Source: a virus. From it: a stretch of DNA of 64,000 bases. The position numbers and the translations under genes are program-made. The first letter of the stretch is position 1; each line of letters opens with the position of its first letter. The stretch is from positions 1 to 64,000 of the IMG/VR virus record IMGVR_UViG_3300009506_000012; one strand, 5' to 3'. The notes under the pieces are model-generated. The model did no database searches. It saw nothing but the letters and a program-made list of their open reading frames with translations, and was not told the origin of the DNA. Shown here piece by piece: positions 1 to 64,000 of the stretch.

Positions 1-485
1 ATTCGGCACAGGTATTCATAGAAGAAGAACGGCTCACCATCATGCTCTTTACCGGTCCAATCCAAAACCATAGTCCTGTAATCTATCGGGAACGTAGGCA
101 CAAAACCAAACCAGGTCTTGACCCGTTCAGCTCCGGACTTGAACAGCATAGGCTTATCGATCCCATTCACTACGCCCCAGTCCAGACCATACACAAAGGC
201 ATTTTGAATGAAATCTACGATGTCTGTCCATACCTGGATTGCACCTTCGACACTGGCAAGAGGCCGTATCATTTCAGTGTTCTTGCCGGCAATTTCAATA
301 GCCGAATCAAGAACGTGCTTGGCTTCTTCAGCGGGAAGCAGTTCGCCTTCGACTTCTTCATCATCCATATCAGTTTCCTTGGGTTGGGTTTCAGTCTCTT
401 GTACTTCTTCAGCCTCTACAACTTCTTCAGCAGGCTTCTTTTCAGTTTCTTTTTCAGCAGGGGGGTTGGTTGTTTTCTTAGCCAT
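1..485 (-). CDS. Conserved phage protein, C-terminus cut by window edge
   Basis: Open from an ATG at 485 to the window edge with no stop, about 161 codons visible. Residues 3-55 are an acidic, Glu/Pro/Lys-rich, probably disordered leader. After it comes a folded core containing YGLDWGVVNGIDKPMLFKSG followed by AERVKTWFGF. That wording resembles a conserved phage family with a core of the type VDFG-PGT-KP-L-KPGAEKL, often met near phage recombination and replication genes; the family link is from memory and the function is unknown. It is the first gene after a strong leftward promoter (569-597), with three direct repeats in its 5' leader. The AGTAAC before the ATG is a weak ribosome site. Confidence 0.6.
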   Translation of the reverse strand, partial: MAKKTTNPPAEKETEKKPAEEVVEAEEVQETETQPKETDMDDEEVEGELLPAEEAKHVLDSAIEIAGKNTEMIRPLASVEGAIQVWTDIVDFIQNAFVYGLDWGVVNGIDKPMLFKSGAERVKTWFGFVPTFPIDYRTMVLDWTGKEHDGEPFFFYEYLCR

Positions 486-509
486 AGTTACTCCATTTCA
501 GATGATAGT

Positions 510-566
510 CGTGACATCAAAATGATATAGTCGTGATATCAAAATGATATGATGCACGTGATATCA
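510..566. repeat. Three direct repeats CGTGAYATCA in a leader
   Basis: CGTGACATCA (510-519), CGTGATATCA (532-541) and CGTGATATCA (557-566) recur at 22 and 25 bp. The first two extend into AAATGATAT. They lie between the -10 box at 569-574 and the ATG at 485, so they cover roughly the transcription start and the leader. Spacing near two helical turns fits an operator bound cooperatively on one face of the DNA. A role is inferred only. Confidence 0.6.
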
Positions 567-568
567 GT

Positions 569-597
569 ATTATATTACAGTGTGGTAGTAGTGTCAA
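569..597 (-). promoter_or_regulatory. Strong sigma70-type promoter, leftward
   Basis: Read on the minus strand: TTGACA (597-592), a 17-nt spacer, TATAAT (574-569). Both boxes are perfect consensus. The spacer carries CTACTACC. The -35 box overlaps the stop codon of the gene ending at 594. It would drive the gene starting at 485 and whatever lies beyond the left edge. Confidence 0.85.
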
Positions 598-1211
598 AGC
601 AATTTGTCCTGGATGGCAATATTCATCGAGAAATCTTTTTGAGTGTAAATGTCATTGTCCCGAATGGGTATCTGAATAACAGGATCCCATAAAGGATCGG
701 GTTTCCTGTAATGTAATATTCTATTGTGTTTGTCTTTGTTGATTTTGCGCCAACATTCATCAGCTTCAGCCAGGGTTGTAACATTGTGCTTCTTCAGAAT
801 TTCAGCACATCCACAAGTACACTCAAGATTCAACACCGAAGGTCTACCCATGACAACATGATGATCACACAATACTACAGGTCTGTCATTGGCAATACAC
901 TTGATGCCTTCATATCCAAAACGGAATGGATGATCATCAGGCAAAGCCACATGTTCAGGATAAAACAAAGGTAAATCTGGATGAGGTGATCTGTAATCCC
1001 TAAGTGAGATAACTCGATACACATCATATCCAGTTTCCCAGTTTTGTTTTTTTGTCAGTTCACTCAGTGCTGATCCAGTAGATACCCAATAGGCACCATG
1101 TCTAAAGACAGGTGCCTTTATTTTTACTTTGGCCCATATTCTGGGATTTTCGTAAGAATGAGTACCGTACCATTTGGTATCACCAATATAAGGAGCAAAT
1201 TCATCCAGCAT
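594..1211 (-). CDS. Hypothetical protein, Cys-rich centre
   Basis: A 205-residue soluble protein I do not recognise. Around residues 112-141 it has CDHH, then CTCGC, then a KKH, which could form a metal site of HNH or zinc-ribbon kind, but no full HNH motif is visible. The ATG at 1211 follows the stop of the methyltransferase gene only 2 nt upstream, so the two are co-transcribed and probably translationally coupled. A strong promoter overlaps its end. Confidence 0.75.
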   Translation of the reverse strand: MLDEFAPYIGDTKWYGTHSYENPRIWAKVKIKAPVFRHGAYWVSTGSALSELTKKQNWETGYDVYRVISLRDYRSPHPDLPLFYPEHVALPDDHPFRFGYEGIKCIANDRPVVLCDHHVVMGRPSVLNLECTCGCAEILKKHNVTTLAEADECWRKINKDKHNRILHYRKPDPLWDPVIQIPIRDNDIYTQKDFSMNIAIQDKLL

Positions 1212-1213
1212 AG

Positions 1214-2833
1214 TTAGTCCTTGGGTGCCATCAGTGCCTTCGCGTTACTTATAGGAATTTGATGGTCATAGTTGAAATACTTCAAAGCTATATCTACCGG
1301 ATAATTCATTTCGGTGATGATCTCGTCCACACTATTGACCCATTTCAGAATACGTGCAGCCTGAATGTTAAGTGCCTGGATTGCTTCAGGCATAAAGCGC
1401 ATATGCAGGTTGCCATTCTCATAGGCTTTGACCTGGAACACAATCTCATTCCAATTGCTATCATACCAATCCTGCCATTGTCCTCGTTTCCATTGTCGGT
1501 CCCTGGATCCAAGTCCATTCGTATTGAATCCAAGGTTCCCCATAACGGCGATGATATCTGAGACTATTTCATGTGCTCTATCTTTCAGGTTTCCTTGATC
1601 ATGATAATCAGAAGCGTGTCCACGGTAATAAGCACCACCCCAGCAGCTGACCACAATGCGGTAATCAAGTCTGTAATGTGTGTAGCCTTCATCTTTTCTG
1701 TTATAGCGCCAATTGTTTTTCTGCCATGTTTGCTGATTCGATTTGTACTTGAACACACTCTCAAATACAGACAGGTCATAGAACAATTCTACAATCTGAT
1801 CTTCGATGTACTGGTTGGCATTCTTGATAGCCCACAACACAACAGCATAAGCATTATTAGCAGTAAACTCGACTGTGTTTCTCCTGGTCAGTTTATCTAT
1901 CAGTTTTTTGGATGACGAAGTTGTCAATCGGGATGTAATTGCATCCAGTCTCTTAAACAGAATACCCCAGTATTTGATTTTCAAACCGGTTATTCTTTTC
2001 TTCAGGGCTGTGCAAACAGTGTCTTTATTTACTGCCAGTTCTCGAAGAACCTCGAAGTCCATCTTGAAGATTGCCTTATAGTTAGATTCCAACAAAGCAT
2101 ATTCTTCTCGATAGGCTTCAACCATTTCTGTGATGTTGGAATTCTTATGCTTCTTGGCAATTTCTGAACCAGTCGGCTCATCTTCAATCTCTTTAGGCTT
2201 TTGGAATGTGCCAATCATGTCATCAAACCAGATATCAAACGGATCCTTGATATCCTGTTTGACAGTCCTGTAAGAGTAACCCGCTACTCGTTCCGGGAAC
2301 CTGATCACCACGATGTCAACGATCGCACGTGATTTCCGGTCAGCCGCTAAGAAGTCATCACTATGGATGACTTCTGCGGTAGCACCTCGCTTCTTCAGCG
2401 CTCCATCGATCCACTTGGACTCTTTCCAACGCTGAGGAATAACCAGGTAAGCACGTCTTGCATAACCTTCAGAGATAATCTTTGCAGTCCACTCCTCATA
2501 ATCACTATATTTCGGATTAGAGAAAATGAAATCAACTGGAAGATGTGATAGATTTTGTTCCCAAAGGTCTGTCCCGATAGGAATGATATCCTTTGACTGT
2601 TGCTGTACCAGGATGGGTGACTTCTCAATACTGTACAGTTCAGCATGCTCACATTTCTCTTTAAGGAGTTCCAGCACACGCCCATCGCCGGCACCTATAT
2701 CCATGATAGAAGTAGCGTCATGAGCAATATGTCGTTTAACCACATTGATCATGTCAATTGTAGTTGGATACCATTCGAAATCCTGATCATTGTCTTTCAG
2801 TGCAGTAACCAAATCCATAGTTGTATTGGTCAT
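1214..2833 (-). CDS. SAM methyltransferase with DUF4942-like C-terminal domain
   Basis: 539 residues. The N-terminal third is a class I SAM-dependent methyltransferase: WYPT at 21-24, motif I DIGAGDGRVL at 45-54, acidic SIEKS at 68-72, and SNPKY at 105-109 in the place of the NPPY catalytic motif of N6-adenine or N4-cytosine methyltransferases. Residues 235-525 resemble DUF4942 (many aromatic residues, DYRIVVSCWGG, NGNLHMRF), a domain commonly found behind such methylases in phages and plasmids. The likely role is modification of phage DNA or another nucleic acid; NPKY in place of NPPY makes the target uncertain. The start overlaps the stop of the next gene by 4 nt. Confidence 0.82.
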   Translation of the reverse strand: MTNTTMDLVTALKDNDQDFEWYPTTIDMINVVKRHIAHDATSIMDIGAGDGRVLELLKEKCEHAELYSIEKSPILVQQQSKDIIPIGTDLWEQNLSHLPVDFIFSNPKYSDYEEWTAKIISEGYARRAYLVIPQRWKESKWIDGALKKRGATAEVIHSDDFLAADRKSRAIVDIVVIRFPERVAGYSYRTVKQDIKDPFDIWFDDMIGTFQKPKEIEDEPTGSEIAKKHKNSNITEMVEAYREEYALLESNYKAIFKMDFEVLRELAVNKDTVCTALKKRITGLKIKYWGILFKRLDAITSRLTTSSSKKLIDKLTRRNTVEFTANNAYAVVLWAIKNANQYIEDQIVELFYDLSVFESVFKYKSNQQTWQKNNWRYNRKDEGYTHYRLDYRIVVSCWGGAYYRGHASDYHDQGNLKDRAHEIVSDIIAVMGNLGFNTNGLGSRDRQWKRGQWQDWYDSNWNEIVFQVKAYENGNLHMRFMPEAIQALNIQAARILKWVNSVDEIITEMNYPVDIALKYFNYDHQIPISNAKALMAPKD

Positions 2834-3036
2834 TTAGCCTTTACAATTTTCAGTGTTCCGTTGGCTACATCTCCCAGCATTTTTGCAATCATCACAGTCT
2901 TGCAGAAGCGGTCCCCCTGCCGCTTCATGTGATCCGGAATAGTGTAGCCAAGATCTTTAGCAGTATCTGCCAGTTCTTCGAATCTTTCTTGATACTGGTC
3001 ATCAGGAATAGGAATAACTACATGTAAGCCGGCCAT
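2830..3036 (-). CDS. Small hypothetical protein
   Basis: 68 residues, soluble and charged, no recognised motif. It sits between the methyltransferase gene, with which it overlaps by 4 nt (ATGA), and an acidic hypothetical protein 2 nt upstream, so it belongs to the same polycistronic message. Confidence 0.7.
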   Translation of the reverse strand: MAGLHVVIPIPDDQYQERFEELADTAKDLGYTIPDHMKRQGDRFCKTVMIAKMLGDVANGTLKIVKAK

Positions 3037-3038
3037 GA

Positions 3039-3710
3039 TTATTCTAATTTTCTCATTGTATTGGTCAGTGTGAACATACTGGTTGTAGGGAAATGCTCAA
3101 GCATCAACTTGATACGATAAACATTTTGCCTGGCAACTTCAAGCGCACCGCTGGCCTGTTCGCGTTTCACTTTTGCATCATATACTGCTGCCATTTCTTC
3201 TGGATAATGCTCTTGCATCCAGGCATCTCGAAGCGTGTCATTACTACCAGGCATTTTGCCATCTTTCCCAACTACTTTTCCTTTGACGACTTGCAGCTCC
3301 TGTTCAACTTTCATTACCTCAAGACAGGCATTAGTGTAATCTTCATTACAAGAGATCAGTTCATCATAAACTGCCTTGATGGTTCGCCTGTCAATCCGTA
3401 TCTGTGTAGGTTCTGGAGGTATGGCTTTGTTGTAATCAAAATCAACAATATTGAAATCCTCTATATTACTGTCATCATATATGGCAGTTGTCCAATCACC
3501 ATAGTACATACCATCGTAATAGATGCAGTCACCTACAATCATCAATCGGCACATACCATCTTTATCTTCAATTTCAAATTTCAAATCAGTAGCATAGGTT
3601 CCCTGAAGATATTTCAATGGCCCAAACGCAGGACCAGTTTCTCCCCAATCATCCATATTTTCATCAGGATTTGTACGTCCATGAAACAGAAGTAAATATT
3701 GTTTTTCCAT
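3039..3710 (-). CDS. Hypothetical protein with helical C-terminal half
   Basis: 223 residues from the ATG at 3710, chosen because AAGGA lies 8 nt before it and it follows directly on the upstream stop at 3712; an in-frame ATG at 3728 would overlap that gene and has no ribosome site. The N-terminal half is acidic and aromatic (YYDGMYYGDW), while residues 110-195 look like paired helices (many Glu, Lys, Leu, Val). No family recognised. Confidence 0.75.
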   Translation of the reverse strand: MEKQYLLLFHGRTNPDENMDDWGETGPAFGPLKYLQGTYATDLKFEIEDKDGMCRLMIVGDCIYYDGMYYGDWTTAIYDDSNIEDFNIVDFDYNKAIPPEPTQIRIDRRTIKAVYDELISCNEDYTNACLEVMKVEQELQVVKGKVVGKDGKMPGSNDTLRDAWMQEHYPEEMAAVYDAKVKREQASGALEVARQNVYRIKLMLEHFPTTSMFTLTNTMRKLE

Positions 3711-3711
3711 C

Positions 3712-3912
3712 TTATTTTCCTTTATCAATTCTTTCTACAATTTCAAGAGTGATATCATCCCGGCCAAGAGGACCAGTCACCTTTGAGCGCCTGAAGGCTC
3801 TTGGGTCATTGTCTTTGACCATGTTTTCAGCCTCATCTGGATTATCAGCTGGTACTTCATACAGTGTTTCAGTGATACGTGTTTCAATTCTACGGACTAG
3901 ATAGGTTGGCAT
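3712..3912 (-). CDS. Small hypothetical protein
   Basis: 66 residues. ATG at 3912 is preceded by AAGAAGGA at 8 nt. The N-terminus (TYLVRRIETRITETLYEVPA) followed by a helix with DEAENMV looks like a small beta-beta-alpha fold of the kind common in phage accessory proteins. It overlaps the end of the next gene by 23 nt in another frame. Function unknown. Confidence 0.7.
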   Translation of the reverse strand: MPTYLVRRIETRITETLYEVPADNPDEAENMVKDNDPRAFRRSKVTGPLGRDDITLEIVERIDKGK

Positions 3913-4135
3913 GTGTGTGTCCTTCTTTCATCCGGATACGAGAAATTTCAATTGCATTTGGAAATTGCAAATCTATTTCACATGACGGACAAACTACTAC
4001 CAAAGTTTCGTATTCATCTAATGCCTGTTCAAGATAAGTAGCATCTAGTCCAATAGCAAAATGACAGTATCCGCATTCATAAACCTCCAGATGATACTTA
4101 TCGGTCTGTATTTCACCTAAAAAGTTTACGTTCAA
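3890..4135 (-). CDS. Small zinc-ribbon protein, TTG start
   Basis: 81 residues. CGYC near residue 21 and CPSC near residue 49 form a four-cysteine zinc ribbon. The start is TTG at 4135, overlapping the preceding stop as TTGA, with AAAGGTGA just upstream. A nucleic-acid-binding or adaptor role is possible but not shown by sequence. Confidence 0.7.
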   Translation of the reverse strand: MNVNFLGEIQTDKYHLEVYECGYCHFAIGLDATYLEQALDEYETLVVVCPSCEIDLQFPNAIEISRIRMKEGHTHANLSSP

Positions 4136-4500
4136 TCTTCACCTTTCAATGACTTGACAGCATGCTCCATGGCCAACCAGTAACATTCCATCAACGCTTC
4201 AGACTTCATCATTTTCTCAGCCACATCTTCCAGCTCTAAATCCTGGCCACCATAACTATCGACCTCTGCCCTATCAATATAGGTCAGCGGGAATTCGGTT
4301 TCTGTTTCAGGATCTGAGAACTTCTGATACAGGTGAAAAATGATTTCTTCCAGTGCTTCACGTGTCAGTTTAGGACTGTTGTTGTGCCGTAGTGAACCGA
4401 TAATGGTCCTGAGAAACTCAGGATCTTCTTCGTCCCCCTCCCAAGTTGTTAACCAACTTGAGAGGGTGTCATCCAACCAGGCTCTTATTTCATCATTCAT
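4132..4500 (-). CDS. Acidic hypothetical protein
   Basis: 122 residues, strongly acidic and mostly helical, no recognised motif. It has a 4-nt ATGA overlap with the gene upstream and a TTGA overlap with the one downstream, so it is part of a tightly coupled run of small genes between 3.0 and 6.9 kb. Confidence 0.7.
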   Translation of the reverse strand: MNDEIRAWLDDTLSSWLTTWEGDEEDPEFLRTIIGSLRHNNSPKLTREALEEIIFHLYQKFSDPETETEFPLTYIDRAEVDSYGGQDLELEDVAEKMMKSEALMECYWLAMEHAVKSLKGED

Positions 4501-4757
4501 TTAGATTCTGTTTCCGCTTCAATATAAGGATAGATTTGCATTTCAGGAATGCCATGACGCCCGCCAATCCGGACAACACTATCCATGATGTCATGTAAAT
4601 CCTGATAGTCACCATCATTATCATGACCATCAAAATCTATACCCAAAACAGTAGATACCATATCGCAAACAGCACCTTCAAACTCGTCAATCTGTTCGAT
4701 CTGTTTGAGAGTCAGTTCTTCTTTAGCACATACATCTTCAACTTTAATCTTTGTCAT
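4497..4757 (-). CDS. Acidic small hypothetical protein
   Basis: 86 residues, acidic, with an aspartate-rich stretch (DFDGHDNDGDYQDLHD) around residues 41-56 that could bind a divalent cation, although it does not match an EF-hand loop closely. Overlaps the following gene by ATGA. Function unknown. Confidence 0.65.
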   Translation of the reverse strand: MTKIKVEDVCAKEELTLKQIEQIDEFEGAVCDMVSTVLGIDFDGHDNDGDYQDLHDIMDSVVRIGGRHGIPEMQIYPYIEAETESK

Positions 4758-4759
4758 GG

Positions 4760-5065
4760 TTACTCCGTGAAGGAACCACCAATCGTATTGGCATATTCTT
4801 CTACAGTGCCACTTTCAAAAAGACTCTCAAGCATCTGTAATAGATCATGGCTGACACTACCAAGCAGCTCGAGGTATTTCTGGTCATCCATTGTTCGTCC
4901 AATGCGTTCTTCAATCTTTTCTTTTGTCAGTGCGCCAAGAATTTCAGCAATTTCCTCATCCTCGTGTACAGGGTTATACAATTCGTGATATAGATCTTTG
5001 TAATGTTCACAAACAAAAGCACAAACTCTTTCAGCTTCAGGAGGATAGACTCTAGGATCAGGCAT
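4760..5065 (-). CDS. Acidic helical hypothetical protein
   Basis: 101 residues, Glu/Leu-rich and helical, with no recognised motif. ATG at 5065 has GAGGAAGAAG directly upstream, inside the end of the previous gene (8-nt overlap). Probably a small host-takeover or accessory protein; this is a guess from location. Confidence 0.65.
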   Translation of the reverse strand: MPDPRVYPPEAERVCAFVCEHYKDLYHELYNPVHEDEEIAEILGALTKEKIEERIGRTMDDQKYLELLGSVSHDLLQMLESLFESGTVEEYANTIGGSFTE

Positions 5066-5243
5066 CTTCTTCCTCGTCTATTTGTTCATAGGTTACACCT
5101 ACTGCGCCATCAGGATATCTACCTTTAGGGTAAATATTTTCAGCATCCAAATCCAATCCCTCTTTGCATGCTTCCCAGGCTTCATCAGCATCTTCCCCCC
5201 AACCTACTCCACAAATAACAAACTCAAAACATTTATTCGTCAT
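5058..5243 (-). CDS. Small hypothetical protein
   Basis: 61 residues, acidic: a short beta segment (CFEFVICGVGWG), a helix (DADEAWEACKEGLDL), and an acidic tail ending in EEEDA. This strand-helix layout is typical of small phage proteins of unknown function. It overlaps the ArdC-like gene by 11 nt and has a weak ribosome site, so translation is probably coupled. Confidence 0.65.
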   Translation of the reverse strand: MTNKCFEFVICGVGWGEDADEAWEACKEGLDLDAENIYPKGRYPDGAVGVTYEQIDEEEDA

Positions 5244-5781
5244 TTTGTTTGGCCTTCACAACAGCATCATAGGGCTTCATGCCATCCTCGTACCAATCTT
5301 TGAAGTTGCAATCTGACAGATCGTGAATACTACATCCATATTTCGCCTGACAAATCCCATCCAACTTACTCATCCAGTCATCATAAGAAACGGTAGACGC
5401 TTTTGTTTTCTTTCCTGTAAATTTTGGACTAACATCATCCGGACGAGGATATTCACCATCTGATTCCTTGACCTGGCACCGGCAAAAGACACTCGTGTTA
5501 CGAGGTACCCGATAACTTTTTGGTCGGCCATTCTTGTCCTTTTCAGTTTTTGAAAATCTCTCAACAAAGGTTGTGATCTTGACCCCGTGTTCACCCTTTT
5601 GCACCTGCATCCCCTGTGCTTTCCAGCGCTTGTAGGTAAACCAGTCTACATAAGGTTGACATTCACAACCCCTAGCTTCAGCTGCATCCATCAATGTCTG
5701 AGCATTGAATTCAGAATAGCTTTCAAAAGTTGTAGCATCTTCAGCGGTCATAGGTTCCTGTGTAATTACCAAATCGCTCAT
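5233..5781 (-). CDS. ArdC N-terminal-like (DUF1738-type) anti-restriction protein
   Basis: 182 residues. Residues 45-75 read YVDWFTYKRWKAQGMQVQKG followed by EHGVKI, matching the hallmark of the ArdC N-terminal ssDNA-binding domain (Y-T-F-W-A-G-V-KGE-G), and a later segment ends in VFCRCQV like the family's beta strand. ArdC proteins are plasmid and phage factors thought to coat incoming ssDNA and blunt restriction. There is no C-terminal metalloprotease motif HExxH, so this is the DNA-binding half only, with about 70 unrelated C-terminal residues. It starts in an ATGA overlap with the upstream gene. Confidence 0.75.
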   Translation of the reverse strand: MSDLVITQEPMTAEDATTFESYSEFNAQTLMDAAEARGCECQPYVDWFTYKRWKAQGMQVQKGEHGVKITTFVERFSKTEKDKNGRPKSYRVPRNTSVFCRCQVKESDGEYPRPDDVSPKFTGKKTKASTVSYDDWMSKLDGICQAKYGCSIHDLSDCNFKDWYEDGMKPYDAVVKAKQNDE

Positions 5782-5993
5782 CTTATATATCTCATTTGCA
5801 GTATCTTCTTGATGTTGTCTCGATGCAACATATTCATACCATCATCACCAGCTCGAGTATTACAACGATGTTCTCCTTTTCCGTTGCAAATAGCCAGCAT
5901 AATTTTCTCTTTGTTTTCAAGATGACGTGTTGCTACCCAGTGACGTTTCCCATATACATCCAGTACACGAGTGACTCGAGTTTCGTCTGTCAT
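5778..5993 (-). CDS. Small basic hypothetical protein
   Basis: 71 residues, basic, with CNGKGEHRCN and an HRDN segment; no clear metal motif or family. ATG at 5993 shares its A with the stop of the previous gene (TAATG) and is preceded by GGAG at 7 nt. Confidence 0.65.
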   Translation of the reverse strand: MTDETRVTRVLDVYGKRHWVATRHLENKEKIMLAICNGKGEHRCNTRAGDDGMNMLHRDNIKKILQMRYIR

Positions 5994-6238
5994 TATTTAT
6001 CTCCATTTGATGAAGAAGTTTTGCAGATACATTGAACAGCTTGCTTCCCGGCTTTGACAATCACCAAGCCTGTATCCATACAGACCCGGCAATTGACAGC
6101 CAGTAAAACAGGTTGCTGCTCTACAACAGGCTTGAATTCCTTGATCTGAATCTTTACAGGAGTCCTTGAGAACAGTGGCATATCAGTAGGGTTATCAGAG
6201 AACATGTTGAATGTTTTATCCTTGTTTCTTTTTGCCAT
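5993..6238 (-). CDS. Small zinc-finger-like protein
   Basis: 81 residues: basic N-terminus (MAKRNKDK), then a C-terminal CRVC followed 18 residues later by CIC, giving three or four potential zinc ligands. The spacing resembles the truncated zinc ribbons found in many small phage proteins. The 62 nt before it hold only A-tract-rich sequence with a repeated CTGAAAAAAAATC and a GGGTAGCG ribosome site. Confidence 0.65.
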   Translation of the reverse strand: MAKRNKDKTFNMFSDNPTDMPLFSRTPVKIQIKEFKPVVEQQPVLLAVNCRVCMDTGLVIVKAGKQAVQCICKTSSSNGDK

Positions 6239-6300
6239 CGCTACCCGATTTTTTTTCAGGGCTCTCGTTTTGATTTTTTTTCAGTTTCCGAAATTCCGAA

Positions 6301-6531
6301 TTATTTTTTAGACTCTGAATTTTCAGTGGTAATGTTTTCAAATGCAGTTTGTGCTTTTACAGCATCGTCAAGGCTGATCATGACACCTGGACTTGCTAAT
6401 TCAGCAGGAAATCCATCAGGAGGTGAAACTTTCGGTGGAACTGCAAAAATATTCCATTTCCAGCGTTTTTTTGTCAATTGTTCGAGAATTTCAGTTTCTT
6501 GATTGTATTCGTCACTTGTTACTTTAGCCAT
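6301..6531 (-). CDS. Small hypothetical protein
   Basis: 76 residues: helix (EYNQETEILEQLTKKRWKW) then PPKVSPPDGFPAELASP. No recognised family. It starts 2 nt after the stop of the winged-helix gene and is in the same message. Confidence 0.65.
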   Translation of the reverse strand: MAKVTSDEYNQETEILEQLTKKRWKWNIFAVPPKVSPPDGFPAELASPGVMISLDDAVKAQTAFENITTENSESKK

Positions 6532-6532
6532 G

Positions 6533-6934
6533 TTATTTCTTTAGGGTTTTCAGTATTGCTTCCTCGATATTCAACCAGTTTTCGGCCTCTATGTGAAAAT
6601 TGACATTGTGCATAATGTGATTGGGTACTTTCGCAATAAAACCGAATTTGATCAGTTTCTTTCCAGCTCTCCATTGTTGTTTTCTGTCTAAGCCGGTATG
6701 CTCTTGAATTTGCGTTGACCGTTTATAGGTGTAATGCCTTCCTGGACTACCATGAACCCATCCAGTATCGAAGTCAAACCAACCTAAAATGTAACTCAGT
6801 AAGATCGCCGCTTTGAAATCTCCCTCACATATTTTTACGTAAATTGGCCTCAGTAGTACAAACCCATCACCAACTAGATATTTGATGTTTTGCAGCGTTT
6901 GTAGAGGTGGTGTTTGTGTCGATGTTTGTGTCAT
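6533..6934 (-). CDS. Winged-helix replication-initiator-like protein
   Basis: 133 residues. YLVGDGFVLLRPIYVKICEG, an aromatic strand region, then TQIQEHTGLDRKQQWRAGKK and LIKFGFI form a helix-turn-helix with wing like the N-terminal DNA-binding domains of phage and plasmid replication organisers. It lacks the C-terminal helicase-loader part seen in longer relatives. AAGGA lies 5 nt before the ATG at 6934. Three GTTCCATTTTGGAAC palindromes immediately upstream (6956-7024) are obvious candidate binding sites, as origin iterons or as an autoregulatory operator. First gene of the leftward operon after the terminator at 7119-7158. Confidence 0.65.
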   Translation of the reverse strand: MTQTSTQTPPLQTLQNIKYLVGDGFVLLRPIYVKICEGDFKAAILLSYILGWFDFDTGWVHGSPGRHYTYKRSTQIQEHTGLDRKQQWRAGKKLIKFGFIAKVPNHIMHNVNFHIEAENWLNIEEAILKTLKK

Positions 6935-6955
6935 TTGCTTTCCTTCAGTGAGTGT

Positions 6956-7024
6956 GTTCCATTTTGGTACACACTGTCCATAGAGTCTGTTCCATTTTGG
7001 AACACTAGTGTTCCATTTTGGAAC
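6956..7024. repeat. Three palindromic repeats GTTCCATTTTGGAAC
   Basis: Copies at 6956-6970 (last half GGTAC), 6989-7003 and 7010-7024, each GTTCC-ATTTT-GGAAC. Starts are 33 and 21 bp apart, close to three and two helical turns. Flanking bases extend the palindromes (TGTGTTCC...GGTACACA in the first). The intergenic 6935-7209 otherwise holds a possible weak promoter (GTAGTATCTA read leftward, about 7036-7046) and terminators. Candidate origin iterons or operator. Confidence 0.7.
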
Positions 7025-7071
7025 TCCGTTAATTACATAGATACTACATAGCTACTAAAAGACATATATAC

Positions 7072-7089
7072 ACCGCTTCGCGGTTTTTT
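7072..7089 (+). terminator. Short hairpin with T-run, rightward
   Basis: ACCGC-TTC-GCGGT followed by six T residues on the plus strand. It has the form of an intrinsic terminator for rightward transcription, although no rightward gene precedes it; it may stop antisense transcription into the operon. Confidence 0.45.
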
Positions 7090-7118
7090 AGGTTACCATT
7101 TTACCATTTCCTTCCAGG

Positions 7119-7158
7119 AAAGAGTAAAGCCACGCTATTAACGTGGCCTACTCTTTTT
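7119..7158 (-). terminator. Strong two-part hairpin terminator
   Basis: AAAGAGTA (7119-7126), GCCACG (7129-7134), loop of 7, CGTGGC (7142-7147), TACTCTTT (7149-7156): a 14-bp interrupted stem with A/T outer arms giving T-rich 3' ends on both strands. It lies 52 nt past the stop of the Toprim gene and probably ends that transcription unit; it could work in both directions. Confidence 0.75.
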
Positions 7159-7209
7159 CGGGATGGGATTTTCACCCCCTAAGCAAGTGACGGTAATAGT
7201 ATAGCACGT

Positions 7210-8850
7210 TTATTCTAGTGCGGCAATTACATCATCAACTACCATATCGAAATTTTCAATATCCAGAACTTCAATAGATTCAACAAATTCAGTATCCTCC
7301 CGGATCCATTGTGCAACCAAATCCTCTCGATCATAAACAGGAAATGGACGCCAAACATAACCGCTACCAGAGCGAGCCGAATCAAGTACATGATCTACAA
7401 AATCCTGTATATCCGGATCATCGCCAAGACCCCATAACTCATTATGTCTTGCGCTTATCAATTCATTGGCCTTGCGTTCCAGGTTGGTCCGAATCTCTGT
7501 AACCAGGTCATCTTGTGCGTTTCTTAAAATGTCGATAGCGTTGCTGATCTTGATGTACTTTTCTACGTTGCCGGCAAATTCGTTCTCCATTCGGAAAGAG
7601 ATATTCATCCCGGATACGTTTCTGGTAGAAATATCACGCAACCCATCGATGATGGTATACCAATCTACAAGAGACAGGAGCTGATCAACCATAGCTGCAT
7701 AATAATCAGCTGATTGCAAGGCTTCTACTTCAAACCCATGAGGACGTTCATAATCAGAAATAGTTACCTGCATCAAAGATCCACACCGAGGACACGGATC
7801 ATTAGCCGTAGTGATAAACTCGTTACCTTGATACAGTTTGGGATTGTAATTAACAGGTGATACGCCTATCGAAAAGGCTTCATGCCCGCAGGAAGAACAG
7901 GTGGCCATAACAAGTGCATGCTGGTCAGCCCATTCCCGGTAAGCAGCATTATTCATTTTGACCTGGTAGCTGGCTTCCCACGGATCCGGAGTAACATCGA
8001 TCACATGTTCCGGGCGAACTCCTACTCGAGCTTCACCAGTAATATCAATGTACCGGCGCATCTGGTCACCAAAAGTAGGCCCAATTACAGCCTGACCATC
8101 ATAATCATGATCAGATAGGTGTAACACTAGATTCTTGGCACCTTTAAATCGGTCCTCTCCCCAGTAATCTCCCCATCCAAGCTGACGCAAAATCCGTTCA
8201 GTGCTGGCTTTCGAATTTTTGCCTTTTCCTGAAGTAACTGCGATACATCCCAATGCCCCTGAAGCAGCTACAAAGTCATCAAAAAGACTATCTTTCTCGA
8301 CAGCCATAAAAATATTCAGTCCATCAATGAGCTGATTTTCAAATCCAAAGATATTGCGCATCCTGGAAGCATCCTCAACCCATAGATCCTTGTAAGTGCA
8401 TTCGTTGCTATCCACGAAGCCAGCATATACCTGTGACAACCTTCCCGACCACTGGATATCATTCATGACTTTCTTCCCGCTTGCATCAATATCTACTTTG
8501 TCCAGCAAAGCAGCCAGCATCTGGGAAAACTGCTTAAAGTACGCATACCAGTGTCGGCGCAAAGCCTTGGGCTTATTGTCTTGTTCCGGCCCACCCAAAA
8601 GGTCATACAGCATCATTTGCACAAGAACGACCAGACGGCAAATTCCAATGATGTTAGGTGCATTTCCATTCGTGGCCTGATCTACGGCACGAAGGAATTT
8701 TGCAGGATCATCACGTAATATCCGCACAAGAGGATTCTCGCGGTCCATTTCAACACGTTGTTCAATGGAATATTTATCCATGTCCAAATAAAACAGGACT
8801 TTATTTCCATGACTATCAATGAGCGATTTCCAATTTACACTATGTATCAT
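7210..8850 (-). CDS. Toprim protein resembling topoisomerase VI subunit A / Spo11
   Basis: 546 residues. The centre has a Toprim fold in the Topo VI-A/Spo11 style: conserved Glu in VEKDSLFDDF (E185), a T-S-GKG segment (206-210), then LSDHDYDGQAVI with the paired aspartates D247 and D249. An arginine/tyrosine segment upstream (LRRHWYAYFKQF, 97-108) is where the 5Y-CAP catalytic tyrosine would lie, so Y102 or Y104 are candidates. A four-cysteine zinc ribbon (C318, C321, C353, C356) is inserted after the Toprim. Topo VI A subunits break DNA with help from an ATPase B subunit; none is in this window, so a B-independent 'Mini-A'-like enzyme is possible. The Toprim assignment is fairly firm, the enzyme class less so. 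Confidence 0.62.
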   Translation of the reverse strand: MIHSVNWKSLIDSHGNKVLFYLDMDKYSIEQRVEMDRENPLVRILRDDPAKFLRAVDQATNGNAPNIIGICRLVVLVQMMLYDLLGGPEQDNKPKALRRHWYAYFKQFSQMLAALLDKVDIDASGKKVMNDIQWSGRLSQVYAGFVDSNECTYKDLWVEDASRMRNIFGFENQLIDGLNIFMAVEKDSLFDDFVAASGALGCIAVTSGKGKNSKASTERILRQLGWGDYWGEDRFKGAKNLVLHLSDHDYDGQAVIGPTFGDQMRRYIDITGEARVGVRPEHVIDVTPDPWEASYQVKMNNAAYREWADQHALVMATCSSCGHEAFSIGVSPVNYNPKLYQGNEFITTANDPCPRCGSLMQVTISDYERPHGFEVEALQSADYYAAMVDQLLSLVDWYTIIDGLRDISTRNVSGMNISFRMENEFAGNVEKYIKISNAIDILRNAQDDLVTEIRTNLERKANELISARHNELWGLGDDPDIQDFVDHVLDSARSGSGYVWRPFPVYDREDLVAQWIREDTEFVESIEVLDIENFDMVVDDVIAALE

Positions 8851-8852
8851 GT

Positions 8853-9077
8853 TTATATCTCTATTTTTGTCAGTTGATCTTCAGTGAATGTTGAAAAGCC
8901 AACCAGGGTCAAAACACCAACCTCATCATTTTTGTTTTTAGGATGAAACTCAACCAACATCTTGCGGTCAAGTAAATACATCCCATATCCATTGATGTAA
9001 CCCACAACTTTTGCCATCCCATTACAACGGTGTACATGTACCCGGTCACCTTTTTTGAATTTCCGTTTTACAGCCAT
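8853..9077 (-). CDS. Small basic protein with SH3/KOW-like barrel
   Basis: 74 residues from ATG at 9077, chosen because it sits 5 nt after the upstream stop; an in-frame ATG at 9119 would overlap that gene by 38 nt. KFKKGDRVHVHRCNGMAKVV then GYINGYGMYLLD is a run of short beta strands with GDRV, like KOW or SH3-like barrels that bind nucleic acid. Function unknown. Confidence 0.65.
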   Translation of the reverse strand: MAVKRKFKKGDRVHVHRCNGMAKVVGYINGYGMYLLDRKMLVEFHPKNKNDEVGVLTLVGFSTFTEDQLTKIEI

Positions 9078-9081
9078 TTGC

Positions 9082-9318
9082 CTACCATTTTTGATAAGGA
9101 GCTTCTTCAACCAGGTCAAAATCTTTATCGGTCACATTTACATACCAAAAAGATTTCTTTCGATTGGATACCTGTTTTTTCAGTGCATCTGTTACCGGCG
9201 TCAACAAGAACACGCTTCGATCCTCGTTATACAAAAGAGCCTTAAACTCTGAAGGTTTCTTAGCGTTCTTGATTTCTACCGGAAGTAATACTTTCAAGAT
9301 TATTCTGGTAAATTTCAT
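9082..9318 (-). CDS. Small hypothetical protein
   Basis: 78 residues from ATG at 9318. A GTG at 9369 in the same frame lies inside the GCTCCAC...GTGGAGC palindrome and has no ribosome site, so the ATG is preferred. Basic N-terminus, predicted beta strands, no recognised domain. Confidence 0.6.
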   Translation of the reverse strand: MKFTRIILKVLLPVEIKNAKKPSEFKALLYNEDRSVFLLTPVTDALKKQVSNRKKSFWYVNVTDKDFDLVEEAPYQKW

Positions 9319-9362
9319 AGTCACTCTGCTTATCCCATATGCAACTTTTTCAGTATTTTTGC

Positions 9363-9379
9363 GCTCCACTTTGTGGAGC
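9363..9379. repeat. Dispersed palindrome, copy 1 (GCTCCAC-TTT-GTGGAGC)
   Basis: A 7-bp perfect inverted repeat with a 3-nt loop at the junction between two leftward genes, overlapping the TAG of the upstream one. One of seven copies in the window. Confidence 0.85.
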
Positions 9380-10515
9380 TATTTGTTTTTGAATAATAGT
9401 TCAGCGTCCTCGCCAAGTTCATCCATCATCATTTGTGCAGCTTGCGTTGCCAGTTCCATTGGTTCTCCAAAGTGCATTTCAACCAGTGAAGATAAAGCAT
9501 TCCCGATTGCAGTCATCATTTTTGTATCTGTACATGAGATCATGATGACACCACCATTTTTCAGATTGTACTGATATCCCAAAGCCTTTTCAGGTTCCGG
9601 AGCTGTCCGGGTTGCCTTACGCAGAGCTTCCTGAAAATTCTTTCGTGACAGTCCCTGGCTTGCCGGTTTTGCCATTTCGTCAAAGAATAAAGTCAAAGTA
9701 TCCTTTAATCCCGGAGTAAGCACCAAAACATCTTCCATGGCTTCCTCGAGGTGTAATCGTTCTTCTGGATCCTTGCATTCCTTGATTGCTTTTTCGATTT
9801 CTTTTTGCTTGGTCATATTGTCTTGTAGCAATTCACGGAGCTGAGGAATAGCATAACGGCTTTTTGCAAAGTTGACTGATATATCCAACATGCGTTCTCT
9901 TTGAAAACCATTGGCCTCCATTACGGGTATCAACCAGTCACACATAAAACTAATTTCACTGTGGTTCCCAGGTCTTTTTCCGACACCATCCCAATCTGAT
10001 TTTTTGGTTTCAAGAAATTCAGTAATCGTGTCTATTTCAAGAAAAGGAAGTAACCCGTTCTCTTTCAAATACATGACAAGATGTACTTGCACCGGTTCCA
10101 TGGCTTCTTGTATCCTGGTACTGATAACAAAAGCACTTTCTGCGGCACCGGCCAGCATTTTCGAACGAACATAATCGTCACGTTTGACAAGAGCAATCAG
10201 TTCATTTCGTTTTTCAGCTTTGACATATTCAAACACATCATCTAAAGGACTGATTTCTTTCCTGGCAGCTGCATCGGCCATTTCATCCAGCTGTTTCCAG
10301 AAATTCCTGGCAACCATATCTCTTGCTATTTGACCTTTTGGAGTTTTACTTGGGTCAAATAACCATTCAGGAGTTATGTTGGTTTCTAAAGGAATAATCG
10401 AGCTTTCTAGTTCTTTTTTAGTGGTGGGCAGTTTGTCACCCACGGCAGATGTATTCTGATTGGGTGTGTTTTTGGTAATCGCCATCCTTGATTGGGTTTC
10501 CAGTCTAACGTCCAT
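9379..10515 (-). CDS. Hypothetical protein, mostly helical
   Basis: 378 residues, soluble and helical, unrecognised. The ATG at 10515 has an excellent GGAGGT ribosome site 8 nt upstream, which makes the 109-nt overlap with the preceding nuclease gene real and not a wrong start. The C-terminus contains LKNGGVIMISCTDTKMM, a strand-turn-strand pattern. Its place next to a nuclease, ParB and Toprim gene suggests DNA metabolism. Confidence 0.75.
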   Translation of the reverse strand: MDVRLETQSRMAITKNTPNQNTSAVGDKLPTTKKELESSIIPLETNITPEWLFDPSKTPKGQIARDMVARNFWKQLDEMADAAARKEISPLDDVFEYVKAEKRNELIALVKRDDYVRSKMLAGAAESAFVISTRIQEAMEPVQVHLVMYLKENGLLPFLEIDTITEFLETKKSDWDGVGKRPGNHSEISFMCDWLIPVMEANGFQRERMLDISVNFAKSRYAIPQLRELLQDNMTKQKEIEKAIKECKDPEERLHLEEAMEDVLVLTPGLKDTLTLFFDEMAKPASQGLSRKNFQEALRKATRTAPEPEKALGYQYNLKNGGVIMISCTDTKMMTAIGNALSSLVEMHFGEPMELATQAAQMMMDELGEDAELLFKNK

Positions 10516-11018
10516 TGTTGAAATACCTCCATACTATAGATATCTGCTTTGCGACTTGTCGGTTTGTAGGGAAACGACTTCATACCTTCAGAAAAAGCCT
10601 GTTCTACGAATTGATTCCAGACTTGAATTGAAATCAGCCAGGCGTATCGATCCGGTATTTGCGTTCCAAGTGTAACGAAAACAAAAGATGCTACTCCACG
10701 ACCATAAAAGGACGTTAGAAAATCATTTTGTTTTTCAGTGAGATCAGTAAAAGGGATTCGGGTTTTTCCGGGTTTCCCTTTTACCTCTATCCAAACAGGG
10801 TAATGTTGGAAGAATGCAAGATAATCCACAATAGTCTCATCGAGGTCTTGTTGATCTCGATCTGTCATGAAAATACGACCTTTGCAAATTTGCTCATGAC
10901 CACATTCTTCACATTTTACTTTGTTGGTACAAATACGAACATCCGACCACTTGTGGATCCACCAATTATAGGAATTGGCCATAGTGACCAGTTCGCGTTC
11001 AGCTTGTTTGACGGCCAT
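10407..11018 (-). CDS. PD-(D/E)XK-type nuclease, VRR-NUC/resolvase-like
   Basis: 203 residues. A Cys cluster (CTNKVKCEECGHEQIC, about 28-43) is followed by DYLAFFQHYPVWIEVKGKPG and then FTDLTEKQNDFL. The D...(I/V)EVKG core plus the LTEKQ-F helix is the signature of small restriction-fold nucleases such as VRR-NUC and RecU-like resolvases. The expected role is processing of phage DNA ends or branched intermediates. The C-terminal 36 codons overlap the next gene in another frame. An in-frame ATG at 10982 is an alternative start. Confidence 0.7.
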   Translation of the reverse strand: MAVKQAERELVTMANSYNWWIHKWSDVRICTNKVKCEECGHEQICKGRIFMTDRDQQDLDETIVDYLAFFQHYPVWIEVKGKPGKTRIPFTDLTEKQNDFLTSFYGRGVASFVFVTLGTQIPDRYAWLISIQVWNQFVEQAFSEGMKSFPYKPTSRKADIYSMEVFQQWTLDWKPNQGWRLPKTHPIRIHLPWVTNCPPLKKN

Positions 11019-11184
11019 ATTTTATCCAGTTTCTGATTCTTGCATAACGCCTGACTATATGCTTCTTGAACCACAATACTAATGGACTAGCAATACAGAC
11101 ATAGTGATAAACATCATCATTTTTTTGTACAATTCTTTCTCCTCCAAAAATTTCTTTTTTGCATTTTGGACATATCGGAGGCAT
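10999..11184 (-). CDS. Small zinc-finger protein
   Basis: 61 residues: CPKC at 5-8 and a HYVC at 27-30 give a four-ligand finger, then a hydrophobic/basic stretch (PLVLWFKKHIVRRYARIRNW) that may be an amphipathic helix binding membrane or nucleic acid. ATG follows AGGTGATATAAA. Co-transcribed with the ParB-like gene 2 nt upstream. Confidence 0.65.
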   Translation of the reverse strand: MPPICPKCKKEIFGGERIVQKNDDVYHYVCIASPLVLWFKKHIVRRYARIRNWIKYGRQTS

Positions 11185-11185
11185 T

Positions 11186-12055
11186 TTATATCACCTGCTT
11201 TAGCAATTCTCGAATTTCATCAAACACATCAATAGGCACTTGTACTGCCTTATTTTCAACGACATATGTTTTATCAAGCAATCTCAGTGCTTTCATGACG
11301 GGAGAATCAGCGACAAGTTGTTCATAATCGATCAGGATTTCAGGTTGACCGGCATCGTTGACCGCTTTTTCTACTGCTTTGTGTGAAGCCTGTTGAATTT
11401 CTGTAGTGCTGACACCTTCACCATCTTCCAGTTTTTTGATAATCGGTTTTTGTTGTTTATTGGGTAGGGCTGCAAGAAGTTCCATTCCGCGCTCAGTGAT
11501 CATTCCTTCTGCAAATGCAACATAAACCGCATCCGGAAGGCTCATAACCTTGACCAGTTTTCGAATAGTGCCAACACTGGTTTTGAATTTCCTGGCCACG
11601 GCCTTTTGAAAATCATCATTATGGATATCAGATTTCATGTCCTCCGCAGCACTCCGTATCGCTTCCATATCGGTCAAGATATTCGCGCTTCGAGTATTAT
11701 TCTCTGCAAAAGCAATCTCATGTGCATTTACATCGGTTGGCTTCAAATCCTCTCGAAGTAAAGCCGGCCATTTGACTTTATTGATATAGCGACCATGATA
11801 CTTGTGTTCCATTTCGGCCAATTTGCGTAAAGCCAGTAAGCGCCGGCGTCCCGCAAGAGGATAATAGAGCCCAGTTTTAGGATGAAAGCAAACCACAAAA
11901 CTTTGCAATACACCCTTTTCAGCAATTGAGAGAACCAGGCCCCGATCCGGAGGAGGAGCAACAATATATTTGTTTGGTACCATGTCATCGGCACAAATCC
12001 TGATGCTTTTCCCTTTTGGGTCTAGTTCCAATGGAAGTTGAAAGTTGTCATTCAT
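11186..12055 (-). CDS. ParB-like partition/regulatory protein
   Basis: 289 residues. N-terminal ParB/Srx-type domain: LSIAEKGVLQSFVV, then YPLAGRRRLLALRKL, followed by AFAENNTRSANILTDMEAI. A helix-turn-helix follows (AVARKFKTSVGTIRKLVKVM) and then LPDAVYVAFAEGMITERGME. This order matches chromosome- and plasmid-type ParB/KorB. In ParB the GERR box binds CTP; here it is AGRRR. No ParA gene is in view, so it may act as a DNA-binding regulator and not as a segregation protein. Start overlaps the upstream stop. Confidence 0.85.
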   Translation of the reverse strand: MNDNFQLPLELDPKGKSIRICADDMVPNKYIVAPPPDRGLVLSIAEKGVLQSFVVCFHPKTGLYYPLAGRRRLLALRKLAEMEHKYHGRYINKVKWPALLREDLKPTDVNAHEIAFAENNTRSANILTDMEAIRSAAEDMKSDIHNDDFQKAVARKFKTSVGTIRKLVKVMSLPDAVYVAFAEGMITERGMELLAALPNKQQKPIIKKLEDGEGVSTTEIQQASHKAVEKAVNDAGQPEILIDYEQLVADSPVMKALRLLDKTYVVENKAVQVPIDVFDEIRELLKQVI

Positions 12056-12260
12056 TTTGTTTTTCTGGAAACATCAATTCGTTAATAGACAGATCGAATT
12101 GTTCTTCAAACCAATGCCAAATGGTTTCCCTGTGAGTTCCTACTGGAAAATGTAAGAATTCTTCTTCAATCTGTTCATCAGTATCAATGGGAATATCACC
12201 TAATTTTTCCCAAAGAATAGTTGCTGTTTTTCTTGTGAATTTCACAAAACTAAACGGCAT
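12048..12260 (-). CDS. Small conserved phage protein of unknown function
   Basis: 70 residues, acidic. GDIPIDTDEQIEEEFLHFPV then GTHRETIWHWFEEQFDLSIN resembles a small hypothetical protein often seen in phages and plasmids; no function is known to me. Overlaps both neighbours by 8-11 nt. Confidence 0.7.
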   Translation of the reverse strand: MPFSFVKFTRKTATILWEKLGDIPIDTDEQIEEEFLHFPVGTHRETIWHWFEEQFDLSINELMFPEKQNE

Positions 12261-12675
12261 ACTTTTTCTCCCAGGCTAAGAATTTATCAATCAATTCTTG
12301 ATATTCATCACCTTCAGTGGCACCACATTCCACACATTCTTGATGACCACCAATGTAAACAGTATGTGGCATTCCTGCAAATCCCTTTTTTTCTTCAGTG
12401 ACAGCGCCTATCAATTCTGTCTGTCCATGACATACTGGACAATTACCCATTTCCCATAGATCCAAGTCAATTGTGATGTAGGATAATTGACGATTGTACT
12501 TATCAGTTATATCATCCACACATCCAAGGCTTATAAAACAGAATACAGATTCCCCAGCAACTAGTCCGGTTGCCTTTTCATCTCGGTGTGGTTCCTTTGG
12601 AAATGTAACAATCGCAGCCGGAATAAGAGTGGCCAGGCCTTTCAGAAAATCACGGCGTGATACTTTATTGCTCAT
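12250..12675 (-). CDS. Zinc-ribbon protein with Tat signal peptide
   Basis: 141 residues. Residues 6-12 are SRRDFLK, the full twin-arginine consensus, followed by a moderately hydrophobic stretch (13-25) and a Pro/Lys end. Four cysteines (C79, C82, C114, C117) form a likely zinc ribbon in the exported part. The Tat route carries folded, cofactor-bearing proteins across the inner membrane, which suits a zinc protein. A Tat signal in a phage early operon is unusual; it may be a host-derived gene acting in the periplasm or cell wall. AAGGA lies 11 nt before the ATG. Confidence 0.72.
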   Translation of the reverse strand: MSNKVSRRDFLKGLATLIPAAIVTFPKEPHRDEKATGLVAGESVFCFISLGCVDDITDKYNRQLSYITIDLDLWEMGNCPVCHGQTELIGAVTEEKKGFAGMPHTVYIGGHQECVECGATEGDEYQELIDKFLAWEKKYAV

Positions 12676-13446
12676 TTAGTAAATTTCCTTATCAATATCG
12701 ATTACCTGAGTAGTAAAGCCAGCTTTCTTCATCGCATCCAGTACCTTTTCAAGTTCATCTGATACCTTTTTGTCTTTGGTCATTGTACCCATGAAACCTT
12801 TCAGTGGCAGCCACATGAATGCCCCAAAATCGAATTTGGGTTCTTTGTCCAGAACTGGTTCACAAGTGTATGAGAATGATGGGCGTATTCGTCCATATCC
12901 AGATTCTGAATTTACACATTCACTGATAGGAATTTCACTCCACCACATCGCAGAACAGGTATCTCGAAAACCCTCATCAAATGGCTTTGGATGTTTGCTC
13001 ACTGGACGAAGGCACTTACGATGGTTATGATTTACCTGCCCCAGAACAAGACCAATATCCTGCAAAGCGCCAGCATCCGTACACAGATAGTGACGTGATA
13101 CTCCTGGAGTCAGTTTATCAATTGGGGTATTGGTTGGCCACCGGCGTGAAATCCCGAACCGCTTGGCTTCTTCAAAGAAATCAGTTTTATACGGATAGTG
13201 CTTACGACCAATGATATCGAACACATCATAAATAGGCCGGCCATCCGGATCCGTCATGTGCTTGCCCTCTGACATCCTGGGAACAATATTCATTCCTTGT
13301 GATGACAAATGGAATGCACTCTTATCAATTGTCCAGACCGGACAAATTACAAATTGCTCAATTGGGATTCCATCTCTGGAAACTCCCCATTCAATATACA
13401 TGGCATCATAAGCCATGGATCCGCAACCTCTACCGGTTGTTTTCAT
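12676..13446 (-). CDS. Hypothetical protein
   Basis: 256 residues, unrecognised. Rich in Trp, Tyr, Cys and Pro with mixed alpha/beta character and a short helical C-terminus (SDELEKVLDAMKKAGF). ATG at 13446 overlaps the previous stop as ATGA; an internal ATG (MAYDAM) is a less likely start. Confidence 0.7.
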   Translation of the reverse strand: MKTTGRGCGSMAYDAMYIEWGVSRDGIPIEQFVICPVWTIDKSAFHLSSQGMNIVPRMSEGKHMTDPDGRPIYDVFDIIGRKHYPYKTDFFEEAKRFGISRRWPTNTPIDKLTPGVSRHYLCTDAGALQDIGLVLGQVNHNHRKCLRPVSKHPKPFDEGFRDTCSAMWWSEIPISECVNSESGYGRIRPSFSYTCEPVLDKEPKFDFGAFMWLPLKGFMGTMTKDKKVSDELEKVLDAMKKAGFTTQVIDIDKEIY

Positions 13447-13772
13447 GAATTTTCAAGCACCCATTCAATCATTTTCTGAACCCATTTGTCAAAAACACTG
13501 TTGAATTTCACCAGGTTGGCGATTGGGGTTGCTTCAGAATTGGCTTTTGTGCGCAGTTCAGGCATCCAAGGCACACGAATAACATCATCGTGATCTAATA
13601 ACCAATAACGGCAATAAGCAACCTGCTGTTTCCAGTTGACTGCCATCACAAAACCAGGTTGCAATCCATTCGGATATTTCCAGTTTTTAGGCTTTCTGTA
13701 ATTCAGTTCTGCCAAATGATCAGGAATATAAACAATCTGATCACCACGTTCAAGCGTTTGAATTTCATCCAT
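13443..13772 (-). CDS. Hypothetical protein
   Basis: 109 residues from ATG at 13772, which overlaps the upstream stop by 8 nt and has AAGGA 10-11 nt upstream; a TTG at 13790 is rejected. LERGDQIVYIPDH suggests a small beta barrel at the N-terminus. Unknown function. Confidence 0.65.
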   Translation of the reverse strand: MDEIQTLERGDQIVYIPDHLAELNYRKPKNWKYPNGLQPGFVMAVNWKQQVAYCRYWLLDHDDVIRVPWMPELRTKANSEATPIANLVKFNSVFDKWVQKMIEWVLENS

Positions 13773-14127
13773 TGTAATAGAGTCCTTCAATCAGTTCAGG
13801 AGGAATGTAGCTCTTTGCAGTTTCAGAATACAACTTATCCCCAAATTGCGATATGGCTTCAATGGCCAAGGAAATCGGCATATTCAACGGGACAAGTCCC
13901 CAATACGCTGAATAGTCATCTCCGTATCCAATTGACAAAATCACAATCTGATAAAAGGCTTTTTCACTGGGATTTTCAGTTATGATTCTTTTGGTATTGT
14001 CATACCAGCCTGAAACATCCCGGAAAACCTTCATCTGTTGATCGATGCGGGGTGTAAATTCTTTGCAGTATACAATTAGCTTGGTTCCCGGAGGGGGAAC
14101 GCGAATAACATTGTTGTCACTTGTCAC
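13765..14127 (-). CDS. Hypothetical protein, GTG start
   Basis: 120 residues. The GTG at 14127 follows AAAAGGA at 7 nt. First gene after the promoter at 14168-14196, with the palindrome at 14143-14158 between promoter and ribosome site. Mixed alpha/beta, no recognised motif. Confidence 0.65.
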   Translation of the reverse strand: MTSDNNVIRVPPPGTKLIVYCKEFTPRIDQQMKVFRDVSGWYDNTKRIITENPSEKAFYQIVILSIGYGDDYSAYWGLVPLNMPISLAIEAISQFGDKLYSETAKSYIPPELIEGLYYNG

Positions 14128-14142
14128 TTTGTCATCCTTTTT

Positions 14143-14158
14143 GCTCCACTAGTGGAGC
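14143..14158. repeat. Dispersed palindrome, copy 2 (GCTCCACTAGTGGAGC)
   Basis: Perfect 16-bp palindrome, about +3 to +18 of the transcript predicted from the promoter at 14168-14196 and just before the ribosome site of the GTG start at 14127. Confidence 0.85.
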
Positions 14159-14167
14159 GCCTATATC

Positions 14168-14196
14168 AATATACTACCACTCAGTAGTATTGTCAA
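14168..14196 (-). promoter_or_regulatory. Strong sigma70-type promoter with inverted repeat in spacer
   Basis: Minus strand: TTGACA (14196-14191), 17 nt, TATATT (14173-14168). The spacer and -10 carry TACTAC...GTAGTA as an inverted repeat. The -10 side abuts the stop codon of the gene ending at 14174. It drives the genes from 14127 leftward. Confidence 0.85.
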
Positions 14197-14944
14197 GAGG
14201 TTCATTATTATCTTTCAGAATAGTATATCTATCAGTATAACCAGGTGAAAGTTCAACTTCAACCATATCAATCAAATCCCAAGGATGAATCATGATCGGT
14301 TTAGCTTGATATCTACCATAATCACCTTCTTCCATCCAACCTGATGTAAGAGGCATATATCTTTTGGCTAAATAAACAGTTTGATGAAATCCAGGATCCA
14401 GGCCACCGGGCTCATAATCATATTCCTCACCCCAATCACCATAAGAATATCCTGAAGATGGAGGAAACCATTTTCCAGTCATGTAACGTTTTGTGTCTAC
14501 AAGTTCTATCAAAACATCTTTATGATAGGGAAAACGGTTACCAATATCACGAAACCAGAATCGCCGCCATTCAGCATCTTCGCCCACCTCTCTGCGTTTC
14601 TTGGTAGTTAGGCTTCCACGTGCTTTATATTCAGGTAGCGGATATCCGGATTTCGACATTTCAGCCACTAGTCTTTTGGCAATCTGACCGGACTTTCCAG
14701 GGTCCTTGTCAAAATAAAACGGCAATATACCCAGAAAAGAATCATATAGCAGTTTCTTGGCTTCTTCAATAACCTCATCAGGCATATGTAATTTAGGTTC
14801 AAACATATAGCCAACACGATGAATATATCGTTTGACCAACCAAAAAGTACCTAACCAGTCCTTACGTGTTTTGACACTGGTACAGTCTCTTTCGCGAATG
14901 AAATAACTCGTATCGTTTTCGACTTTCGAAAAAGTAATAGTCAT
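14174..14944 (-). CDS. Hypothetical protein, aromatic-rich
   Basis: 256 residues from the ATG at 14944, which overlaps the upstream stop as ATGA with GGAGAGCTGG before it; upstream in-frame starts would run into the previous gene. Contains PFYFDKDPGKSGQIAKRL and many Tyr, Trp and Gly residues. No family recognised. Confidence 0.7.
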   Translation of the reverse strand: MTITFSKVENDTSYFIRERDCTSVKTRKDWLGTFWLVKRYIHRVGYMFEPKLHMPDEVIEEAKKLLYDSFLGILPFYFDKDPGKSGQIAKRLVAEMSKSGYPLPEYKARGSLTTKKRREVGEDAEWRRFWFRDIGNRFPYHKDVLIELVDTKRYMTGKWFPPSSGYSYGDWGEEYDYEPGGLDPGFHQTVYLAKRYMPLTSGWMEEGDYGRYQAKPIMIHPWDLIDMVEVELSPGYTDRYTILKDNNEPLDNTTEW

Positions 14945-15540
14945 TTCCAGCTCTCCGGTATTTTTCCTTGATACAAACGATCTCCACAGGGATAAGCATA
15001 AACACAACGCCCAACCTGTTTTACTGTTTCAATCTTTCGTTTACAGTGAAAACAATAATCTACTTTGTGTTCATGAAAAGCCCAGGACCATTCTACATAT
15101 TCTTTTACAAGATCATCTGCATCTTTGTTTGTTTCTGTGTATCCAGTTTCTTGTTTATAATCAGTTACAACTTCAATAACTCGATGACATTCATCTTCAG
15201 TCATTTGGGAAATGTGTGTATTTTCAACTTCAGTACCCAAGAGTGTAGCCAATAAACGATAAGCAGCCTTACGACTCATGTTCTTGTTTTCTTTCCACAG
15301 AACATCAAAGGTATTATGTGCTTTGATTCTTAATTGTCGTAATTCTGCATTAGCCATATCTCCCAGGGGTTTTCCATTTGGATGTGATCCTACTCGATAA
15401 TCACAATCATATTCAGGACATTTCCATACAGTGCGCCCGGACCATGAACCATCTTTCCCATAGAAAACATTCGCTGAGATAGGTATTGCGGGTACGTGAT
15501 GAACAGGGCATAGCGGAGGTGTTATGGTATCATCTGACAT
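14941..15540 (-). CDS. DUF3268-like zinc-finger-containing protein
   Basis: 199 residues from ATG at 15540, preceded by AAAGG. C-P-H-P near residue 10, FYG, then VWKCPEYDCDYRVGSHPNG, PLGDMAN, LRQLRIKAHNTFDVLWKE match the layout of the phage zinc-finger domain DUF3268. A second pair of CxxC/CxxxxxC sites lies near the C-terminus (CFHCKRK). Function of the family is unknown. Its 5' end overlaps, head to head, the start of the rightward HTH gene at 15524. Confidence 0.72.
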   Translation of the reverse strand: MSDDTITPPLCPVHHVPAIPISANVFYGKDGSWSGRTVWKCPEYDCDYRVGSHPNGKPLGDMANAELRQLRIKAHNTFDVLWKENKNMSRKAAYRLLATLLGTEVENTHISQMTEDECHRVIEVVTDYKQETGYTETNKDADDLVKEYVEWSWAFHEHKVDYCFHCKRKIETVKQVGRCVYAYPCGDRLYQGKIPESWK

Positions 15541-16198
15541 TATGCCTAACCTTTCAGAATCAACAGAAGCTGGCCGCGTTCTACAGGCTTTAATTGCGCT
15601 CCAAAAGTTCGTCCGAGGTGCAACTAAAGCTGAAGCCTGTGAAGAAGCCGGTATCAGTGTTTGGCAATTCGAACATTGGATCGGGGAAGGTGGCCCCGTC
15701 ATTGAGAAGTTCCAAGAGACTCTCGTTGAGCAAGAGAGAGTCAGGATGGTTCAAATCTCCAGCGCTCAAGGGATCATCTTGAATCAGCTCATTAAGGCAG
15801 CTACAGCAGGTGCCTGGGTTGAAACAGTTGAAGTCAACGGGGAAACCAGGGATGTTATCATTTATCGGGATGTTAAGCCCGGTGATCAGCTCAAGATCCT
15901 CAAGTATCTGGATGGACTCCGCGCAGAACTTGAGAGCAAATACGGTGTCAAGGCCGAATCCGATGCAGCCGGGGATTATCTGACCGGACCCAAAACCCAA
16001 ATCGAACAGTCTAAAATGCTTGAACAACATGAAATGTCTCGTTCCAGTGTGAACGTGAAGCCACAGAACGATGGTTCCGTGGACATCACGTTCAAAAAAC
16101 TAATGGACCCGATTGACGTTACGCCTACAGCTGGATCGAACCAGTCCCCAGAAGTTTCTGACCCAGAGTCTCAGACAGAAGATTCTCCTGAAGATTGA
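15524..16198 (+). CDS. HTH protein, possible small terminase subunit
   Basis: 224 residues, the only rightward gene in the left half. ATG at 15524 has GGAGG 4 nt upstream. VRGATKAEACEEAGISVWQF is a helix-turn-helix of the small-terminase or transposase-like type; helical oligomerisation-like segments follow, and a Pro/Glu/Ser-rich tail ends in QTEDSPED. No other small terminase is evident beside the large subunit at 30.3 kb, so this may be TerS displaced by 14 kb. Alternatively it is a DNA-binding regulator. Its last 74 nt overlap the end of the convergent VWA gene. Confidence 0.5.
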   Translation: MVSSDIMPNLSESTEAGRVLQALIALQKFVRGATKAEACEEAGISVWQFEHWIGEGGPVIEKFQETLVEQERVRMVQISSAQGIILNQLIKAATAGAWVETVEVNGETRDVIIYRDVKPGDQLKILKYLDGLRAELESKYGVKAESDAAGDYLTGPKTQIEQSKMLEQHEMSRSSVNVKPQNDGSVDITFKKLMDPIDVTPTAGSNQSPEVSDPESQTEDSPED

Positions 16199-16742
16199 GG
16201 TTTGTTTCCGAACTGCCACCTGAAGCATTGGCCAGCTGCCGCATGAACTTGATCGCATCTGCATCTTCTGGACCAATGTAAATCGTATCAATCTTGGTCT
16301 TAAACAGTTTTGCAAGTCCCAAAATCTCAGTCTCCTGACCATAATCAGGACTCCCATCCGATAGCAAAGCAATCTTCACACCCAAGTCATCCACTCCTTG
16401 ATGGTAAATATGCTTAAGTGCATTCAGCATATCCGTGTTCCCGAAATAAGGTGTAGGAATTCCGCTTGGACACCACTCGCATAAACCGGAAAACGAAAAT
16501 ACTGCTACTTTGCCTTCGAAGCGCTTCATCAACTTCTCAAGCTCAACCAGCAACCGTTCGTAACGAGTATCACCACCCAGTTTATCTGACATATCCATTG
16601 ACCCGGATGTATCACAAAGTGTGACCATATCCACATTCATCCAGGTTTCAGCCAGGGAAGTCTGGTTGCGCTGTGCCATATCTGCCTGGCTGCCAACCAG
16701 TGCATTCCCAGTACGTTTTGCTAATTTATTATTTCGTGCCAT
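16125..16742 (-). CDS. VWA (von Willebrand factor A) domain protein
   Basis: 205 residues from ATG at 16742 (GAGGAAAACA just upstream). The MIDAS metal motif is clear: CDTSGSMDMSD at 43-53, and a later LLSDGSPD supplies a further acidic ligand. VWA domains bind metal and protein partners, often with AAA ATPases or chaperones. Two genes upstream is a J-domain protein, so the pair may form a chaperone-linked complex. The 3' end overlaps the rightward HTH gene on the opposite strand. Confidence 0.85.
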   Translation of the reverse strand: MARNNKLAKRTGNALVGSQADMAQRNQTSLAETWMNVDMVTLCDTSGSMDMSDKLGGDTRYERLLVELEKLMKRFEGKVAVFSFSGLCEWCPSGIPTPYFGNTDMLNALKHIYHQGVDDLGVKIALLSDGSPDYGQETEILGLAKLFKTKIDTIYIGPEDADAIKFMRQLANASGGSSETNLNLQENLLSETLGQKLLGTGSIQL

Positions 16743-16914
16743 TGTTTTCCTCATAATATTCAATGTGCAGTACATATCGATCCGGATACACACGGGGAAT
16801 CAGTTTATGAATAACGATTTCACCTGCATTGGATTTATTGATGTACTCTCCGGATTTTTGTTCAAGTTCCTCTTGAGTTCTACAGGTGATATTCTCAACT
16901 TTTAGTTTACTCAT
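16729..16914 (-). CDS. Small hypothetical protein between VWA and J-domain genes
   Basis: 61 residues, mixed beta and helix, ending YVLHIEYYEENNGTK. Overlaps the VWA start by 14 nt. GGATAAACGC precedes the ATG. No recognised motif. Confidence 0.65.
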   Translation of the reverse strand: MSKLKVENITCRTQEELEQKSGEYINKSNAGEIVIHKLIPRVYPDRYVLHIEYYEENNGTK

Positions 16915-16919
16915 AGCGT

Positions 16920-17795
16920 TTATCCACGATATGGACCATTCCAGCTTTCAAAGAATTCCGGATTGACCCAAATTTCAGTTGGCGAAGTATCACCCATCCG
17001 CCAGGACGTGACCAGGATTTGACCTTTGTTATTGGTGATATCATCCCATTTCTTGATTTCTTCAACAATACGCCGGCCAAGGAACACACGATAGTCACAG
17101 TGTAGAATTCCACAACGCAGATCAGGCTGATAATCGTAACCAGTCTTGAATTTTGTATCGACTTGTGCTGAAGCTGTTTCTTTCAGCCCAAAGATATAAC
17201 GACTGCGCAATTTAGGATCTGACAGTGTTTGATAAGCGTCATTGATTTGTTTGAAACGTTCTTCGGCATTGGGCTCTTTGCAAACGTCCGGATGCCACTG
17301 TCTTGCCATTCTTCGGAAACCTTTACGGATTTCGTCATCAGTTGCGGTTTTAGAAACACCCAGCAACCCGAATAATGTTTGCGTAGACGGATCCCCGGTT
17401 CTCTTTACAGTAGACCCAGAGAAAAAGGCTTGCAATACATCCTCATGAATCAGGATATCCCAGGCACTCGTTACATAATCCATACCAAACGAATGCCAAT
17501 CGTTCTTCTCCTTTGATGTGCCCAGATACTTGACCTTGATTGTACCGGTTTGCAGTTTTGGTTTTGACTTGATAACCGGGATTATTGGCGTTTCGTCATA
17601 ATGTTTTTTGATTAGCTTGGCCAACAAATCAGCATGTTTTGGATGTATAAGCCAATGTGGTTTATCCCAAGCACGATCGCTGCTCGGAATTTTCCATTTC
17701 AGATCATCCAGAAAGTCATGGTCGTAACGTGTCAGGCAAGCAAGCGCACCATCTTTGTCAGTTACAACACATGGTCCATCATAATATTTTCCCAT
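16920..17795 (-). CDS. J-domain (DnaJ-like) co-chaperone
   Basis: 291 residues. A classic J domain at about 138-202: LFGLLGVSKTATDDEIRKGF, then RRMARQWHPD with HPD at 168-170, then INDAYQTLSDPKLRSRYI. The 137-residue N-terminal and 90-residue C-terminal parts are not like DnaJ or CbpA (no Gly/Phe or zinc region). J domains activate host DnaK, so the protein probably directs host Hsp70 to a phage substrate. Starts after AGCAGG; a strong palindrome lies upstream. Confidence 0.88.
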   Translation of the reverse strand: MGKYYDGPCVVTDKDGALACLTRYDHDFLDDLKWKIPSSDRAWDKPHWLIHPKHADLLAKLIKKHYDETPIIPVIKSKPKLQTGTIKVKYLGTSKEKNDWHSFGMDYVTSAWDILIHEDVLQAFFSGSTVKRTGDPSTQTLFGLLGVSKTATDDEIRKGFRRMARQWHPDVCKEPNAEERFKQINDAYQTLSDPKLRSRYIFGLKETASAQVDTKFKTGYDYQPDLRCGILHCDYRVFLGRRIVEEIKKWDDITNNKGQILVTSWRMGDTSPTEIWVNPEFFESWNGPYRG

Positions 17796-17814
17796 AGAAT
17801 TACCTGCTTTCAGT

Positions 17815-17836
17815 GGGGGAGGGATATCCCTCCCCC
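17815..17836. repeat. Perfect 22-bp palindrome between SSB and J-domain genes
   Basis: Two 11-nt arms GGGGGAGGGAT / ATCCCTCCCCC with no loop. It lies in the 59-nt gap between the stop of SSB (17855) and the start of the J-domain gene (17795). No T-run follows, so it is more likely an mRNA stability or processing hairpin, or an operator, than a terminator. Confidence 0.85.
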
Positions 17837-17854
17837 GATAGTTCAGTTGTTATC

Positions 17855-18277
17855 TTAGAACGCGCGCCCCTCAACAGGAGGCGGGGGTGCCTGGTCTGCC
17901 AGTTCTTCTTCCTCATCCGGAGGAGGAGCGGCTTGATTGCCGTTGCCACTACCGCTACCTAAAAAACGAACATTGGATGCGGTTACTTCAAGCTGATCAT
18001 GTACAGTACCCTGCTGATCGACCCAGTGCTTTGCCTCTACACGGCCTTCCACAAAGACTTCCGAGCCTTTCTTCAGCCATTTATTACAAGCCTCACCCTG
18101 TGCCCCCCATACAGCAACCCGGTGCCAGGTCGTGGTCTTGATCTGACTTCCCTTGCTATCAGTATATTGCCGATTGGTGGCCACGTTGAAATTGCAAACG
18201 AAAGTACCAGACGGAATAAAACGGCCTTCAGGGTCTTTTCCTAAGTGTCCAATTAACTCGATACGTTGATGGGTCAT
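17855..18277 (-). CDS. ssb: Single-stranded DNA-binding protein
   Basis: 140 residues. OB-fold of bacterial SSB type: IELIGHLGKDPEGRFIPSGT, FNVATNRQYTDSKG, TWHRVAVWGAQGEACNKWLK, KGSEVFVEGRVEAKHWVDQQ. A Gly/Asn/Pro/acidic tail follows but ends EGRAF and not the usual DDDIPF, so contact with host SSB partners may be altered. It coats ssDNA during replication and recombination. AAGGAG lies 8 nt before the ATG, which overlaps the upstream stop. Confidence 0.95.
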   Translation of the reverse strand: MTHQRIELIGHLGKDPEGRFIPSGTFVCNFNVATNRQYTDSKGSQIKTTTWHRVAVWGAQGEACNKWLKKGSEVFVEGRVEAKHWVDQQGTVHDQLEVTASNVRFLGSGSGNGNQAAPPPDEEEELADQAPPPPVEGRAF

Positions 18278-18654
18278 ACTTTTTTCTCCTTAACAGTTGG
18301 ATATGGAATTGCAATACTTTCAAGATACTTGATACGTTTTTCATACAATGATGCCCAGACTTCATAATACATAAAGCATTCATTGTGAACGTGCCAAGGA
18401 TTTTCAGTTCTCAAATTGCCTGTAAAATATTCAAGCGGTAATTTGAACACGCACAGACTTGCAGTTTCTTGTTTCTTCAGCCAGGGAGTGATATGCAAAT
18501 GGACCTCACCTATAGAGCTGTGATTGCGCAAATAGATACCTTGCTTGAAGATACCGGCATCTTTGGCCACCAGTAGCCAGGCGGTTTGTCCAGAGAACCA
18601 TTGTGTTCTGCTGGCATATCGATTTAGTGAGATTCTAAGGTAGTTTTCTGTCAC
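18274..18654 (-). CDS. Hypothetical protein, GTG start
   Basis: 126 residues, mixed alpha/beta, unrecognised. GTG at 18654 has GGAT 7 nt upstream. First gene downstream of the weak promoter-like site at 18742 and of palindrome copy 3. The same message continues into ssb. Confidence 0.65.
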   Translation of the reverse strand: MTENYLRISLNRYASRTQWFSGQTAWLLVAKDAGIFKQGIYLRNHSSIGEVHLHITPWLKKQETASLCVFKLPLEYFTGNLRTENPWHVHNECFMYYEVWASLYEKRIKYLESIAIPYPTVKEKKV

Positions 18655-18687
18655 TTACTAATCCATGGTATCAGTATTTGGATGCTT

Positions 18688-18703
18688 GCTCCACTAGTGG
18701 AGC
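18688..18703. repeat. Dispersed palindrome, copy 3 (GCTCCACTAGTGGAGC)
   Basis: Identical to copy 2. In the leader of the 18654 gene, about 30-45 nt downstream of the transcription start predicted from the -10 at 18742-18747. Confidence 0.85.
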
Positions 18704-18741
18704 AGAGGTTCCCTATGGATAACTATGTATTTCAGGCTTTT

Positions 18742-18764
18742 ATTATACTACGATGTGGTAAGTT
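18742..18764 (-). promoter_or_regulatory. Promoter-like -10 with GTAGTA element, poor -35
   Basis: TATAAT on the minus strand (18747-18742), directly preceded by GTAG and TACCAC, the same half-site layout as the strong promoters, but no TTGACA-like box at 16-18 nt. It may need an activator. Intergenic 18655-18747 otherwise holds only the palindrome. Confidence 0.5.
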
Positions 18765-18948
18765 CTTCCTTGGTTTTTTGACGTAATTCATTGGCCTGTT
18801 CCAATACAGCAGGGACTGCATCAAGAATTTGACCAGCATCCATAGACTTGTCAATGAGAAACTCTTGCCGGCGAACAAGAAACTTGAATACCGTATCATC
18901 AATCAGTTCGTTAAGCGTTTCTAATTCTTTCTGATTTAGCTTTTTCAC
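18748..18948 (-). CDS. Small helical hypothetical protein
   Basis: 66 residues, almost entirely helical and charged. GTG at 18948 overlaps the upstream TAG (TAGTG), with AAAGGAG just before. Unknown function. Confidence 0.65.
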   Translation of the reverse strand: MKKLNQKELETLNELIDDTVFKFLVRRQEFLIDKSMDAGQILDAVPAVLEQANELRQKTKEELTTS

Positions 18949-19847
18949 TAGACTCCTTTCAGTTCATATTGGCCAACAGCAATCCGCTGGAATTCAGGAT
19001 TTTGTCCCACGGTCTGACGGACTTTTTCCTGCCAATGCGGATTTGCTTTAGCCTTATCAGTTCCTTCAATGGCCTCGTATAGCTCCTGAAGCGTAGCTAT
19101 TTTCCCACGACTGCGTAAAGTATGAGCCACCAGGTTACGCCAGGTCACATTACTCATATTGACCCGGTTGATTCCAGACACGATTGCAACATCCAGGGCC
19201 ATCATGTATCCAGACTTCTGCCATACCAGCAATTTCTCGTGCATAATAGGCACAAATCCATTGGCTCCGGACCATTTCCCACCACGCATCGAGGTCACAT
19301 TATTCTGCACTTTGATGATTTCCTCTTTGAGGGTACCTGGACAATTCAGTTCGAGCATAGAAGCCAGGGGATAAAACTCTCCGCTTTTACGCATATTGCC
19401 CATCAGAATTGCATAATACCCACCACGCTTCAAAGCCCGATAGATATTCATGGTGGCCAGGAGAGTCTTTTCCAGAAACTCATCAACGTCCTTGCATTGA
19501 CTGAGATCATCCGGATGCGATGAATAAGTGATCATTGTGTGATAAGGAGGATGGAAAAAACAGGTTGCAGCTTCCTCGCCCAACACATTCAACAGGTCAT
19601 CTTTCAGTAAATTAAATCCTTGCTGAAGATCAAAACCGGCGTAGCGAATACTCATACTTGCAGCTACATCACGACTGGTGCCGCTACCTTCAGCAGGATC
19701 CACGAACAGTTCTTCACGATTCCGATGCCAGCGCTCGAGGAAACCATAGACTACATGTCCGGACGTATTTCCACGGAAATCAGACCGACCCCAGGGACCG
19801 CGATTTGGAAAACTTACAACGCTATTCTGGATTTTCATCGATTCCAT
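18948..19847 (-). CDS. DNA methyltransferase-like protein with C-terminal winged helix
   Basis: 299 residues. FVDPAEGSGTSRDVA (motif I) and CFFHPPYHTM (motif IV; HPPY replaces D/NPPY) resemble N4/N6 amino-methyltransferases with the DPxxGSGT-DPPY layout. ALKRGGYYAILMGNMR is the strand after the catalytic site. Residues 232-298 look like a winged helix of the HARE type found with restriction-modification enzymes. Likely modifies phage DNA; the His substitution leaves activity uncertain. ATG at 19838 is an alternative start. Confidence 0.78.
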   Translation of the reverse strand: MESMKIQNSVVSFPNRGPWGRSDFRGNTSGHVVYGFLERWHRNREELFVDPAEGSGTSRDVAASMSIRYAGFDLQQGFNLLKDDLLNVLGEEAATCFFHPPYHTMITYSSHPDDLSQCKDVDEFLEKTLLATMNIYRALKRGGYYAILMGNMRKSGEFYPLASMLELNCPGTLKEEIIKVQNNVTSMRGGKWSGANGFVPIMHEKLLVWQKSGYMMALDVAIVSGINRVNMSNVTWRNLVAHTLRSRGKIATLQELYEAIEGTDKAKANPHWQEKVRQTVGQNPEFQRIAVGQYELKGV

Positions 19848-20373
19848 AGGTTTTATCAGAAATCATATCAGTACATAAATTGAATATATCTAGTGCTTGG
19901 GCTCCGGACAAAGGACGTACCGCATTATCATCAATAGTGACCATGGCACGTATTTTAGTCAATGCCTGTTTCAATTGCTGAATACGTTGAAGATAAGGAT
20001 TTTCTTTTCTTTCAGCCAATTCACGAACGAACCAACTAACCTGATCAAGTTGACGCTGTTCAAATGAATTACGATCCATATATGTAAAAAGCATATTTAT
20101 AGTCCAATGAAGAATACGTTGTTCAATCAGGGGATGAACAATCAATTCAAGTTCTGCAAGTTTATTATGTCCTCGAGCATTGACTTCGAGAGAATCGTCT
20201 TTGAACATTTCCAATTCTTTCAAGGCACCCATCATCAAAGCAATTTCACTATAATTGAAACCCATATCTAAAATGGGTCCGACATTCTGATTTTTCTCTG
20301 GGTGTGCCAGTGTTTTGAGTACAAGATATTGCAGAATAATACGTTCATCATTAGAAAATTCTTTTGTTGTCAT
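19822..20373 (-). CDS. Helical hypothetical protein
   Basis: 183 residues, helical and leucine-rich, with no recognised domain. Residues 1-70 could form a winged-helix-like bundle (EFSNDERIILQYLVLKTLAH). AAAAGGAAAATTC precedes the ATG, which overlaps the previous stop. The 3' end overlaps the methyltransferase start. Confidence 0.7.
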   Translation of the reverse strand: MTTKEFSNDERIILQYLVLKTLAHPEKNQNVGPILDMGFNYSEIALMMGALKELEMFKDDSLEVNARGHNKLAELELIVHPLIEQRILHWTINMLFTYMDRNSFEQRQLDQVSWFVRELAERKENPYLQRIQQLKQALTKIRAMVTIDDNAVRPLSGAQALDIFNLCTDMISDKTYGIDENPE

Positions 20374-20657
20374 GAATTTTCCTTTTCCACTTTATTCATC
20401 AATTTGAGTATCACGGCATCACGTTCCTCTTGGGATAAACCTTCAAGAGAAGCCATGTTCTTATATTTCTTATCAGTTTCAGTTTCTACATTTGCAATTT
20501 TAATCAACTTGTCAAGCACAGCATCCCAACTGATAAACGGTAAACTGCCACCATTGGGAAAGATGATACGCTGCACACCCTGAATGCGCTTGACTTGCAG
20601 GTTCAGTTCATGATCAGCAATATATCGCTGGCAAATAGCTTTATTCGCTCTTGCCAT
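20370..20657 (-). CDS. Hypothetical protein
   Basis: 95 residues from the last of five consecutive ATG codons (20669-20657). Ribosomes could start at any of them; AAGGAT best fits the third to fifth. The reading frame overlaps the acidic tail of the 43-residue membrane peptide. No recognised motif. Confidence 0.6.
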   Translation of the reverse strand: MARANKAICQRYIADHELNLQVKRIQGVQRIIFPNGGSLPFISWDAVLDKLIKIANVETETDKKYKNMASLEGLSQEERDAVILKLMNKVEKENS

Positions 20658-20772
20658 CATCATCATCATCCTTCATCATCCTACCAGTAGGAGGATACAA
20701 AATTGTCAGAATTTCTTTTGCCAGGCTTAACAGTCCAGTTGCCATACCTACAAGCATTTTTACAAACCACAT
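20641..20772 (-). CDS. 43-residue membrane micro-protein with Asp tail
   Basis: Starts MWFVKMLVGMATGLLSLAKE with one predicted membrane helix (residues about 3-26), then PPTGRMMK and a DDDDDGKSE tail. AAAGGA lies 8 nt before the ATG, directly after palindrome copy 4. It overlaps the next gene by 17-29 nt. Small size, one helix and a charged tail fit a membrane-active peptide (pinholin-like, superinfection or membrane-stress factor), but no family is recognised. Confidence 0.65.
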   Translation of the reverse strand: MWFVKMLVGMATGLLSLAKEILTILYPPTGRMMKDDDDDGKSE

Positions 20773-20786
20773 AGTTTTATTCCTTT

Positions 20787-20803
20787 GCTCCACATTGTGG
20801 AGC
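20787..20803. repeat. Dispersed palindrome, copy 4 (GCTCCAC-ATT-GTGGAGC)
   Basis: Lies exactly between the stop of the 48-residue membrane peptide (20804) and the ribosome site of the 43-residue one. Confidence 0.85.
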
Positions 20804-20950
20804 CTAAACCGATCCTAGTAAGCTATTGAACCAATCCAATAGACCAGCCAGTATCAACAAGCCAACTCCAATCAGTAACAAGAGAGTCGCGCCAACTTTG
20901 CCCATAAGATTCCACCATATCCAGAATTCTTTTTTCAGTTTTACAACCAT
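20804..20950 (-). CDS. 48-residue membrane micro-protein
   Basis: Basic N-terminus (MVVKLKKEFWIWWN), then a strongly hydrophobic helix LLLLIGVGLLILAGLL at about 23-38, then a short tail ending LLGSV. ATG at 20950 follows GGATAATGAAAA. The basic-in charge pattern suggests N-terminus in the cytoplasm. In tandem with another membrane peptide; together they might be a lysis or membrane-modifying pair. Function unknown. Confidence 0.68.
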   Translation of the reverse strand: MVVKLKKEFWIWWNLMGKVGATLLLLIGVGLLILAGLLDWFNSLLGSV

Positions 20951-20956
20951 TTTTCA

Positions 20957-21280
20957 TTATCCAAAATAGCCGAATTCTTGAGCAATACCCCAGTACACTC
21001 CATCATTTTCATCTCCGGCAATCAGATCAGCCATTTCTAAAGCTGGATGATCGAATTCGTTATTCTGCCACTGTTTAGACTTTTTTCCAGTACAGGTGAT
21101 TTGATGTTGTTTCAGGGTTTCTTCAGTAAAGGGTTTACTTTTTCGTGATCGAGTACGACCACATCGGTTGCATTCCAGGCCACTATGCACATCATTCATG
21201 TGCTGCTTGAGGCTTTCTTCCGTGAACGGTTTTCCACTGTTCAAAGAGACATCCATATCGCAAATCTTACATCGAGGCAT
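20957..21280 (-). CDS. Tandem C2H2-type zinc-finger protein
   Basis: 107 residues from ATG at 21280. Two fingers repeat the same plan: C4-C7-H27-H32 and C37-C40-H59-C63, each with PFTEE(S/T)LKQH before the first His. The Cys-to-His distance is longer than in Ros/MucR or eukaryotic fingers. Likely binds nucleic acid or a protein partner. C-terminal 40 residues are acidic. Its start overlaps the end of the upstream gene by 14 nt. Confidence 0.72.
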   Translation of the reverse strand: MPRCKICDMDVSLNSGKPFTEESLKQHMNDVHSGLECNRCGRTRSRKSKPFTEETLKQHQITCTGKKSKQWQNNEFDHPALEMADLIAGDENDGVYWGIAQEFGYFG

Positions 21281-21623
21281 GATACTGTGTATCCAATTCT
21301 GTAACAAAATCCAGAATGCTCTTTTTGAATACGGCACTATAGTTCAGAAAGCCAACAAGTTTAGCAATTGCTTCAATATGTTCTTTGCTGAAGGCTTCTT
21401 CTTCCATGTATTCTGTAATCCATGGAATGGTATTGGGTTCAAGTTCACCCCATTTAGTACCATCAATAAAATCAGTTTCTATGTAAGTAGCATCATGATC
21501 ATAAGCATGTTGCGCTCTTACAATCAAGATAGAATCATCTGTAGTTTTGATGAAAATAGTGTTATCAGTTGATTGTATAGCTTTAATTTTTTTACCGAGA
21601 ATTTCTTTCAAAATATCATTCAT
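21267..21623 (-). CDS. Hypothetical protein
   Basis: 118 residues from ATG at 21623 (CAAGGATAATAAAA upstream), preferred over an in-frame start at 21680 that would overlap the previous gene. N-terminal beta strands (KKIKAIQSTDNTIFIKTTDD), C-terminal helices. Unrecognised. Confidence 0.65.
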   Translation of the reverse strand: MNDILKEILGKKIKAIQSTDNTIFIKTTDDSILIVRAQHAYDHDATYIETDFIDGTKWGELEPNTIPWITEYMEEEAFSKEHIEAIAKLVGFLNYSAVFKKSILDFVTELDTQYHASM

Positions 21624-21639
21624 TTTTATTATCCTTGTC

Positions 21640-21888
21640 CTAAGTAAAGAATATTTGAGCTTCTTTAGTAGCTTTAGCAATTAAGCTTATAGGTACATTG
21701 AAATGAGAGGCCCAAATATGCAAAGTTTCATCTTCAATTTCGACTCCTCGTTTCAACTCAAGGAAAATCCAATCTCGAATTTCAAGGAATTTCATTTGAG
21801 TACGGCAACGAAGAATTTCGCTAATAGCATCATCAATTGCATCGATACACACTTCAGGATCTTCAAGACGTTCAATTAGATCAGGCAT
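21640..21888 (-). CDS. Small helical hypothetical protein
   Basis: 82 residues from ATG at 21888 (GAAGGAAGGATATAAA upstream). Helical, acidic N-terminal half; no motif. Starts 1 nt after the stop of the 36-residue micro-protein. Confidence 0.65.
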   Translation of the reverse strand: MPDLIERLEDPEVCIDAIDDAISEILRCRTQMKFLEIRDWIFLELKRGVEIEDETLHIWASHFNVPISLIAKATKEAQIFFT

Positions 21889-21889
21889 T

Positions 21890-22000
21890 TTATATCCTTC
21901 CTTCACGTTTCCATTTCTCTTTGATTTCAAGCCCCATGACAATTCCATAAGGCAATCTCAATATATGCAAACGCCACATACGTTTAAGCCAGATCCACAT
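21890..22000 (-). CDS. 36-residue basic amphipathic micro-protein
   Basis: MWIWLKRMWRLHILRLPYG and on to KEKWKREGRI: Trp/Arg/Lys-rich, resembling a membrane-binding amphipathic helix. The ATG shares its A with the upstream TAA (TAATG), so translation is coupled to the zinc-ribbon gene. Function unknown. Confidence 0.55.
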   Translation of the reverse strand: MWIWLKRMWRLHILRLPYGIVMGLEIKEKWKREGRI

Positions 22001-22311
22001 TACAAATTCCCATCATCTCCAATGCCATGACCCATTTGACCGCTATAGTTTTGCATTGTTTGCCAGTTCTGTGCTGCTCTTGGAAATGTTGATCGGAAAA
22101 AATGTAATTCAGCTTCTAAATCTTTGATTTGATTCTGAAGTTCTGCAATTTCGTGTTCAAGAGATAACATATGCTGATCAACAAAATCAGGTAATGGTGG
22201 TTCGGGTTCAGGATATACAGGCTTTGGGTTTACATCCTTATAGGGAATCCCACAATGCTTACAGAAATCATCAGGGGCATCAAAATCACCACACAAAGGA
22301 CATCGTTTCAT
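22000..22311 (-). CDS. Zinc-ribbon plus coiled-coil protein
   Basis: 103 residues from ATG at 22311 (ATGA overlap with the upstream stop, GGAG 7 nt before). CPLCGDFDAPDDFCKHCG is a double CxxC zinc ribbon at the N-terminus; a Pro/Glu linker leads to a coiled coil (LSLEHEIAELQNQIKDLEAE). The layout suggests an oligomeric adaptor. Confidence 0.7.
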   Translation of the reverse strand: MKRCPLCGDFDAPDDFCKHCGIPYKDVNPKPVYPEPEPPLPDFVDQHMLSLEHEIAELQNQIKDLEAELHFFRSTFPRAAQNWQTMQNYSGQMGHGIGDDGNL

Positions 22312-22523
22312 TGTGGCTCCACTGGATTGTACGCTTGAGGTATTGGAGCCCAACCAACCATCGTTATTGAATTCATGGCAAGACCTGTATCCATAGTAAC
22401 AGCACCTGCAAAAACTTCAGCAAGAGCAACATAATGCCCACCATATTCAGATTCGCACAGTACGACTACCTGTTCACCTGGATGATCTCGGACGGCTTTT
22501 TTGAAATCCGAATTCCAATTCAT
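22308..22523 (-). CDS. Small hypothetical protein
   Basis: 71 residues, beta-rich (EQVVVLCESEYGGHYVALAE), ending WAPIPQAYNPVEPQ. The end is faintly like DUF551-type proteins (W-P-P), not enough to assign. AAAGGA is 6 nt before the ATG. Confidence 0.6.
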   Translation of the reverse strand: MNWNSDFKKAVRDHPGEQVVVLCESEYGGHYVALAEVFAGAVTMDTGLAMNSITMVGWAPIPQAYNPVEPQ

Positions 22524-22621
22524 TCTTTTCCTTTCATTTTGAATATCAGTTCAACGAATCTTGCAATCATCAAAAGACAATAACCCAGGATCCGTATCGG
22601 GAGAGGAGCATTTTCAATCAT
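22520..22621 (-). CDS. 33-residue membrane micro-protein
   Basis: MIENAPLPIRILGYCLLMIA then RFVELIFKMKGKE: one hydrophobic helix with a basic C-terminal end. Begins inside the stop of the 31-residue peptide and ends in an ATGA overlap with the next gene. No independent ribosome site, so it would rely on coupling. Confidence 0.5.
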   Translation of the reverse strand: MIENAPLPIRILGYCLLMIARFVELIFKMKGKE

Positions 22622-22709
22622 TAATCATTCCATCAGAATCATGCAGGATACATCCAATTGCAACCAGTATGATGCCAATAGCCCATACCAGTTCATTAAC
22701 CGGTATCAT
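22614..22709 (-). CDS. 31-residue membrane micro-protein
   Basis: MIPVNELVWAIGIILVAIGC then ILHDSDGMIND: one clear membrane helix (about 7-22) and an acidic tail. The ATG overlaps the upstream stop as ATGA. The chain of exact overlaps with both neighbours is the main reason to believe it. Confidence 0.55.
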   Translation of the reverse strand: MIPVNELVWAIGIILVAIGCILHDSDGMIND

Positions 22710-23014
22710 TCCAGATCCGGGATATCATTTTCGTGAATGAACATTATGACCGTACCCTGTTCACCTATTGAAATTGCAATTGCAGGATGACAATCACAAT
22801 CGTTAACAGTAGGGTGATCCAAACTGAGCATCAAACAGGAATCATCATGTGCAACATCTACATCTGCATATCCACATACTCGATCTTTCAATACATGCTT
22901 TGCCATATCCTGTACATGAGTTTCAAGAATATAGGAACAAACACCTTCTCCGGACTTGATTCCTTTCTGGACTTCTTCATCAGTATAGATAATGACTTCT
23001 GGTTTATTTTCCAT
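22706..23014 (-). CDS. Acidic hypothetical protein
   Basis: 102 residues, starting at the second of two ATG codons because GAGG is then 4 nt upstream. Contains NDCDCHPAIAISIGEQG and AHDDSCLMLSLDHP; possible metal ligands but no known motif. Unknown. Confidence 0.65.
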   Translation of the reverse strand: MENKPEVIIYTDEEVQKGIKSGEGVCSYILETHVQDMAKHVLKDRVCGYADVDVAHDDSCLMLSLDHPTVNDCDCHPAIAISIGEQGTVIMFIHENDIPDLE

Positions 23015-23039
23015 CATTCCTCTTTTAGTTCGTTTTGCC

Positions 23040-23144
23040 TCATTGCATACGCAGTTTGTGGAAGTCTTGTATTGAGCCTTTCAGGAACCACAAGGATTTC
23101 AGCCTCAATACATAAGTAGGAGCTTTACCAGTTCTTATTCCCAT
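23040..23144 (-). CDS. Possible 34-residue basic micro-protein
   Basis: MGIRTGKAPTYVLRLKSLWF then LKGSIQDFHKLRMQ. It would end in an ATGA overlap with a 9-codon frame that itself runs into the next gene. No clear ribosome site. Region 23,018-23,328 has no larger gene; this and two other tiny frames (27 and 21 codons, 23,100-23,260) are the only candidates seen. Confidence 0.3.
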   Translation of the reverse strand: MGIRTGKAPTYVLRLKSLWFLKGSIQDFHKLRMQ

Positions 23145-23328
23145 TCATCAAAACTGCATTATTCTCCTCACACCACAACTCACGATAGTATGCAATACGC
23201 CATCCCATGTGAATTCAATGTGATCTGTATGTTCTTTTCCAGCATCTTTTACCTACCAATTAGTATACGGACGCTATGTTCAGCCCAAATCCTGCCGAAA
23301 ACAAAAAAATCACCGAATTTTCCGGATT

Positions 23329-23679
23329 CTAGTCGGATTCTTCGGAATTTGCTTGAAAATCGTCAAGTTGTGGCATATAAGCCCAGGCTACCAATTTGCT
23401 TGTATTCTTGGTGGCCAGGTACTTTGCAGCTTCTACGGTTATGATGTGAATTGCTTTGAGGTCCTCTTTAGGGTCATAGAACAGGCCCAAAACGAATTCA
23501 TCAATCATAGTGGCTAACGCATTCATGTCCATATTCCATCGATGATGGTACTTATGGTGTTCGATCAGTGTTCTGTAGCCGTCAAGCTGTTTTTGCAGTT
23601 CAGCCTTTTCATGGCGCAGTAGTGTGAGTTCAGCGAACGCACGTTCAATATCTTCGGTTTCATAGGAATCGCGTGTCAC
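23329..23679 (-). CDS. Helical hypothetical protein, GTG start
   Basis: 116 residues from GTG at 23679 with AAAGGA 7 nt upstream; the earlier in-frame GTG at 23697 is part of palindrome copy 5. N-terminal coiled coil (ERAFAELTLLRHEKAELQKQ). First gene after the strong promoter at 23752-23780, so it heads the long leftward unit that includes the micro-genes. Confidence 0.7.
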   Translation of the reverse strand: MTRDSYETEDIERAFAELTLLRHEKAELQKQLDGYRTLIEHHKYHHRWNMDMNALATMIDEFVLGLFYDPKEDLKAIHIITVEAAKYLATKNTSKLVAWAYMPQLDDFQANSEESD

Positions 23680-23691
23680 TTGATTTCCTTT

Positions 23692-23706
23692 CTCCACATG
23701 GTGGAG
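23692..23706. repeat. Dispersed palindrome, copy 5 (CTCCAC-ATG-GTGGAG)
   Basis: Six-bp arms with a 3-nt loop, ending right before the AAAGGA ribosome site of the 23679 gene; about 40-53 nt into the predicted transcript. Confidence 0.75.
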
Positions 23707-23751
23707 GGGGAGCAGGATGTCTCAGCGTCACCCTGCGTCCCTCCCATTTCA

Positions 23752-23780
23752 GTTATACTCTAACTACTACCAGTTGTCAA
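23752..23780 (-). promoter_or_regulatory. Strong sigma70-type promoter, leftward
   Basis: Minus strand: TTGACA (23780-23775), 17 nt, TATAAC (23757-23752). The spacer carries GGTAGTAG. It starts just past the stop of the 35-residue membrane peptide and drives the 23679 gene and probably the micro-gene run down to about 18.7 kb. Confidence 0.85.
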
Positions 23781-23782
23781 TA

Positions 23783-23890
23783 CTATGGGCAGGTCGCAGC
23801 TACGTGCAGGGTGTACCAGGTCAACAGGAACACCAGTGCCCAAGCCAAGCCGCGTAGGAATTTGTAGAAGTTCTCATTCACACGGTGCAT
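23783..23890 (-). CDS. 35-residue membrane micro-protein
   Basis: MHRVNENFYKFLRGLAWALV then FLLTWYTLHVAATCP: basic N-terminus and one membrane helix (about 13-30). GAGG is 6 nt before the ATG. A 13-bp RNA hairpin (23910-23946) lies in its leader. Function unknown. Confidence 0.6.
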   Translation of the reverse strand: MHRVNENFYKFLRGLAWALVFLLTWYTLHVAATCP

Positions 23891-23909
23891 TGTACCTCTG
23901 AAGTCACAG

Positions 23910-23946
23910 TGCATCCCCCGGCGAAATGTGCATGCCGAGGGACGCA
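23910..23946 (-). other. 13-bp RNA hairpin in leader, fits leftward transcript
   Basis: TGCGTCCCTCGGC (23946-23934 on the minus strand) can pair with GCCGGGGGATGCA (23922-23910) across an 11-nt loop. The two non-Watson-Crick positions are G-U in the leftward RNA but would be A-C mismatches in rightward RNA, so the structure belongs to the leftward transcript. Intergenic 23,891-24,005 has nothing else except a 12-bp palindrome at 23992-24003. Confidence 0.6.
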
Positions 23947-24005
23947 CTTGTGCTATTCAGTTCAGGGGTGCTATGTCAGTATCCAGCAGGGCTAACCGGT
24001 TAGGG

Positions 24006-24986
24006 TTAGAGTTCTACAGTAATGCCAGGCTGACTGGTGATAGCCGTTGCAGCGGCCAAGCGGGTAGCCAGGGAGTCGCTGCCCCACTGAGGCAGACGAA
24101 TGGGCTCCATCAGCATGCCGCCATCGCTACGGCGCATGATGGGCGTGCGGTACGGCCAATCCTTCAGGGTGATTTCGCCGCCAGTGTACAGCGGTACCAT
24201 GTAATCTGCATCAGGTACACCAGCATTGACTTGTACCTCCGCAGTTTCCAGGTTGTCACGCATTTCGCGGTTGACACGAGCAGCCTGCCGGTTGACGAAG
24301 CGGCGCTGTTCGTTCATTTCTTCAGGATTGTCTGCGTTGACCACGGCCATGACCTGCTGGGCACGTTCGATCAGTTTCGGGCCAATAGAAATCGACACAT
24401 TGACATCTTCGCTGAGCATGGCGCTACCAGTCAGGCAGTACCAAAAGATCCAGGGGTTCTCGCTACGCACCGTGAAGGAATCTTCATAGGAGCGTTTGTA
24501 GAGCTTGCCTTGCAGCAAGTCCAGGCGGTTCCAGCCCTCATTGGGGATATCGCGCTGATCGACCGTGAGCGTGTATTTCACGCCTTCGAGTTCGACCGTG
24601 ACAGCATCACGAGCAGGATCATACGCGCTACTCACATATGCCATCGTTCCAGTGCCGAAGGTAGCAAAGAGCTTCTCGACCGGGGCGACCAGGATCAGGT
24701 TGGCGTTGCCGAACACACCACCAGCAACATACTTGGCCACCATCTCCAAGCCGGCCTTGCAAGCCAGGAGGTTGTTGGACAGTGACAGGTCGCGCATCGG
24801 GTCATAGGGGCGATCCGAGTGATAGGCGACCAGGCGGTGGGAATTGCCGTTGGCAGTGGTTTCCAGAAGGACGTTCAAAGCAGTATTGACAGTGGTTTGG
24901 GTGGTTGTGTTTGTATCGGACATAGTATTCTCGACTTCAGCAGCGTTCTCAACAGTAGTAGAAGGTTGGGTCTGTTTCTTAGCCAT
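24006..24986 (-). CDS. Hypothetical protein with disordered N-terminus
   Basis: 326 residues. The first 35 are Thr/Gln/Asn-rich and disordered; the rest is mixed alpha/beta with LSNNLLACKAGLEMVAKYVA and a C-terminal segment rich in Pro and Arg. No family recognised. It starts 6 nt after the stop of the zinc-finger gene upstream, with no clear ribosome site. Its bases look richer in G+C than the micro-gene region. Could be an abundant early or virion-internal protein; speculative. Confidence 0.72.
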   Translation of the reverse strand: MAKKQTQPSTTVENAAEVENTMSDTNTTTQTTVNTALNVLLETTANGNSHRLVAYHSDRPYDPMRDLSLSNNLLACKAGLEMVAKYVAGGVFGNANLILVAPVEKLFATFGTGTMAYVSSAYDPARDAVTVELEGVKYTLTVDQRDIPNEGWNRLDLLQGKLYKRSYEDSFTVRSENPWIFWYCLTGSAMLSEDVNVSISIGPKLIERAQQVMAVVNADNPEEMNEQRRFVNRQAARVNREMRDNLETAEVQVNAGVPDADYMVPLYTGGEITLKDWPYRTPIMRRSDGGMLMEPIRLPQWGSDSLATRLAAATAITSQPGITVEL

Positions 24987-24991
24987 AGTGA

Positions 24992-26428
24992 TTAGAGGGT
25001 TTCAGTGATGCCAAGGCGCTCGAATTCAGCTTCGAACTGGTTTCGCGGCGCTTTGACCTTTTCAGCAACATAGGACAAGAAACGTCCGGGCAGAATTTCA
25101 GGCTTCTGCTTCTTAGCGCCCTGGAAGTCGTGCCGTTCCAGAACATCGATCAGGTTATAGCCTTTATTCTGCTTCTGCACAGAGATGCAGGCATTCAGTA
25201 GTTTGGTTGACCACACAGCGAATGGCAGATGGGCCGTTTCGCTGAATGTCTCGTTATCCCCCAATATCATTTCCCCCGAATCGTTCACGTGAGCATGTTT
25301 CCCAACATACGAGAAATCATGGCTCTCGAAGAACTTATACCGGCTCATCTGATAGTCAAAAACTTCATTCCAGACAGCACGAGTATCTTCTGGGGTCCAA
25401 TCCTTGTACCACTTGTCACCCAGGTCACGTTTCAGGATCCCGTTCAGCTTCCACATGGTGTCGTGCATGAACGAAATTGCAAAGTGATTCTTGTCATCTT
25501 CAGGAATGCGATAGGAGATCGCTCCATCAGTTTCGTACTTGGTTGGCACCCAGATTTCACCCCAGAGCATGCGCTCAAAACGAGTGTTTTCCCGGTCCAG
25601 CCAGTCCTGTGCCCGTTTCTGAACGTTCGCACCCAGATCGGCATTGTGTTCAGCAGCCAGTTCTTGTGCATGGCGCATGTTGTTCATAAGCGCAATTTCT
25701 TCTGCACTGGTCTTGCCGCGCTTGTAGCGGGGATCCAGCTTCAGAACGGCCAGCTGTCCGATCGCGGCGGCCAGGGTCTGATTGAGGGTTTCAATCATGG
25801 CCTCATCGCGGTATGCTTCCGGGATTGCCATCAGTGCGGGCATGCTTTCATCTTGGATGGTTTCAATCAGGTCTTGTTTCTCGCGGATTTCTGCGAAGAA
25901 AGCCTGATCTTCAACAGCCTGGTTGTGAGCTTCTTCAGCCGTGAGCTTCACCGTATTAATGAATTCGCCCAGCACAGCGAATGGATCTTTTGCAGGTTCG
26001 GGTTTTTCAATTTTTGGTGCAGCAGCCTTTTTCTCTGCCTGCTTCTTTGCACAGGCCTGCTCATGTGAGTACAGCCCAATAGCTGATTTGCATGCACGTG
26101 AGCAATATTGACAGATATGCTCTTTCACAACATCCTCTTTCTGCTCTATCACAGTAGTAGCAATAGAGTCATCTAATACACCAACATTAGCTATTGTTTC
26201 TTCAATAGCTTTACGTTTGTTGGCTTTAGTCTTAGGCTTATTAGCCTTAGCGCTGGGCTTGCTAGTGCCCTTATTAGCGCCCTTGTCAGTAACAGGCTCA
26301 TCAATGAGGTCAGGATGCATCTCAAAGTTATGCCATGCAGCCATATCCTCCTGGGACATAGGCCCAGAGAAATCAAAGTCCTGCTTGCAGATGTCACAGT
26401 GGTACAGAAGGTCATTAGTAGTAGTCAT
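24992..26428 (-). CDS. Large protein with two zinc fingers
   Basis: 478 residues. First finger CDICKQDFDFSGPMSQEDMA with WHNFEMH (C11, C14, H32, H38); then a Lys/Ala/Thr-rich linker; second finger CQYCSRACKSAIGLYSHEQA with a further Cys. Residues 150-300 are helical; the C-terminal third has many aromatic residues. The ATG has a near-perfect AAGGAG site. The lysine-rich linker and fingers point to nucleic-acid binding. No family recognised. Confidence 0.72.
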   Translation of the reverse strand: MTTTNDLLYHCDICKQDFDFSGPMSQEDMAAWHNFEMHPDLIDEPVTDKGANKGTSKPSAKANKPKTKANKRKAIEETIANVGVLDDSIATTVIEQKEDVVKEHICQYCSRACKSAIGLYSHEQACAKKQAEKKAAAPKIEKPEPAKDPFAVLGEFINTVKLTAEEAHNQAVEDQAFFAEIREKQDLIETIQDESMPALMAIPEAYRDEAMIETLNQTLAAAIGQLAVLKLDPRYKRGKTSAEEIALMNNMRHAQELAAEHNADLGANVQKRAQDWLDRENTRFERMLWGEIWVPTKYETDGAISYRIPEDDKNHFAISFMHDTMWKLNGILKRDLGDKWYKDWTPEDTRAVWNEVFDYQMSRYKFFESHDFSYVGKHAHVNDSGEMILGDNETFSETAHLPFAVWSTKLLNACISVQKQNKGYNLIDVLERHDFQGAKKQKPEILPGRFLSYVAEKVKAPRNQFEAEFERLGITETL

Positions 26429-26439
26429 GTCATATCTCC

Positions 26440-26646
26440 TTAGATAGACTGGTAAGAAACGATCAGATAATCAATATACGCATCCCATACATGCTGAGGA
26501 AGCGTAGCCCAATATTTCTCTCGTGCAACAACATCGAGCATGAGAGTACGGGCATGGACAAGGCGTACTGCTACAGAGATGGGCACCTCTAGTAGCCGCT
26601 TACTATGCGTGCCGCATAATAAGACTTTATCAGTGGTGTTGGACAT
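26440..26646 (-). CDS. Small hypothetical protein
   Basis: 68 residues, helical, no motif recognised. Preceded by AAGGAGGT, one of the strongest ribosome sites in the window, so probably made in quantity. Confidence 0.68.
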   Translation of the reverse strand: MSNTTDKVLLCGTHSKRLLEVPISVAVRLVHARTLMLDVVAREKYWATLPQHVWDAYIDYLIVSYQSI

Positions 26647-26657
26647 CGAATACCTCC

Positions 26658-27206
26658 TTATTTGGTGTTCTTGTCTTTTTTGGGAGCAGGTGTTTTATCA
26701 GGCTTGCCTGTGCAGTCTGCGTCACACCCATTGTGCTTGTTGTGTACATCGTTGGGGTTGTTATCAGGCTTGCTGTCATTCCCATAGTGATTACCATGGT
26801 CTACATGTACCTTGACCACAGGTGCATCATCATCAGGGACAACGACAATAACAGGATCATCGTCATCATCAGGCACATCGATAGCAGGCGTATCAGGTGT
26901 ATTTTGATGTGTGCGTACTGCTACATCAGTGTCACTACCACAATCACGCATGGTGTCATGCACACCACCAGGGTAGGGGAATACATCAACTGCGATGCAC
27001 AGTAGCACAGGTACATCCTCTTTAGCTGACCATGTAACAATCACATGGCTGGTAGGACGTACACTATTAGGCACATGCACAATGGGTGCATGCACAGAGG
27101 CTGCATCAACAGCAGGGGTCATAGTGCTATTGGACAGCACTACTGCTACAACGGCCAGTATGATGACCAGTAGCGAGGGCAATAGGGCCTTACAATTGTT
27201 GGACAT
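26658..27206 (-). CDS. Exported or membrane-anchored low-complexity protein
   Basis: 182 residues. An N-terminal hydrophobic segment (LLPSLLVIILAVVAVVLS, about 8-25) acts as signal peptide or anchor; AVDAAS at 32-37 is a possible signal-peptidase site. The rest is Asp/Pro/Val-rich (DVPDDDDDPVIVVVPDDD) and then His/Asn/Asp/Lys-rich, with three or four Cys. Probably outside the cytoplasm, perhaps at the cell surface. AAGGAG precedes the ATG. A leader with alternative hairpins lies upstream. Confidence 0.68.
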   Translation of the reverse strand: MSNNCKALLPSLLVIILAVVAVVLSNSTMTPAVDAASVHAPIVHVPNSVRPTSHVIVTWSAKEDVPVLLCIAVDVFPYPGGVHDTMRDCGSDTDVAVRTHQNTPDTPAIDVPDDDDDPVIVVVPDDDAPVVKVHVDHGNHYGNDSKPDNNPNDVHNKHNGCDADCTGKPDKTPAPKKDKNTK

Positions 27207-27241
27207 TAGATATCTCCTTTCTATGTCCTAATAGAGTATGA

Positions 27242-27300
27242 GTGTGCGAATGCACACCTTTATGCTCATCATCTCTAATGATGATGAGCATCAGAGGTGT
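27242..27300 (-). promoter_or_regulatory. Overlapping alternative hairpins in leader
   Basis: Hairpin 1: ATGCTCATCATC (27262-27273) with GATGATGAGCAT (27280-27291), extended by ACACCT/AGGTGT (27254-27259, 27295-27300). Hairpin 2: GTGTGC (27242-27247) with GCACAC (27252-27257). They share 27254-27257, so only one can form fully. No T-run follows either. An attenuator- or RNase-type leader control for the 27206 gene is possible. Confidence 0.55.
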
Positions 27301-27303
27301 TCA

Positions 27304-27489
27304 CTAGCGGGCGCGAACAATCGAAGCGAACACGTTCGAGATACGGACAGCCGCAAGCATCTTTTCAGATCGTTGCGGATCGTTGACAGGCATCTCGTAT
27401 GCCTTGCCTTCCCAATCCAGGCGCAAGCGATGAAGCTCACGCTGTGCCGGGCTCAGGGGAGGGATGTGGGACTTACGGGTCTTATTCAT
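27304..27489 (-). CDS. Small basic hypothetical protein
   Basis: 61 residues from ATG at 27489 (GGAGG 9 nt upstream). Basic N-terminus, PPLSPAQRELHRLRL, C-terminus helical and basic; possibly nucleic-acid binding. The first leftward gene at the divergence point. A GC-rich hairpin (27507-27524, with a U-G pair only in leftward RNA) lies just before its ribosome site. Confidence 0.65.
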   Translation of the reverse strand: MNKTRKSHIPPLSPAQRELHRLRLDWEGKAYEMPVNDPQRSEKMLAAVRISNVFASIVRAR

Positions 27490-27506
27490 GGGGTTACTCC
27501 TCCGCC

Positions 27507-27524
27507 CCCGCCCTATAGGACGGG
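27507..27524 (-). other. GC-rich leader hairpin
   Basis: Leftward RNA CCCGUCC-UAUA-GGGCGGG, 7 bp with one U-G pair; in rightward RNA that pair would be C-A. It lies directly upstream of the GGAGG of the 27489 gene and could expose or protect that site. Confidence 0.5.
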
Positions 27525-27542
27525 AGCATAATAAGAATGAAT

Positions 27543-27574
27543 GGGGTAGGTTCACTTATGGATACTCCTACCCC
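27543..27574. repeat. Inverted repeat GGGGTAGG...CCTACCCC in divergent region
   Basis: Perfect 8-bp arms 16 nt apart (27543-27550, 27567-27574), in the 158-nt gap between the leftward and rightward gene sets. Candidate operator for the divergent promoters. Confidence 0.6.
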
Positions 27575-27613
27575 CTTACTATGCCCCGTCAAAAAGTATG
27601 GCAACTAAAAATG

Positions 27614-27622
27614 TGATATACT
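27614..27622 (+). promoter_or_regulatory. Extended -10 promoter, rightward
   Basis: TGATATACT is a TGn-TATACT extended -10 with no good -35. TACTACC overlaps its right side, the half-site seen in the other promoters. About 25 nt before the 27648 gene. Confidence 0.5.
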
Positions 27623-27647
27623 ACCAATCGGAAGGTGACTACAAAAA

Positions 27648-27980
27648 ATGAGAAAAGCAAAGACTTTAGATCTACCAGTAATTGAGAAATGGGTATATGC
27701 TTATTTCTATGATGGAGAGATACCTGGAACGTGTGAGGAGGCTGAGTCTGGATATCTTTTGGGTGCAAGCACCACGAAGGTAAGGCTTGCGGTTACTCCA
27801 CTTGAGGGGAATTCGAATTTGTTGCATTTCCAAATACTGGGAGTGAGGCAGGGCATTCCTACGTATTGCCGGCTGAAAGATGAAACAGGGACAACGATTG
27901 CACAGGTGACTGAGATCGAAGTTTTCAGAATAGAACCAGGGATATTGAAACCATATGAGATAAATTTCAGAGTGGAATGA
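27648..27980 (+). CDS. Hypothetical protein
   Basis: 110 residues, first gene of the rightward set. Mixed alpha/beta with TYCRLKDETGTTIAQVTEIE; no family recognised. GGAAGG lies about 12 nt before the ATG. Confidence 0.65.
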   Translation: MRKAKTLDLPVIEKWVYAYFYDGEIPGTCEEAESGYLLGASTTKVRLAVTPLEGNSNLLHFQILGVRQGIPTYCRLKDETGTTIAQVTEIEVFRIEPGILKPYEINFRVE

Positions 27981-27991
27981 GGAGGCTGTAT

Positions 27992-28117
27992 ATGAGATTT
28001 CAGGATATTTGGGTGGTAGTGGTACGCGAGGGAAAAGAACTTTTTTGGGCGCTGGTGCGGGCTCTTGTGGCGCTGGCGATTGGGATTGCGATCTTGATTG
28101 TGTTTGGAATGTTCTGA
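27992..28117 (+). CDS. 41-residue membrane micro-protein
   Basis: MRFQDIWVVVVREGKELFWA then one hydrophobic helix LVRALVALAIGIAILIVFGM. GAGGAGG lies 6 nt before the ATG. Next to another small membrane protein; the two could be holin-like, but no lysin is in the window. Confidence 0.68.
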   Translation: MRFQDIWVVVVREGKELFWALVRALVALAIGIAILIVFGMF

Positions 28118-28118
28118 G

Positions 28119-28283
28119 ATGAGAATCAAGATCAAGAGAAAGAATGCGTTTACTGCTCTTACGATTTACAGTTTTGTGATTTTTCCTTTGGTTGCTCTTT
28201 TTTTCAGGCTCAATCCGTATGTAGTATCAGCCGGGTTTCTTTTTCAAGTAATTTTGGGGTTCTTGTATCTTGCATCGGAATAG
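28119..28283 (+). CDS. Two-helix small membrane protein
   Basis: 54 residues from ATG at 28119. Basic start (MRIKIKRKN), then two hydrophobic segments (TALTIYSFVIFPLVALFF and AGFLFQVILGFLYLA). Size and hairpin topology fit a class II holin, but this is inference from shape only. Starts 1 nt after the previous stop. Confidence 0.6.
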   Translation: MRIKIKRKNAFTALTIYSFVIFPLVALFFRLNPYVVSAGFLFQVILGFLYLASE

Positions 28284-28292
28284 GGATTTGAG

Positions 28293-28499
28293 ATGAAATT
28301 GACTGCACCAAAACCCTGTCATCTGGATGACATCACTAGAGAACAGTGGATTGCATTCAAGTGGAAATCGGTCTACGTGCTTGCGGAAACAGCTCCGCTG
28401 ATGTTCTGTATTGGGGAAGCTGATGCTGAAGGCGCCGAACAACGTGGCCGGGATTGGGATATGCTGATGGCTGCACGAAAGAAGATCGTGGATGGATAA
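28293..28499 (+). CDS. Small hypothetical protein
   Basis: 68 residues: CHLDDITREQWIAFKWKSV, then GEADAEGAEQRGRDWDMLMA. Soluble, unknown. Overlaps the next start by 8 nt. Confidence 0.65.
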   Translation: MKLTAPKPCHLDDITREQWIAFKWKSVYVLAETAPLMFCIGEADAEGAEQRGRDWDMLMAARKKIVDG

Positions 28500-28836
28500 A
28501 ATATTTTCTATTCGCAAACATCCAATACGCAAGGTCATTCATGAAGGAAAAGTAATTCATGCCGACTATGGCCCGAGAGATGCCCGCACCTATGGGGAGG
28601 TTACGCTTACCGGAGTTACAGATGATGACCAGTTATCTTTTCCGTTGCAACTGGGAACGCATATTGGGATGCCCCGTATCAAAAGATTTTTGCTAGAATA
28701 TAATGACCAGACATTTACAGTCAGAGTCTTTTTTACGGTAGAAGCTCTTTACATAGACAAAAAAAAGAAAAAATATGAAACGATAGAAATCTATGAATGT
28801 ATCGATTATGACCCATCAGATGAAATTCCATTTTGA
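28492..28836 (+). CDS. Hypothetical protein, beta-rich
   Basis: 114 residues, mostly beta strands, with a KKKKK run at about 92-97 and an acidic end (DYDPSDEIPF). No recognised domain. Confidence 0.65.
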   Translation: MDKIFSIRKHPIRKVIHEGKVIHADYGPRDARTYGEVTLTGVTDDDQLSFPLQLGTHIGMPRIKRFLLEYNDQTFTVRVFFTVEALYIDKKKKKYETIEIYECIDYDPSDEIPF

Positions 28837-28850
28837 AAGGAAACAAAGTC

Positions 28851-29063
28851 ATGGCTAAAACAAAAATGAGAGCGCTAAGTTTGATCCCCATCCGGACCCA
28901 AATGGACACAAATCCCGAAAACGTCAGTGGCAACGTGCGGAAAGATGAAGAAGTTATGGTCACCTCGACCCGCGAAAAAGACGATATTGTTTACGGGAGA
29001 ATCGGGAAAGGCCTGTATGTGATTGTGGAACGTAATGGAGTATCCAACTTCGAACAGGTCTAA
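28851..29063 (+). CDS. Small SH3-like barrel protein
   Basis: 70 residues from ATG at 28851 (AAAGGA 9 nt upstream), preferred to 28833. GNVRKDEEVMVTSTREKDD then IVYGRIGKGLYVIVERNG is the strand pattern of bacterial SH3-like domains (V-G-G-W-V). Possibly a surface or wall-binding decoration protein; uncertain. Confidence 0.6.
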   Translation: MAKTKMRALSLIPIRTQMDTNPENVSGNVRKDEEVMVTSTREKDDIVYGRIGKGLYVIVERNGVSNFEQV

Positions 29064-29082
29064 AATCTGGTAAAATACCTGT

Positions 29083-29184
29083 GGCGCAGGTGGCCACACC
29101 TCCATTACAGACGATGATAGTTTTCACTCCTTTGGTAGCTAACCTTAGTAGCAAATCCTGGAAATCCGATCCCACACCTGCGCC
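29083..29184 (+). ncRNA. Possible structured RNA closed by a 10-bp stem
   Basis: GGCGCAGGTG (29083-29092) pairs perfectly with CACCTGCGCC (29175-29184), enclosing 82 nt that contain no convincing gene; GGTG-GCCA-CACC (29089-29100) is a competing small hairpin. The right arm abuts the -35 box of the promoter at 29185. It could be a small RNA, a 3' end structure of the upstream message, or a protein-binding site. Strand is a guess. Confidence 0.4.
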
Positions 29185-29213
29185 TTGACTTTTTTACTAC
29201 ATAGTAGTATATT
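29185..29213 (+). promoter_or_regulatory. Strong sigma70-type promoter for the packaging/structural region
   Basis: TTGACT (29185-29190), 17 nt, TATATT (29208-29213). The spacer holds TACTAC-ATA-GTAGTA, a perfect inverted repeat. Transcription should start near 29220, exactly at the hairpin that follows. It probably drives the genes from 29349 to the terminase and beyond. Confidence 0.8.
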
Positions 29214-29220
29214 ATTTTCC

Positions 29221-29267
29221 AACACACGTTTGGGTGCCCCCCTCACCCCGGCGTGTGTTTTTTTTTT
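29221..29267 (+). terminator. Intrinsic-terminator-like hairpin at start of late transcript
   Basis: AACACACG (29221-29228) pairs with CGTGTGTT (29252-29259), with an inner GGGTG/CACCC stem (29232-29236, 29244-29248), then ten T residues (29258-29267). It sits immediately after the promoter at 29185-29213, so either it ends upstream transcription or it gates the new transcript and must be passed by antitermination. A lone TATAAT at 29271-29276 follows. The rest of 29,064-29,348 holds no gene. Confidence 0.7.
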
Positions 29268-29348
29268 GTGTATAATAGCCCACAACACTACATAAACAGT
29301 AACCAGAAAAGAGATAACCCGTCATGACACTACAGGAGCGCAATATCA

Positions 29349-29591
29349 ATGGACGACAATGCCGAATACCAGAATATGGTTACTTACTGGAAAAGTGTAG
29401 GGCAACCTGAGTATATAGAATATGGAGGGGGCAGCTACCGGGTCTTTACTCCCAATGGAGAGGATCAACCCACTTTTCAAGCTCAAGACTCAAACGCGAT
29501 GTACGGCACAACTTCAACCTCGAAGATGGCCAAGGAGCCAACCAAACGGGTAGCTCCAAATCCCAATAAAGCATCCGATCTGGGGGACTGA
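29349..29591 (+). CDS. Small hypothetical protein
   Basis: 80 residues: a folded N-terminal half (QNMVTYWKSVGQPEYIEYGG) and a disordered C-terminal half rich in Ala, Lys, Asn and Pro. GGAG precedes the ATG at about 11 nt. Unknown. Confidence 0.65.
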   Translation: MDDNAEYQNMVTYWKSVGQPEYIEYGGGSYRVFTPNGEDQPTFQAQDSNAMYGTTSTSKMAKEPTKRVAPNPNKASDLGD

Positions 29592-29592
29592 C

Positions 29593-29922
29593 ATGGATAA
29601 CCAGGATAATATTTATTCAACTTCTGATAAAACGGTTTGCTTTGCGCTGGATATGCTTTTTGAATTAGTGGACACGGCCACTGATGAACGTGACAAGATG
29701 GTTTACAACTTCAGGAAAAACGACAAGCGTAGCGTTCCTGTTCTTGTAGATGACACTACCTGCAAATTCGAGGTATTGAGTGTCATGGATATCGTTACCA
29801 TGATCCGCAACGGCCAGGCTAACAAGATCATGTTTTCTTTTGGGGATTACTGGACCTCTGAAGGCACGTGGCTGACAAACCTGCGCCATTTCCACAACGA
29901 AAGAGCGTATCACCGGAAATGA
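29593..29922 (+). CDS. Hypothetical protein
   Basis: 109 residues, mixed alpha/beta, with EGTWLTNLRHFHNERAYHRK at the end. Starts 1 nt after the previous stop. No recognised family. Confidence 0.68.
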   Translation: MDNQDNIYSTSDKTVCFALDMLFELVDTATDERDKMVYNFRKNDKRSVPVLVDDTTCKFEVLSVMDIVTMIRNGQANKIMFSFGDYWTSEGTWLTNLRHFHNERAYHRK

Positions 29923-30044
29923 TGGTTTTGTATTTATGGTGGAACAATACGACTTTTTGGGCTGACCGTTCTTATTGGCGCAAAGCCTGGGAGGTCGTAT
30001 ACACACAAACAGCACCCGATCATATATGGACAAGGAGAAATTGA
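29922..30044 (+). CDS. 40-residue Trp-rich micro-protein
   Basis: MVLYLWWNNTTFWADRSYWR then KAWEVVYTQTAPDHIWTRRN, with six Trp. The ATG overlaps the preceding TGA (TGATG) and its end carries the AAGGAG ribosome site of the next gene. Function unknown. Confidence 0.55.
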   Translation: MVLYLWWNNTTFWADRSYWRKAWEVVYTQTAPDHIWTRRN

Positions 30045-30045
30045 G

Positions 30046-30321
30046 ATGAGTGAAATGAATATAGCTTCTACAAAGATGAACGAAGTTCCATCAGCGCTTG
30101 AAAGGCTGGATACGGTAATCGAAGATCTTCTTTCACTTCCAGAAATATTCGAGGCTCAATTCGCACCTGTACTGAGTCCGGTCAAAGATTCCGAAACCGA
30201 GAAATCAGTGCCCGATGCTCGTTATGAAAGCGCACTGGCCAATGAGATCATGGAACGCGCCCGGAGAGTAAGGCTTGCAGGTGTTCGGCTTCACGCTATT
30301 CTTCAGCGTAATCAACTTTAG
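30046..30321 (+). CDS. Small helical protein upstream of terminase
   Basis: 91 residues, largely helical (ERLDTVIEDLLSLPEIFEAQ; NEIMERARRVRLAGVRLHAI). AAGGAG before the ATG. Its place directly before the large terminase gene is where a small subunit often lies, but no helix-turn-helix is visible. The stop overlaps the GTG of the terminase. Confidence 0.65.
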   Translation: MSEMNIASTKMNEVPSALERLDTVIEDLLSLPEIFEAQFAPVLSPVKDSETEKSVPDARYESALANEIMERARRVRLAGVRLHAILQRNQL

Positions 30322-31940
30322 TGTACACACTCAATAAATCACAGGTTGAGATAATCAAGAGAGGGCTAACCGATTCATCTCAACTTGATTTTTTTACTGG
30401 GTATTGGTTCGATAAGGGTGGGGGGCATGGCTTTCAGTTTGACCGTGGTTTCGTTCCTGAATATGCCTGGCAAAAAAAACTCGTTTTTGCACAACAAAAT
30501 CTGATATGCGGCGTCATGGGGATCGGTTCTGGGAAAACACTGGGGGTCGGGATGGCTGCATATACCTGGGCTATGTCTACAGAGGGTTTCAAATTCATGA
30601 ACGGCGCAAACTGGGCATACCAGTCCCGCTTGATGAAGGACCTGATTGAGACTCAGATCATTGATACCCCTGCGGAAAATCTGGTTGATAACAGTGTAGA
30701 TACTCCCTATCCCAAGATCACCCTGGCTTACAAGATCGGAAAGATCACCTACAGGTCAACCATGGAATTCATGTCCATGGATAAACAGGCCGCGAAGATA
30801 TTTTCATGGCGTGGTGACTGGATCAACCTGGATGAAGCTGCCCTGATCGACCAGCTGGATGTGGCGTTGATGAACCTGTCCACCCGTCTGACCGGTAAGA
30901 CTGCTCGAGGCCGTGAATACCTGGCGCGAATGTCCCTGATGACCAATCCCTGGGCAAATGAATCAGCTACACATGTGTATTATTTCTATGACCTGGCTAT
31001 TGATAATCCGGATGAATGCCTGTCTATCAGTGTGCCCACCTCAGCCAATACTAACATTACGGAACGGCAGATCAAGAACACCTTACGCTTCATCCGTGAC
31101 CCTGAAGAACAGGAACGTCTTTTGGATGGCCAGCGACCTGAAGGTAAAGGCCTGTTCTTCTCGAAACCGTCTGTAGGCCAGTGTGCCGATCCGTATATGT
31201 CAGAATACATTGAAACCAAGTTCAAGGCCGGTGTACCGGGTTTTCAGGTTGTTAAGGCTATGAGTTTTGGTGTGATCGAGTACCAGACCCCCAAAACCAG
31301 CGATTATTGTTTCCTGGTCGGGGATCCGGGCACCGGTAACTTTCCTGCAAGGAATGCACCCTGTATTGCGGTTATTGATGCCTCCGGACTTCCCCAGGAG
31401 CCGGCTTTCATCGTGGCGTTCTGGTGGGGAAGCGGAAACCGGCGCATTCAGCCGTTTATGAACAAGTTCTATGACTATAAGGACAAGTACCGGCCTATCT
31501 TTGCTGGCGTGGACAGTACCGGACCCCAAGCCGGTATGGTACAGCTCATGAATTTGACGAAAGTGTGGTCGGGACAGGTAGAGAGCCTGGCAGACCAGCA
31601 ATCGGTTTATGGGATGGACTTCAGTGTAGGCCGAAAGGACTCAATGCTTCTTGCGAACCGGAACCTGCTTGAATTGGGGCTGATTCGTTGGGCAGACTTC
31701 GCAAAAGGCATTAAAATGCAATACTATAATTATGATCGCGCACTGGATCGCTCAGGTCAACCTAAGATTGCACAAGATATTGTGGCATGTCTCTCGATGG
31801 GGGCGTTCGCTATCCGCGCGTATTACAATATTGGTCCGGACGAGCAAGCTGAGCGTGAGCGACAAGTTAGATCAAACCTCGACACGGCTTACCGAAATAT
31901 CAGACGACCTGCGCAGGAGCGCAATTACAGATCAAGATGA
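30321..31940 (+). CDS. terL: Terminase large subunit
   Basis: 539 residues, GTG start overlapping the upstream TAG. ATPase domain: Walker A GIGSGKT at 67-73, Walker B DWINLDE at 166-172. The C-terminal nuclease domain shows LVGDPGTG (D335) and IFAGVDSTG (D398), with a further acidic site around AQDIVACLSMGAF, the RNase H-like metal-binding plan of TerL. It pumps DNA into the procapsid and cuts the concatemer. All key residues are present. Confidence 0.95.
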   Translation: MYTLNKSQVEIIKRGLTDSSQLDFFTGYWFDKGGGHGFQFDRGFVPEYAWQKKLVFAQQNLICGVMGIGSGKTLGVGMAAYTWAMSTEGFKFMNGANWAYQSRLMKDLIETQIIDTPAENLVDNSVDTPYPKITLAYKIGKITYRSTMEFMSMDKQAAKIFSWRGDWINLDEAALIDQLDVALMNLSTRLTGKTARGREYLARMSLMTNPWANESATHVYYFYDLAIDNPDECLSISVPTSANTNITERQIKNTLRFIRDPEEQERLLDGQRPEGKGLFFSKPSVGQCADPYMSEYIETKFKAGVPGFQVVKAMSFGVIEYQTPKTSDYCFLVGDPGTGNFPARNAPCIAVIDASGLPQEPAFIVAFWWGSGNRRIQPFMNKFYDYKDKYRPIFAGVDSTGPQAGMVQLMNLTKVWSGQVESLADQQSVYGMDFSVGRKDSMLLANRNLLELGLIRWADFAKGIKMQYYNYDRALDRSGQPKIAQDIVACLSMGAFAIRAYYNIGPDEQAERERQVRSNLDTAYRNIRRPAQERNYRSR

Positions 31941-32007
31941 GTTCCCTGAACAGTGGCCAACCACAGACCGTGATTACAGGTTACGAAACAGAGATCAAAG
32001 GAGATAG
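31855..32007 (+). CDS. Possible overlapping 50-residue protein
   Basis: GTG at 31855 in another frame of the terminase 3' end: starts VSDKLDQTSTRLTEISDDLR and ends RDYRLRNRDQRR. Its stop lies directly before the next ATG and its end carries the GGAG used by that gene. The 67 nt beyond the terminase stop are otherwise unexplained, which supports it. No good ribosome site. Confidence 0.4.
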   Translation: MSDKLDQTSTRLTEISDDLRRSAITDQDEFPEQWPTTDRDYRLRNRDQRR

Positions 32008-32010
32008 ATG

Positions 32011-32322
32011 ATGTCAGACGATAAACTGGATATGAATAACCTGCCTTTTGACGCCCATGAAGCTGCGGAGATGCTTAACAAACATTTCGAAGATATCTCA
32101 GAACCGGCACCCTTGATTCCTTCTGAAGCGCTGTACGGATTTGCGGCCTGGCTGACTGCTCTGAAGGAACCTGTCACGATGGGCGCAAGTCATCCTGCCG
32201 GCATTGTTGCCCAATTGGTAGACGAATTCTGCAAAGCGAATCAGCTTATGGATCCGCGTCCTGGTTTCGAAAAACGCTTCAAATATCCCATCACAAGGAC
32301 GCTCCACGGCAAAAAGAAATAG
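32011..32322 (+). CDS. Small hypothetical protein after terminase
   Basis: 103 residues, starting at the second of two ATG codons (GGAG 7 nt upstream). Helical, with SEALYGFAAWLTALKEPVTM and GIVAQLVDEFCKANQ. Unknown; a conserved position between terminase and portal suggests a packaging or head role. Confidence 0.68.
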   Translation: MSDDKLDMNNLPFDAHEAAEMLNKHFEDISEPAPLIPSEALYGFAAWLTALKEPVTMGASHPAGIVAQLVDEFCKANQLMDPRPGFEKRFKYPITRTLHGKKK

Positions 32323-32349
32323 ATGGTGCTGAATGCAATTCTTTCGTAA

Positions 32350-32378
32350 TTGACATTTAGAATTAGACAACTTACAAT
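32350..32378 (+). promoter_or_regulatory. Strong promoter upstream of portal
   Basis: TTGACA (32350-32355), 17 nt, TACAAT (32373-32378). It lies in the 122-nt gap before the portal gene and should start transcription near 32385. Unlike the others it lacks TACTAC in the spacer. Confidence 0.8.
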
Positions 32379-32389
32379 AAAAATAACAT

Positions 32390-32443
32390 AAACCTCACAT
32401 GAACACTAAAAGTCGCATTGTCGCTGCTATTCGTGTGAGGTTT
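32390..32443 (+). promoter_or_regulatory. Leader hairpin covering the portal ribosome site
   Basis: AAACCTCACA (32390-32399) pairs with TGTGAGGTTT (32434-32443) across a 34-nt loop. The right arm contains GAGG (32437-32440), the only ribosome site for the ATG at 32445. Folding would hide it; the four T residues also give a weak terminator look. Confidence 0.6.
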
Positions 32444-32444
32444 T

Positions 32445-34073
32445 ATGGTTGTCCCAATCAATACGCAGGTCGAGGAGATCATGGGGGAAGCCCAGCTTAT
32501 CAAGTTCTCTTTGTCCGACATAAAAAGTTTCCCTCTGAACGAATTCCTTGAGCGCAGGATCATCTATCAGAATCTTTTCTCATGGTACAACGGCGACAAG
32601 CTGAAGGAAACACAAATCCAGGGCGGGAAACAGGTAGAAAAATTCCCAATCAAACTAAATCCGATCCGGGGTGCAGTTTACAAACATGCCTATGCCTTGT
32701 TTGGCGAATTCTCAATGGATTCAAGGCCACTGGCACCGGCTCAGCTGCGTCCGGACGATATGAGCAAAAAGGACCAGGCGCAACGCGGTCAGGATTTCCT
32801 GAATACCGTATGGGCAGAATCCCATGGTCGTTCTGTGCAAATGCGGAACGGTCTTATTTCACAGATCAACGGGGGATGTGTATTCAAAACAAGCTACGTC
32901 CCTAAAGCAAGATTCAGGACTTATCCATTCAGAGTAGAAGGCATACATGTCAGCAACTTTATTGGTGTGCCTATGTCCGGGGAAGAATTCAGGCTCGAGG
33001 AGGCCTGGATCGTTAAGGCGATCAGCCATGACGAAGCCAAGCGAAAATTCGGATTGAGTTTTGACCCGGCAGAACCGGTCTATTATGTTGAATACTGGAA
33101 TCCGGATGAATGTGATTTTTCAGTCAACGGTGTTCGCATTACTTCAGGTATCCGGGATACCCTTGGCAAAGAGATTCTTTATGGCGGGAAAAACCCTTGG
33201 GGGTTTGTGCCTATTACATATATTCCCAGAGTGCGCACAAATGGCTTTTATGGGGAATCTCTCATTACAGACAACGTGCAGGGTATTGTAGAGGAACTCA
33301 ACCGCAGAACCGCGGATTTCGGGGATGCAGTTTCCGATGATAGCCATACCTATTATGTACTTGTGGGTGCCAGCAAACGTCCGGATATCTATGAACTGGC
33401 TCCGGGGGTGCGTGTCATCCAGATCAAACCCGAACCCTCCTTTACAGGGAAAGAAGTACCACCGTCATTGGAAAGACTGGGGGCACAGAAAGCCAATGAG
33501 TCCATGGATAAGCTGATTGACCAGCTCTATAACAATTTCAGACGCGAAGCCTTTGTACCTGCCGTTGCAGATGGTGAGGATGAAGGTTCACAGCGTAGCG
33601 CCCTTACCCTGGCGATGCGCATGTGGCCTTTGCTTTCTCACACCTCCATGCAGCGTATCCTGTGGGGTGACGGGTTGTCTCAGGTTGACAATCAGCTCTT
33701 ACGTATGGCTCAGATCAAGGGTTTTGGGGATATTCCACAAAGTGTGACCAGGATGCGTATCGAGCGCAAATGGGCTCCATTCCTGCCAAGGGACAGCGAG
33801 TCCTTTATCAATGAACTGGTCAATCGTGCTTCTGCAAATCTTGGGTCCACGGAACATTTGTTATCGCTTATTGATGACATCGAGGATCCCGCAGAACAAT
33901 ACAAGATGATCATCGCGCAACTCAAAGAGATTGCCGATATCGATGCAAAAGCAACTGCCGAGGCTCAGGCTGCCGCCTATCAAGCTAGAGCAGACGCGAC
34001 TGCGCAAAATCAAACATCAACACCACAAAAACAGACGAGCAAAACCACATCAAAAGCCAATAATAAGGAGTAA
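32445..34073 (+). CDS. Portal protein
   Basis: 542 residues, the usual size for portals. Early helices, then NPWGFVPITYIPRVRTNGFY and GESLITDNVQGIVEELNRRT, the stem-region wording of SPP1 gp6/HK97-type portals, and a C-terminal Gln/Ala/Thr-rich tail. Forms the dodecameric ring for DNA entry and tail attachment. Placed between terminase and scaffold as expected. Translation may be gated by the leader hairpin. Confidence 0.88.
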   Translation: MVVPINTQVEEIMGEAQLIKFSLSDIKSFPLNEFLERRIIYQNLFSWYNGDKLKETQIQGGKQVEKFPIKLNPIRGAVYKHAYALFGEFSMDSRPLAPAQLRPDDMSKKDQAQRGQDFLNTVWAESHGRSVQMRNGLISQINGGCVFKTSYVPKARFRTYPFRVEGIHVSNFIGVPMSGEEFRLEEAWIVKAISHDEAKRKFGLSFDPAEPVYYVEYWNPDECDFSVNGVRITSGIRDTLGKEILYGGKNPWGFVPITYIPRVRTNGFYGESLITDNVQGIVEELNRRTADFGDAVSDDSHTYYVLVGASKRPDIYELAPGVRVIQIKPEPSFTGKEVPPSLERLGAQKANESMDKLIDQLYNNFRREAFVPAVADGEDEGSQRSALTLAMRMWPLLSHTSMQRILWGDGLSQVDNQLLRMAQIKGFGDIPQSVTRMRIERKWAPFLPRDSESFINELVNRASANLGSTEHLLSLIDDIEDPAEQYKMIIAQLKEIADIDAKATAEAQAAAYQARADATAQNQTSTPQKQTSKTTSKANNKE

Positions 34074-34078
34074 GTATC

Positions 34079-34858
34079 ATGCCTTCATCCGATCCATCCG
34101 ATCCTGTCACCCAGACGCCAACCAAGGAACCTGCTGTTACGGAACCAAAGACGGCTACCGGAACCCAGACGGAACCGACCGCCGATTACAAAGGCAAAAC
34201 CGCCGAGGGCTGGCATACCGCCTATGCCGCGTTGCAAAATAATTACAATAGTCTCAAAACAGACACCGATCAAAAAATTGGTGATCTTACTGGCCAACTT
34301 GAGACTGTCAACACGGACTTGAAAACAGCCCGGAACCAGGCGTCCCAGTTTGAGCAAACCAACACCACATTACAGGAAACCATTCAAAATCTCAATAAAA
34401 CCTTTGGCCTTGAAGATGGCGCTGACGCAAAGGCTCTTGTTACGAAAGCGGGTGAAATTGTCACCCAGAGTGAAGCCGGATCAAAAGCCATATCGCAATT
34501 AGAACGTGCCAATCTGATCATCACAGAGTATCCGGAACTCGCAAGCTGGGAAGCAAAAGGATTGCTACCGACTGCCGAGGATACTGAAACGCTGAAAACC
34601 AAACTTAATGATTTCAAATCCAACCTGGGAATGAAGGTTGGAGAAGATGTCAAAAAGACGATTGAAGGCGCTTCTCCGGACACAGTAGTTACTGAACCCA
34701 AGACCCCTGATGACGCCAATCAGGAATCCGAAGATTATTTGTGGAATCGGCTTACCGAACTGGCGAACGAGACACCGTTCAACCGTGTTGAGTACAACAA
34801 GGTTCAGGCACGCTATGACGAACTTCTAGCGAACAAGGCGAAGGCAAAACAGCAATAA
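34079..34858 (+). CDS. Capsid scaffolding protein
   Basis: 259 residues: disordered Pro/Thr/Glu N-terminus, coiled coil around 55-105 (DLTGQLETVNTDLKTARNQA), acidic helical centre, and a basic helical C-terminus (EYNKVQARYDELLANKAKAK) that would bind the capsid protein. This composition and the place directly before the capsid gene define it; sequence similarity to any one scaffold is not obvious. Confidence 0.82.
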   Translation: MPSSDPSDPVTQTPTKEPAVTEPKTATGTQTEPTADYKGKTAEGWHTAYAALQNNYNSLKTDTDQKIGDLTGQLETVNTDLKTARNQASQFEQTNTTLQETIQNLNKTFGLEDGADAKALVTKAGEIVTQSEAGSKAISQLERANLIITEYPELASWEAKGLLPTAEDTETLKTKLNDFKSNLGMKVGEDVKKTIEGASPDTVVTEPKTPDDANQESEDYLWNRLTELANETPFNRVEYNKVQARYDELLANKAKAKQQ

Positions 34859-34870
34859 TAGGAGTTTACG

Positions 34871-36256
34871 ATGGCAGACCCCATCACTGATTATTATGCA
34901 GACAATCCGGTTGAGGTACTGGATAAGAACCAACGTACCTGGTACGACCCCGATGTGCTGCTACTGTTCAAAAATAGGTCACTCTTTACCAATGTTGTGA
35001 CCTATGCGCGAAATCTCGGTGACGTTCGCGCTACAAGCATGGTGGTAACCCAGATCCTGGAACCACATGCCAATTACAACGCCCTCGCAACCCGGCAGCT
35101 GTGGCTCCCGGCGATGCACATTGACTCTCGTTCTATCGAGATCACCTTCAGTCACCACGGTGGCAAGGTGGCCATGCACGATTATGATGAGCTGGTGACT
35201 TACTGGCAGACCAATGGAAACCCAGGCCTGCGCGTCATCCTCAATCGTGTCCTCGGTCAGAACATTGTTGATGTCCATGACTTCCTGGCCCGTAACGCTT
35301 TGCTGTACGGCGCTTTGGCACAAACCGGTTATGTGTATTACGCCGGTTCTGCAACCAACTTTTCCGATCTTGTCTCAACCGATTCGATGACCCCTGATAT
35401 CTGTATGGAAATCCAGCTGGGTATGAAGTACCGTGAAGTCGCCGGCGCTCTCAATCCGGATGGCTCTCCCGGCGCTGTGGTGTGCTACACCACGCCTGGT
35501 GTGATTTATGAATTCCAACAGGATCCAGACTGGGTTGAGGTTGCAAAATATGCGGATCCGGCTCGCTTGTTCCGCTATGAGGTTGGCACCTACAAGAATG
35601 TGCGTTTTGTTGAAAATACGCGCCTGACCCTGTTCAACTGCGGCACGATTGAATTCCAGGCCGCAATCAGCGCGGCTGCACATGCCGGTGATGGTGCGCC
35701 CAATCCTTCTACGACCAAGGTCGATGGTACCTATATGGTCGGTCAGACTACAGCTGGAATCGTGAACTACATTCAGCTTGATACGCCCATCACTGGAACG
35801 ATCGCTGATAACCTGGCTGTCAATGACATTCTGACCATTCACACCTCTCGTACCAGCACTTTCAACGTAACCAATGGCGTGAACCCATTCGATGGCACCC
35901 TGCACAATCGCCGTCTGGTCGAGATTGATGAGGCCAATGGCCGGCTTATCTTCGATAAGCCGATCATGATGGACTTCGCAACTGACCTGGGTGGTGGCGT
36001 TTATGGATACGTGACCAAAGGCTTCCATATCCACTCGAGCATCTTCATTGGTGCCCCGCAGGGTATTGTCGCTGGCCTGGCCGCGCCTATCCGTCTGCAC
36101 ACCCCGCCCCCCATCGATGACCTGGAAGCGATTTATCGTTTCTCATGGAATGATCGTATGGGCTATCAACCATATGCCCCAGAGGTGTATGAGGTTGTGT
36201 TTAGCGCTGGTTCTGTCCGGTTCAAGGGCAAGATGGGCGCTGCTGCTGGATCCTAA
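34871..36256 (+). CDS. Major capsid protein, N4-gp56-like HK97 fold
   Basis: 461 residues. SRSIEITFSHHGGKVAMHDY and VLGQNIVDVHDFLARNALLY match the N-arm and spine-helix region, and WVEVAKYADPARLFRYEVGT with YKNVRFVENT matches the N4-gp56-type capsid signature (P-domain to A-domain). Residues about 273-365 look like an extra beta-rich insertion (VNYIQLDTPITGTIADNLAV), probably on the capsid surface. GGAG precedes the ATG. Base composition is richer in G+C than neighbours, usual for a highly expressed gene. Confidence 0.9.
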   Translation: MADPITDYYADNPVEVLDKNQRTWYDPDVLLLFKNRSLFTNVVTYARNLGDVRATSMVVTQILEPHANYNALATRQLWLPAMHIDSRSIEITFSHHGGKVAMHDYDELVTYWQTNGNPGLRVILNRVLGQNIVDVHDFLARNALLYGALAQTGYVYYAGSATNFSDLVSTDSMTPDICMEIQLGMKYREVAGALNPDGSPGAVVCYTTPGVIYEFQQDPDWVEVAKYADPARLFRYEVGTYKNVRFVENTRLTLFNCGTIEFQAAISAAAHAGDGAPNPSTTKVDGTYMVGQTTAGIVNYIQLDTPITGTIADNLAVNDILTIHTSRTSTFNVTNGVNPFDGTLHNRRLVEIDEANGRLIFDKPIMMDFATDLGGGVYGYVTKGFHIHSSIFIGAPQGIVAGLAAPIRLHTPPPIDDLEAIYRFSWNDRMGYQPYAPEVYEVVFSAGSVRFKGKMGAAAGS

Positions 36257-36270
36257 TCCATCGAGGCTTT

Positions 36271-36906
36271 ATGTCTACTCTATCAGAAGTTCGATTGAAG
36301 GTATTGAGGGTGCTGTCCGATGAGGATGGTGCCCAATACTCTACAGACCTGCTACAAGATGGGATTGAGGCGGCTCACATCGCCGTTTTGCCATGGGTCT
36401 ATAAGAGAAGCGAACAGACACTGGTTGCTGATGAAGAAACGGTTTCATTCGCTTTGCCTTCGGACTTCTATAAGGTCATATCCATATTCGACTCTGAGAG
36501 TGGTTACTACATTCCGGAAGGTGTACAGGCTGCATTCTCGCAACCTGGTGACAATGTGAACGTCAATCAGGAATTCGCGCAATATCCGGAAGGATATCTG
36601 ACACTCCTGAACGCTCCGACCGAAGATCTGGTGATGAAGTACGCAGCATATTGGAGCGTACCGACCGGCGAAAACGATTCGCTTGAAGTCCCATCCACAC
36701 TGATTATGCCGATTGTGCTTTTTACGGCTTCTTATGCACTACTAGAGAAGTCAAGTAACGTCAGCTCGATCCGTCAATGGGCAGACAAGAACGTAGATGC
36801 CGGCACCCCGGTGATGAATCCAATGCGTGACCAGTCTAACTTCTACCTGTCACGTTTCACGGAAGCTATGAAGCTCCTGCCCGCACTTTCCCAAGGGTTT
36901 GCATAA
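36271..36906 (+). CDS. Head-tail adaptor
   Basis: 211 residues. VRLKVLRVLSDEDGAQYSTD then an all-helical body with VSFALPSDFYKVISIF in the middle, as in phage adaptor proteins that sit under the portal. Position after the capsid gene supports this. Overlaps the next start by 1 nt (TAATG). Confidence 0.75.
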   Translation: MSTLSEVRLKVLRVLSDEDGAQYSTDLLQDGIEAAHIAVLPWVYKRSEQTLVADEETVSFALPSDFYKVISIFDSESGYYIPEGVQAAFSQPGDNVNVNQEFAQYPEGYLTLLNAPTEDLVMKYAAYWSVPTGENDSLEVPSTLIMPIVLFTASYALLEKSSNVSSIRQWADKNVDAGTPVMNPMRDQSNFYLSRFTEAMKLLPALSQGFA

Positions 36907-37463
36907 TGGAAGAACCTTCACACATCGTTCCTATGCTGTGTAACCGGATACTCACCTCTCTGACAGATGTTTGCATTACGAATATAGAGAGTAGAGATCC
37001 AACACGCATGAACGATATCAAGGTTGGTCGCTTTCAAGAGGACCCGCAAAAAACCATGATTCGAGCATCCATCCAGGGCGGTGATCTTGAGGATCCAGGC
37101 CTGATGGATGAGATTGTGGATCCGGAGAAATCAAAGAACAGGCTTGCCTTTTACGCACCTGCTAGAGAAATTGGCGGTGGCCAGTTATGGTGGCGCAAGG
37201 GTGTTATCCGTCTTGAGATGTTCTTTATGGTTGAACGTCCTGCCGTATCTGAAGAAGAAGCCAGGGAGCGTGCTTATCTTGTGCTTGGCCGCATCCAACA
37301 ACACATCGAGACAATTCCGGTATATGACCTTACAGACCAACATGGAGAAAAAGCCATAAAGCTATTTCACCCGCGAAATAGTTTCTATCAGTCTGGTGGC
37401 CCTCCCTCGTCATGGATTTGGCGAGGCAAACTAATCTGGGAATGCCTGACTGAAAGACCATAA
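36906..37463 (+). CDS. Neck / tail completion protein
   Basis: 185 residues, beta-rich, with IRLEMFFMVERPAVSEEEAR and a C-terminal SSWIWRGKLIWECLTERP. Size, fold tendency and place between adaptor and tail tube fit a head-closure or tail-terminator protein; which of the two cannot be told. Confidence 0.65.
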   Translation: MEEPSHIVPMLCNRILTSLTDVCITNIESRDPTRMNDIKVGRFQEDPQKTMIRASIQGGDLEDPGLMDEIVDPEKSKNRLAFYAPAREIGGGQLWWRKGVIRLEMFFMVERPAVSEEEARERAYLVLGRIQQHIETIPVYDLTDQHGEKAIKLFHPRNSFYQSGGPPSSWIWRGKLIWECLTERP

Positions 37464-37473
37464 GGAGTAACAA

Positions 37474-38556
37474 ATGGCTACAACTGCTCAGGCCGGGATT
37501 TTTGGATGGGGTCCTCAAAGCGCCATGGAATCTGCCGCAACGCAGTATTGGCGTCACAAGGCCACAAATATCGATCTCGGTATCTTAGACGATATCAGGG
37601 TCGGACCGCTTGAAATTGGTTCCGGCCCATTTCCCACGTTCCCGTACAAGGCCGGTTATGTGATCGGCGGGGGCGTGGATATGCAGCCTCGTCTGGAGGA
37701 TTCTCTAGGCTGGCTGTTGTACGCGCATCTGGGTTCTCACAGTGTCGGTGCGGCTGTTGATGGGGTTTATCCTCACACGTTCGTGCCTGATACTGACCCG
37801 TCATTCGTGCGCTGGCTGTCTTTGCGCAAGTACATTCCTCAGAAGGAATCAGACCCGGCTACTGACCTCGGTGAACTTTATACCGACTGCAAACCAGTCA
37901 ACCTTGGCCTGACCCTGCCTAACGATATGCCCATTACGGCACGTTGGGACTTCATGGGACGTTCCTTCACCCTGGTTGACGACATCACGCCGTGGACCTG
38001 GGAAAATGCCGCGTATGAGGACTGGCAGTCCATTCCGGTAGGTTGTGAAACCGGTGGCGACATCCAGTTTACCGGTGGCGATCTATCCGGGCTGTCCGTT
38101 CCTGTGGTACGTGCGCAGGTTGCTTTCGGCAATCAGAACCTGGATATCCGTCAAGAAAAGGTGTATGGCTCACCTGAACTAGAGGACATCACCATCATTC
38201 AGCGTCAGTTGACCTTCGATGTAACGATCAAGTGGAATGATCCCTCGATCTATCGAAATATTCTGACCCTGCTTTCCAACGGTACTAGCTGGTCATCCCG
38301 TCCTTTGACTGGTTCACTGGATATCAAGACCGTAGGTACTGCATTAGCCGGTTCGTCCACTACACAGAAATTCGAGCTTGATATTACTGCCGATGAAGTC
38401 ATGTGGCAGATGAACGGCCCAATCACGATGGCCGCTGGTCAGGCAATCATGATGCGGTTCACTGGAACTGCATTGGAGCCTTCCAGTGGTGACTATGCAA
38501 CATTCACGTTGTATAATGAGGTGGCTGATTACGCTTGGCCTTCTGCGGGCTCTTAG
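37474..38556 (+). CDS. Major tail (tube) protein
   Basis: 360 residues, beta-rich, Gly/Thr/Asp-rich: GYVIGGGVDMQPRLEDSLGW, RRL-free beta sandwich segments, and LSGLSVPVVRAQVAFGNQNL typical of tail tube proteins with a second (Ig-like) half. Preceded by AAGGAG. The 84 nt after it hold a CCTGGG...CCCAGG hairpin (about 38580-38608) and no gene. Confidence 0.85.
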   Translation: MATTAQAGIFGWGPQSAMESAATQYWRHKATNIDLGILDDIRVGPLEIGSGPFPTFPYKAGYVIGGGVDMQPRLEDSLGWLLYAHLGSHSVGAAVDGVYPHTFVPDTDPSFVRWLSLRKYIPQKESDPATDLGELYTDCKPVNLGLTLPNDMPITARWDFMGRSFTLVDDITPWTWENAAYEDWQSIPVGCETGGDIQFTGGDLSGLSVPVVRAQVAFGNQNLDIRQEKVYGSPELEDITIIQRQLTFDVTIKWNDPSIYRNILTLLSNGTSWSSRPLTGSLDIKTVGTALAGSSTTQKFELDITADEVMWQMNGPITMAAGQAIMMRFTGTALEPSSGDYATFTLYNEVADYAWPSAGS

Positions 38557-38640
38557 GCGCATGATCCTCCTTCTGTTGGCCTGGGTGGGTTCCACGACCT
38601 GCCCAGGTCGACCACATCACACAAACAGGAATACAACAAT

Positions 38641-39336
38641 ATGACAACTAAATTCGCAATCATCGCAGGCCCCAGAACCGGAAGCAGTACGATCCAAGTC
38701 TTTCTTGAAGATCTGGGGGTTTTTGTTTATAGAGAACCATTTAGACCCGAGAAAAATATACATCCATATCCGGATACTCTCAATGAGATTTATTTCAAAA
38801 AGAACGCAGTTGGATTGAAGCATGTTTACACTCATGTCAACATTGAGGAAAATATCCGAATGGTTGAATGGCTTTATCAGAGAGGCATTACTACTGTTCT
38901 TCTGACGCGCAGGAATAAATTTCACCAGGCGGTCAGTCTTTTGATTGCCAAAAAACTGAATATCTGGGCAGTCAAACCTGATGTCATGGCGGCGCTTGAA
39001 TACAGGAATGTTGAAAGTTTTGAAATCTCGATCAGCGAGATTGAAAAGTTTATTGAATATGCTGAAACGATTGAAAGCGCTATTATGGGTATCCATATTC
39101 CCGACTATCAGATTTTTCAGACATTGTATTATGAAGCCTATTTCAATCAGGACTCTGCCAGGGCATTGACCAATGCAAGTCAGCTTGTTCGGGCGCTGGG
39201 TATCACAGCACCGGATTACATCGCTCCAATGATCCAACAGCATTTTGCGCCAGGAAGAAAACAGAACACCGAAGCTATCTATAGATTGATTTCTAATCGT
39301 GCTGAAATTGAAGAACATTTCGGAGCAAAATTATGA
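38641..39336 (+). CDS. Stf0-like sulfotransferase
   Basis: 231 residues. IIAGPRTGSSTIQVFLEDLG (7-26) is the PAPS 5'-phosphosulfate loop and LLTRRNKFHQAVSLLIA (88-104) the 3'-phosphate site with R90/R91 and S99. LHV- and PFRP-type segments are as in bacterial glycolipid sulfotransferases. Transfers sulfate from PAPS to a hydroxyl, normally on a sugar. First of five genes of carbohydrate chemistry between tail tube and tail chaperone genes. Bases here look A+T-richer than the flanking structural genes, consistent with acquisition. Confidence 0.82.
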   Translation: MTTKFAIIAGPRTGSSTIQVFLEDLGVFVYREPFRPEKNIHPYPDTLNEIYFKKNAVGLKHVYTHVNIEENIRMVEWLYQRGITTVLLTRRNKFHQAVSLLIAKKLNIWAVKPDVMAALEYRNVESFEISISEIEKFIEYAETIESAIMGIHIPDYQIFQTLYYEAYFNQDSARALTNASQLVRALGITAPDYIAPMIQQHFAPGRKQNTEAIYRLISNRAEIEEHFGAKL

Positions 39337-39899
39337 CAGACAAGGTTATTGTCGATCTTGGAGGAGAGGGGCATTACCAAAATGGCACCGTAACGGTCAA
39401 CATCAATCCCGAATCAGGTAGCGACATCATATGTGATATCACGGCGCGTGGCCAGGAGCTGCACAGATACTTTCCTTATGGGAGTGTGGACATGTTTACC
39501 TGTATCCATACTCTTGAACATCTTGACCCGGCTGATGTTCCTGAAAGTCTGCTTTACTGGAAATCCATTCTGAAAGATGGAGGCCGGTTATTGGTTATCG
39601 TTCCGGACCTGAAGCAGTTATGGCAGGATGTAATGAATGAAATTGTTTCCGAAGATGTTGCAATCGCAATCACATTTCGTAATAATTTCAATGGAAAATT
39701 TGAATACTGGGACACCCATAAATGGGGCTGGACACGTAAAACTTTGCGCCGGGATATGGCATCCTGTGGTTTCAAAGTCATTGATCCTGAACGACCATTT
39801 TCGAAAGATTACATCTTCGATGATTACAGCTTTAGCTACACCGGTGATGTGCATCATTATGTTATTCCAAATTTGCGAGTGATGGGGTTGAACAAATGA
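39333..39899 (+). CDS. SAM-dependent methyltransferase (Methyltransf_11-like)
   Basis: 188 residues. KVIVDLGGEGHYQNGTVTVN is a modified motif I in which a nucleotide-binding strand leads to VNINPE; CIHTLEHLDPADV and LKDGGRLLVIVPDLK are motifs II-III of the family acting on small molecules and sugars in polysaccharide clusters. Starts in an ATGA overlap with the sulfotransferase gene. Confidence 0.82.
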   Translation: MTDKVIVDLGGEGHYQNGTVTVNINPESGSDIICDITARGQELHRYFPYGSVDMFTCIHTLEHLDPADVPESLLYWKSILKDGGRLLVIVPDLKQLWQDVMNEIVSEDVAIAITFRNNFNGKFEYWDTHKWGWTRKTLRRDMASCGFKVIDPERPFSKDYIFDDYSFSYTGDVHHYVIPNLRVMGLNK

Positions 39900-40663
39900 A
39901 TGAATATCTTGAGAAGTTTCACCTGCAATATTTTCTGGAACACAAAAGAGAGAATCGCTATTGGTGGTTTTTGAGGAATCAGTTTATGCCACCTGTGTAT
40001 ACTACCTTGGATGAACCTGAATTCTTATTGCTGATGGAGTGGTTTCGAGAAACAGACAAGAGAGGTGTTGCCGGGGAATGTTCTGTGCCTCTCATCTCTG
40101 CTTTGCTTGGATTTATCGCCGGGTCCGGGATAGATGCAGTTGTACAGCTGGGTCATGCTTACGGATATTCCAGTCTGCTTATGGGCTGGATGCTTCGCAG
40201 AATGGGGAAAAAACATGCACTATTTTCAATCGATATCAATCCGGATGCAACTGCTTTTGCCCAACACTATATTGACAAGGCTGACCTCAATGAAGTTGTT
40301 GCGCTCCGTGTTGGCAATAGTGCTGACCCAAAGATGGTAGATCGTGCCAGGCAGTATTTTGGAAAAGAACCACAAATGATCTTCATTGACAGCAGTCATC
40401 AATACAAACATACACTGAATGAATTACGGCTTTATTACAATGCGCTTCCCAAGAATGGGATTATCTTTCTGCATGATATCTCTCGTTTTGCAACCAGGTT
40501 TGATAAAACAGGAAAGGGGGGAGTCATGAAGGCGGTCTGCGAGTTTGTTGAAACCAATCTTACTGAATCCGGTCTGTTCAATCGGCATATCGAAGGTAGC
40601 GACAGGGACGCGCCTTTGATTTTGTTGGATGGGTGTGGTCTGGGAGTGATACAGAAGTTATGA
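39896..40663 (+). CDS. SAM-dependent methyltransferase (Methyltransf_24-like)
   Basis: 255 residues. VVQLGHAYGYSSLLMGWML (motif I in the V-x-L-G-x-x-x-G-x-S form), ALFSIDINPDA, then MIFIDSSHQYKHTLNELRLY and GIIFLHDIS, the pattern of class I O-methyltransferases with a D-S-H-Y site. Such enzymes methylate sugar hydroxyls in surface glycans. ATGA overlaps join it to both neighbours. Confidence 0.85.
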   Translation: MNEYLEKFHLQYFLEHKRENRYWWFLRNQFMPPVYTTLDEPEFLLLMEWFRETDKRGVAGECSVPLISALLGFIAGSGIDAVVQLGHAYGYSSLLMGWMLRRMGKKHALFSIDINPDATAFAQHYIDKADLNEVVALRVGNSADPKMVDRARQYFGKEPQMIFIDSSHQYKHTLNELRLYYNALPKNGIIFLHDISRFATRFDKTGKGGVMKAVCEFVETNLTESGLFNRHIEGSDRDAPLILLDGCGLGVIQKL

Positions 40664-42813
40664 ACAGTTTCGATTGTTTTGATACTCTGATTGGTCGAAC
40701 TTGCGTTGATCCTGTCAATATTTTCGAAATGGTTGGAAACGAGATTAGGGATCCGGATTTTGTCAAAAAACGGATTGCCGCAGAAAGATTCTTTCAGCGC
40801 AAAAAGGCTCCTTATACACTTGATACTATTTATAAACAGCTTGGCCAACCAGAGCTGGCTGAAATTGAATTCGGCTTCGAGCTTAAGAGTACATTCAAAA
40901 TAAAACGCTATGCAAAAATGCTTCGGGAAGATGACATTATTATTAGTGACATGTACCTGACTGAAGATCAGGTACGCTTACTTCTCGAGAAAGCCGGCAT
41001 TCATTTCGGCGGGAAGATATTTGTTAGCAATTATGGAAAGTTTTCTGGAAACATTTGGAGAACGGTCAAAGAGCAGAGTCACAAGATCGAATTTCACCAT
41101 GGGGATAATTCTTTCACAGACTTTGAAAGTCCAAGAAAACACGGTATTCGTGCAATCAGGGTCACTGACACAAAACTGAACAAGATCGAAAAGCTGTATG
41201 CCGATACGCTTCCGGAACTGGGTGCCTGGGTGCGCAACAATCGGCTTCGGTATATCGTGGACGAGCGCAAAGAATTCTTGACGTTTATGCAAAATCAGTA
41301 CAACATGCCGCTGTTGTGGAGTATCTGTCAGGAACTTGATCACTATCACAATGTGTATGATTTATTATTTATGTCCAGAGATACCCAGCTTCTGCACCGC
41401 ATGTACACGACCCTGGTTCCGGACGCGAGAGCTGAATATATCTATATCAGCCGAGATACTTTGCGAGGTGACAGTCAGTCTTATTTCGAATATTTGAATT
41501 CGAAGTTAACAAACAGATCTATACTGGTTGACATGGCATCCTCTTGTGGATCTTTGAAAGAATCTCTACCTCATCTTCAGGTAAAAGAGCCCAATGTGTT
41601 TACAGCTGTTTTTTTACCTGTGCCGTTCAAGGTCGATCTTGGCCCAATCCATTGTTTTGCGATGACAACCAATACCCAGATACAAATCAACAATACCTAT
41701 TTGGAGATGTTGAATTATGCAGACCATCTTCATGTGGCTGATGTTGTTGACGGAAAACCTGTATTCGATCTTCCTGGTGAATATGACATGGAAAAGGTCA
41801 AAGCTTACCATCGTGCTTTCAACCTGATGCTTGAAAATATTCCCAACCGTATAGTTGATGCAAAACCAGTATTCTTCCATGCACTAGCTGAAATCCAGAA
41901 GAACAAAGACAGAATCGGCAAAGAGTTTCCGAATCATGTTCCTATCGAAATCAAGCATAAAAAAACCATAAAGCAGGAACGCGCCAAAGACAATGTGATT
42001 GTGATCGGAGCTATCGCTAATTATTCCTGGACAAACATAGAACCATGGTGGAAATCTTTGAAGGCAACCGGTTTCGATGGGGATATACATATGCTGTGCT
42101 ACAACATTGGAGGCCAGTCAATTCGGTACATGGAACGTAGAGGCATTCAAACACATGTCAGAAAGTTGACCGGGAAACAGATTGTGATTGATCGCTTTCG
42201 TGACCTGGCTACGCTTCTGGATGATATCGATCCGGATACCTGGATTGTTTTTCCGGATGTTGGGGATATCGTATTTCAGTACAACCCGAGACACTACCTC
42301 GAATCTGTATCAAAAGATATTGTGGTGACGCATGAAGGTGTTCTTTTCAGCGGAAACAAGTGGATGCTGAATAACCTCTATGAGAGCTTTCCAAAATACG
42401 CTGAAGGTCTGAAGGATAAGTTCTTCTTCAATGCTGGCTCCATAGCTGCTAAAGCTGGAATACTTTCGCAAATGTCAGAACACATCTACAAACTATGCTT
42501 GGAAAATCAGAACGCCACCAGTCACGACCAGACCGCCATGAACATCCTGCTTCACAATAACCCTGTTTATCGAAAGAAAACATTATTTTTGAGTCCCAAT
42601 GATCCATGGTGTTTTTGCGGAGCTTCAAGTATATTTGCACGACCCGAAGATGCCAAGAATTATTTGAGCGATCCGGTTACAGTTCAGAACGGAATTTGCT
42701 ATTCGCGCCCTAATGTAAAGACCTGCATGTTTCATCACTACACACGAAACAAAAATATTGCCAGGCAGGTGATAACCCAGGTCAATCGCAGATTTGTAAA
42801 TTCAAGACGGTAA
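40660..42813 (+). CDS. HAD hydrolase-glycosyltransferase fusion
   Basis: 717 residues from ATG at 40660 (ATGA overlap). N-terminal HAD domain of the polysaccharide-cluster type (COG5610-like): SFDCFDTLIGR (nucleophile D5), DDIIISDMYLTEDQVRLLLE, then a second region with DLLFMSRDTQLLHRMYTTLV and YIYISRDT. From about 448 a glycosyltransferase-like domain begins (VIVIGAIANYSWTNIEPWWK) with WIVFPDVGDIVFQ (DxxD at about 528-531) and SHDQTAMNILLH near 625. Predicted to work on a nucleotide- or phosphate-linked sugar. Confidence 0.78.
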   Translation: MNSFDCFDTLIGRTCVDPVNIFEMVGNEIRDPDFVKKRIAAERFFQRKKAPYTLDTIYKQLGQPELAEIEFGFELKSTFKIKRYAKMLREDDIIISDMYLTEDQVRLLLEKAGIHFGGKIFVSNYGKFSGNIWRTVKEQSHKIEFHHGDNSFTDFESPRKHGIRAIRVTDTKLNKIEKLYADTLPELGAWVRNNRLRYIVDERKEFLTFMQNQYNMPLLWSICQELDHYHNVYDLLFMSRDTQLLHRMYTTLVPDARAEYIYISRDTLRGDSQSYFEYLNSKLTNRSILVDMASSCGSLKESLPHLQVKEPNVFTAVFLPVPFKVDLGPIHCFAMTTNTQIQINNTYLEMLNYADHLHVADVVDGKPVFDLPGEYDMEKVKAYHRAFNLMLENIPNRIVDAKPVFFHALAEIQKNKDRIGKEFPNHVPIEIKHKKTIKQERAKDNVIVIGAIANYSWTNIEPWWKSLKATGFDGDIHMLCYNIGGQSIRYMERRGIQTHVRKLTGKQIVIDRFRDLATLLDDIDPDTWIVFPDVGDIVFQYNPRHYLESVSKDIVVTHEGVLFSGNKWMLNNLYESFPKYAEGLKDKFFFNAGSIAAKAGILSQMSEHIYKLCLENQNATSHDQTAMNILLHNNPVYRKKTLFLSPNDPWCFCGASSIFARPEDAKNYLSDPVTVQNGICYSRPNVKTCMFHHYTRNKNIARQVITQVNRRFVNSRR

Positions 42814-42814
42814 T

Positions 42815-42831
42815 GCTCCACATTGTGGAGC
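42815..42831. repeat. Dispersed palindrome, copy 6 (GCTCCAC-ATT-GTGGAGC)
   Basis: Same 17-bp sequence as copy 4, but in the rightward late region, directly upstream of the start at 42840; its right arm supplies the GGAG ribosome site. Confidence 0.85.
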
Positions 42832-42839
42832 TGATTAGC

Positions 42840-43907
42840 ATGAGCGCCTACAATCCTCCAAGACTTGTTTCCAAAGCATACGATAGACCTGTTGACATAC
42901 TGGCTACCAGGCCGCATTTTGTTGACCATATCGCTCCTGTATGGAGGCACCTAGAAAATCGAGGTGGCTTTTATGTTCCTGAAGTATTGTTAGATTATGC
43001 TAAAACCAAAGTACCTGAAGCCGTAGGGGTAAAGCCAGTTGGCAGAAGCGATAAGCTGAATATCAGGCCTCCCGAAAAAAATGTGTACTTTACCTGCGCT
43101 TATGGGGATTTAGAGAAAGGCATGATTACTGACCTGAAACGGGTTTTTATCTTTATGGAACACGGAGTCGGGTTAGTGTTTCCGGGAAATCCTCACTATG
43201 CCGGGAGTGTTGGCCTTCGAAGGCGTGTTCATTTCTTTCTTGCGCCAAATCAGAATATTCATGATAAGACCTGGACCACTTTTCCAGAAGCACCGCAAGC
43301 TATTGTTGGCACCCCAAAGATGGATAATGTTCCAACAGATATGCCGATCAACCGGGATGACCCGTTGATTATTATCTCATTTCACTGGGATGGAAGGAAG
43401 GTGGCCAGGGAAGCGGCGAACGCATATCCACATTTCAGAGAGATTCTTCCGGAAATTGCAAAACGATATCACTTGGCCGGCCATGCTCATCCACGTATCG
43501 CAAACTACTTCGAAAGAGTGTATAATGAATTAGGCATTGAGTTCATTCGTGATTTTGATGAAGTCATGCGCAGAGGGGACCTTTATCTAAATGATGCCAG
43601 TTCAACAGCATATGAATTCGGCGTCACTGGGAAACCAGTCATCTTACTTAACTCGCCCGGTTACCGGCGTAACATAAATTTTGGAATCCGATTTTGGCAA
43701 TACACAGATTGGGCTATTCAGGTTGATGAACCTGGCCAGCTCATTTCTGCTATAGAACAAACACTACATAAACCCTCACATGAACAGAAACAGAAACAGA
43801 TGGTAGCAGACCTCTACCCGTACCATGGGCAGAGTGCAAAGCGTGCTGCTGATCAAATAAACAGATTTCTGAACATGCGAGGAACCAATGCCATACAAGA
43901 TACCTGA
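42840..43907 (+). CDS. CDP-glycerol glycerophosphotransferase-like glycosyltransferase
   Basis: 355 residues from ATG at 42840, with GGAG of the palindrome 9 nt upstream; ATG at 42813 (TAATG overlap) is an alternative. GT-B layout of TagB/TagF-type enzymes: FIFMEHGVG, an ISFHWDGRK linker, GHAHPRI, and near residue 248 YLNDASSTAYEFGVTGKPVI, the nucleotide-binding DxSS-E-KP motif. Expected to move a polyol-phosphate or sugar onto an acceptor. It ends the cassette and overlaps the tail chaperone gene by 20 nt, so it is in the late message. Confidence 0.78.
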   Translation: MSAYNPPRLVSKAYDRPVDILATRPHFVDHIAPVWRHLENRGGFYVPEVLLDYAKTKVPEAVGVKPVGRSDKLNIRPPEKNVYFTCAYGDLEKGMITDLKRVFIFMEHGVGLVFPGNPHYAGSVGLRRRVHFFLAPNQNIHDKTWTTFPEAPQAIVGTPKMDNVPTDMPINRDDPLIIISFHWDGRKVAREAANAYPHFREILPEIAKRYHLAGHAHPRIANYFERVYNELGIEFIRDFDEVMRRGDLYLNDASSTAYEFGVTGKPVILLNSPGYRRNINFGIRFWQYTDWAIQVDEPGQLISAIEQTLHKPSHEQKQKQMVADLYPYHGQSAKRAADQINRFLNMRGTNAIQDT

Positions 43908-44388
43908 TGTTGTTGAAACCGAATTCAGACTCGAGGAATTAGATTCCAGAGAGAATATTCCTGATGAAGAAGCCACAATGATTATGGTCAAGACTGCTTC
44001 AGTGGCTGAAAATTCAAAACGATCCCAACTGTTTTCAAAATACGTGCAGGAAATTCCAAAAGATGATGCAGAACCAGAACGCATTATTTATAACTTCCCA
44101 CTGTATACGCTTATGCAGAAGGAAACCTTTCTGACCCTGGTAGGGTGCAATATCCAATTCCCAACTGGAAAGAGTGATAATGAAGGTAATCCGGAGCTGA
44201 AGCCTTTGTTTAGATTCCGTAAGACTCCCCGTGGAAACGAACTGAATATGAGTGAATTGGAATTCAATAAAGCCTGGGGGATGCTTGACGATGATGTTGC
44301 CGCCGAGATCCATTCCAAAGTTTTAGAAGTCAATCCACACTGGATATTCCAGAATGTCGGAGGTAACACGGACCTGGGGGAAGGCTAG
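43888..44388 (+). CDS. Tail assembly chaperone (gpG-like)
   Basis: 166 residues, acidic, just before the tape measure gene as in lambda-type phages. CGAGGAACCA precedes the ATG. Ends ...TDLGEG then TAG, with a G-rich slip site at 44376-44382. The tail-assembly role is from position and layout, not from similarity. Confidence 0.8.
   Translation: MPYKIPDVVETEFRLEELDSRENIPDEEATMIMVKTASVAENSKRSQLFSKYVQEIPKDDAEPERIIYNFPLYTLMQKETFLTLVGCNIQFPTGKSDNEGNPELKPLFRFRKTPRGNELNMSELEFNKAWGMLDDDVAAEIHSKVLEVNPHWIFQNVGGNTDLGEG
44376..44382 (+). other. -1 ribosomal frameshift site GGGGGAA
   Basis: Zero frame reads CTG GGG GAA GGC TAG. Slipping one base back on G-GGG-GAA places ribosomes in the frame open to 44672. 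The P-site tRNA can re-pair perfectly. The site is one codon before the stop, as in the conserved G/G-T arrangement of long-tailed phages. Confidence 0.7.
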
Positions 44389-44672
44389 TATCCGCAGAGC
44401 TACAAGGTCTAAAGGCTGCTTTGTGGGATTACTTTGGCCAAGCAAATGAACGAGCAGAAGGTATAAAGGTAACAGAAGAAGAACGTGTAGACAAACCAAA
44501 AGCACTGACCAGATACGAACAAATACAAGAACTGCACATTCCATATGTTGATGGTGGCCTTATGGATCAACCTTACTTATGGATGCAGCAGCATGGCGTC
44601 ATCAAAAGTTTCCTCGTTGAATGGAACGCCACGCAAAAAGCATTAGCACAACTTTCAGCGCAAGGACAGTGA
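44379..44672 (+). CDS. Frameshift extension of tail chaperone (gpGT-like)
   Basis: About 97 codons reached by the -1 shift, beginning GRLVSAELQGLKAALWDYFG and running through QELHIPYVDGGLMDQPYLWM to LSAQGQ. It has no ATG near its start (the first start-like codon is TTG at 44421 without a good ribosome site), which supports expression as a fusion. The T domain in this family contacts the tape measure. Confidence 0.75.
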   Translation, partial: GRLVSAELQGLKAALWDYFGQANERAEGIKVTEEERVDKPKALTRYEQIQELHIPYVDGGLMDQPYLWMQQHGVIKSFLVEWNATQKALAQLSAQGQ

Positions 44673-44673
44673 T

Positions 44674-47600
44674 ATGCCCTACACGGTTCCAAATCCTACA
44701 ACCGATCAATTCAGGACTTATCTTGAAAACCTTCTGAAAACATTTGATAAAACCTATCAGGTTCAATATGTGCCTCCACAGAAGGATGCCGGCAATAGCG
44801 ATATTGAAGGAACGGATTTTTTCAACATCACAAAAAAATCCTCCAACAATGCTGGTGTTCTCAAGACTAACCTCAAGATAAACTTGGGACATGAGTCTCG
44901 TTTTAGAACGACCTACGGTGGACAGACTCCCCAGCAATTTGAACGTGCCCCGGAAATCCTAACGGGTTCCGGGCAAAGTGCTTATACCGTTGGTGGCTCC
45001 TGGGCTTCAGTGGCCACGGTTGTCGATCAGCCTGGCGGGAAATCTGATATTGATATCAGGCATGATTTGCGCTCTCCAATAGAAAGCCTGGCCACTTTGA
45101 TCAGCACTGGTTTTTCAGATGTCGAAAAAGAAAACCGGTTCAATCCCGGAGCTGTTACGGGTGATGTAACCAGCAAGATTATGAATCTGCTATCCACAGG
45201 TTCCAGTGAACACAGTGATTTTGCGGTCCCTGCCGGCGCTTTGATGACAACAACTGGAATTGATGTAGATGCTGTTCGCAGAAAAGCCGCTCAAGCCATT
45301 CAGCTCGTAAATAGCTACGACCCTACTGGCACCGCAGAGGTAGGGCAGTTTGCACAACGAGAGGCGATAGCCAAGGCGCGTGAAAACATGATGCGTCTTA
45401 GCATTCCTGTACCTGGCCGGGGAGGAAAGCCAATTGATTCCTTTTTCAAAGAAGCTGGGTATGCTCCCGATCGCGCACAGGCTGACCGCCTTGTCGCATT
45501 ATCACAGGCTTCTCGGGTTGTCCGTGATGCTCTTGGTCAGCCAACAGATACTGAAATCTATCTGCCTTCTCCGAAGATAGCCAAACACATGACTATTTTG
45601 AGTTCTGGTCGTCAACAAGCATCTTTACTTGGTGAAGATTATCAACCTATTGCGCCAAAGATGATCACAGGACGTGTACCAACATCCGGATACAGAATGA
45701 CAACCGCTGATGTTGGAGGCAGAATTCCTGAAAAGTCTCTAGTGCTTGGAACAATGTTTTCGCCTCAATATCCTATTCCGGGTGCAGGAATGTATTTTCC
45801 GGAAACTGTAGATGCCAATGTGAAATCAGGTGGCTACAAGGCTACTCAAAGTTTTGGAGTAACTCGGAATGTCAAGGATCTTCTTACCGATAAAACCCAG
45901 CTTAATTTACAGCAACAAACCGGAAATGTAATCCCATCTTCTCTGAATTATGACGTTTTCTCAATGCGTACTAAAGAGATGAAAAAGTCTGATCCGGATA
46001 TTATGTTACAGCAACGAGCAGGCACACATTCTTTTGCCGTTGGAAATCAGCAATTGCGTATTCCCAGATATTACACGGCTGAAGGAATCGGAGCCAGCTA
46101 CGATAAGCAGATGCTTCGCAAGAAACAACTTCAAGAGGTGACCCCGGCAGAGATTGAAGCACTTTCAAAACGCCTGGGCGTGAATGTTGTTCCAGACGCA
46201 ACCATTGAAGAAGTCCTCTTAGAGATGGAAGGCCAAAAACTAGTTGGTGGCAAGTTTGCCATTGAGGGTGTCAAATCAGATATCACCCCTTATACCGGCA
46301 CTCCAACTTTTTCAGCTGGTGGCAAGGAAAGAGCCATCAGCGCAGTAACCTGGGAATCCAAGCAAATGCTGGAAACCTTTACAGGTAGCCTTGGGGCTAT
46401 TTCTCCTACAGCCCAATATGGAATCCTGAATGAATATCAAAAATCGCTTACGGCTTCAGGGGATACGGATATGGCCGCGAACGTTCGTGCCGTCATCAAA
46501 CAGCAAAAGGCATTGAGGAGAGAGGATCCTACAGCCAGGCTTGATCTTCAAGCAGCTGCAAATCAAATAGCAGGAACTGCAACGGATGCACCTGTACATG
46601 GATTGTCCAGAGATATCTTTCAGCGTGTATTTCTGGGAGGCTCTAAGGTACAAGATTTTGCAGGTATGAATGAGGCAGACCTATCTGCGTTTGCCCAATC
46701 TGATCTGAATGTTCGCAATCTGAAAAAATTCGGTATGGGATGGGTATCTCCCGAAATGAGCAATCCCATAACAACCATGTGGGACAGAAGCCAGGTCGAG
46801 GCTTTGTTCACTGGATACCGTCAGGGAAGTAATGTACCTGAAGCTGAATTACGTGCGCGGTTTGGGCGTCAATATGGTTTTGATTTTTCAAATGCAAAAG
46901 GTGACCAGATTGCACAGACGTTCAGGCCTAGTGGGTTTTACATGCCAGCGATTGCCGGTCCATCTGTGGAGTTTTCCGGAGGCGGCACACTTGGTTCCGA
47001 AGAAACGCAAATCCTTTCAGCGATTGCACCAGGCTTTGCAAACCGTCTGGGCGCTAATGCAGAAGGACTGACCCGGCGTGATCCTGTGCGTTGGGCTCAA
47101 CGTCAGATCGCACATATCGCCGCTACTGAAATGGATCGGGGCGAGGGTAAGTACACCAAGATTGATAATGCGCTTCAGATTGGCACAGAACAGGCGACCA
47201 AAATGTGGGCAGATCCGGAGTTTCGTGCCTTGCTTGGAGATGAGGCCGGTGATTTAGCTGGAATGAAACGCTTTGAAGAAAAGCTGAAAAGTTTCTTTCC
47301 GGGCTCAGAGGATTTGAACCGCAGGCCTATTACCTTTGAAGCTGCCCCAGGTCGTTACCTTCCATCAACCAGGGCAATTTCTGCTTTAGCTACTGAAAGT
47401 TCGGCAACTATGCGAGGCGGCATAAGAACAGGTGAGGATGTTACACGTTCTTGGAATATGTTCCAGAGCGCTTTTTCCCAGGCTGTCACTTCGCAGATCA
47501 ACGAGGACCCGACTGGTTTGCTTGAGGGTACCCAGAATCTAACATCGCATTTTATGAGACAGTTTGGCCTCCCTGAAGGCGGCAAGCGTGATGTTATCAA

Positions 47601-50600
47601 GAAAATGATGGGAAGCGAAATCGGTGTTGCTTCAGGTCACTATGCTTTCTGGAATGAACTTAAACAAAACGAGGTTTATGCCAGTAAAGAGAAATACATG
47701 GAAGCAATCCGTAAAGAGCTTTCAGCCCAGGGACTTGATACCCCCGAACGACCATTATCCAATCAAGAAGTAGAACAGGTCTACAACATGATTGCAGGTC
47801 TGCCTTCAGAGGTTGGAACTGCGCCTAATGATGTGCGAACCAAAGGGTTACCCGGTGTGGTGGCTCGCTGGCCTATTGTAGCCGGTGAGGAATCCATGCT
47901 GGGAATGCGCTTTGTCACCCCGGAGCATCTACAGCGTTCGGGCCGGCAGGCACCTGTTGAGGCCGGTATGGGAAACCTTCACTGGCGAATCGGTGTTGGG
48001 CCGTCCAGTATTATGCAGGGTGACTTCGATCTTGACTACATGCTTGGTTTGATGGGGCTGACCGGAACAAGAGATGAAAGTGGCAAGCTGGATGTGAGTT
48101 TCGCAGCCTATAATAGAAACGGCAGGCTCGGAAAAGATATAAGTGCGCTTGTCAATCGAACACAGCAAATGAGCTATGAGACTATTCAGAGGATCCTTTA
48201 TCCATCTAAAAATGCTCAACAGCAATTCGACCCAATTTTCCAGGCATTCCAGGATAGAGATAAAACAGGTACGCTTGGGCCAATGCAACAAGTGGCAAGA
48301 AATCTGATTGGCGAACAGTTTGGAAAATCAGGCTGGCAGCCTTACGGCCATCTGTTAGACAGCGTGGCTACATATGGGGGAGCCAAAATGATGATGGGTA
48401 CTTCTTATAACTTCACTCGTGCGCTCGAAGCAGCAGCCGGTGTAGGCGGCTGGTCAACTGAGGGAATCATGCAGGGACGTAGAGGCAGGGCACAGATCTA
48501 TCAACCTCACCTTGATCTTCAGACATCCCAGGCTGCACCGATGGTTCGTATGTATCAGTCATCCTTCTTGGCCGAGGGCAAGGGTGGCAAACTGGGATTG
48601 GGCTTTGGTACCGATGTGGCTGGGTATGGATTGCAGTTCATGAAAAATGCCGGCAAGATCATGAATCTGAGCGAGGATAATACCAGTCGCATTATTACCA
48701 TGCTGGCAGGTAGTGCCATTACTCCTACAACAGCCGGTGAGCTTCCATCTCCGGAAATGCTTGGGTATGCTTTCTCTCCGGAAGAAGGTAGGGTAAATAC
48801 TGCTCCTGAAGATATGCAGACTTCACTGGACCTGTTCACAAAATGGAAAAATGCAGAACGCCACCCAGAGAATGCTGCCGAATACAATAAACGCGCAGAT
48901 TACGAGGAGGCTTACATGAGAACAACCGGCCTCGCTGACGTACTTCAGGCACCCTATAACATGGAGGGCACCACAGATGAAAGAGCTACTGCCATGCAAC
49001 ACACTCTTTCCCAGTGGATGAAATATAACTATTACGGCACGAAAGAAGGCCGTGAAACAGCCTTGCAGGGCAACTTCATTACAGCCATGTTCTCGAAGTC
49101 TTATGCAAAGAAACAGGAAAAGGAACCAGGATGGACACCTCCACTCGACTTCAGGACTTCGAAACTCGGTTCACGGATGATGGGCAAAGCCAATATCCAG
49201 GCACCTCTTTTCAATATGATGAAAGGCGGTTTATCTTCCGGACGCACCTTGCGCCGTCTGCTGAACTCCATAGGACAGACATCCGGTCTGACAAGTTGGG
49301 CAACCGGCAATCTTCAGGCTCTTGGTTTTGGAACGGACGAGACTATCTTCCCGCAATCACAGGTATCCGCTTCGGGTAACGTGCGATCTACCGGGCCGAA
49401 CGGTGAACCGATTATCGTCAGTCCAGAAATGGAACGTCTATGGGCTAAAGACTGGGCACGTATGAAAAACAAAGGTCTCTACGAGGGCAACTTTGGTCAA
49501 TACATAGAAGAACGCAAGGCAGACCTGGCTAGGCTAAACACATCTTTTGCAGGAAAGCCTGTGGATCAAGCAAGAGTAAATCCGGAAACAAAAGACATCG
49601 AAGGTGGCTTCGAGAATATTCCCATGGTGGATTTCGATGCCATCAATAATGCACAACCAGAACCAGAACAAACGCAAACTACTACTACACAACCCGAACA
49701 AACTACTGCAAAACCACAACAAAAAACGCCAAAACCACAACAGCCCAGTAGTACCCAAAAACCGCAACCTGGTGGTACACAGCCTCCCAATAAACAACCA
49801 CCCGGAGGAGGAACGTCTACTCCAGTAAGCCCCACCACCCCACCCTCTGGTACTCCCCCACCCAGAGCGCCGCAGGATGCTTCTCAGAACACCAAGTTTC
49901 CTGGTCTACCTGCCAACAGTATTCCGACTGAACAGGCACAAGAGTACATCGGCAAGTTTAGAGAGTACATGCCAAATATCACACAAGCAGCTGGCGCAAT
50001 TCAGTCAGAACTTGGCGCTATTACTGGGGCAACCCCTGGACCAATGGGTGTGTACGAAGCTATGGCGCAACTTCCTGAAGAACAGCGCATGGAAATCCTG
50101 AAAAAGTATCAGGAACCGGCGCGTCAGGCTCAGGAGCTGATGGGACTTGCGAAAAAGGTTTATCCAAATCTTGAGAAGAACGTGATCGACCCGGCTGTAC
50201 TCAGGCAGTTCGGTATGTCCGGAGCTGATCTGCGCATCATGTCTGAAGATACTCTGCTCACCAACAATCCAGTTGGGCAGAACCTGGTTGACCTTGGTGG
50301 TCTGACGGGTGTTCCGGGGTTTGAAACCTTGAAAAAGCGTGGAGGTACCACAGCCGCATCCGGTCAGGTTAGTGCAAATATTGCTCAGATCCATTTCCAG
50401 GAATTGGGCGAAATTACAAAGAAGCTAACTGAGAATTTTGAGAACCTATCAAAAGGTCAAATCAAACATAGCGATGCCCTGAAGGAAGAAACCAAACTCC
50501 TTGAACAGCGTGAACAGGCCAGGCAAAAACAAGCGTTATCAGAGAAAGCTGCTCCACTAGTGGAGCAAGGCTTACTCGAGCCTGAAATCACGGCCACCAA

Positions 50601-53600
50601 ACGAGGAAAACCGCAAATCTCGTACAAGCGTACTGACAAACCAATTCCTCAAGAAATGTATAAGGCTTCCCAGGCTTATGATGAACAGCTTCTGAAAACT
50701 GAAGGTCTTGGTGGGACAGAAGGCCAGGATAGATTGATCGGTGGTGTACGTCCGAGTTTCATGCGCCGGGTGCTGGGTGGCTTTGGACTCATGTACATGC
50801 GTTCATTAGGCAATATCATTACAGGTGGGTTAGGGTATGGCCAACAAGAGCGCACAAACATGGAGCAAGTATTCGGAGCCTCAGCTGGTGGAATGGCTGG
50901 CATTGGATATACTCCTCAGAATCAGGCGCAAGTGCTTCAGAATCGGATGGCGCTGGGTGGCCAGGCTTATAACCCTATGCTTGGATTGCAGATGGCAAGA
51001 GCGCAATCTCCACTACTTCAGGATATTTCAGCAGCTGGTGGTGCTGGACTTGGTACTTATGCCCTGTTACAACAGGCTGCTCTTTGGGGTGGTGAAGGAT
51101 CCATATTCCAACAAATAGCCAATGGCGGTTTATCTGCTTTTGGTGGTCGATTGAATATCGGTGCAGGGACTGTGGTTGGCGGTGCAGTTGGCGCTTCGTT
51201 GCTGGCGCAAGGATATGCCAAGTCTCAAGATACTGAAGGCCTTGCTTACCGATGGGGTACTGGGAATGCCTTCTCAAAGATCACAGGCTTGACCGATACT
51301 CTTGGTCGAATTGGAGCTGGCCAGGCATTTACAGGTGATATCTATCAACGCGGTGCTACATATCGAATGCTTCAGGAAAACCTGCAACGTCCTGAAGGAA
51401 TGACCACTCAAGGTGTTATGGATTGGGTTACAGAGCAGGGTCTTGGTGGTCAGAAGTATGTTGATGCCGGGACTCCGGAAGGTCAGGCATGGTATGGCCA
51501 GGCAACACAAAAACTATTGCTTGACCAAAACCCCGAATTTGCTCCTGAAACAATTGCGGCAACTTATCAGTTCATGCAACGGAACCAGATGAACCTGAAA
51601 GACTTTGGGACAATTGCATCCCAATTTCAGACAGGGTATACAGAAGAATCTGTTTCATCGATGCTCAAGGGTTTTGGAATGAGCATGGGGCAACAACTTT
51701 CGCAAACTGAGAATTGGGCTGGCGGGAATGCGCCTACCAATTTAGGTGTTGCTTACATGCAGACGCTTGGCATGATCAACCAAAACAACGCGCCGCAATT
51801 CCAGGCCGGTCTTGAGTATATGGGTCAGCTTGGATTTGCCCCGCAAATAATGCAACAACAGCAAGGATTGAGCAATCAAGAAATGGTCAACCAGGTCTTA
51901 CAGTGGGGAGGCCAGGGAGCTATGCAGGGTGGTTTGTACGCACAACGAGCGCAGGCCTATCAGCAAGGTGCCTTTATGGGTTGGAATGTTCAGGCTCCGG
52001 AAGCACCTCCTGAAAATCTGACACCCGAGCAGTTCGGTCAGGGGATGTATGAGTCCCAGAAGCAATCCCAGAAGATGATGCAAATCGAGCAGATTGCTAA
52101 CCAGTTCTCATCCAATTTCGGATGGAGTGGTGAACAGCGTCAGGGTTTCCTGGGTGACATGGAAAGTTTCTACAAGTCCGGACGCTTCAATGCTTATTAT
52201 GCTGATGTTCTGGGTGGCGCTTCCCAGATGAATCCTTATGCCATGACTCAGCTGTATACCCAACAACAGCCAGGCGGGGCACTGGCCGGTATTGGACCAC
52301 AGATACAACCATGGCAGGTCACCAAAGATATTTGGGGGCCAGGTGCGGGAGAGTTGGCAGGTAAAGCCGTGAACCTGCCAGCTTTCACCGTGTCCGGAGG
52401 AACACACCCACAATTCCAGGCATTGTCTGAAATGCTTGGACCTGATTTCATGCAACAATTGCTTGGCACCGATGCCGGGAATGCCTTTGTCAATGGGTAT
52501 CAGATGGAAGGCACGAACATGCCGGCTGTGGCTGGTCTTATGGGATATCAGATGCAACAAGCTGATAAACAGTGGGATTTGCGTCAAGCACAAATGGGTA
52601 TTTCAGATCGAGGCAATCAGCTTCAGATGGAATATCTTCCCAAGATATGGAATATTCAAGATCAAATGCGTGACCTTGGATATCGTCATCAGATGTTCCA
52701 GTTTGGTCAGCAAGAAAAACAGATTGCCATGCAAGCCGGTCAATTCTATGAAAACATAGGCCTCAGCGAGTATCAGTCCCAGCTTCAGCGTGGATGGACC
52801 CAACAGGATTGGGCATTCAATTCCGAAACCAGAGCGATGCAACACGGATGGCGAGTAGAGGACTTCGAGGAACAACGCCGCTTTATGACTGGTCGTCAGC
52901 GCCGGTTGGCTGAACGCCAAATGGAACGCGAGAACATCACCTATGGTCGTGAGGGTGAACAGATCGACCGTCAGCAAGAACGGCAAAAAGAACTTTGGGC
53001 ACTTGAGGATGAGCGCTTCCAGATGCAGAAGGACCATTATGAAGAACAGCGTCAGATGCAGGAAGAATCTCTCAAGGAAAACAAGAAGTATTATGAGCAG
53101 AACTTTGAACTTCAGAAAAAGCTAACTGATCTTCAGCGCGAATTGACCATGAAGCAGCTGGAACTTCAGAAAGAATCTCTTGAACTTCAGAAACAAATTG
53201 CTGAAGAACAACACAAGATGCAACAAGTACAGCAGGCTATCCAGTTACTAATGCTTCAAAATCAGACCAAGCTAGAGGACAGCCAGCAAATCTTTGGTGG
53301 CATCAGTGAGGAGATGCGCACCCTGTTCGAGGATTGGGCTGATGTTATTGGCAACGGCGGTTCGGGCTCCGGAGGTTATACCAATTACACTGTATACGGA
53401 TCCGGAGGTGCTAGCGGTACTATCAATAGTGGTGTCCGTCCGGAAGGAAGTAGCGGCGGCATGCAGATGGCCGAGGGTGGCGACTTCTGGGTGGGAGAAA
53501 ACGGTCCGGAACTGCTCAGTGTTGGTATGGATGGTCCAACTACCAGGATGCGAGGACGCATTCAACCTACCAAATACGATCCTTGGGGTTCTACAGCGAT

Positions 53601-53709
53601 AGATTCAAAACCCTCTTTCAAAGAAACCAAAGAGCAGACCATTGTTGTGCAGATTGGCAACGAGGAAATCAAGCGCTTTGTTGTCAGAACAGTAGAGGAT
53701 GACTTGTAA
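44674..53709 (+). CDS. Tape measure protein
   Basis: 3011 residues, the longest gene, after the chaperone pair. It has extended helical and Gln-rich sequence, a Pro/Gln/Thr linker at about 1659-1735, Gly/Ala hydrophobic segments at 2030-2180, an Arg/Gln/Glu coiled coil at about 2700-2870 (ERQMERENITYGREGEQIDR), and a C-terminal GGDFWVGENGPELL, a motif common at tape-measure ends. It sets tail length and is injected or extruded at infection. At about 0.15 nm per residue the tail would be up to roughly 450 nm. Palindrome copy 7 lies inside it. Confidence 0.92.
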   Translation: MPYTVPNPTTDQFRTYLENLLKTFDKTYQVQYVPPQKDAGNSDIEGTDFFNITKKSSNNAGVLKTNLKINLGHESRFRTTYGGQTPQQFERAPEILTGSGQSAYTVGGSWASVATVVDQPGGKSDIDIRHDLRSPIESLATLISTGFSDVEKENRFNPGAVTGDVTSKIMNLLSTGSSEHSDFAVPAGALMTTTGIDVDAVRRKAAQAIQLVNSYDPTGTAEVGQFAQREAIAKARENMMRLSIPVPGRGGKPIDSFFKEAGYAPDRAQADRLVALSQASRVVRDALGQPTDTEIYLPSPKIAKHMTILSSGRQQASLLGEDYQPIAPKMITGRVPTSGYRMTTADVGGRIPEKSLVLGTMFSPQYPIPGAGMYFPETVDANVKSGGYKATQSFGVTRNVKDLLTDKTQLNLQQQTGNVIPSSLNYDVFSMRTKEMKKSDPDIMLQQRAGTHSFAVGNQQLRIPRYYTAEGIGASYDKQMLRKKQLQEVTPAEIEALSKRLGVNVVPDATIEEVLLEMEGQKLVGGKFAIEGVKSDITPYTGTPTFSAGGKERAISAVTWESKQMLETFTGSLGAISPTAQYGILNEYQKSLTASGDTDMAANVRAVIKQQKALRREDPTARLDLQAAANQIAGTATDAPVHGLSRDIFQRVFLGGSKVQDFAGMNEADLSAFAQSDLNVRNLKKFGMGWVSPEMSNPITTMWDRSQVEALFTGYRQGSNVPEAELRARFGRQYGFDFSNAKGDQIAQTFRPSGFYMPAIAGPSVEFSGGGTLGSEETQILSAIAPGFANRLGANAEGLTRRDPVRWAQRQIAHIAATEMDRGEGKYTKIDNALQIGTEQATKMWADPEFRALLGDEAGDLAGMKRFEEKLKSFFPGSEDLNRRPITFEAAPGRYLPSTRAISALATESSATMRGGIRTGEDVTRSWNMFQSAFSQAVTSQINEDPTGLLEGTQNLTSHFMRQFGLPEGGKRDVIKKMMGSEIGVASGHYAFWNELKQNEVYASKEKYMEAIRKELSAQGLDTPERPLSNQEVEQVYNMIAGLPSEVGTAPNDVRTKGLPGVVARWPIVAGEESMLGMRFVTPEHLQRSGRQAPVEAGMGNLHWRIGVGPSSIMQGDFDLDYMLGLMGLTGTRDESGKLDVSFAAYNRNGRLGKDISALVNRTQQMSYETIQRILYPSKNAQQQFDPIFQAFQDRDKTGTLGPMQQVARNLIGEQFGKSGWQPYGHLLDSVATYGGAKMMMGTSYNFTRALEAAAGVGGWSTEGIMQGRRGRAQIYQPHLDLQTSQAAPMVRMYQSSFLAEGKGGKLGLGFGTDVAGYGLQFMKNAGKIMNLSEDNTSRIITMLAGSAITPTTAGELPSPEMLGYAFSPEEGRVNTAPEDMQTSLDLFTKWKNAERHPENAAEYNKRADYEEAYMRTTGLADVLQAPYNMEGTTDERATAMQHTLSQWMKYNYYGTKEGRETALQGNFITAMFSKSYAKKQEKEPGWTPPLDFRTSKLGSRMMGKANIQAPLFNMMKGGLSSGRTLRRLLNSIGQTSGLTSWATGNLQALGFGTDETIFPQSQVSASGNVRSTGPNGEPIIVSPEMERLWAKDWARMKNKGLYEGNFGQYIEERKADLARLNTSFAGKPVDQARVNPETKDIEGGFENIPMVDFDAINNAQPEPEQTQTTTTQPEQTTAKPQQKTPKPQQPSSTQKPQPGGTQPPNKQPPGGGTSTPVSPTTPPSGTPPPRAPQDASQNTKFPGLPANSIPTEQAQEYIGKFREYMPNITQAAGAIQSELGAITGATPGPMGVYEAMAQLPEEQRMEILKKYQEPARQAQELMGLAKKVYPNLEKNVIDPAVLRQFGMSGADLRIMSEDTLLTNNPVGQNLVDLGGLTGVPGFETLKKRGGTTAASGQVSANIAQIHFQELGEITKKLTENFENLSKGQIKHSDALKEETKLLEQREQARQKQALSEKAAPLVEQGLLEPEITATKRGKPQISYKRTDKPIPQEMYKASQAYDEQLLKTEGLGGTEGQDRLIGGVRPSFMRRVLGGFGLMYMRSLGNIITGGLGYGQQERTNMEQVFGASAGGMAGIGYTPQNQAQVLQNRMALGGQAYNPMLGLQMARAQSPLLQDISAAGGAGLGTYALLQQAALWGGEGSIFQQIANGGLSAFGGRLNIGAGTVVGGAVGASLLAQGYAKSQDTEGLAYRWGTGNAFSKITGLTDTLGRIGAGQAFTGDIYQRGATYRMLQENLQRPEGMTTQGVMDWVTEQGLGGQKYVDAGTPEGQAWYGQATQKLLLDQNPEFAPETIAATYQFMQRNQMNLKDFGTIASQFQTGYTEESVSSMLKGFGMSMGQQLSQTENWAGGNAPTNLGVAYMQTLGMINQNNAPQFQAGLEYMGQLGFAPQIMQQQQGLSNQEMVNQVLQWGGQGAMQGGLYAQRAQAYQQGAFMGWNVQAPEAPPENLTPEQFGQGMYESQKQSQKMMQIEQIANQFSSNFGWSGEQRQGFLGDMESFYKSGRFNAYYADVLGGASQMNPYAMTQLYTQQQPGGALAGIGPQIQPWQVTKDIWGPGAGELAGKAVNLPAFTVSGGTHPQFQALSEMLGPDFMQQLLGTDAGNAFVNGYQMEGTNMPAVAGLMGYQMQQADKQWDLRQAQMGISDRGNQLQMEYLPKIWNIQDQMRDLGYRHQMFQFGQQEKQIAMQAGQFYENIGLSEYQSQLQRGWTQQDWAFNSETRAMQHGWRVEDFEEQRRFMTGRQRRLAERQMERENITYGREGEQIDRQQERQKELWALEDERFQMQKDHYEEQRQMQEESLKENKKYYEQNFELQKKLTDLQRELTMKQLELQKESLELQKQIAEEQHKMQQVQQAIQLLMLQNQTKLEDSQQIFGGISEEMRTLFEDWADVIGNGGSGSGGYTNYTVYGSGGASGTINSGVRPEGSSGGMQMAEGGDFWVGENGPELLSVGMDGPTTRMRGRIQPTKYDPWGSTAIDSKPSFKETKEQTIVVQIGNEEIKRFVVRTVEDDL
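50551..50566. repeat. Dispersed palindrome, copy 7, inside tape measure gene
   Basis: GCTCCACTAGTGGAGC in frame at codon 1960, encoding APLVEQ. Identical to copies 2 and 3, but within coding sequence. Confidence 0.85.
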
Positions 53710-54140
53710 TGGCTACTAATCGATATATCACTTTACAAGACAGTGAACTATCCGTGGTGAAACGCTTCAAATCCATAGGGCTTCGAACTCCATGGCAACG
53801 CACCGACAATTTCAGAGTCACGCTTGGTGGTGATATTGATAAGGTTGCTGGAACTATCTTGTATGCTTATCAATATGTCTTGCGTGTTCCTGCTGAAGTT
53901 GATGATCTGAACTACGGAACGCTTGACGATCTAAAGTCCTTGTTTGTTTTGAACAATCCGAATGGTACTCCGAACGATATCATTACACTGATTGATCACT
54001 ATGGAGATTCCCACACGGTCCTTTTCAACGAGGATGTTACCCCGGAGCCTTTGACAACTATGCTTGAAGGCTACAATGCCTGGTTTATTGTGCCAATTTC
54101 TTTCGTTGAAATATTTTTAGCCGGAGGAAGCGGTTCATGA
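53709..54140 (+). CDS. Small distal tail protein
   Basis: 143 residues, beta-rich, ending FVEIFLAGGSGS. Position right after the tape measure and before the large hub suggests a distal tail component. TAATG overlap with the tape measure. Its Gly-Ser tail is encoded by GGAGG, the ribosome site of the next gene. Confidence 0.7.
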   Translation: MATNRYITLQDSELSVVKRFKSIGLRTPWQRTDNFRVTLGGDIDKVAGTILYAYQYVLRVPAEVDDLNYGTLDDLKSLFVLNNPNGTPNDIITLIDHYGDSHTVLFNEDVTPEPLTTMLEGYNAWFIVPISFVEIFLAGGSGS

Positions 54141-57100
54141 GTAGAAGCATTACAGGCACAATGAGTGCAGCGCTTGCCAATGACCATGCAGTCGGGCCGT
54201 TAGCCAGGGCTGAGGTGTTTCCATCTCTGGTATCTTTTGAAGCCCTTACAAGAGATAATGCAGTTTCAGGGGCAGACACCAATCCTGCTTCTGATGATCC
54301 GATGAGGCAGGATATTATTTACAATGCCACAGCTGGCCTGGTTACTTTCTACGCTGATGGGACTCTTAAGTATGCACTTGATGGAGATTCCTCCCCAGTC
54401 TCTACCGTGGAATCATCCAGTATCAAGCCGGGGGTATACGGAAACAAGTTGTATGTCTTGGTTGGAAGTTCCATTTATCGCAGGTCAATCAATTGGAGCC
54501 AGGTGACTTCCAAGAACACCAATCCTTTCAGTGCTGATGCAACCCTGTCCCCAAGTAATACCATTGTAGCCATACATGGAATCAGCGAAACAGAATGTGT
54601 GGCCATTGGGGATGATGATGGTGGGTTCTCAATAGCATATTTTACAGGTACAACTGAGATCGTATGTTCTTCTCGTTTTATGTTTCCAAGTTCAATTGAC
54701 TGGGACGGGTCTGATAGAACAATGGAATCGCTTGGCCTGTTCTCTACTGCCTTCAGGCTTGGAAACAGAATATTCGTTTATATCAGTAATGCTTCAAGTG
54801 GCATGGTGCAGGGTGTATTCTACGACCTGGACACACAGGTTTGGAGTGATGTTTTTGTAGCCTTGCCTACAGATCTGGATGTTAGTCTGTGTGAATTCAG
54901 AATTGCAAATTCGTTTGTCCGGAACAATGTTGGTTACATGGTTGGCCAGCTTATTCGAACGGACATCTATGAAACCGATCAGCCTTATACGCTTATCCTG
55001 TCTACGGATGACGGCAGGAATTTTGATATCTCTCGTTTTTCATTTGTCGCAAACTTAGGCTATAGATTCTTAGGAACGGTTGGTACAGATAATAATCTCT
55101 ACCTGGGTAATTGCAATCGTATCTGTCAAGAGCCCTCTACCTGGGTATTTGACGGGGACGATGATAGTACCTCGCCTATGACCGATATCCCCATGAGCGA
55201 TATCCTGTCTGTTGAATTCAATGCAGATGACATGACCCTCACCCTGAAATCCGGGAACGAGGCTGTTTTAGAGAATACTCATTTCAGTGAGGGTTCTCGT
55301 GTAAAACTCTATTCCGGATACAAGACTTCTTCAGGGGATGAATACATCAAGTTTGGAACCTATATCATAGATTCTCAGGGGCTCAAGTTTGCCGATGGGG
55401 ATCGGGGTTATACAGCCAGGTGTGTGCATGAAGGACAGTGGAAATTGCAAGGACTATCAATGCCGTTCTACGCGGAGATCCTTGGGTTATCCAGTATGTA
55501 TGACCCAATGACAGAAGAATCGGGCGACCTCTATGCAGCTCCTAACAACAATCTAACTGAAGAACATTTTTATATTGACTTCTGGAATAGCGAACCATAC
55601 GCTAATGCCAGCGAGGGAATCACTGGCCACGATATCATGAATACCGGTGTAGGAACCTGCAATACAACAGCCTCGCACAAGGTTGGTTTTATCACCAAGG
55701 AATTGTCGATCGTTCTTAGCACAAGCGGAAATCCGAAAATCACAGGTACAACACTGAACGTGAAGATCTATGGATGGTCCAGACCTAACCCGAGTGGGCT
55801 GAATGATGTGGTCAATCTGGTACTTGTCACCTGCGATGAAGATGGCAAAAACGAGGAAACCGTTATTACCGCAGACACAAAGCGCTGGAAAACAACTTAC
55901 CCGACCGCAGTAGCTGGCGAAGATCCTATCACCCTGGCCGTTTCAGGTATGACTGTAGACCGCTACATCAAGAAGGTTGGCCTTGTTTTCGAACAGACGA
56001 ACGGTGCGATATCCTGTCCGGGACGTGTCGAGTTTGTGGATAATGTTGAGGTGCCTGTATCTTTATCGTTATCGAATACTCCATGGGAACGAACCGGGGA
56101 AGGTACGTTCAAGATTCCCGCTGCCGGCCAGCCTTTTATTATGTTTTCACAGAAACCCTATAACGCTTTCAACTTCTTCCTGACTTCTCTTTTTGAGAAT
56201 ACAGTTACAGGTGGTATTTCCGGATACCCGGTTGCGGTTGGGCTGATCGGCCTGGCCGAGGACGCTTCAAATTTCATAGTTGCCCGATATGATAAGGTTA
56301 CTGATAAGGCACAGCTCGTACTGGTTCGGAACGGACTTGAAACCGAATTAGCAAATGCGGCTCCTGGGTGGTCAATGGGAGATCTTCAGGGGATGCAATT
56401 CTCTCATCAGGATGGGCATTTTGAAATCAAGATGTACAACGAAAGCACAGAAACTTACAGCACAGTCCTGACTTATGACTGGGGTGCAGCTGATGGGTTT
56501 ATGTTCACATCCAGAACTGTCACGCGCAAGTGCGGAATCTATGGGGCGATTATGGCTCCTAGTGTTAAGCTGATCGCTTACGATGGAAGCTCACAAGAGG
56601 ACACCACCACGGCTGACGGCATGCCGATTGATCCGCTTGGAGATATTACAGACTTCCCCAGCTCAGGTGATCTGTATGTGGAAGGAAATATCTACAGCTA
56701 CACAGGCAAGATATCTCACCCAGCCTACATTCCTGGCCCTCATCAGCTGAGGAATACAGGCAAGGTCAATGCACCTTATGGGATTGGAAAGCCTGGTGTG
56801 GAATGTTATCTGTTCGATTGGAATGGCAGTACCAGTGCCTACAATGGGAAACTGATTGCCCTGGATAATGGCAAGAACTTTATCAGCATCGGTTCTCAAT
56901 GGCATATCTACATCACAACCGGTGGGAAGAAGATTTGGCTTCGCAATCGGTCCAGACACTATTCTGAAAACACTCAACTTGTTGGCGCATCTGGTACCAC
57001 AGCGACCAGAGTATGGCCGGGGCTTGGAGGCTTTTCCGGGGTCAGTCTGAAGTCCGGAACACCAAGGCGCATCGGTAGAAATTCGCGCGCGATTCTAAGC

Positions 57101-58255
57101 CTGGATGGAGAGATAACCTGTTATTGGTTTATGGGCTCCGGTGGGCAGCACGATACTACGGTGAAAGATTTGATTGAGTCTACCTGTGCGATCAGCGGCA
57201 CAAAAGCCTTGTTCCCTGGTGACTTCTACGATAGTCAGATTGATGTGAATGGGTCAGAAGTAGAATTTTTCAACGATGCTTATGGTGAGGGCTTTGACCT
57301 TGAATTCGATCTCAGCGCTCCGGAAACCTTTGAGATCCGGACGAACGTCAGGATTGTTCCGGACAACTATGACAACAGCACAGAAATAGAATCGGATACT
57401 GGTACAAAGTTGGTTTGCACTGACCTGGGCAGCGGTAGCTTCAGCATCTCGTTAGTTTCCACGCCTTCAGATACGGTCATGTACACGTTTGTATATTCGA
57501 ACGGAAATGCTTTCCAACACTACAGGATCTTGTATTATGAAAACAATATTAGTGTATATCACAATTATCGCTGGGTGGCTTCTATTGCGCTGGATGAACT
57601 GGACTATAACCAGACAGGTTCTGTCACAGTTAACGGATATTCTTCTTCTCTGGTGAGCTTCCTGGATGTTTACATCCGTGACTTAAGTGATTGGCGCGAA
57701 GCAATCTACATTGATCTTGAAACAGACGGTGCGGCAGCAATCGGCTCGATCATTCAGGAAAGGCCGGTTGAGATTGTTCCTAACCCTGATGGAAGTCTTA
57801 GCTTCTTCTACGACATGACTAGGCCAAGAGTCACCATGCTTTATACCCCTTTTACCCATGAACACAACAAAAGCATTCCAAGGGACGGTGCTTCAGATGC
57901 TATTGTTTATGGATCTGATGATGTCAAGACGATTGTGAATGCAGATTTTGCTAACACCTTTGGATTTTCCACTGTCTTGTTACGCTTTCCTAATCTGAAT
58001 GTGGGTGCAGTAGAGGCTGCCCAGAGAACCCAGATAAAAGCCTTTGAAAGAAAGGATGAACATACCTTTACAGCGCGTATTGATTTCCGTATCATGCCAA
58101 GTGACGTGATCGATTATGACTATATAATTTCTGGAACGGGTAGAGCCGTTTCCGGATCTGCTATTGTTGAAAGTGCAAATTTTTCAATATCCCAGAACGG
58201 AAAGAAGATAAGCGCAAACATGACGGTCAAGGGTAGAGGAGAATACGGTGCCTAA
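54137..58255 (+). CDS. Large tail hub / tip protein
   Basis: 1372 residues. Residues 60-330 look like a beta-propeller-type repeat region (repeated GNKLYVLVGS / GNRIFVYIS segments); 350-450 (LSVEFNADDMTLTLKSGNEA ... FGTYIIDSQGLKF) resembles baseplate hub beta domains; many beta-sandwich-like parts follow, and the C-terminus (RIDFRIMPSDVIDYDYIISG) has the look of a hub domain. Likely the tail-associated lysin/host-recognition scaffold, but no peptidase motif is visible. Confidence 0.7.
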   Translation: MSRSITGTMSAALANDHAVGPLARAEVFPSLVSFEALTRDNAVSGADTNPASDDPMRQDIIYNATAGLVTFYADGTLKYALDGDSSPVSTVESSSIKPGVYGNKLYVLVGSSIYRRSINWSQVTSKNTNPFSADATLSPSNTIVAIHGISETECVAIGDDDGGFSIAYFTGTTEIVCSSRFMFPSSIDWDGSDRTMESLGLFSTAFRLGNRIFVYISNASSGMVQGVFYDLDTQVWSDVFVALPTDLDVSLCEFRIANSFVRNNVGYMVGQLIRTDIYETDQPYTLILSTDDGRNFDISRFSFVANLGYRFLGTVGTDNNLYLGNCNRICQEPSTWVFDGDDDSTSPMTDIPMSDILSVEFNADDMTLTLKSGNEAVLENTHFSEGSRVKLYSGYKTSSGDEYIKFGTYIIDSQGLKFADGDRGYTARCVHEGQWKLQGLSMPFYAEILGLSSMYDPMTEESGDLYAAPNNNLTEEHFYIDFWNSEPYANASEGITGHDIMNTGVGTCNTTASHKVGFITKELSIVLSTSGNPKITGTTLNVKIYGWSRPNPSGLNDVVNLVLVTCDEDGKNEETVITADTKRWKTTYPTAVAGEDPITLAVSGMTVDRYIKKVGLVFEQTNGAISCPGRVEFVDNVEVPVSLSLSNTPWERTGEGTFKIPAAGQPFIMFSQKPYNAFNFFLTSLFENTVTGGISGYPVAVGLIGLAEDASNFIVARYDKVTDKAQLVLVRNGLETELANAAPGWSMGDLQGMQFSHQDGHFEIKMYNESTETYSTVLTYDWGAADGFMFTSRTVTRKCGIYGAIMAPSVKLIAYDGSSQEDTTTADGMPIDPLGDITDFPSSGDLYVEGNIYSYTGKISHPAYIPGPHQLRNTGKVNAPYGIGKPGVECYLFDWNGSTSAYNGKLIALDNGKNFISIGSQWHIYITTGGKKIWLRNRSRHYSENTQLVGASGTTATRVWPGLGGFSGVSLKSGTPRRIGRNSRAILSLDGEITCYWFMGSGGQHDTTVKDLIESTCAISGTKALFPGDFYDSQIDVNGSEVEFFNDAYGEGFDLEFDLSAPETFEIRTNVRIVPDNYDNSTEIESDTGTKLVCTDLGSGSFSISLVSTPSDTVMYTFVYSNGNAFQHYRILYYENNISVYHNYRWVASIALDELDYNQTGSVTVNGYSSSLVSFLDVYIRDLSDWREAIYIDLETDGAAAIGSIIQERPVEIVPNPDGSLSFFYDMTRPRVTMLYTPFTHEHNKSIPRDGASDAIVYGSDDVKTIVNADFANTFGFSTVLLRFPNLNVGAVEAAQRTQIKAFERKDEHTFTARIDFRIMPSDVIDYDYIISGTGRAVSGSAIVESANFSISQNGKKISANMTVKGRGEYGA

Positions 58256-60554
58256 AAAGAATACATCGCTAAGTCGTAAGATCAATGACAGCATCAAGCA
58301 AGGAAAGCTCATGCCAGCCGTGGTCGTGGACGTATTCAATAAACGTGCGACTATTCAGCTTTCAGGAAATGGCGCACTACTTCATAACCTGCGTGTGATT
58401 GGCGGGCCAGTAGATAAACTGCAAAAAGTAGATGTAGACTTCACGACCCCGGAACCGACTGTGGTGGCGATCAGCAAAGAATGGGTGACTAGCGATGAAC
58501 TCGAGAAAGCACTGAAGGCGCTTACCGCAGACAGTATCGAGCAGAAGTTGCGCTTCGATATTGTTCTTTTTTCCGGAGGTGGCGCACAGGACCAATACCC
58601 CCCAACCGCCGAAGGCCTCTCGAGCGCAGTTGATGCTGCCGGCAACGGGGATGTCATTTTTCTTCCGGATGTTGATATTGAGATCGACCTGACAATTCCT
58701 GAATATGTGACCTTGCGAGGAGTGAGCAAGCGGCAATCTATTATTCGTGGAAGCATCACCTTCAGCTCCGGGGTATCTTTTGAAAACCTGTGTTTGCTTC
58801 AGGGAAGGTTCACCAGTGAAGAAGTCGTAGGAATTACAGTCCCGGCTGTCACAAGTAAAACCTTCATCCGTCATTGTGAGATACATGGCTATAACTGCTC
58901 AGATGGGAACGCGGTAGCGGTTGACCTGGCGGCTGGTGCCAAGTTAGAGATCGAGCATTCCGTAGTGATCGGTGACGCGGCCAATGCAAGCGCCTGGGCT
59001 GTTCGCGGTGTAGCTGGAAGCACGTGCAGAATCAGTAATGGACAGGTGTTTGGAAAAACTGATGTGTATACCGGTACAGGGATTTATGAATATTCAAACC
59101 TTGAATTTGAAAGCGAGATTGCAAGAGGTTGTATTGTTAGTGGGGAATTAAGGAACGGGGCCTCTGTCTCTAATTCGGTATACAACACTCTGGTTCCTGC
59201 GGGTGCTATTCTGGATCCAAGTGGTATTGTGACAGAACCTTATTTCAAGGAAATTTACGATAGTGTTCTCAATCTGTATGTTGGAGGCACACCTGTTCTT
59301 CGCGTGGGAGACTACATTTATTTCATCGATATGGATGGGTTTGCAGGTTCAAACGGGCAAGTCATAGTTACTGAATATGATATCGTCAATGATACTTCTA
59401 AGAGTCTCAACGCAGGGACTTACTATACTCTTACGGGCAGGGATATAATCTGTGCTGGGGACAACAGGAAAATCTATGCCGCTTTCAGATCTACCTTCAG
59501 CACAGTCGAAATTGATGTGATCGAGTGTGATTTTGAAAATGATACAGTTACCAATATAAAAACATGGGAAGATGGAGATGAACCAGGGTTCTACGACAAC
59601 CCACGGGGCATCTACTGCCTTCAAGATACTTCGGGCAATTTGCATCTTGTCCTGTTTGGACAGTGGGAAAACACAAACAACACAAATGTGAACACGATAA
59701 CCTGCTCCGGTGTTTACATCCGTCATTATGATTTTGCGGCTGATGCCTGGGTGACTAAAACACTTGAATACAATTCTAACTATTATGGGATAAGTGCAAA
59801 CTGGTATTTTCCTCCTGGCATGTGGGAAGATAAATTCCTTCTTTTTCCAACCCCGTCAACATTCGTTGCTGAGGATGCCGCTGGCAACGATCTGAATAAC
59901 AATTACGATATACCTCCTGATGGACTATACGTGATGAGTGTTCCCATCTATGACATCAAAAACAAAACATTCACACAACTCTATAGAGAGGTCACAGGCA
60001 CTGATGACTGGACAGGCCAACCAAGTCTTGATATCGCAGCTGTCAGTCCTGCCACGGGTGAAGTCATCATAGGCTGGCAAAATGGCGATGGAAGCAACAC
60101 CTATGATTCAGTCCATATATACAGGTGGGATATTGATACCGGCAACATCACTCACATTCATGAGACTGCTGATACTGGTACCCTAAGTTTCATGAACTCT
60201 GACACCGAACTCTATATTTTTGAATACACCAGCTACAGTCCTTATGTCGGTATTCTTAGAAAAGCCTCTGACTGGTCAATTCTCAGCTCTAATTTTTCGG
60301 TATCTCCTTTTGGGGTACGTATTGTGGATGATCAGGACCGGTTCTGGAGATATGATGAGACTACTGAAAAGGTATTTGGCACCAAGGTCACAGATGATAG
60401 CGATCAAATATCTTTTGATGCACCTAAAAGTTTATTGTCTGACGGACAGGCTCAAGATTATTTCTTTATTCTTCTCATGGGTGACTGTATTGCAATCTGG
60501 ATAAAAGAAGGCATATCTACTACTAATAGAGTACATATCTGGTTGGTGAAATGA
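58248..60554 (+). CDS. Tail fibre/spike with beta-helix and propeller
   Basis: 768 residues. N-terminal small barrel (MPAVVVDVFNKRATIQLSGN, about 22-75). Residues 130-310 have short strands with GVSFENLCLL and FIRHCEIHGYN, typical of a right-handed parallel beta-helix, as in pectate-lyase-like spikes. The rest has repeated SGNLHLVLFG/ DTELYIFEY strands like a beta-propeller. Likely host-binding or polysaccharide-acting. Overlaps the hub gene by 8 nt. Confidence 0.7.
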   Translation: MPKKNTSLSRKINDSIKQGKLMPAVVVDVFNKRATIQLSGNGALLHNLRVIGGPVDKLQKVDVDFTTPEPTVVAISKEWVTSDELEKALKALTADSIEQKLRFDIVLFSGGGAQDQYPPTAEGLSSAVDAAGNGDVIFLPDVDIEIDLTIPEYVTLRGVSKRQSIIRGSITFSSGVSFENLCLLQGRFTSEEVVGITVPAVTSKTFIRHCEIHGYNCSDGNAVAVDLAAGAKLEIEHSVVIGDAANASAWAVRGVAGSTCRISNGQVFGKTDVYTGTGIYEYSNLEFESEIARGCIVSGELRNGASVSNSVYNTLVPAGAILDPSGIVTEPYFKEIYDSVLNLYVGGTPVLRVGDYIYFIDMDGFAGSNGQVIVTEYDIVNDTSKSLNAGTYYTLTGRDIICAGDNRKIYAAFRSTFSTVEIDVIECDFENDTVTNIKTWEDGDEPGFYDNPRGIYCLQDTSGNLHLVLFGQWENTNNTNVNTITCSGVYIRHYDFAADAWVTKTLEYNSNYYGISANWYFPPGMWEDKFLLFPTPSTFVAEDAAGNDLNNNYDIPPDGLYVMSVPIYDIKNKTFTQLYREVTGTDDWTGQPSLDIAAVSPATGEVIIGWQNGDGSNTYDSVHIYRWDIDTGNITHIHETADTGTLSFMNSDTELYIFEYTSYSPYVGILRKASDWSILSSNFSVSPFGVRIVDDQDRFWRYDETTEKVFGTKVTDDSDQISFDAPKSLLSDGQAQDYFFILLMGDCIAIWIKEGISTTNRVHIWLVK

Positions 60555-61123
60555 TGGCCGCAATTCCGCTGAAAGGTGATCGGTCTGCTAGAGATGATGT
60601 CAACTATCCCTCTCTGCATTCCAAAGGAATAGAGGATGGAAATCAAACTATCCATCTTCCTCCTGGGACAAGTGTAGGTGACATAGCTTATTGGGATGGA
60701 ACCAAATGGACAACTCAACCTCTGACAGGCAGTCAAGGAGTCGTCCCACCTATCATGACCCTTGGCACCTATGAAGGATCCATACAGGTTGCTACCTCAC
60801 CACTTGGAATTTACAACCGCTATGGGGAAAGCCGTGAGATCATAGAAGTCTTTTTATCCGTGTCTGCCGCTCCGGTCGGAGCAGATATTCTTGTTGATAT
60901 TCTTGTCGGAGGTGCTTCTATCTTTGGAGCAACCAAAGCCACTCTTGCAGCTGGTCAAACTACTGGTGTGATTACATCTTTCCTGGATCCTGTTTGGTTA
61001 GCCAACAGTAAGTTGGTTTGGGACATTACTCAAGTTGGTTCAAGCACACCTGGTTCCGACCTGGTTGTTCATATTCTGCATGAGAAATATTCAGTGCCTG
61101 GCTCTGGAGGCTCGGGTTCATGA
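60551..61123 (+). CDS. Small tail fibre-associated protein
   Basis: 190 residues: a disordered first third (LKGDRSARDDVNYPSLHSKG), then VGDIAYWDGTKWTTQPL, the pattern by which fibres carry short trimer-forming segments, then a beta sandwich and a Gly-Ser tail. Overlaps both neighbours by 4 nt. Confidence 0.65.
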   Translation: MMAAIPLKGDRSARDDVNYPSLHSKGIEDGNQTIHLPPGTSVGDIAYWDGTKWTTQPLTGSQGVVPPIMTLGTYEGSIQVATSPLGIYNRYGESREIIEVFLSVSAAPVGADILVDILVGGASIFGATKATLAAGQTTGVITSFLDPVWLANSKLVWDITQVGSSTPGSDLVVHILHEKYSVPGSGGSGS

Positions 61124-62178
61124 CTAGACTCATTACTGATGATCTTGAATCTGGTTCTGGGACTTGGGATAGCAGTACAAGCGCATCTGTTGTTACAGCT
61201 CCCGTTGCTCACGGGACATATGCAGTTAGACTTGGATCATATGGACAGGCACGATGGCTGAGTCTTACACTCACCGAAGCCTATACCCGTTTTTATTTCA
61301 TGACAGATGATCATTCTAATTTGTATATGATCACAGGAATGAAAGCCAGTGCTACTATGGTAGCGAATTTAAGACGAGATGGAAGCACCAAAAAGTTACG
61401 CTATTATTTAGCAAACACTTTGAAACAAACAGGAAGCATTGATATCGAGCCGGGTACGTGGTACCTGATTGAAACTTATTTTCTTGAAGCCTCTAGTGGT
61501 GGACGTTATGTTGTAAAAGTGAATGGGGTAACAGATATTGATTACACCGGAGATACAAAAGGACCTTACGGGAATTGCACCGAATTCAACGTAGGAAAAT
61601 ACGATGTAGGGATTATCTATCACTATTTTGATGACATCGCAGTCAATGATCCGAACGGGGGTTCAGATGATTCCTGGATAGGCAATTATCCTGGTATCAA
61701 CTTACTGAAAACGTTCGAGGGTATGACCCTGGCGGGGACTGGAACGGTACCTACAAGTGCGACATTAGACAAAACTCTTGGCAACATGACAGTTGCAGGA
61801 ACTGCCGATATTGTTGTTTCAGGCGATCTTGATAAGTCCTTTGAGAACATGACCGTTTCAGGCAGCACTGAAACCTTCATTACAGCCTCACTGTCCAAGA
61901 CTTTTGAGAACATGTTCACCGCAAGCCGTTCTCTGAATTCTGCTGGAAAGCGTTCCAGTGCGTTACAGTATCTAAAACCTTATATGATTGTTGGTGTGCT
62001 TCCGGATAATTACATTTCAAGTGAAGATCGAGCCCATGTTCTCGGTTATTATTCTCTTGTAGTAGACAACTTGCAAATAAACGCATCTCTAACAATAATT
62101 TTTGATGACTTTGTATTGGACGGGCTTATCCTTGCTCGAGAGGGCCGGGTCTGGGGACCGGCGATACAGGCAGGCTAA
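61120..62178 (+). CDS. Tail protein with LamG-like domain and short repeats
   Basis: 352 residues. The first 175 form a laminin-G/concanavalin-like jelly roll (GTWYLIETYFLEASSGGRYV), a common sugar-binding fold. Residues about 205-270 carry four copies of a K-T/S-F/L-E-NMT-V/L-A/S-G repeat, period about 22. The C-terminus is an independent small domain. Probably a receptor-binding fibre part. Confidence 0.7.
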   Translation: MTRLITDDLESGSGTWDSSTSASVVTAPVAHGTYAVRLGSYGQARWLSLTLTEAYTRFYFMTDDHSNLYMITGMKASATMVANLRRDGSTKKLRYYLANTLKQTGSIDIEPGTWYLIETYFLEASSGGRYVVKVNGVTDIDYTGDTKGPYGNCTEFNVGKYDVGIIYHYFDDIAVNDPNGGSDDSWIGNYPGINLLKTFEGMTLAGTGTVPTSATLDKTLGNMTVAGTADIVVSGDLDKSFENMTVSGSTETFITASLSKTFENMFTASRSLNSAGKRSSALQYLKPYMIVGVLPDNYISSEDRAHVLGYYSLVVDNLQINASLTIIFDDFVLDGLILAREGRVWGPAIQAG

Positions 62179-62879
62179 TGGCAAATTTCACTCATCTTGG
62201 TTCTATGTCAAACATCTCGTGGACAACTAACTTGACCATAGCAATATACCTGTCAGTTGATTTCGCCTGGCCTTTATGGATATTGAATATTATTGTCGAT
62301 AATCCAGCTGGAAGAAATTCTCCCGATACACCTGTTTGGAATACTGGCTATACCAGTGATCCATTTACCGATTGCGGTCAGGGAGTTGTTAGCTCCGGAG
62401 GAGAGTTAGCCATTGAACAATGGTATATCCAATATCCAACAGTGGTGAATAATCGCGCATTATCTTTTCACAATTACAACCAGGACAATGTTGGTGTGTT
62501 TTATTCACGCTTTGACATCGATACCGCTTTTGAAAGTTGTCAGCTCGAGGATTCTGGAAGCGGTTCAGGAACGGGTGCAGATCCATCTGTGGCAACTGCG
62601 AGTCTATCTGCAAATTCCCTGCTTTATGGACTTCTTGGTTCCGGATACAGAAATGCACCTGTTACGGGTTCCGGATTTACTATGCTGGCTGAAGATGATG
62701 CCGGTCAATACGGTGCAGGTATCGAATATATGATTGATACTGGGGCAGCTGGCTCGAAGAATGTTGGTTGGACACAAAGCGCTGACGATTGGGCCGCGAT
62801 TTACACGGCCTTTGAGGTTACGGCTGGTGGTATAGCGGTTCCTGTAATGACAGACTTGGCCAGGCAGAGGAGAAACTAA
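62178..62879 (+). CDS. Tail fibre-associated hypothetical protein
   Basis: 233 residues, beta-rich with a Ser/Gly linker (SGSGSGTGADPS) in the middle; ends TDLARQRRN. TAATG overlap with the previous gene. No recognised domain; assigned to the tail by position. Confidence 0.6.
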   Translation: MANFTHLGSMSNISWTTNLTIAIYLSVDFAWPLWILNIIVDNPAGRNSPDTPVWNTGYTSDPFTDCGQGVVSSGGELAIEQWYIQYPTVVNNRALSFHNYNQDNVGVFYSRFDIDTAFESCQLEDSGSGSGTGADPSVATASLSANSLLYGLLGSGYRNAPVTGSGFTMLAEDDAGQYGAGIEYMIDTGAAGSKNVGWTQSADDWAAIYTAFEVTAGGIAVPVMTDLARQRRN

Positions 62880-63665
62880 ATGCGATTCCTGCGAAAGAAC
62901 ACAGCGGTTATTATTACAGTAGGACCGTTTCTAGATCCAGCCGATGGGGTTACTCCGGAAACAGCTCTAACTGTCACAAACTGCCATTTGACCATGATGC
63001 TTGATGACGATGATGGTTCAGCACCCAACCTGATTGTTGACACAGCTCCAACAGCTTCAGGAGGGGATAATGACATGGTTCACATTACCGGTGATGATGC
63101 CGGTTTCTATTCTCTCGAACTGACTGCCGCTCAGACCAACTACAATGGACGTGTCATCCTGGCCATTACAGATGCCGCCAATCATGTTCCAGTATGGCAT
63201 GAATTCACCATCTTGCCTGGTGTGGTGTACGATTCGATTGTAAGCGGCTCCGATTATCTTCAGGTTGACACGCTTCAGATTGAGGGTACGGACGCAACCG
63301 ATCAGCTGGATGCGCATGACGGCAACCCTCTTGATGCTGCTGGCGTCCGAAGCGCTGTTGGCCTGGCTTCTGCCAATCTTGATACCCAGCTTGATGCAAT
63401 TCCAACTGCTTCAGAGATCAATGCTGAGGTTGTTGATGTATTGAAAACAGACACATCCACATTACCCGGACAAGAATCCCCGTCTGCTACTCCGACCATT
63501 GAGGAAATGATCACCTGGCTGTATAAGTTTTTGCGCAACAAGAGTACGCAATCAGGTACCCAGATGAGTGTTTACAATGATGCTGGTGATACAGTCGATC
63601 ACAAGGCAACTGTTGGAGATGATGGGACGACATTTACACGTGGTGAAATACAAACTGGGCCATAA
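62880..63665 (+). CDS. Structural protein with DAAGVRSAVGL motif
   Basis: 261 residues. A beta-sandwich N-terminal half (ALTVTNCHLTMMLDDDDGSA ... HVPVWHEFTILPG) is followed by DAAGVRSAVGLASANLDTQL and PTASEINAEVVDVLKTDT, a phrase I know from fibre-region proteins of many phages, and then an MITWLYKFLRN helix. Probably a virion surface protein. Confidence 0.72.
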   Translation: MRFLRKNTAVIITVGPFLDPADGVTPETALTVTNCHLTMMLDDDDGSAPNLIVDTAPTASGGDNDMVHITGDDAGFYSLELTAAQTNYNGRVILAITDAANHVPVWHEFTILPGVVYDSIVSGSDYLQVDTLQIEGTDATDQLDAHDGNPLDAAGVRSAVGLASANLDTQLDAIPTASEINAEVVDVLKTDTSTLPGQESPSATPTIEEMITWLYKFLRNKSTQSGTQMSVYNDAGDTVDHKATVGDDGTTFTRGEIQTGP

Positions 63666-63751
63666 AATCACAAAACATTTATAATAGATATGTACATCCA
63701 ACATAAACCAGACAGAACTGAATACTTCTTTTTTATAAAAGTGAGGTCGAA

Positions 63752-64000
63752 ATGACTATTCAACTGTCTACCGCCGTTCGAAATGCAAAACTGGATGCTG
63801 TGGAATCTACTATTGGTGCTTCTGCTATCATGAAAATCTTTGATAGTGGTGGTTCTCCTCCGGCCAACTGCGCTGCCGCTGATGTTGGAACTGTACTGGC
63901 CACCATCAACCTTCCTGCTGACTGGATGGCCGCAGCTGCTTCAGGGGCAAAAGCAAAATCAGGAACATGGGAAGATACAAGTGCTGACAATGCCGGTGAC
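63752..64000 (+). CDS. Structural protein, C-terminus cut by window edge
   Basis: ATG at 63752 with GAGG 6 nt upstream; 83 codons to the window end, no stop. Begins MTIQLSTAVRNAKLDAVEST and continues Ala-rich. This start is common in phage proteins of unknown function next to fibre genes. A lone TATAAT (63680-63685) lies in the 86-nt gap before it, without a -35. Confidence 0.65.
   Translation, partial: MTIQLSTAVRNAKLDAVESTIGASAIMKIFDSGGSPPANCAAADVGTVLATINLPADWMAAAASGAKAKSGTWEDTSADNAGD

Follow-up and report, generated by a model that had tools for sequence, protein, structure and literature searches.

To our knowledge, glycosylation of virions has been documented mainly in mycobacteriophages. 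According to PMC12619734 and PMC12363180, which refer to Freeman et al. (2023), mycobacteriophages carry glycans at the C-termini of capsid and tail tube, and Che8, Corndog and Myrna are named as glycosylated; Che8 is also named for C-terminal glycosylation in PMC12363180. The window analysed here comprises bases 1–64000 of an 82,163-base viral record from IMG/VR. An initial annotation had described five genes for glycan chemistry between its tail-tube and tail-chaperone genes and had suggested that they decorate the capsid or tail tube.

Layout and enzymes of the cassette

The glycan-chemistry cassette was confirmed at its place and on its strand: five plus-strand ORFs occupy 38641–43907, with the tail-tube gene on one side and the tail-chaperone gene on the other. 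The genes are joined by ATGA or short overlaps at every junction, as had been claimed, and the last of them shares 20 bases with the chaperone gene. Matches in Pfam and PHROGs support a portal, a major head protein, a tail tube and an SU10-type adaptor in the flanks. The major capsid protein (34871–36256, plus strand) matched PHROG 1357 (major head protein, E = 3.4e-15) and fell just under the cut-off for Phage_capsid_3; the tail tube protein (37474–38556, plus strand) matched Phage_tube_2 with 24.5 bits and PHROG 290 (tail) with E = 1e-12. The tail assembly chaperone was identified solely from its position before the tape measure gene and its reading frame; its first frame (43888–44388, plus strand) is conserved in the nine kin loci that span the region, and for the second frame (44421–44672, plus strand) the −1 frame is open from 44367, ahead of the first-frame stop.

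A strong GC-rich hairpin with no U-tract (38576–38613, plus strand) follows the tube gene, and such a hairpin was found at this place in the window and in all kin that were folded (eight loci, seven sequences, L014 and L015 being the same). The cassettes lie downstream of the hairpin and may therefore be transcribed less than the tube gene, which qualifies the earlier claim of co-production with virion proteins. No transmembrane-like segment was found by sequence scan in any of the five cassette proteins and the enzymes are of a cytosolic type.

The first gene (38641–39336, plus strand) encodes an Stf0/NodH-like sulfotransferase predicted to carry out PAPS-dependent glycan sulfation. Its product is unlike the Stf0/NodH family in lying under the Pfam cut-off (Stf0, PF09037; 18.1 bits against a gathering score of 22) and like it in a P-loop-like PRTGSST, in the R...S motif region and in a profile match, a two-sequence sulfotransferase profile having matched the solved LPS sulfotransferase NodH (9vki) with E = 6.8e-5. 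The PAPS-binding motifs PRTGSST and RR(N/D)K...S are conserved between this protein and its homologue in phage Rctr41k. Sulfotransfer_3 had no match anywhere in the whole record. Single-sequence scans of viral contigs with the sulfotransferase and the HAD-glycosyltransferase found nothing, and a two-sequence sulfotransferase scan likewise gave no match.

Two SAM methyltransferases follow on the plus strand. MT1 (39333–39899, entered through an ATGA overlap) is of the Methyltransf_11/23 type, with a Methyltransf_11 match barely above the cut-off, and MT2 (39896–40663) is an O-methyltransferase of the Methyltransf_24/CmcI-like type (Methyltransf_24 59 bits; RMNT_CmcI and Methyltransf_3 also above the cut-off). 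The fourth gene (40660–42813, plus strand), for which ATG 40660 is a more probable start than GTG 40633, encodes an HAD-like domain fused to a GT-A-type glycosyltransferase, an arrangement that was compared with COG5610. The C-terminal part matched Nucleotid_trans under the cut-off; the HAD motif I FDCFDT, read from the sequence, and the DxD motif DVGD are conserved with Rctr41k, in which there is a full-length homologue (43.5%). Other HAD relatives (L039–L050) are distant and are without any other cassette gene.

The product of the last gene (42813–43907, plus strand) belongs to a phage-enriched, Glyphos_transf-like family and is the proposed initiating enzyme. It is like the CDP-polyol phosphate transferases TagF/TarL in its GT-B fold, modelled with a pLDDT of 84.8, and in a D-x-S-S-T motif. 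The match of its family to the Pfam family of TagF/TarL (Glyphos_transf, PF04464) ranges from weak to significant: the window protein scored 17.6 bits, under the cut-off, and the homologues L014 and L034 exceeded it with 23.1 and 31.6 bits, respectively. Among the structures matched by the model, UDP-GlcNAc 2-epimerases came first and TagF was at rank 26; the protein glycosyltransferase SdgB was also listed. The protein is thus unlike TagF/TarL in its score below the cut-off, in its nearest structures and in its phage-enriched subfamily. Structure prediction, which had been proposed as a check, returned a GT-B fold with TagF among the matches but with the epimerases nearest, so that the label 'CDP-glycerol-type' is weak and would hold at the superfamily level only. 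Polyol-phosphate chemistry is a weak suggestion, since UDP-sugar enzymes resemble the fold more closely than CDP-glycerol enzymes do. The other labels (sulfotransferase, methyltransferases and HAD-glycosyltransferase) were retained, some on matches below cut-off; homology support for the cassette enzymes lies mostly below curated cut-offs and the specific activities are taken from weak HMM matches.

Cassettes in related and unrelated phages

A related capsid gene was present in ten IMG/VR contigs, and the capsid protein had no confirmed match in 84,980 genomes. Closest to the window are L014/L015 (capsid 76%, tube 71%), in which a cassette made up of a GT-B homologue (50%) together with two methyltransferases occupies exactly the same tube–chaperone junction. 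They are like the window in phage lineage, junction, homologous GT-B transferase and Gly-Ser tails, and unlike it in having neither sulfotransferase nor HAD-glycosyltransferase beside the GT-B gene. The search for the same cassette in relatives, which had been suggested earlier, therefore located a cassette at the junction in L014/L015 but with a different gene set, and none in distant kin.

In those of the more distant, cassette-less kin that span the region, the gap between tube and chaperone genes is 216–390 bp. An Ig-like domain is fused to the tube C-terminus in two of them, L002 (Big_5, E = 2.5e-10) and L005 (SWM_repeat; its tube exceeds the Phage_tube_2 cut-off), and a small ORF lies at the junction in others. 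The premise that gene order is usually fixed here fails for this group because the content of the junction varies, being a tube-fused Ig-like domain in some members, a small ORF in others and a cassette in yet others. Searches of the whole records of the cassette-less kin, most of which are fragments, turned up no GT-B homologue, and Glycos_transf_2 gave weak matches only in the kin contigs, in two records of the Rctr41k lineage. In phage Douge both capsid and tube carry protruding C-terminal Ig-like domains (PMC13033339), from which it follows that the C-termini of these two proteins can project outward.

Among 50,697 GenBank phage records, only that of Rctr41k (KX853513; a phage from a Methylomirabilis enrichment, PMC5099504) had clear homologues for four cassette proteins out of five, namely the sulfotransferase, MT2, the HAD-glycosyltransferase and the GT-B transferase. 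Rctr41k is unlike the window in that these genes lie at two places (MT2, sulfotransferase and HAD-glycosyltransferase adjacent to one another, the GT-B gene in the head operon), MT1 is absent and the HAD and glycosyltransferase parts are annotated as two ORFs. A search of the paper describing it (PMC5099504) gave no mention of virion glycosylation. The GT-B family was found at 25 IMG/VR viral loci in an alignment-based scan, mostly in the Rctr41k lineage; in contigs of that lineage the gene lies between the capsid/protease and SU10-type adaptor genes, often with methyltransferase genes adjoining, and at L035 a GT11/galactosyltransferase/methyltransferase fusion is encoded nearby. The module thus recurs in more than one phage lineage.

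C-terminal serine endings of virion proteins

The capsid protein of the window ends in ...KGKMGAAAGS and the tube in ...YAWPSAGS; in L014/L015 the corresponding endings are ...KGRLGS and ...YVWPSAGS. Cassette-less capsids (seven non-redundant) end in ...VQ, ...NQ or ...TV, and cassette-less tubes end in ...WP(S/T) or run on into an Ig-like domain. Since cassette-less tubes already end in Ser or Thr (WPS, WPT), it is the extra AGS that carries the signal in the tube. In L032 (record G014), a third relative with the transferase, the capsid ends in ...AEIS and the tube in ...WPS. Among the capsids of this lineage, the Ser ending was present in 3/3 transferase-bearing against 0/7 transferase-less members, a comparison of few, related genomes that ignores phylogeny.

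A predicted third acceptor is the small protein whose gene (53709–54140, plus strand; C-terminus ...AGGSGS) immediately follows that of the tape measure. Its ending is GSGS in the window, NEGS in L014 and EPTS in the phage of L032, all transferase-bearing, against EVQ in L003 and LVL in L002, which are cassette-less. Among late genes of the window phage 6/27 were GS-ending, against 0/27 early genes, in a post hoc count on a hand-picked gene list. A late protein with no assigned function (60551–61123, plus strand; C-terminus ...GSGGSGS) is a possible acceptor but a weak one, because the match in L014 runs into a longer ORF without the ending.

In Rctr41k the capsid/protease, tail tube and post-tape-measure proteins are all GS-ending. 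Across its lineage all non-redundant capsid/protease proteins (12/12) and tubes (5/5) have a terminal S, which is found in 6% of the remaining proteins; the capsid comparison covered transferase-bearing members only, and capsid identity was taken from annotation, the capsid/protease model (pLDDT 55) being too poor to confirm the fold. The residues before the terminal S vary in this lineage, and the post-tape-measure protein of four of its phages ends in EGS, AGS, EGS and EGS. In the sequences compared, the Ser ending co-occurs with the GT-B transferase in two unrelated phage lineages.

Comparable endings were found in mycobacteriophages. In Che8 the capsid ends in KTGS and the tube in SDGS. 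Dylan (Corndogvirus), used as a stand-in for Corndog, has VGS and GDS endings on capsid and tube and encodes an O-methyltransferase and three glycosyltransferases in the head operon, between the portal and protease genes. Both proteins end in S in Dylan, MooMoo, prophiGD57-2 and prophiGD91-2, all with annotated glycosyltransferases. None of the seven capsids of AGM1, Dubu, phiSASD1, D6E, P318, Muddy and D29 has a Ser ending; these controls lack a Che8-type glycosyltransferase and may carry other glycosyltransferases.

Interpretation and comparison with known systems

The best explanation, given a probability of roughly 0.74, is that the cassette is a virion-glycosylation island in which the GT-B transferase starts a glycan on a C-terminal serine and the other enzymes extend or tailor it. 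The enzymes would be made late, when the tail chaperone and the tape measure protein are also produced. As the sole enzyme common to all these non-mycobacterial phages, the GT-B transferase (42813–43907) is the best initiating candidate; it would attach a first residue to the serine that ends each of three proteins, namely the major capsid protein, the tail tube protein and the small post-tape-measure protein. The HAD-glycosyltransferase would then lengthen the chain, which both methyltransferases and the Stf0-like sulfotransferase would cap or tailor, so that each particle might bear hundreds of short, outward-pointing glycans, probably methylated and sulfated. We infer the initiating enzyme, the order of the enzymes, the identity of the sugars and Ser as the acceptor from sequence comparison; sulfation of the glycan in the window phage is plausible. 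The earlier interpretation is partly supported overall, its central idea of a decorated capsid or tail tube being well supported by a shared C-terminal (Gly-)Ser that tracks the transferase and matches that of mycobacteriophages reported to be C-terminally glycosylated.

Cell-surface polymers and small molecules are the substrates of sulfotransferases of the NodH type, methyltransferases of the CmcI/rhamnosyl type and TagF-like enzymes, and the cassette enzymes might accordingly remodel a host LPS, teichoic or capsular polymer, blocking superinfection or changing serotype, with the late operon serving for timing only. This is considered unlikely. The cassette has no membrane segment or flippase-like partner, and the GT-B family was not confirmed in any of 84,980 prokaryote genomes by a pattern scan, which argues against a host-surface enzyme; the Ser ending of virion proteins tracks the transferase, and expression would be late, beside virion genes. 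A different reading of the endings themselves is that a terminal Ser protects abundant proteins from proteolysis and is not an acceptor site. It is borne by the most abundant virion proteins and some of these end in AAS, but the homologous abundant proteins of transferase-less phages are without it, and Che8, which has it, is reported to be C-terminally glycosylated; stability is judged a rather poor account.

The variation of the junction among kin and the G+C content of the cassette (41–45%, against 53% for the adjoining capsid and tube genes) would suit a chance gathering of unrelated moron genes with no joint pathway. Such an origin is nevertheless quite improbable, given that the unrelated Rctr41k also combines four of these five genes, that the GT-B and methyltransferase genes recur at two different operon positions and that translational overlaps join the cassette genes. 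Least probable, and by a wide measure doubtful, is hypermodification of the phage DNA with glycosylated bases against restriction: phage glycosyltransferases are able to modify DNA (PMC12619734), but the cassette is part of the virion operon, the large ORFs scanned included no recognisable gene for a base hydroxymethylase or another hypermodification enzyme, and the C-terminal Ser pattern would be left unexplained.

A broader version of the virion-glycosylation reading, in which (Gly-)Ser on capsid, tail tube and post-tape-measure protein is a general, portable acceptor signal served independently by several unrelated enzyme sets in phages whose bacterial hosts differ, and the coat of this phage is sulfated and negatively charged, is tentative. 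The literature search returned no paper in which a phage sulfotransferase is linked to virion glycosylation and no phage precedent for a sulfated, negatively charged virion coat. If the Ser rule is true, glycosylated phages would be recognisable from sequence in any environment by two C-termini and a transferase gene. Because an acceptor residue and a likely initiating enzyme are named, the idea can be tested by a single intact-mass measurement. It also suggests chemically charged virion coats and offers a possible role for phage sulfotransferases, the function of which was called unclear in a study of marine phage (PMC10580990).

Set against glycosylated mycobacteriophages of the Che8/Corndog kind, the window phage is alike in encoding its own sugar-transfer enzymes (the GT-B transferase and the HAD-glycosyltransferase) and in having acceptor-like C-termini on both capsid and tube, its AGS and SAGS endings resembling TGS and DGS in Che8 and VGS and GDS in Dylan. 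The data give no sign that it is an actinobacteriophage, which would set it apart from Che8, Corndog and Myrna, and its enzyme set differs in the presence of a sulfotransferase and in a GT-B transferase of another family. Glycans on virion proteins are reported for mycobacteriophages and predicted for the window phage. No mycobacteriophage homologue was found in GenBank phage records for any of the five cassette proteins; the cassette is therefore not a member of that group by descent, and the analogy is one of function only. What the locus appears to encode is a C-terminal virion glycosylation like that of mycobacteriophages in function, carried out by a different, non-homologous set of enzymes.

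The tail tube gene and its C-terminal end

Directly 3' of the tail tube gene (37474..38556) lies a strong, GC-rich hairpin without a U-tract (38576-38613). A matching hairpin was found at the same place in the kin loci L002, L003, L005, L006, L010 and L011 and in the closest kin L014 and L015, and its sequence differs from lineage to lineage. The post-tube hairpin is possibly an attenuator or an mRNA end that sets the tube level.

Two of the cassette-less kin encode tail tube proteins with a C-terminal Ig-like domain, namely Big_5 in L002 (13657-15042) and SWM_repeat in L005 (4342-5751); these domains occupy the exact position at which the window phage has the C-terminal ending AGS and the glycan cassette. 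L002 also carries an inserted gene of 352 aa (11382-12440) between the capsid and adaptor genes, the product of which has no Pfam match.

Tail chaperone frames

The -1 frame of the second chaperone is open ahead of the stop of the first (44367-44421), an arrangement that points to programmed frameshifting, which is also seen among tail chaperones of other phages. Elsewhere, the early region of the window encodes a DnaJ-domain protein on the minus strand (16920-17795).

Glycan genes in other viruses

Homologues of the last cassette gene, the GT-B gene (42813..43907), occur in further viral loci. In L035 one lies near a gene for another set of glycan functions, a 727-aa protein in which GT11, galactosyltransferase-like and methyltransferase domains are fused (11741-13924). 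In L034 the GT-B and methyltransferase genes are adjoined by a gene whose product is weakly similar to MptE-like (Maf/DUF115-type) proteins (12357-12965). The HAD and glycosyltransferase parts, which form a single 717-aa protein in the window phage (40660..42813), have separate but overlapping ORFs in the annotation of the unrelated phage Rctr41k (KX853513; L012:11504-13673), either a real split or a sequencing error.
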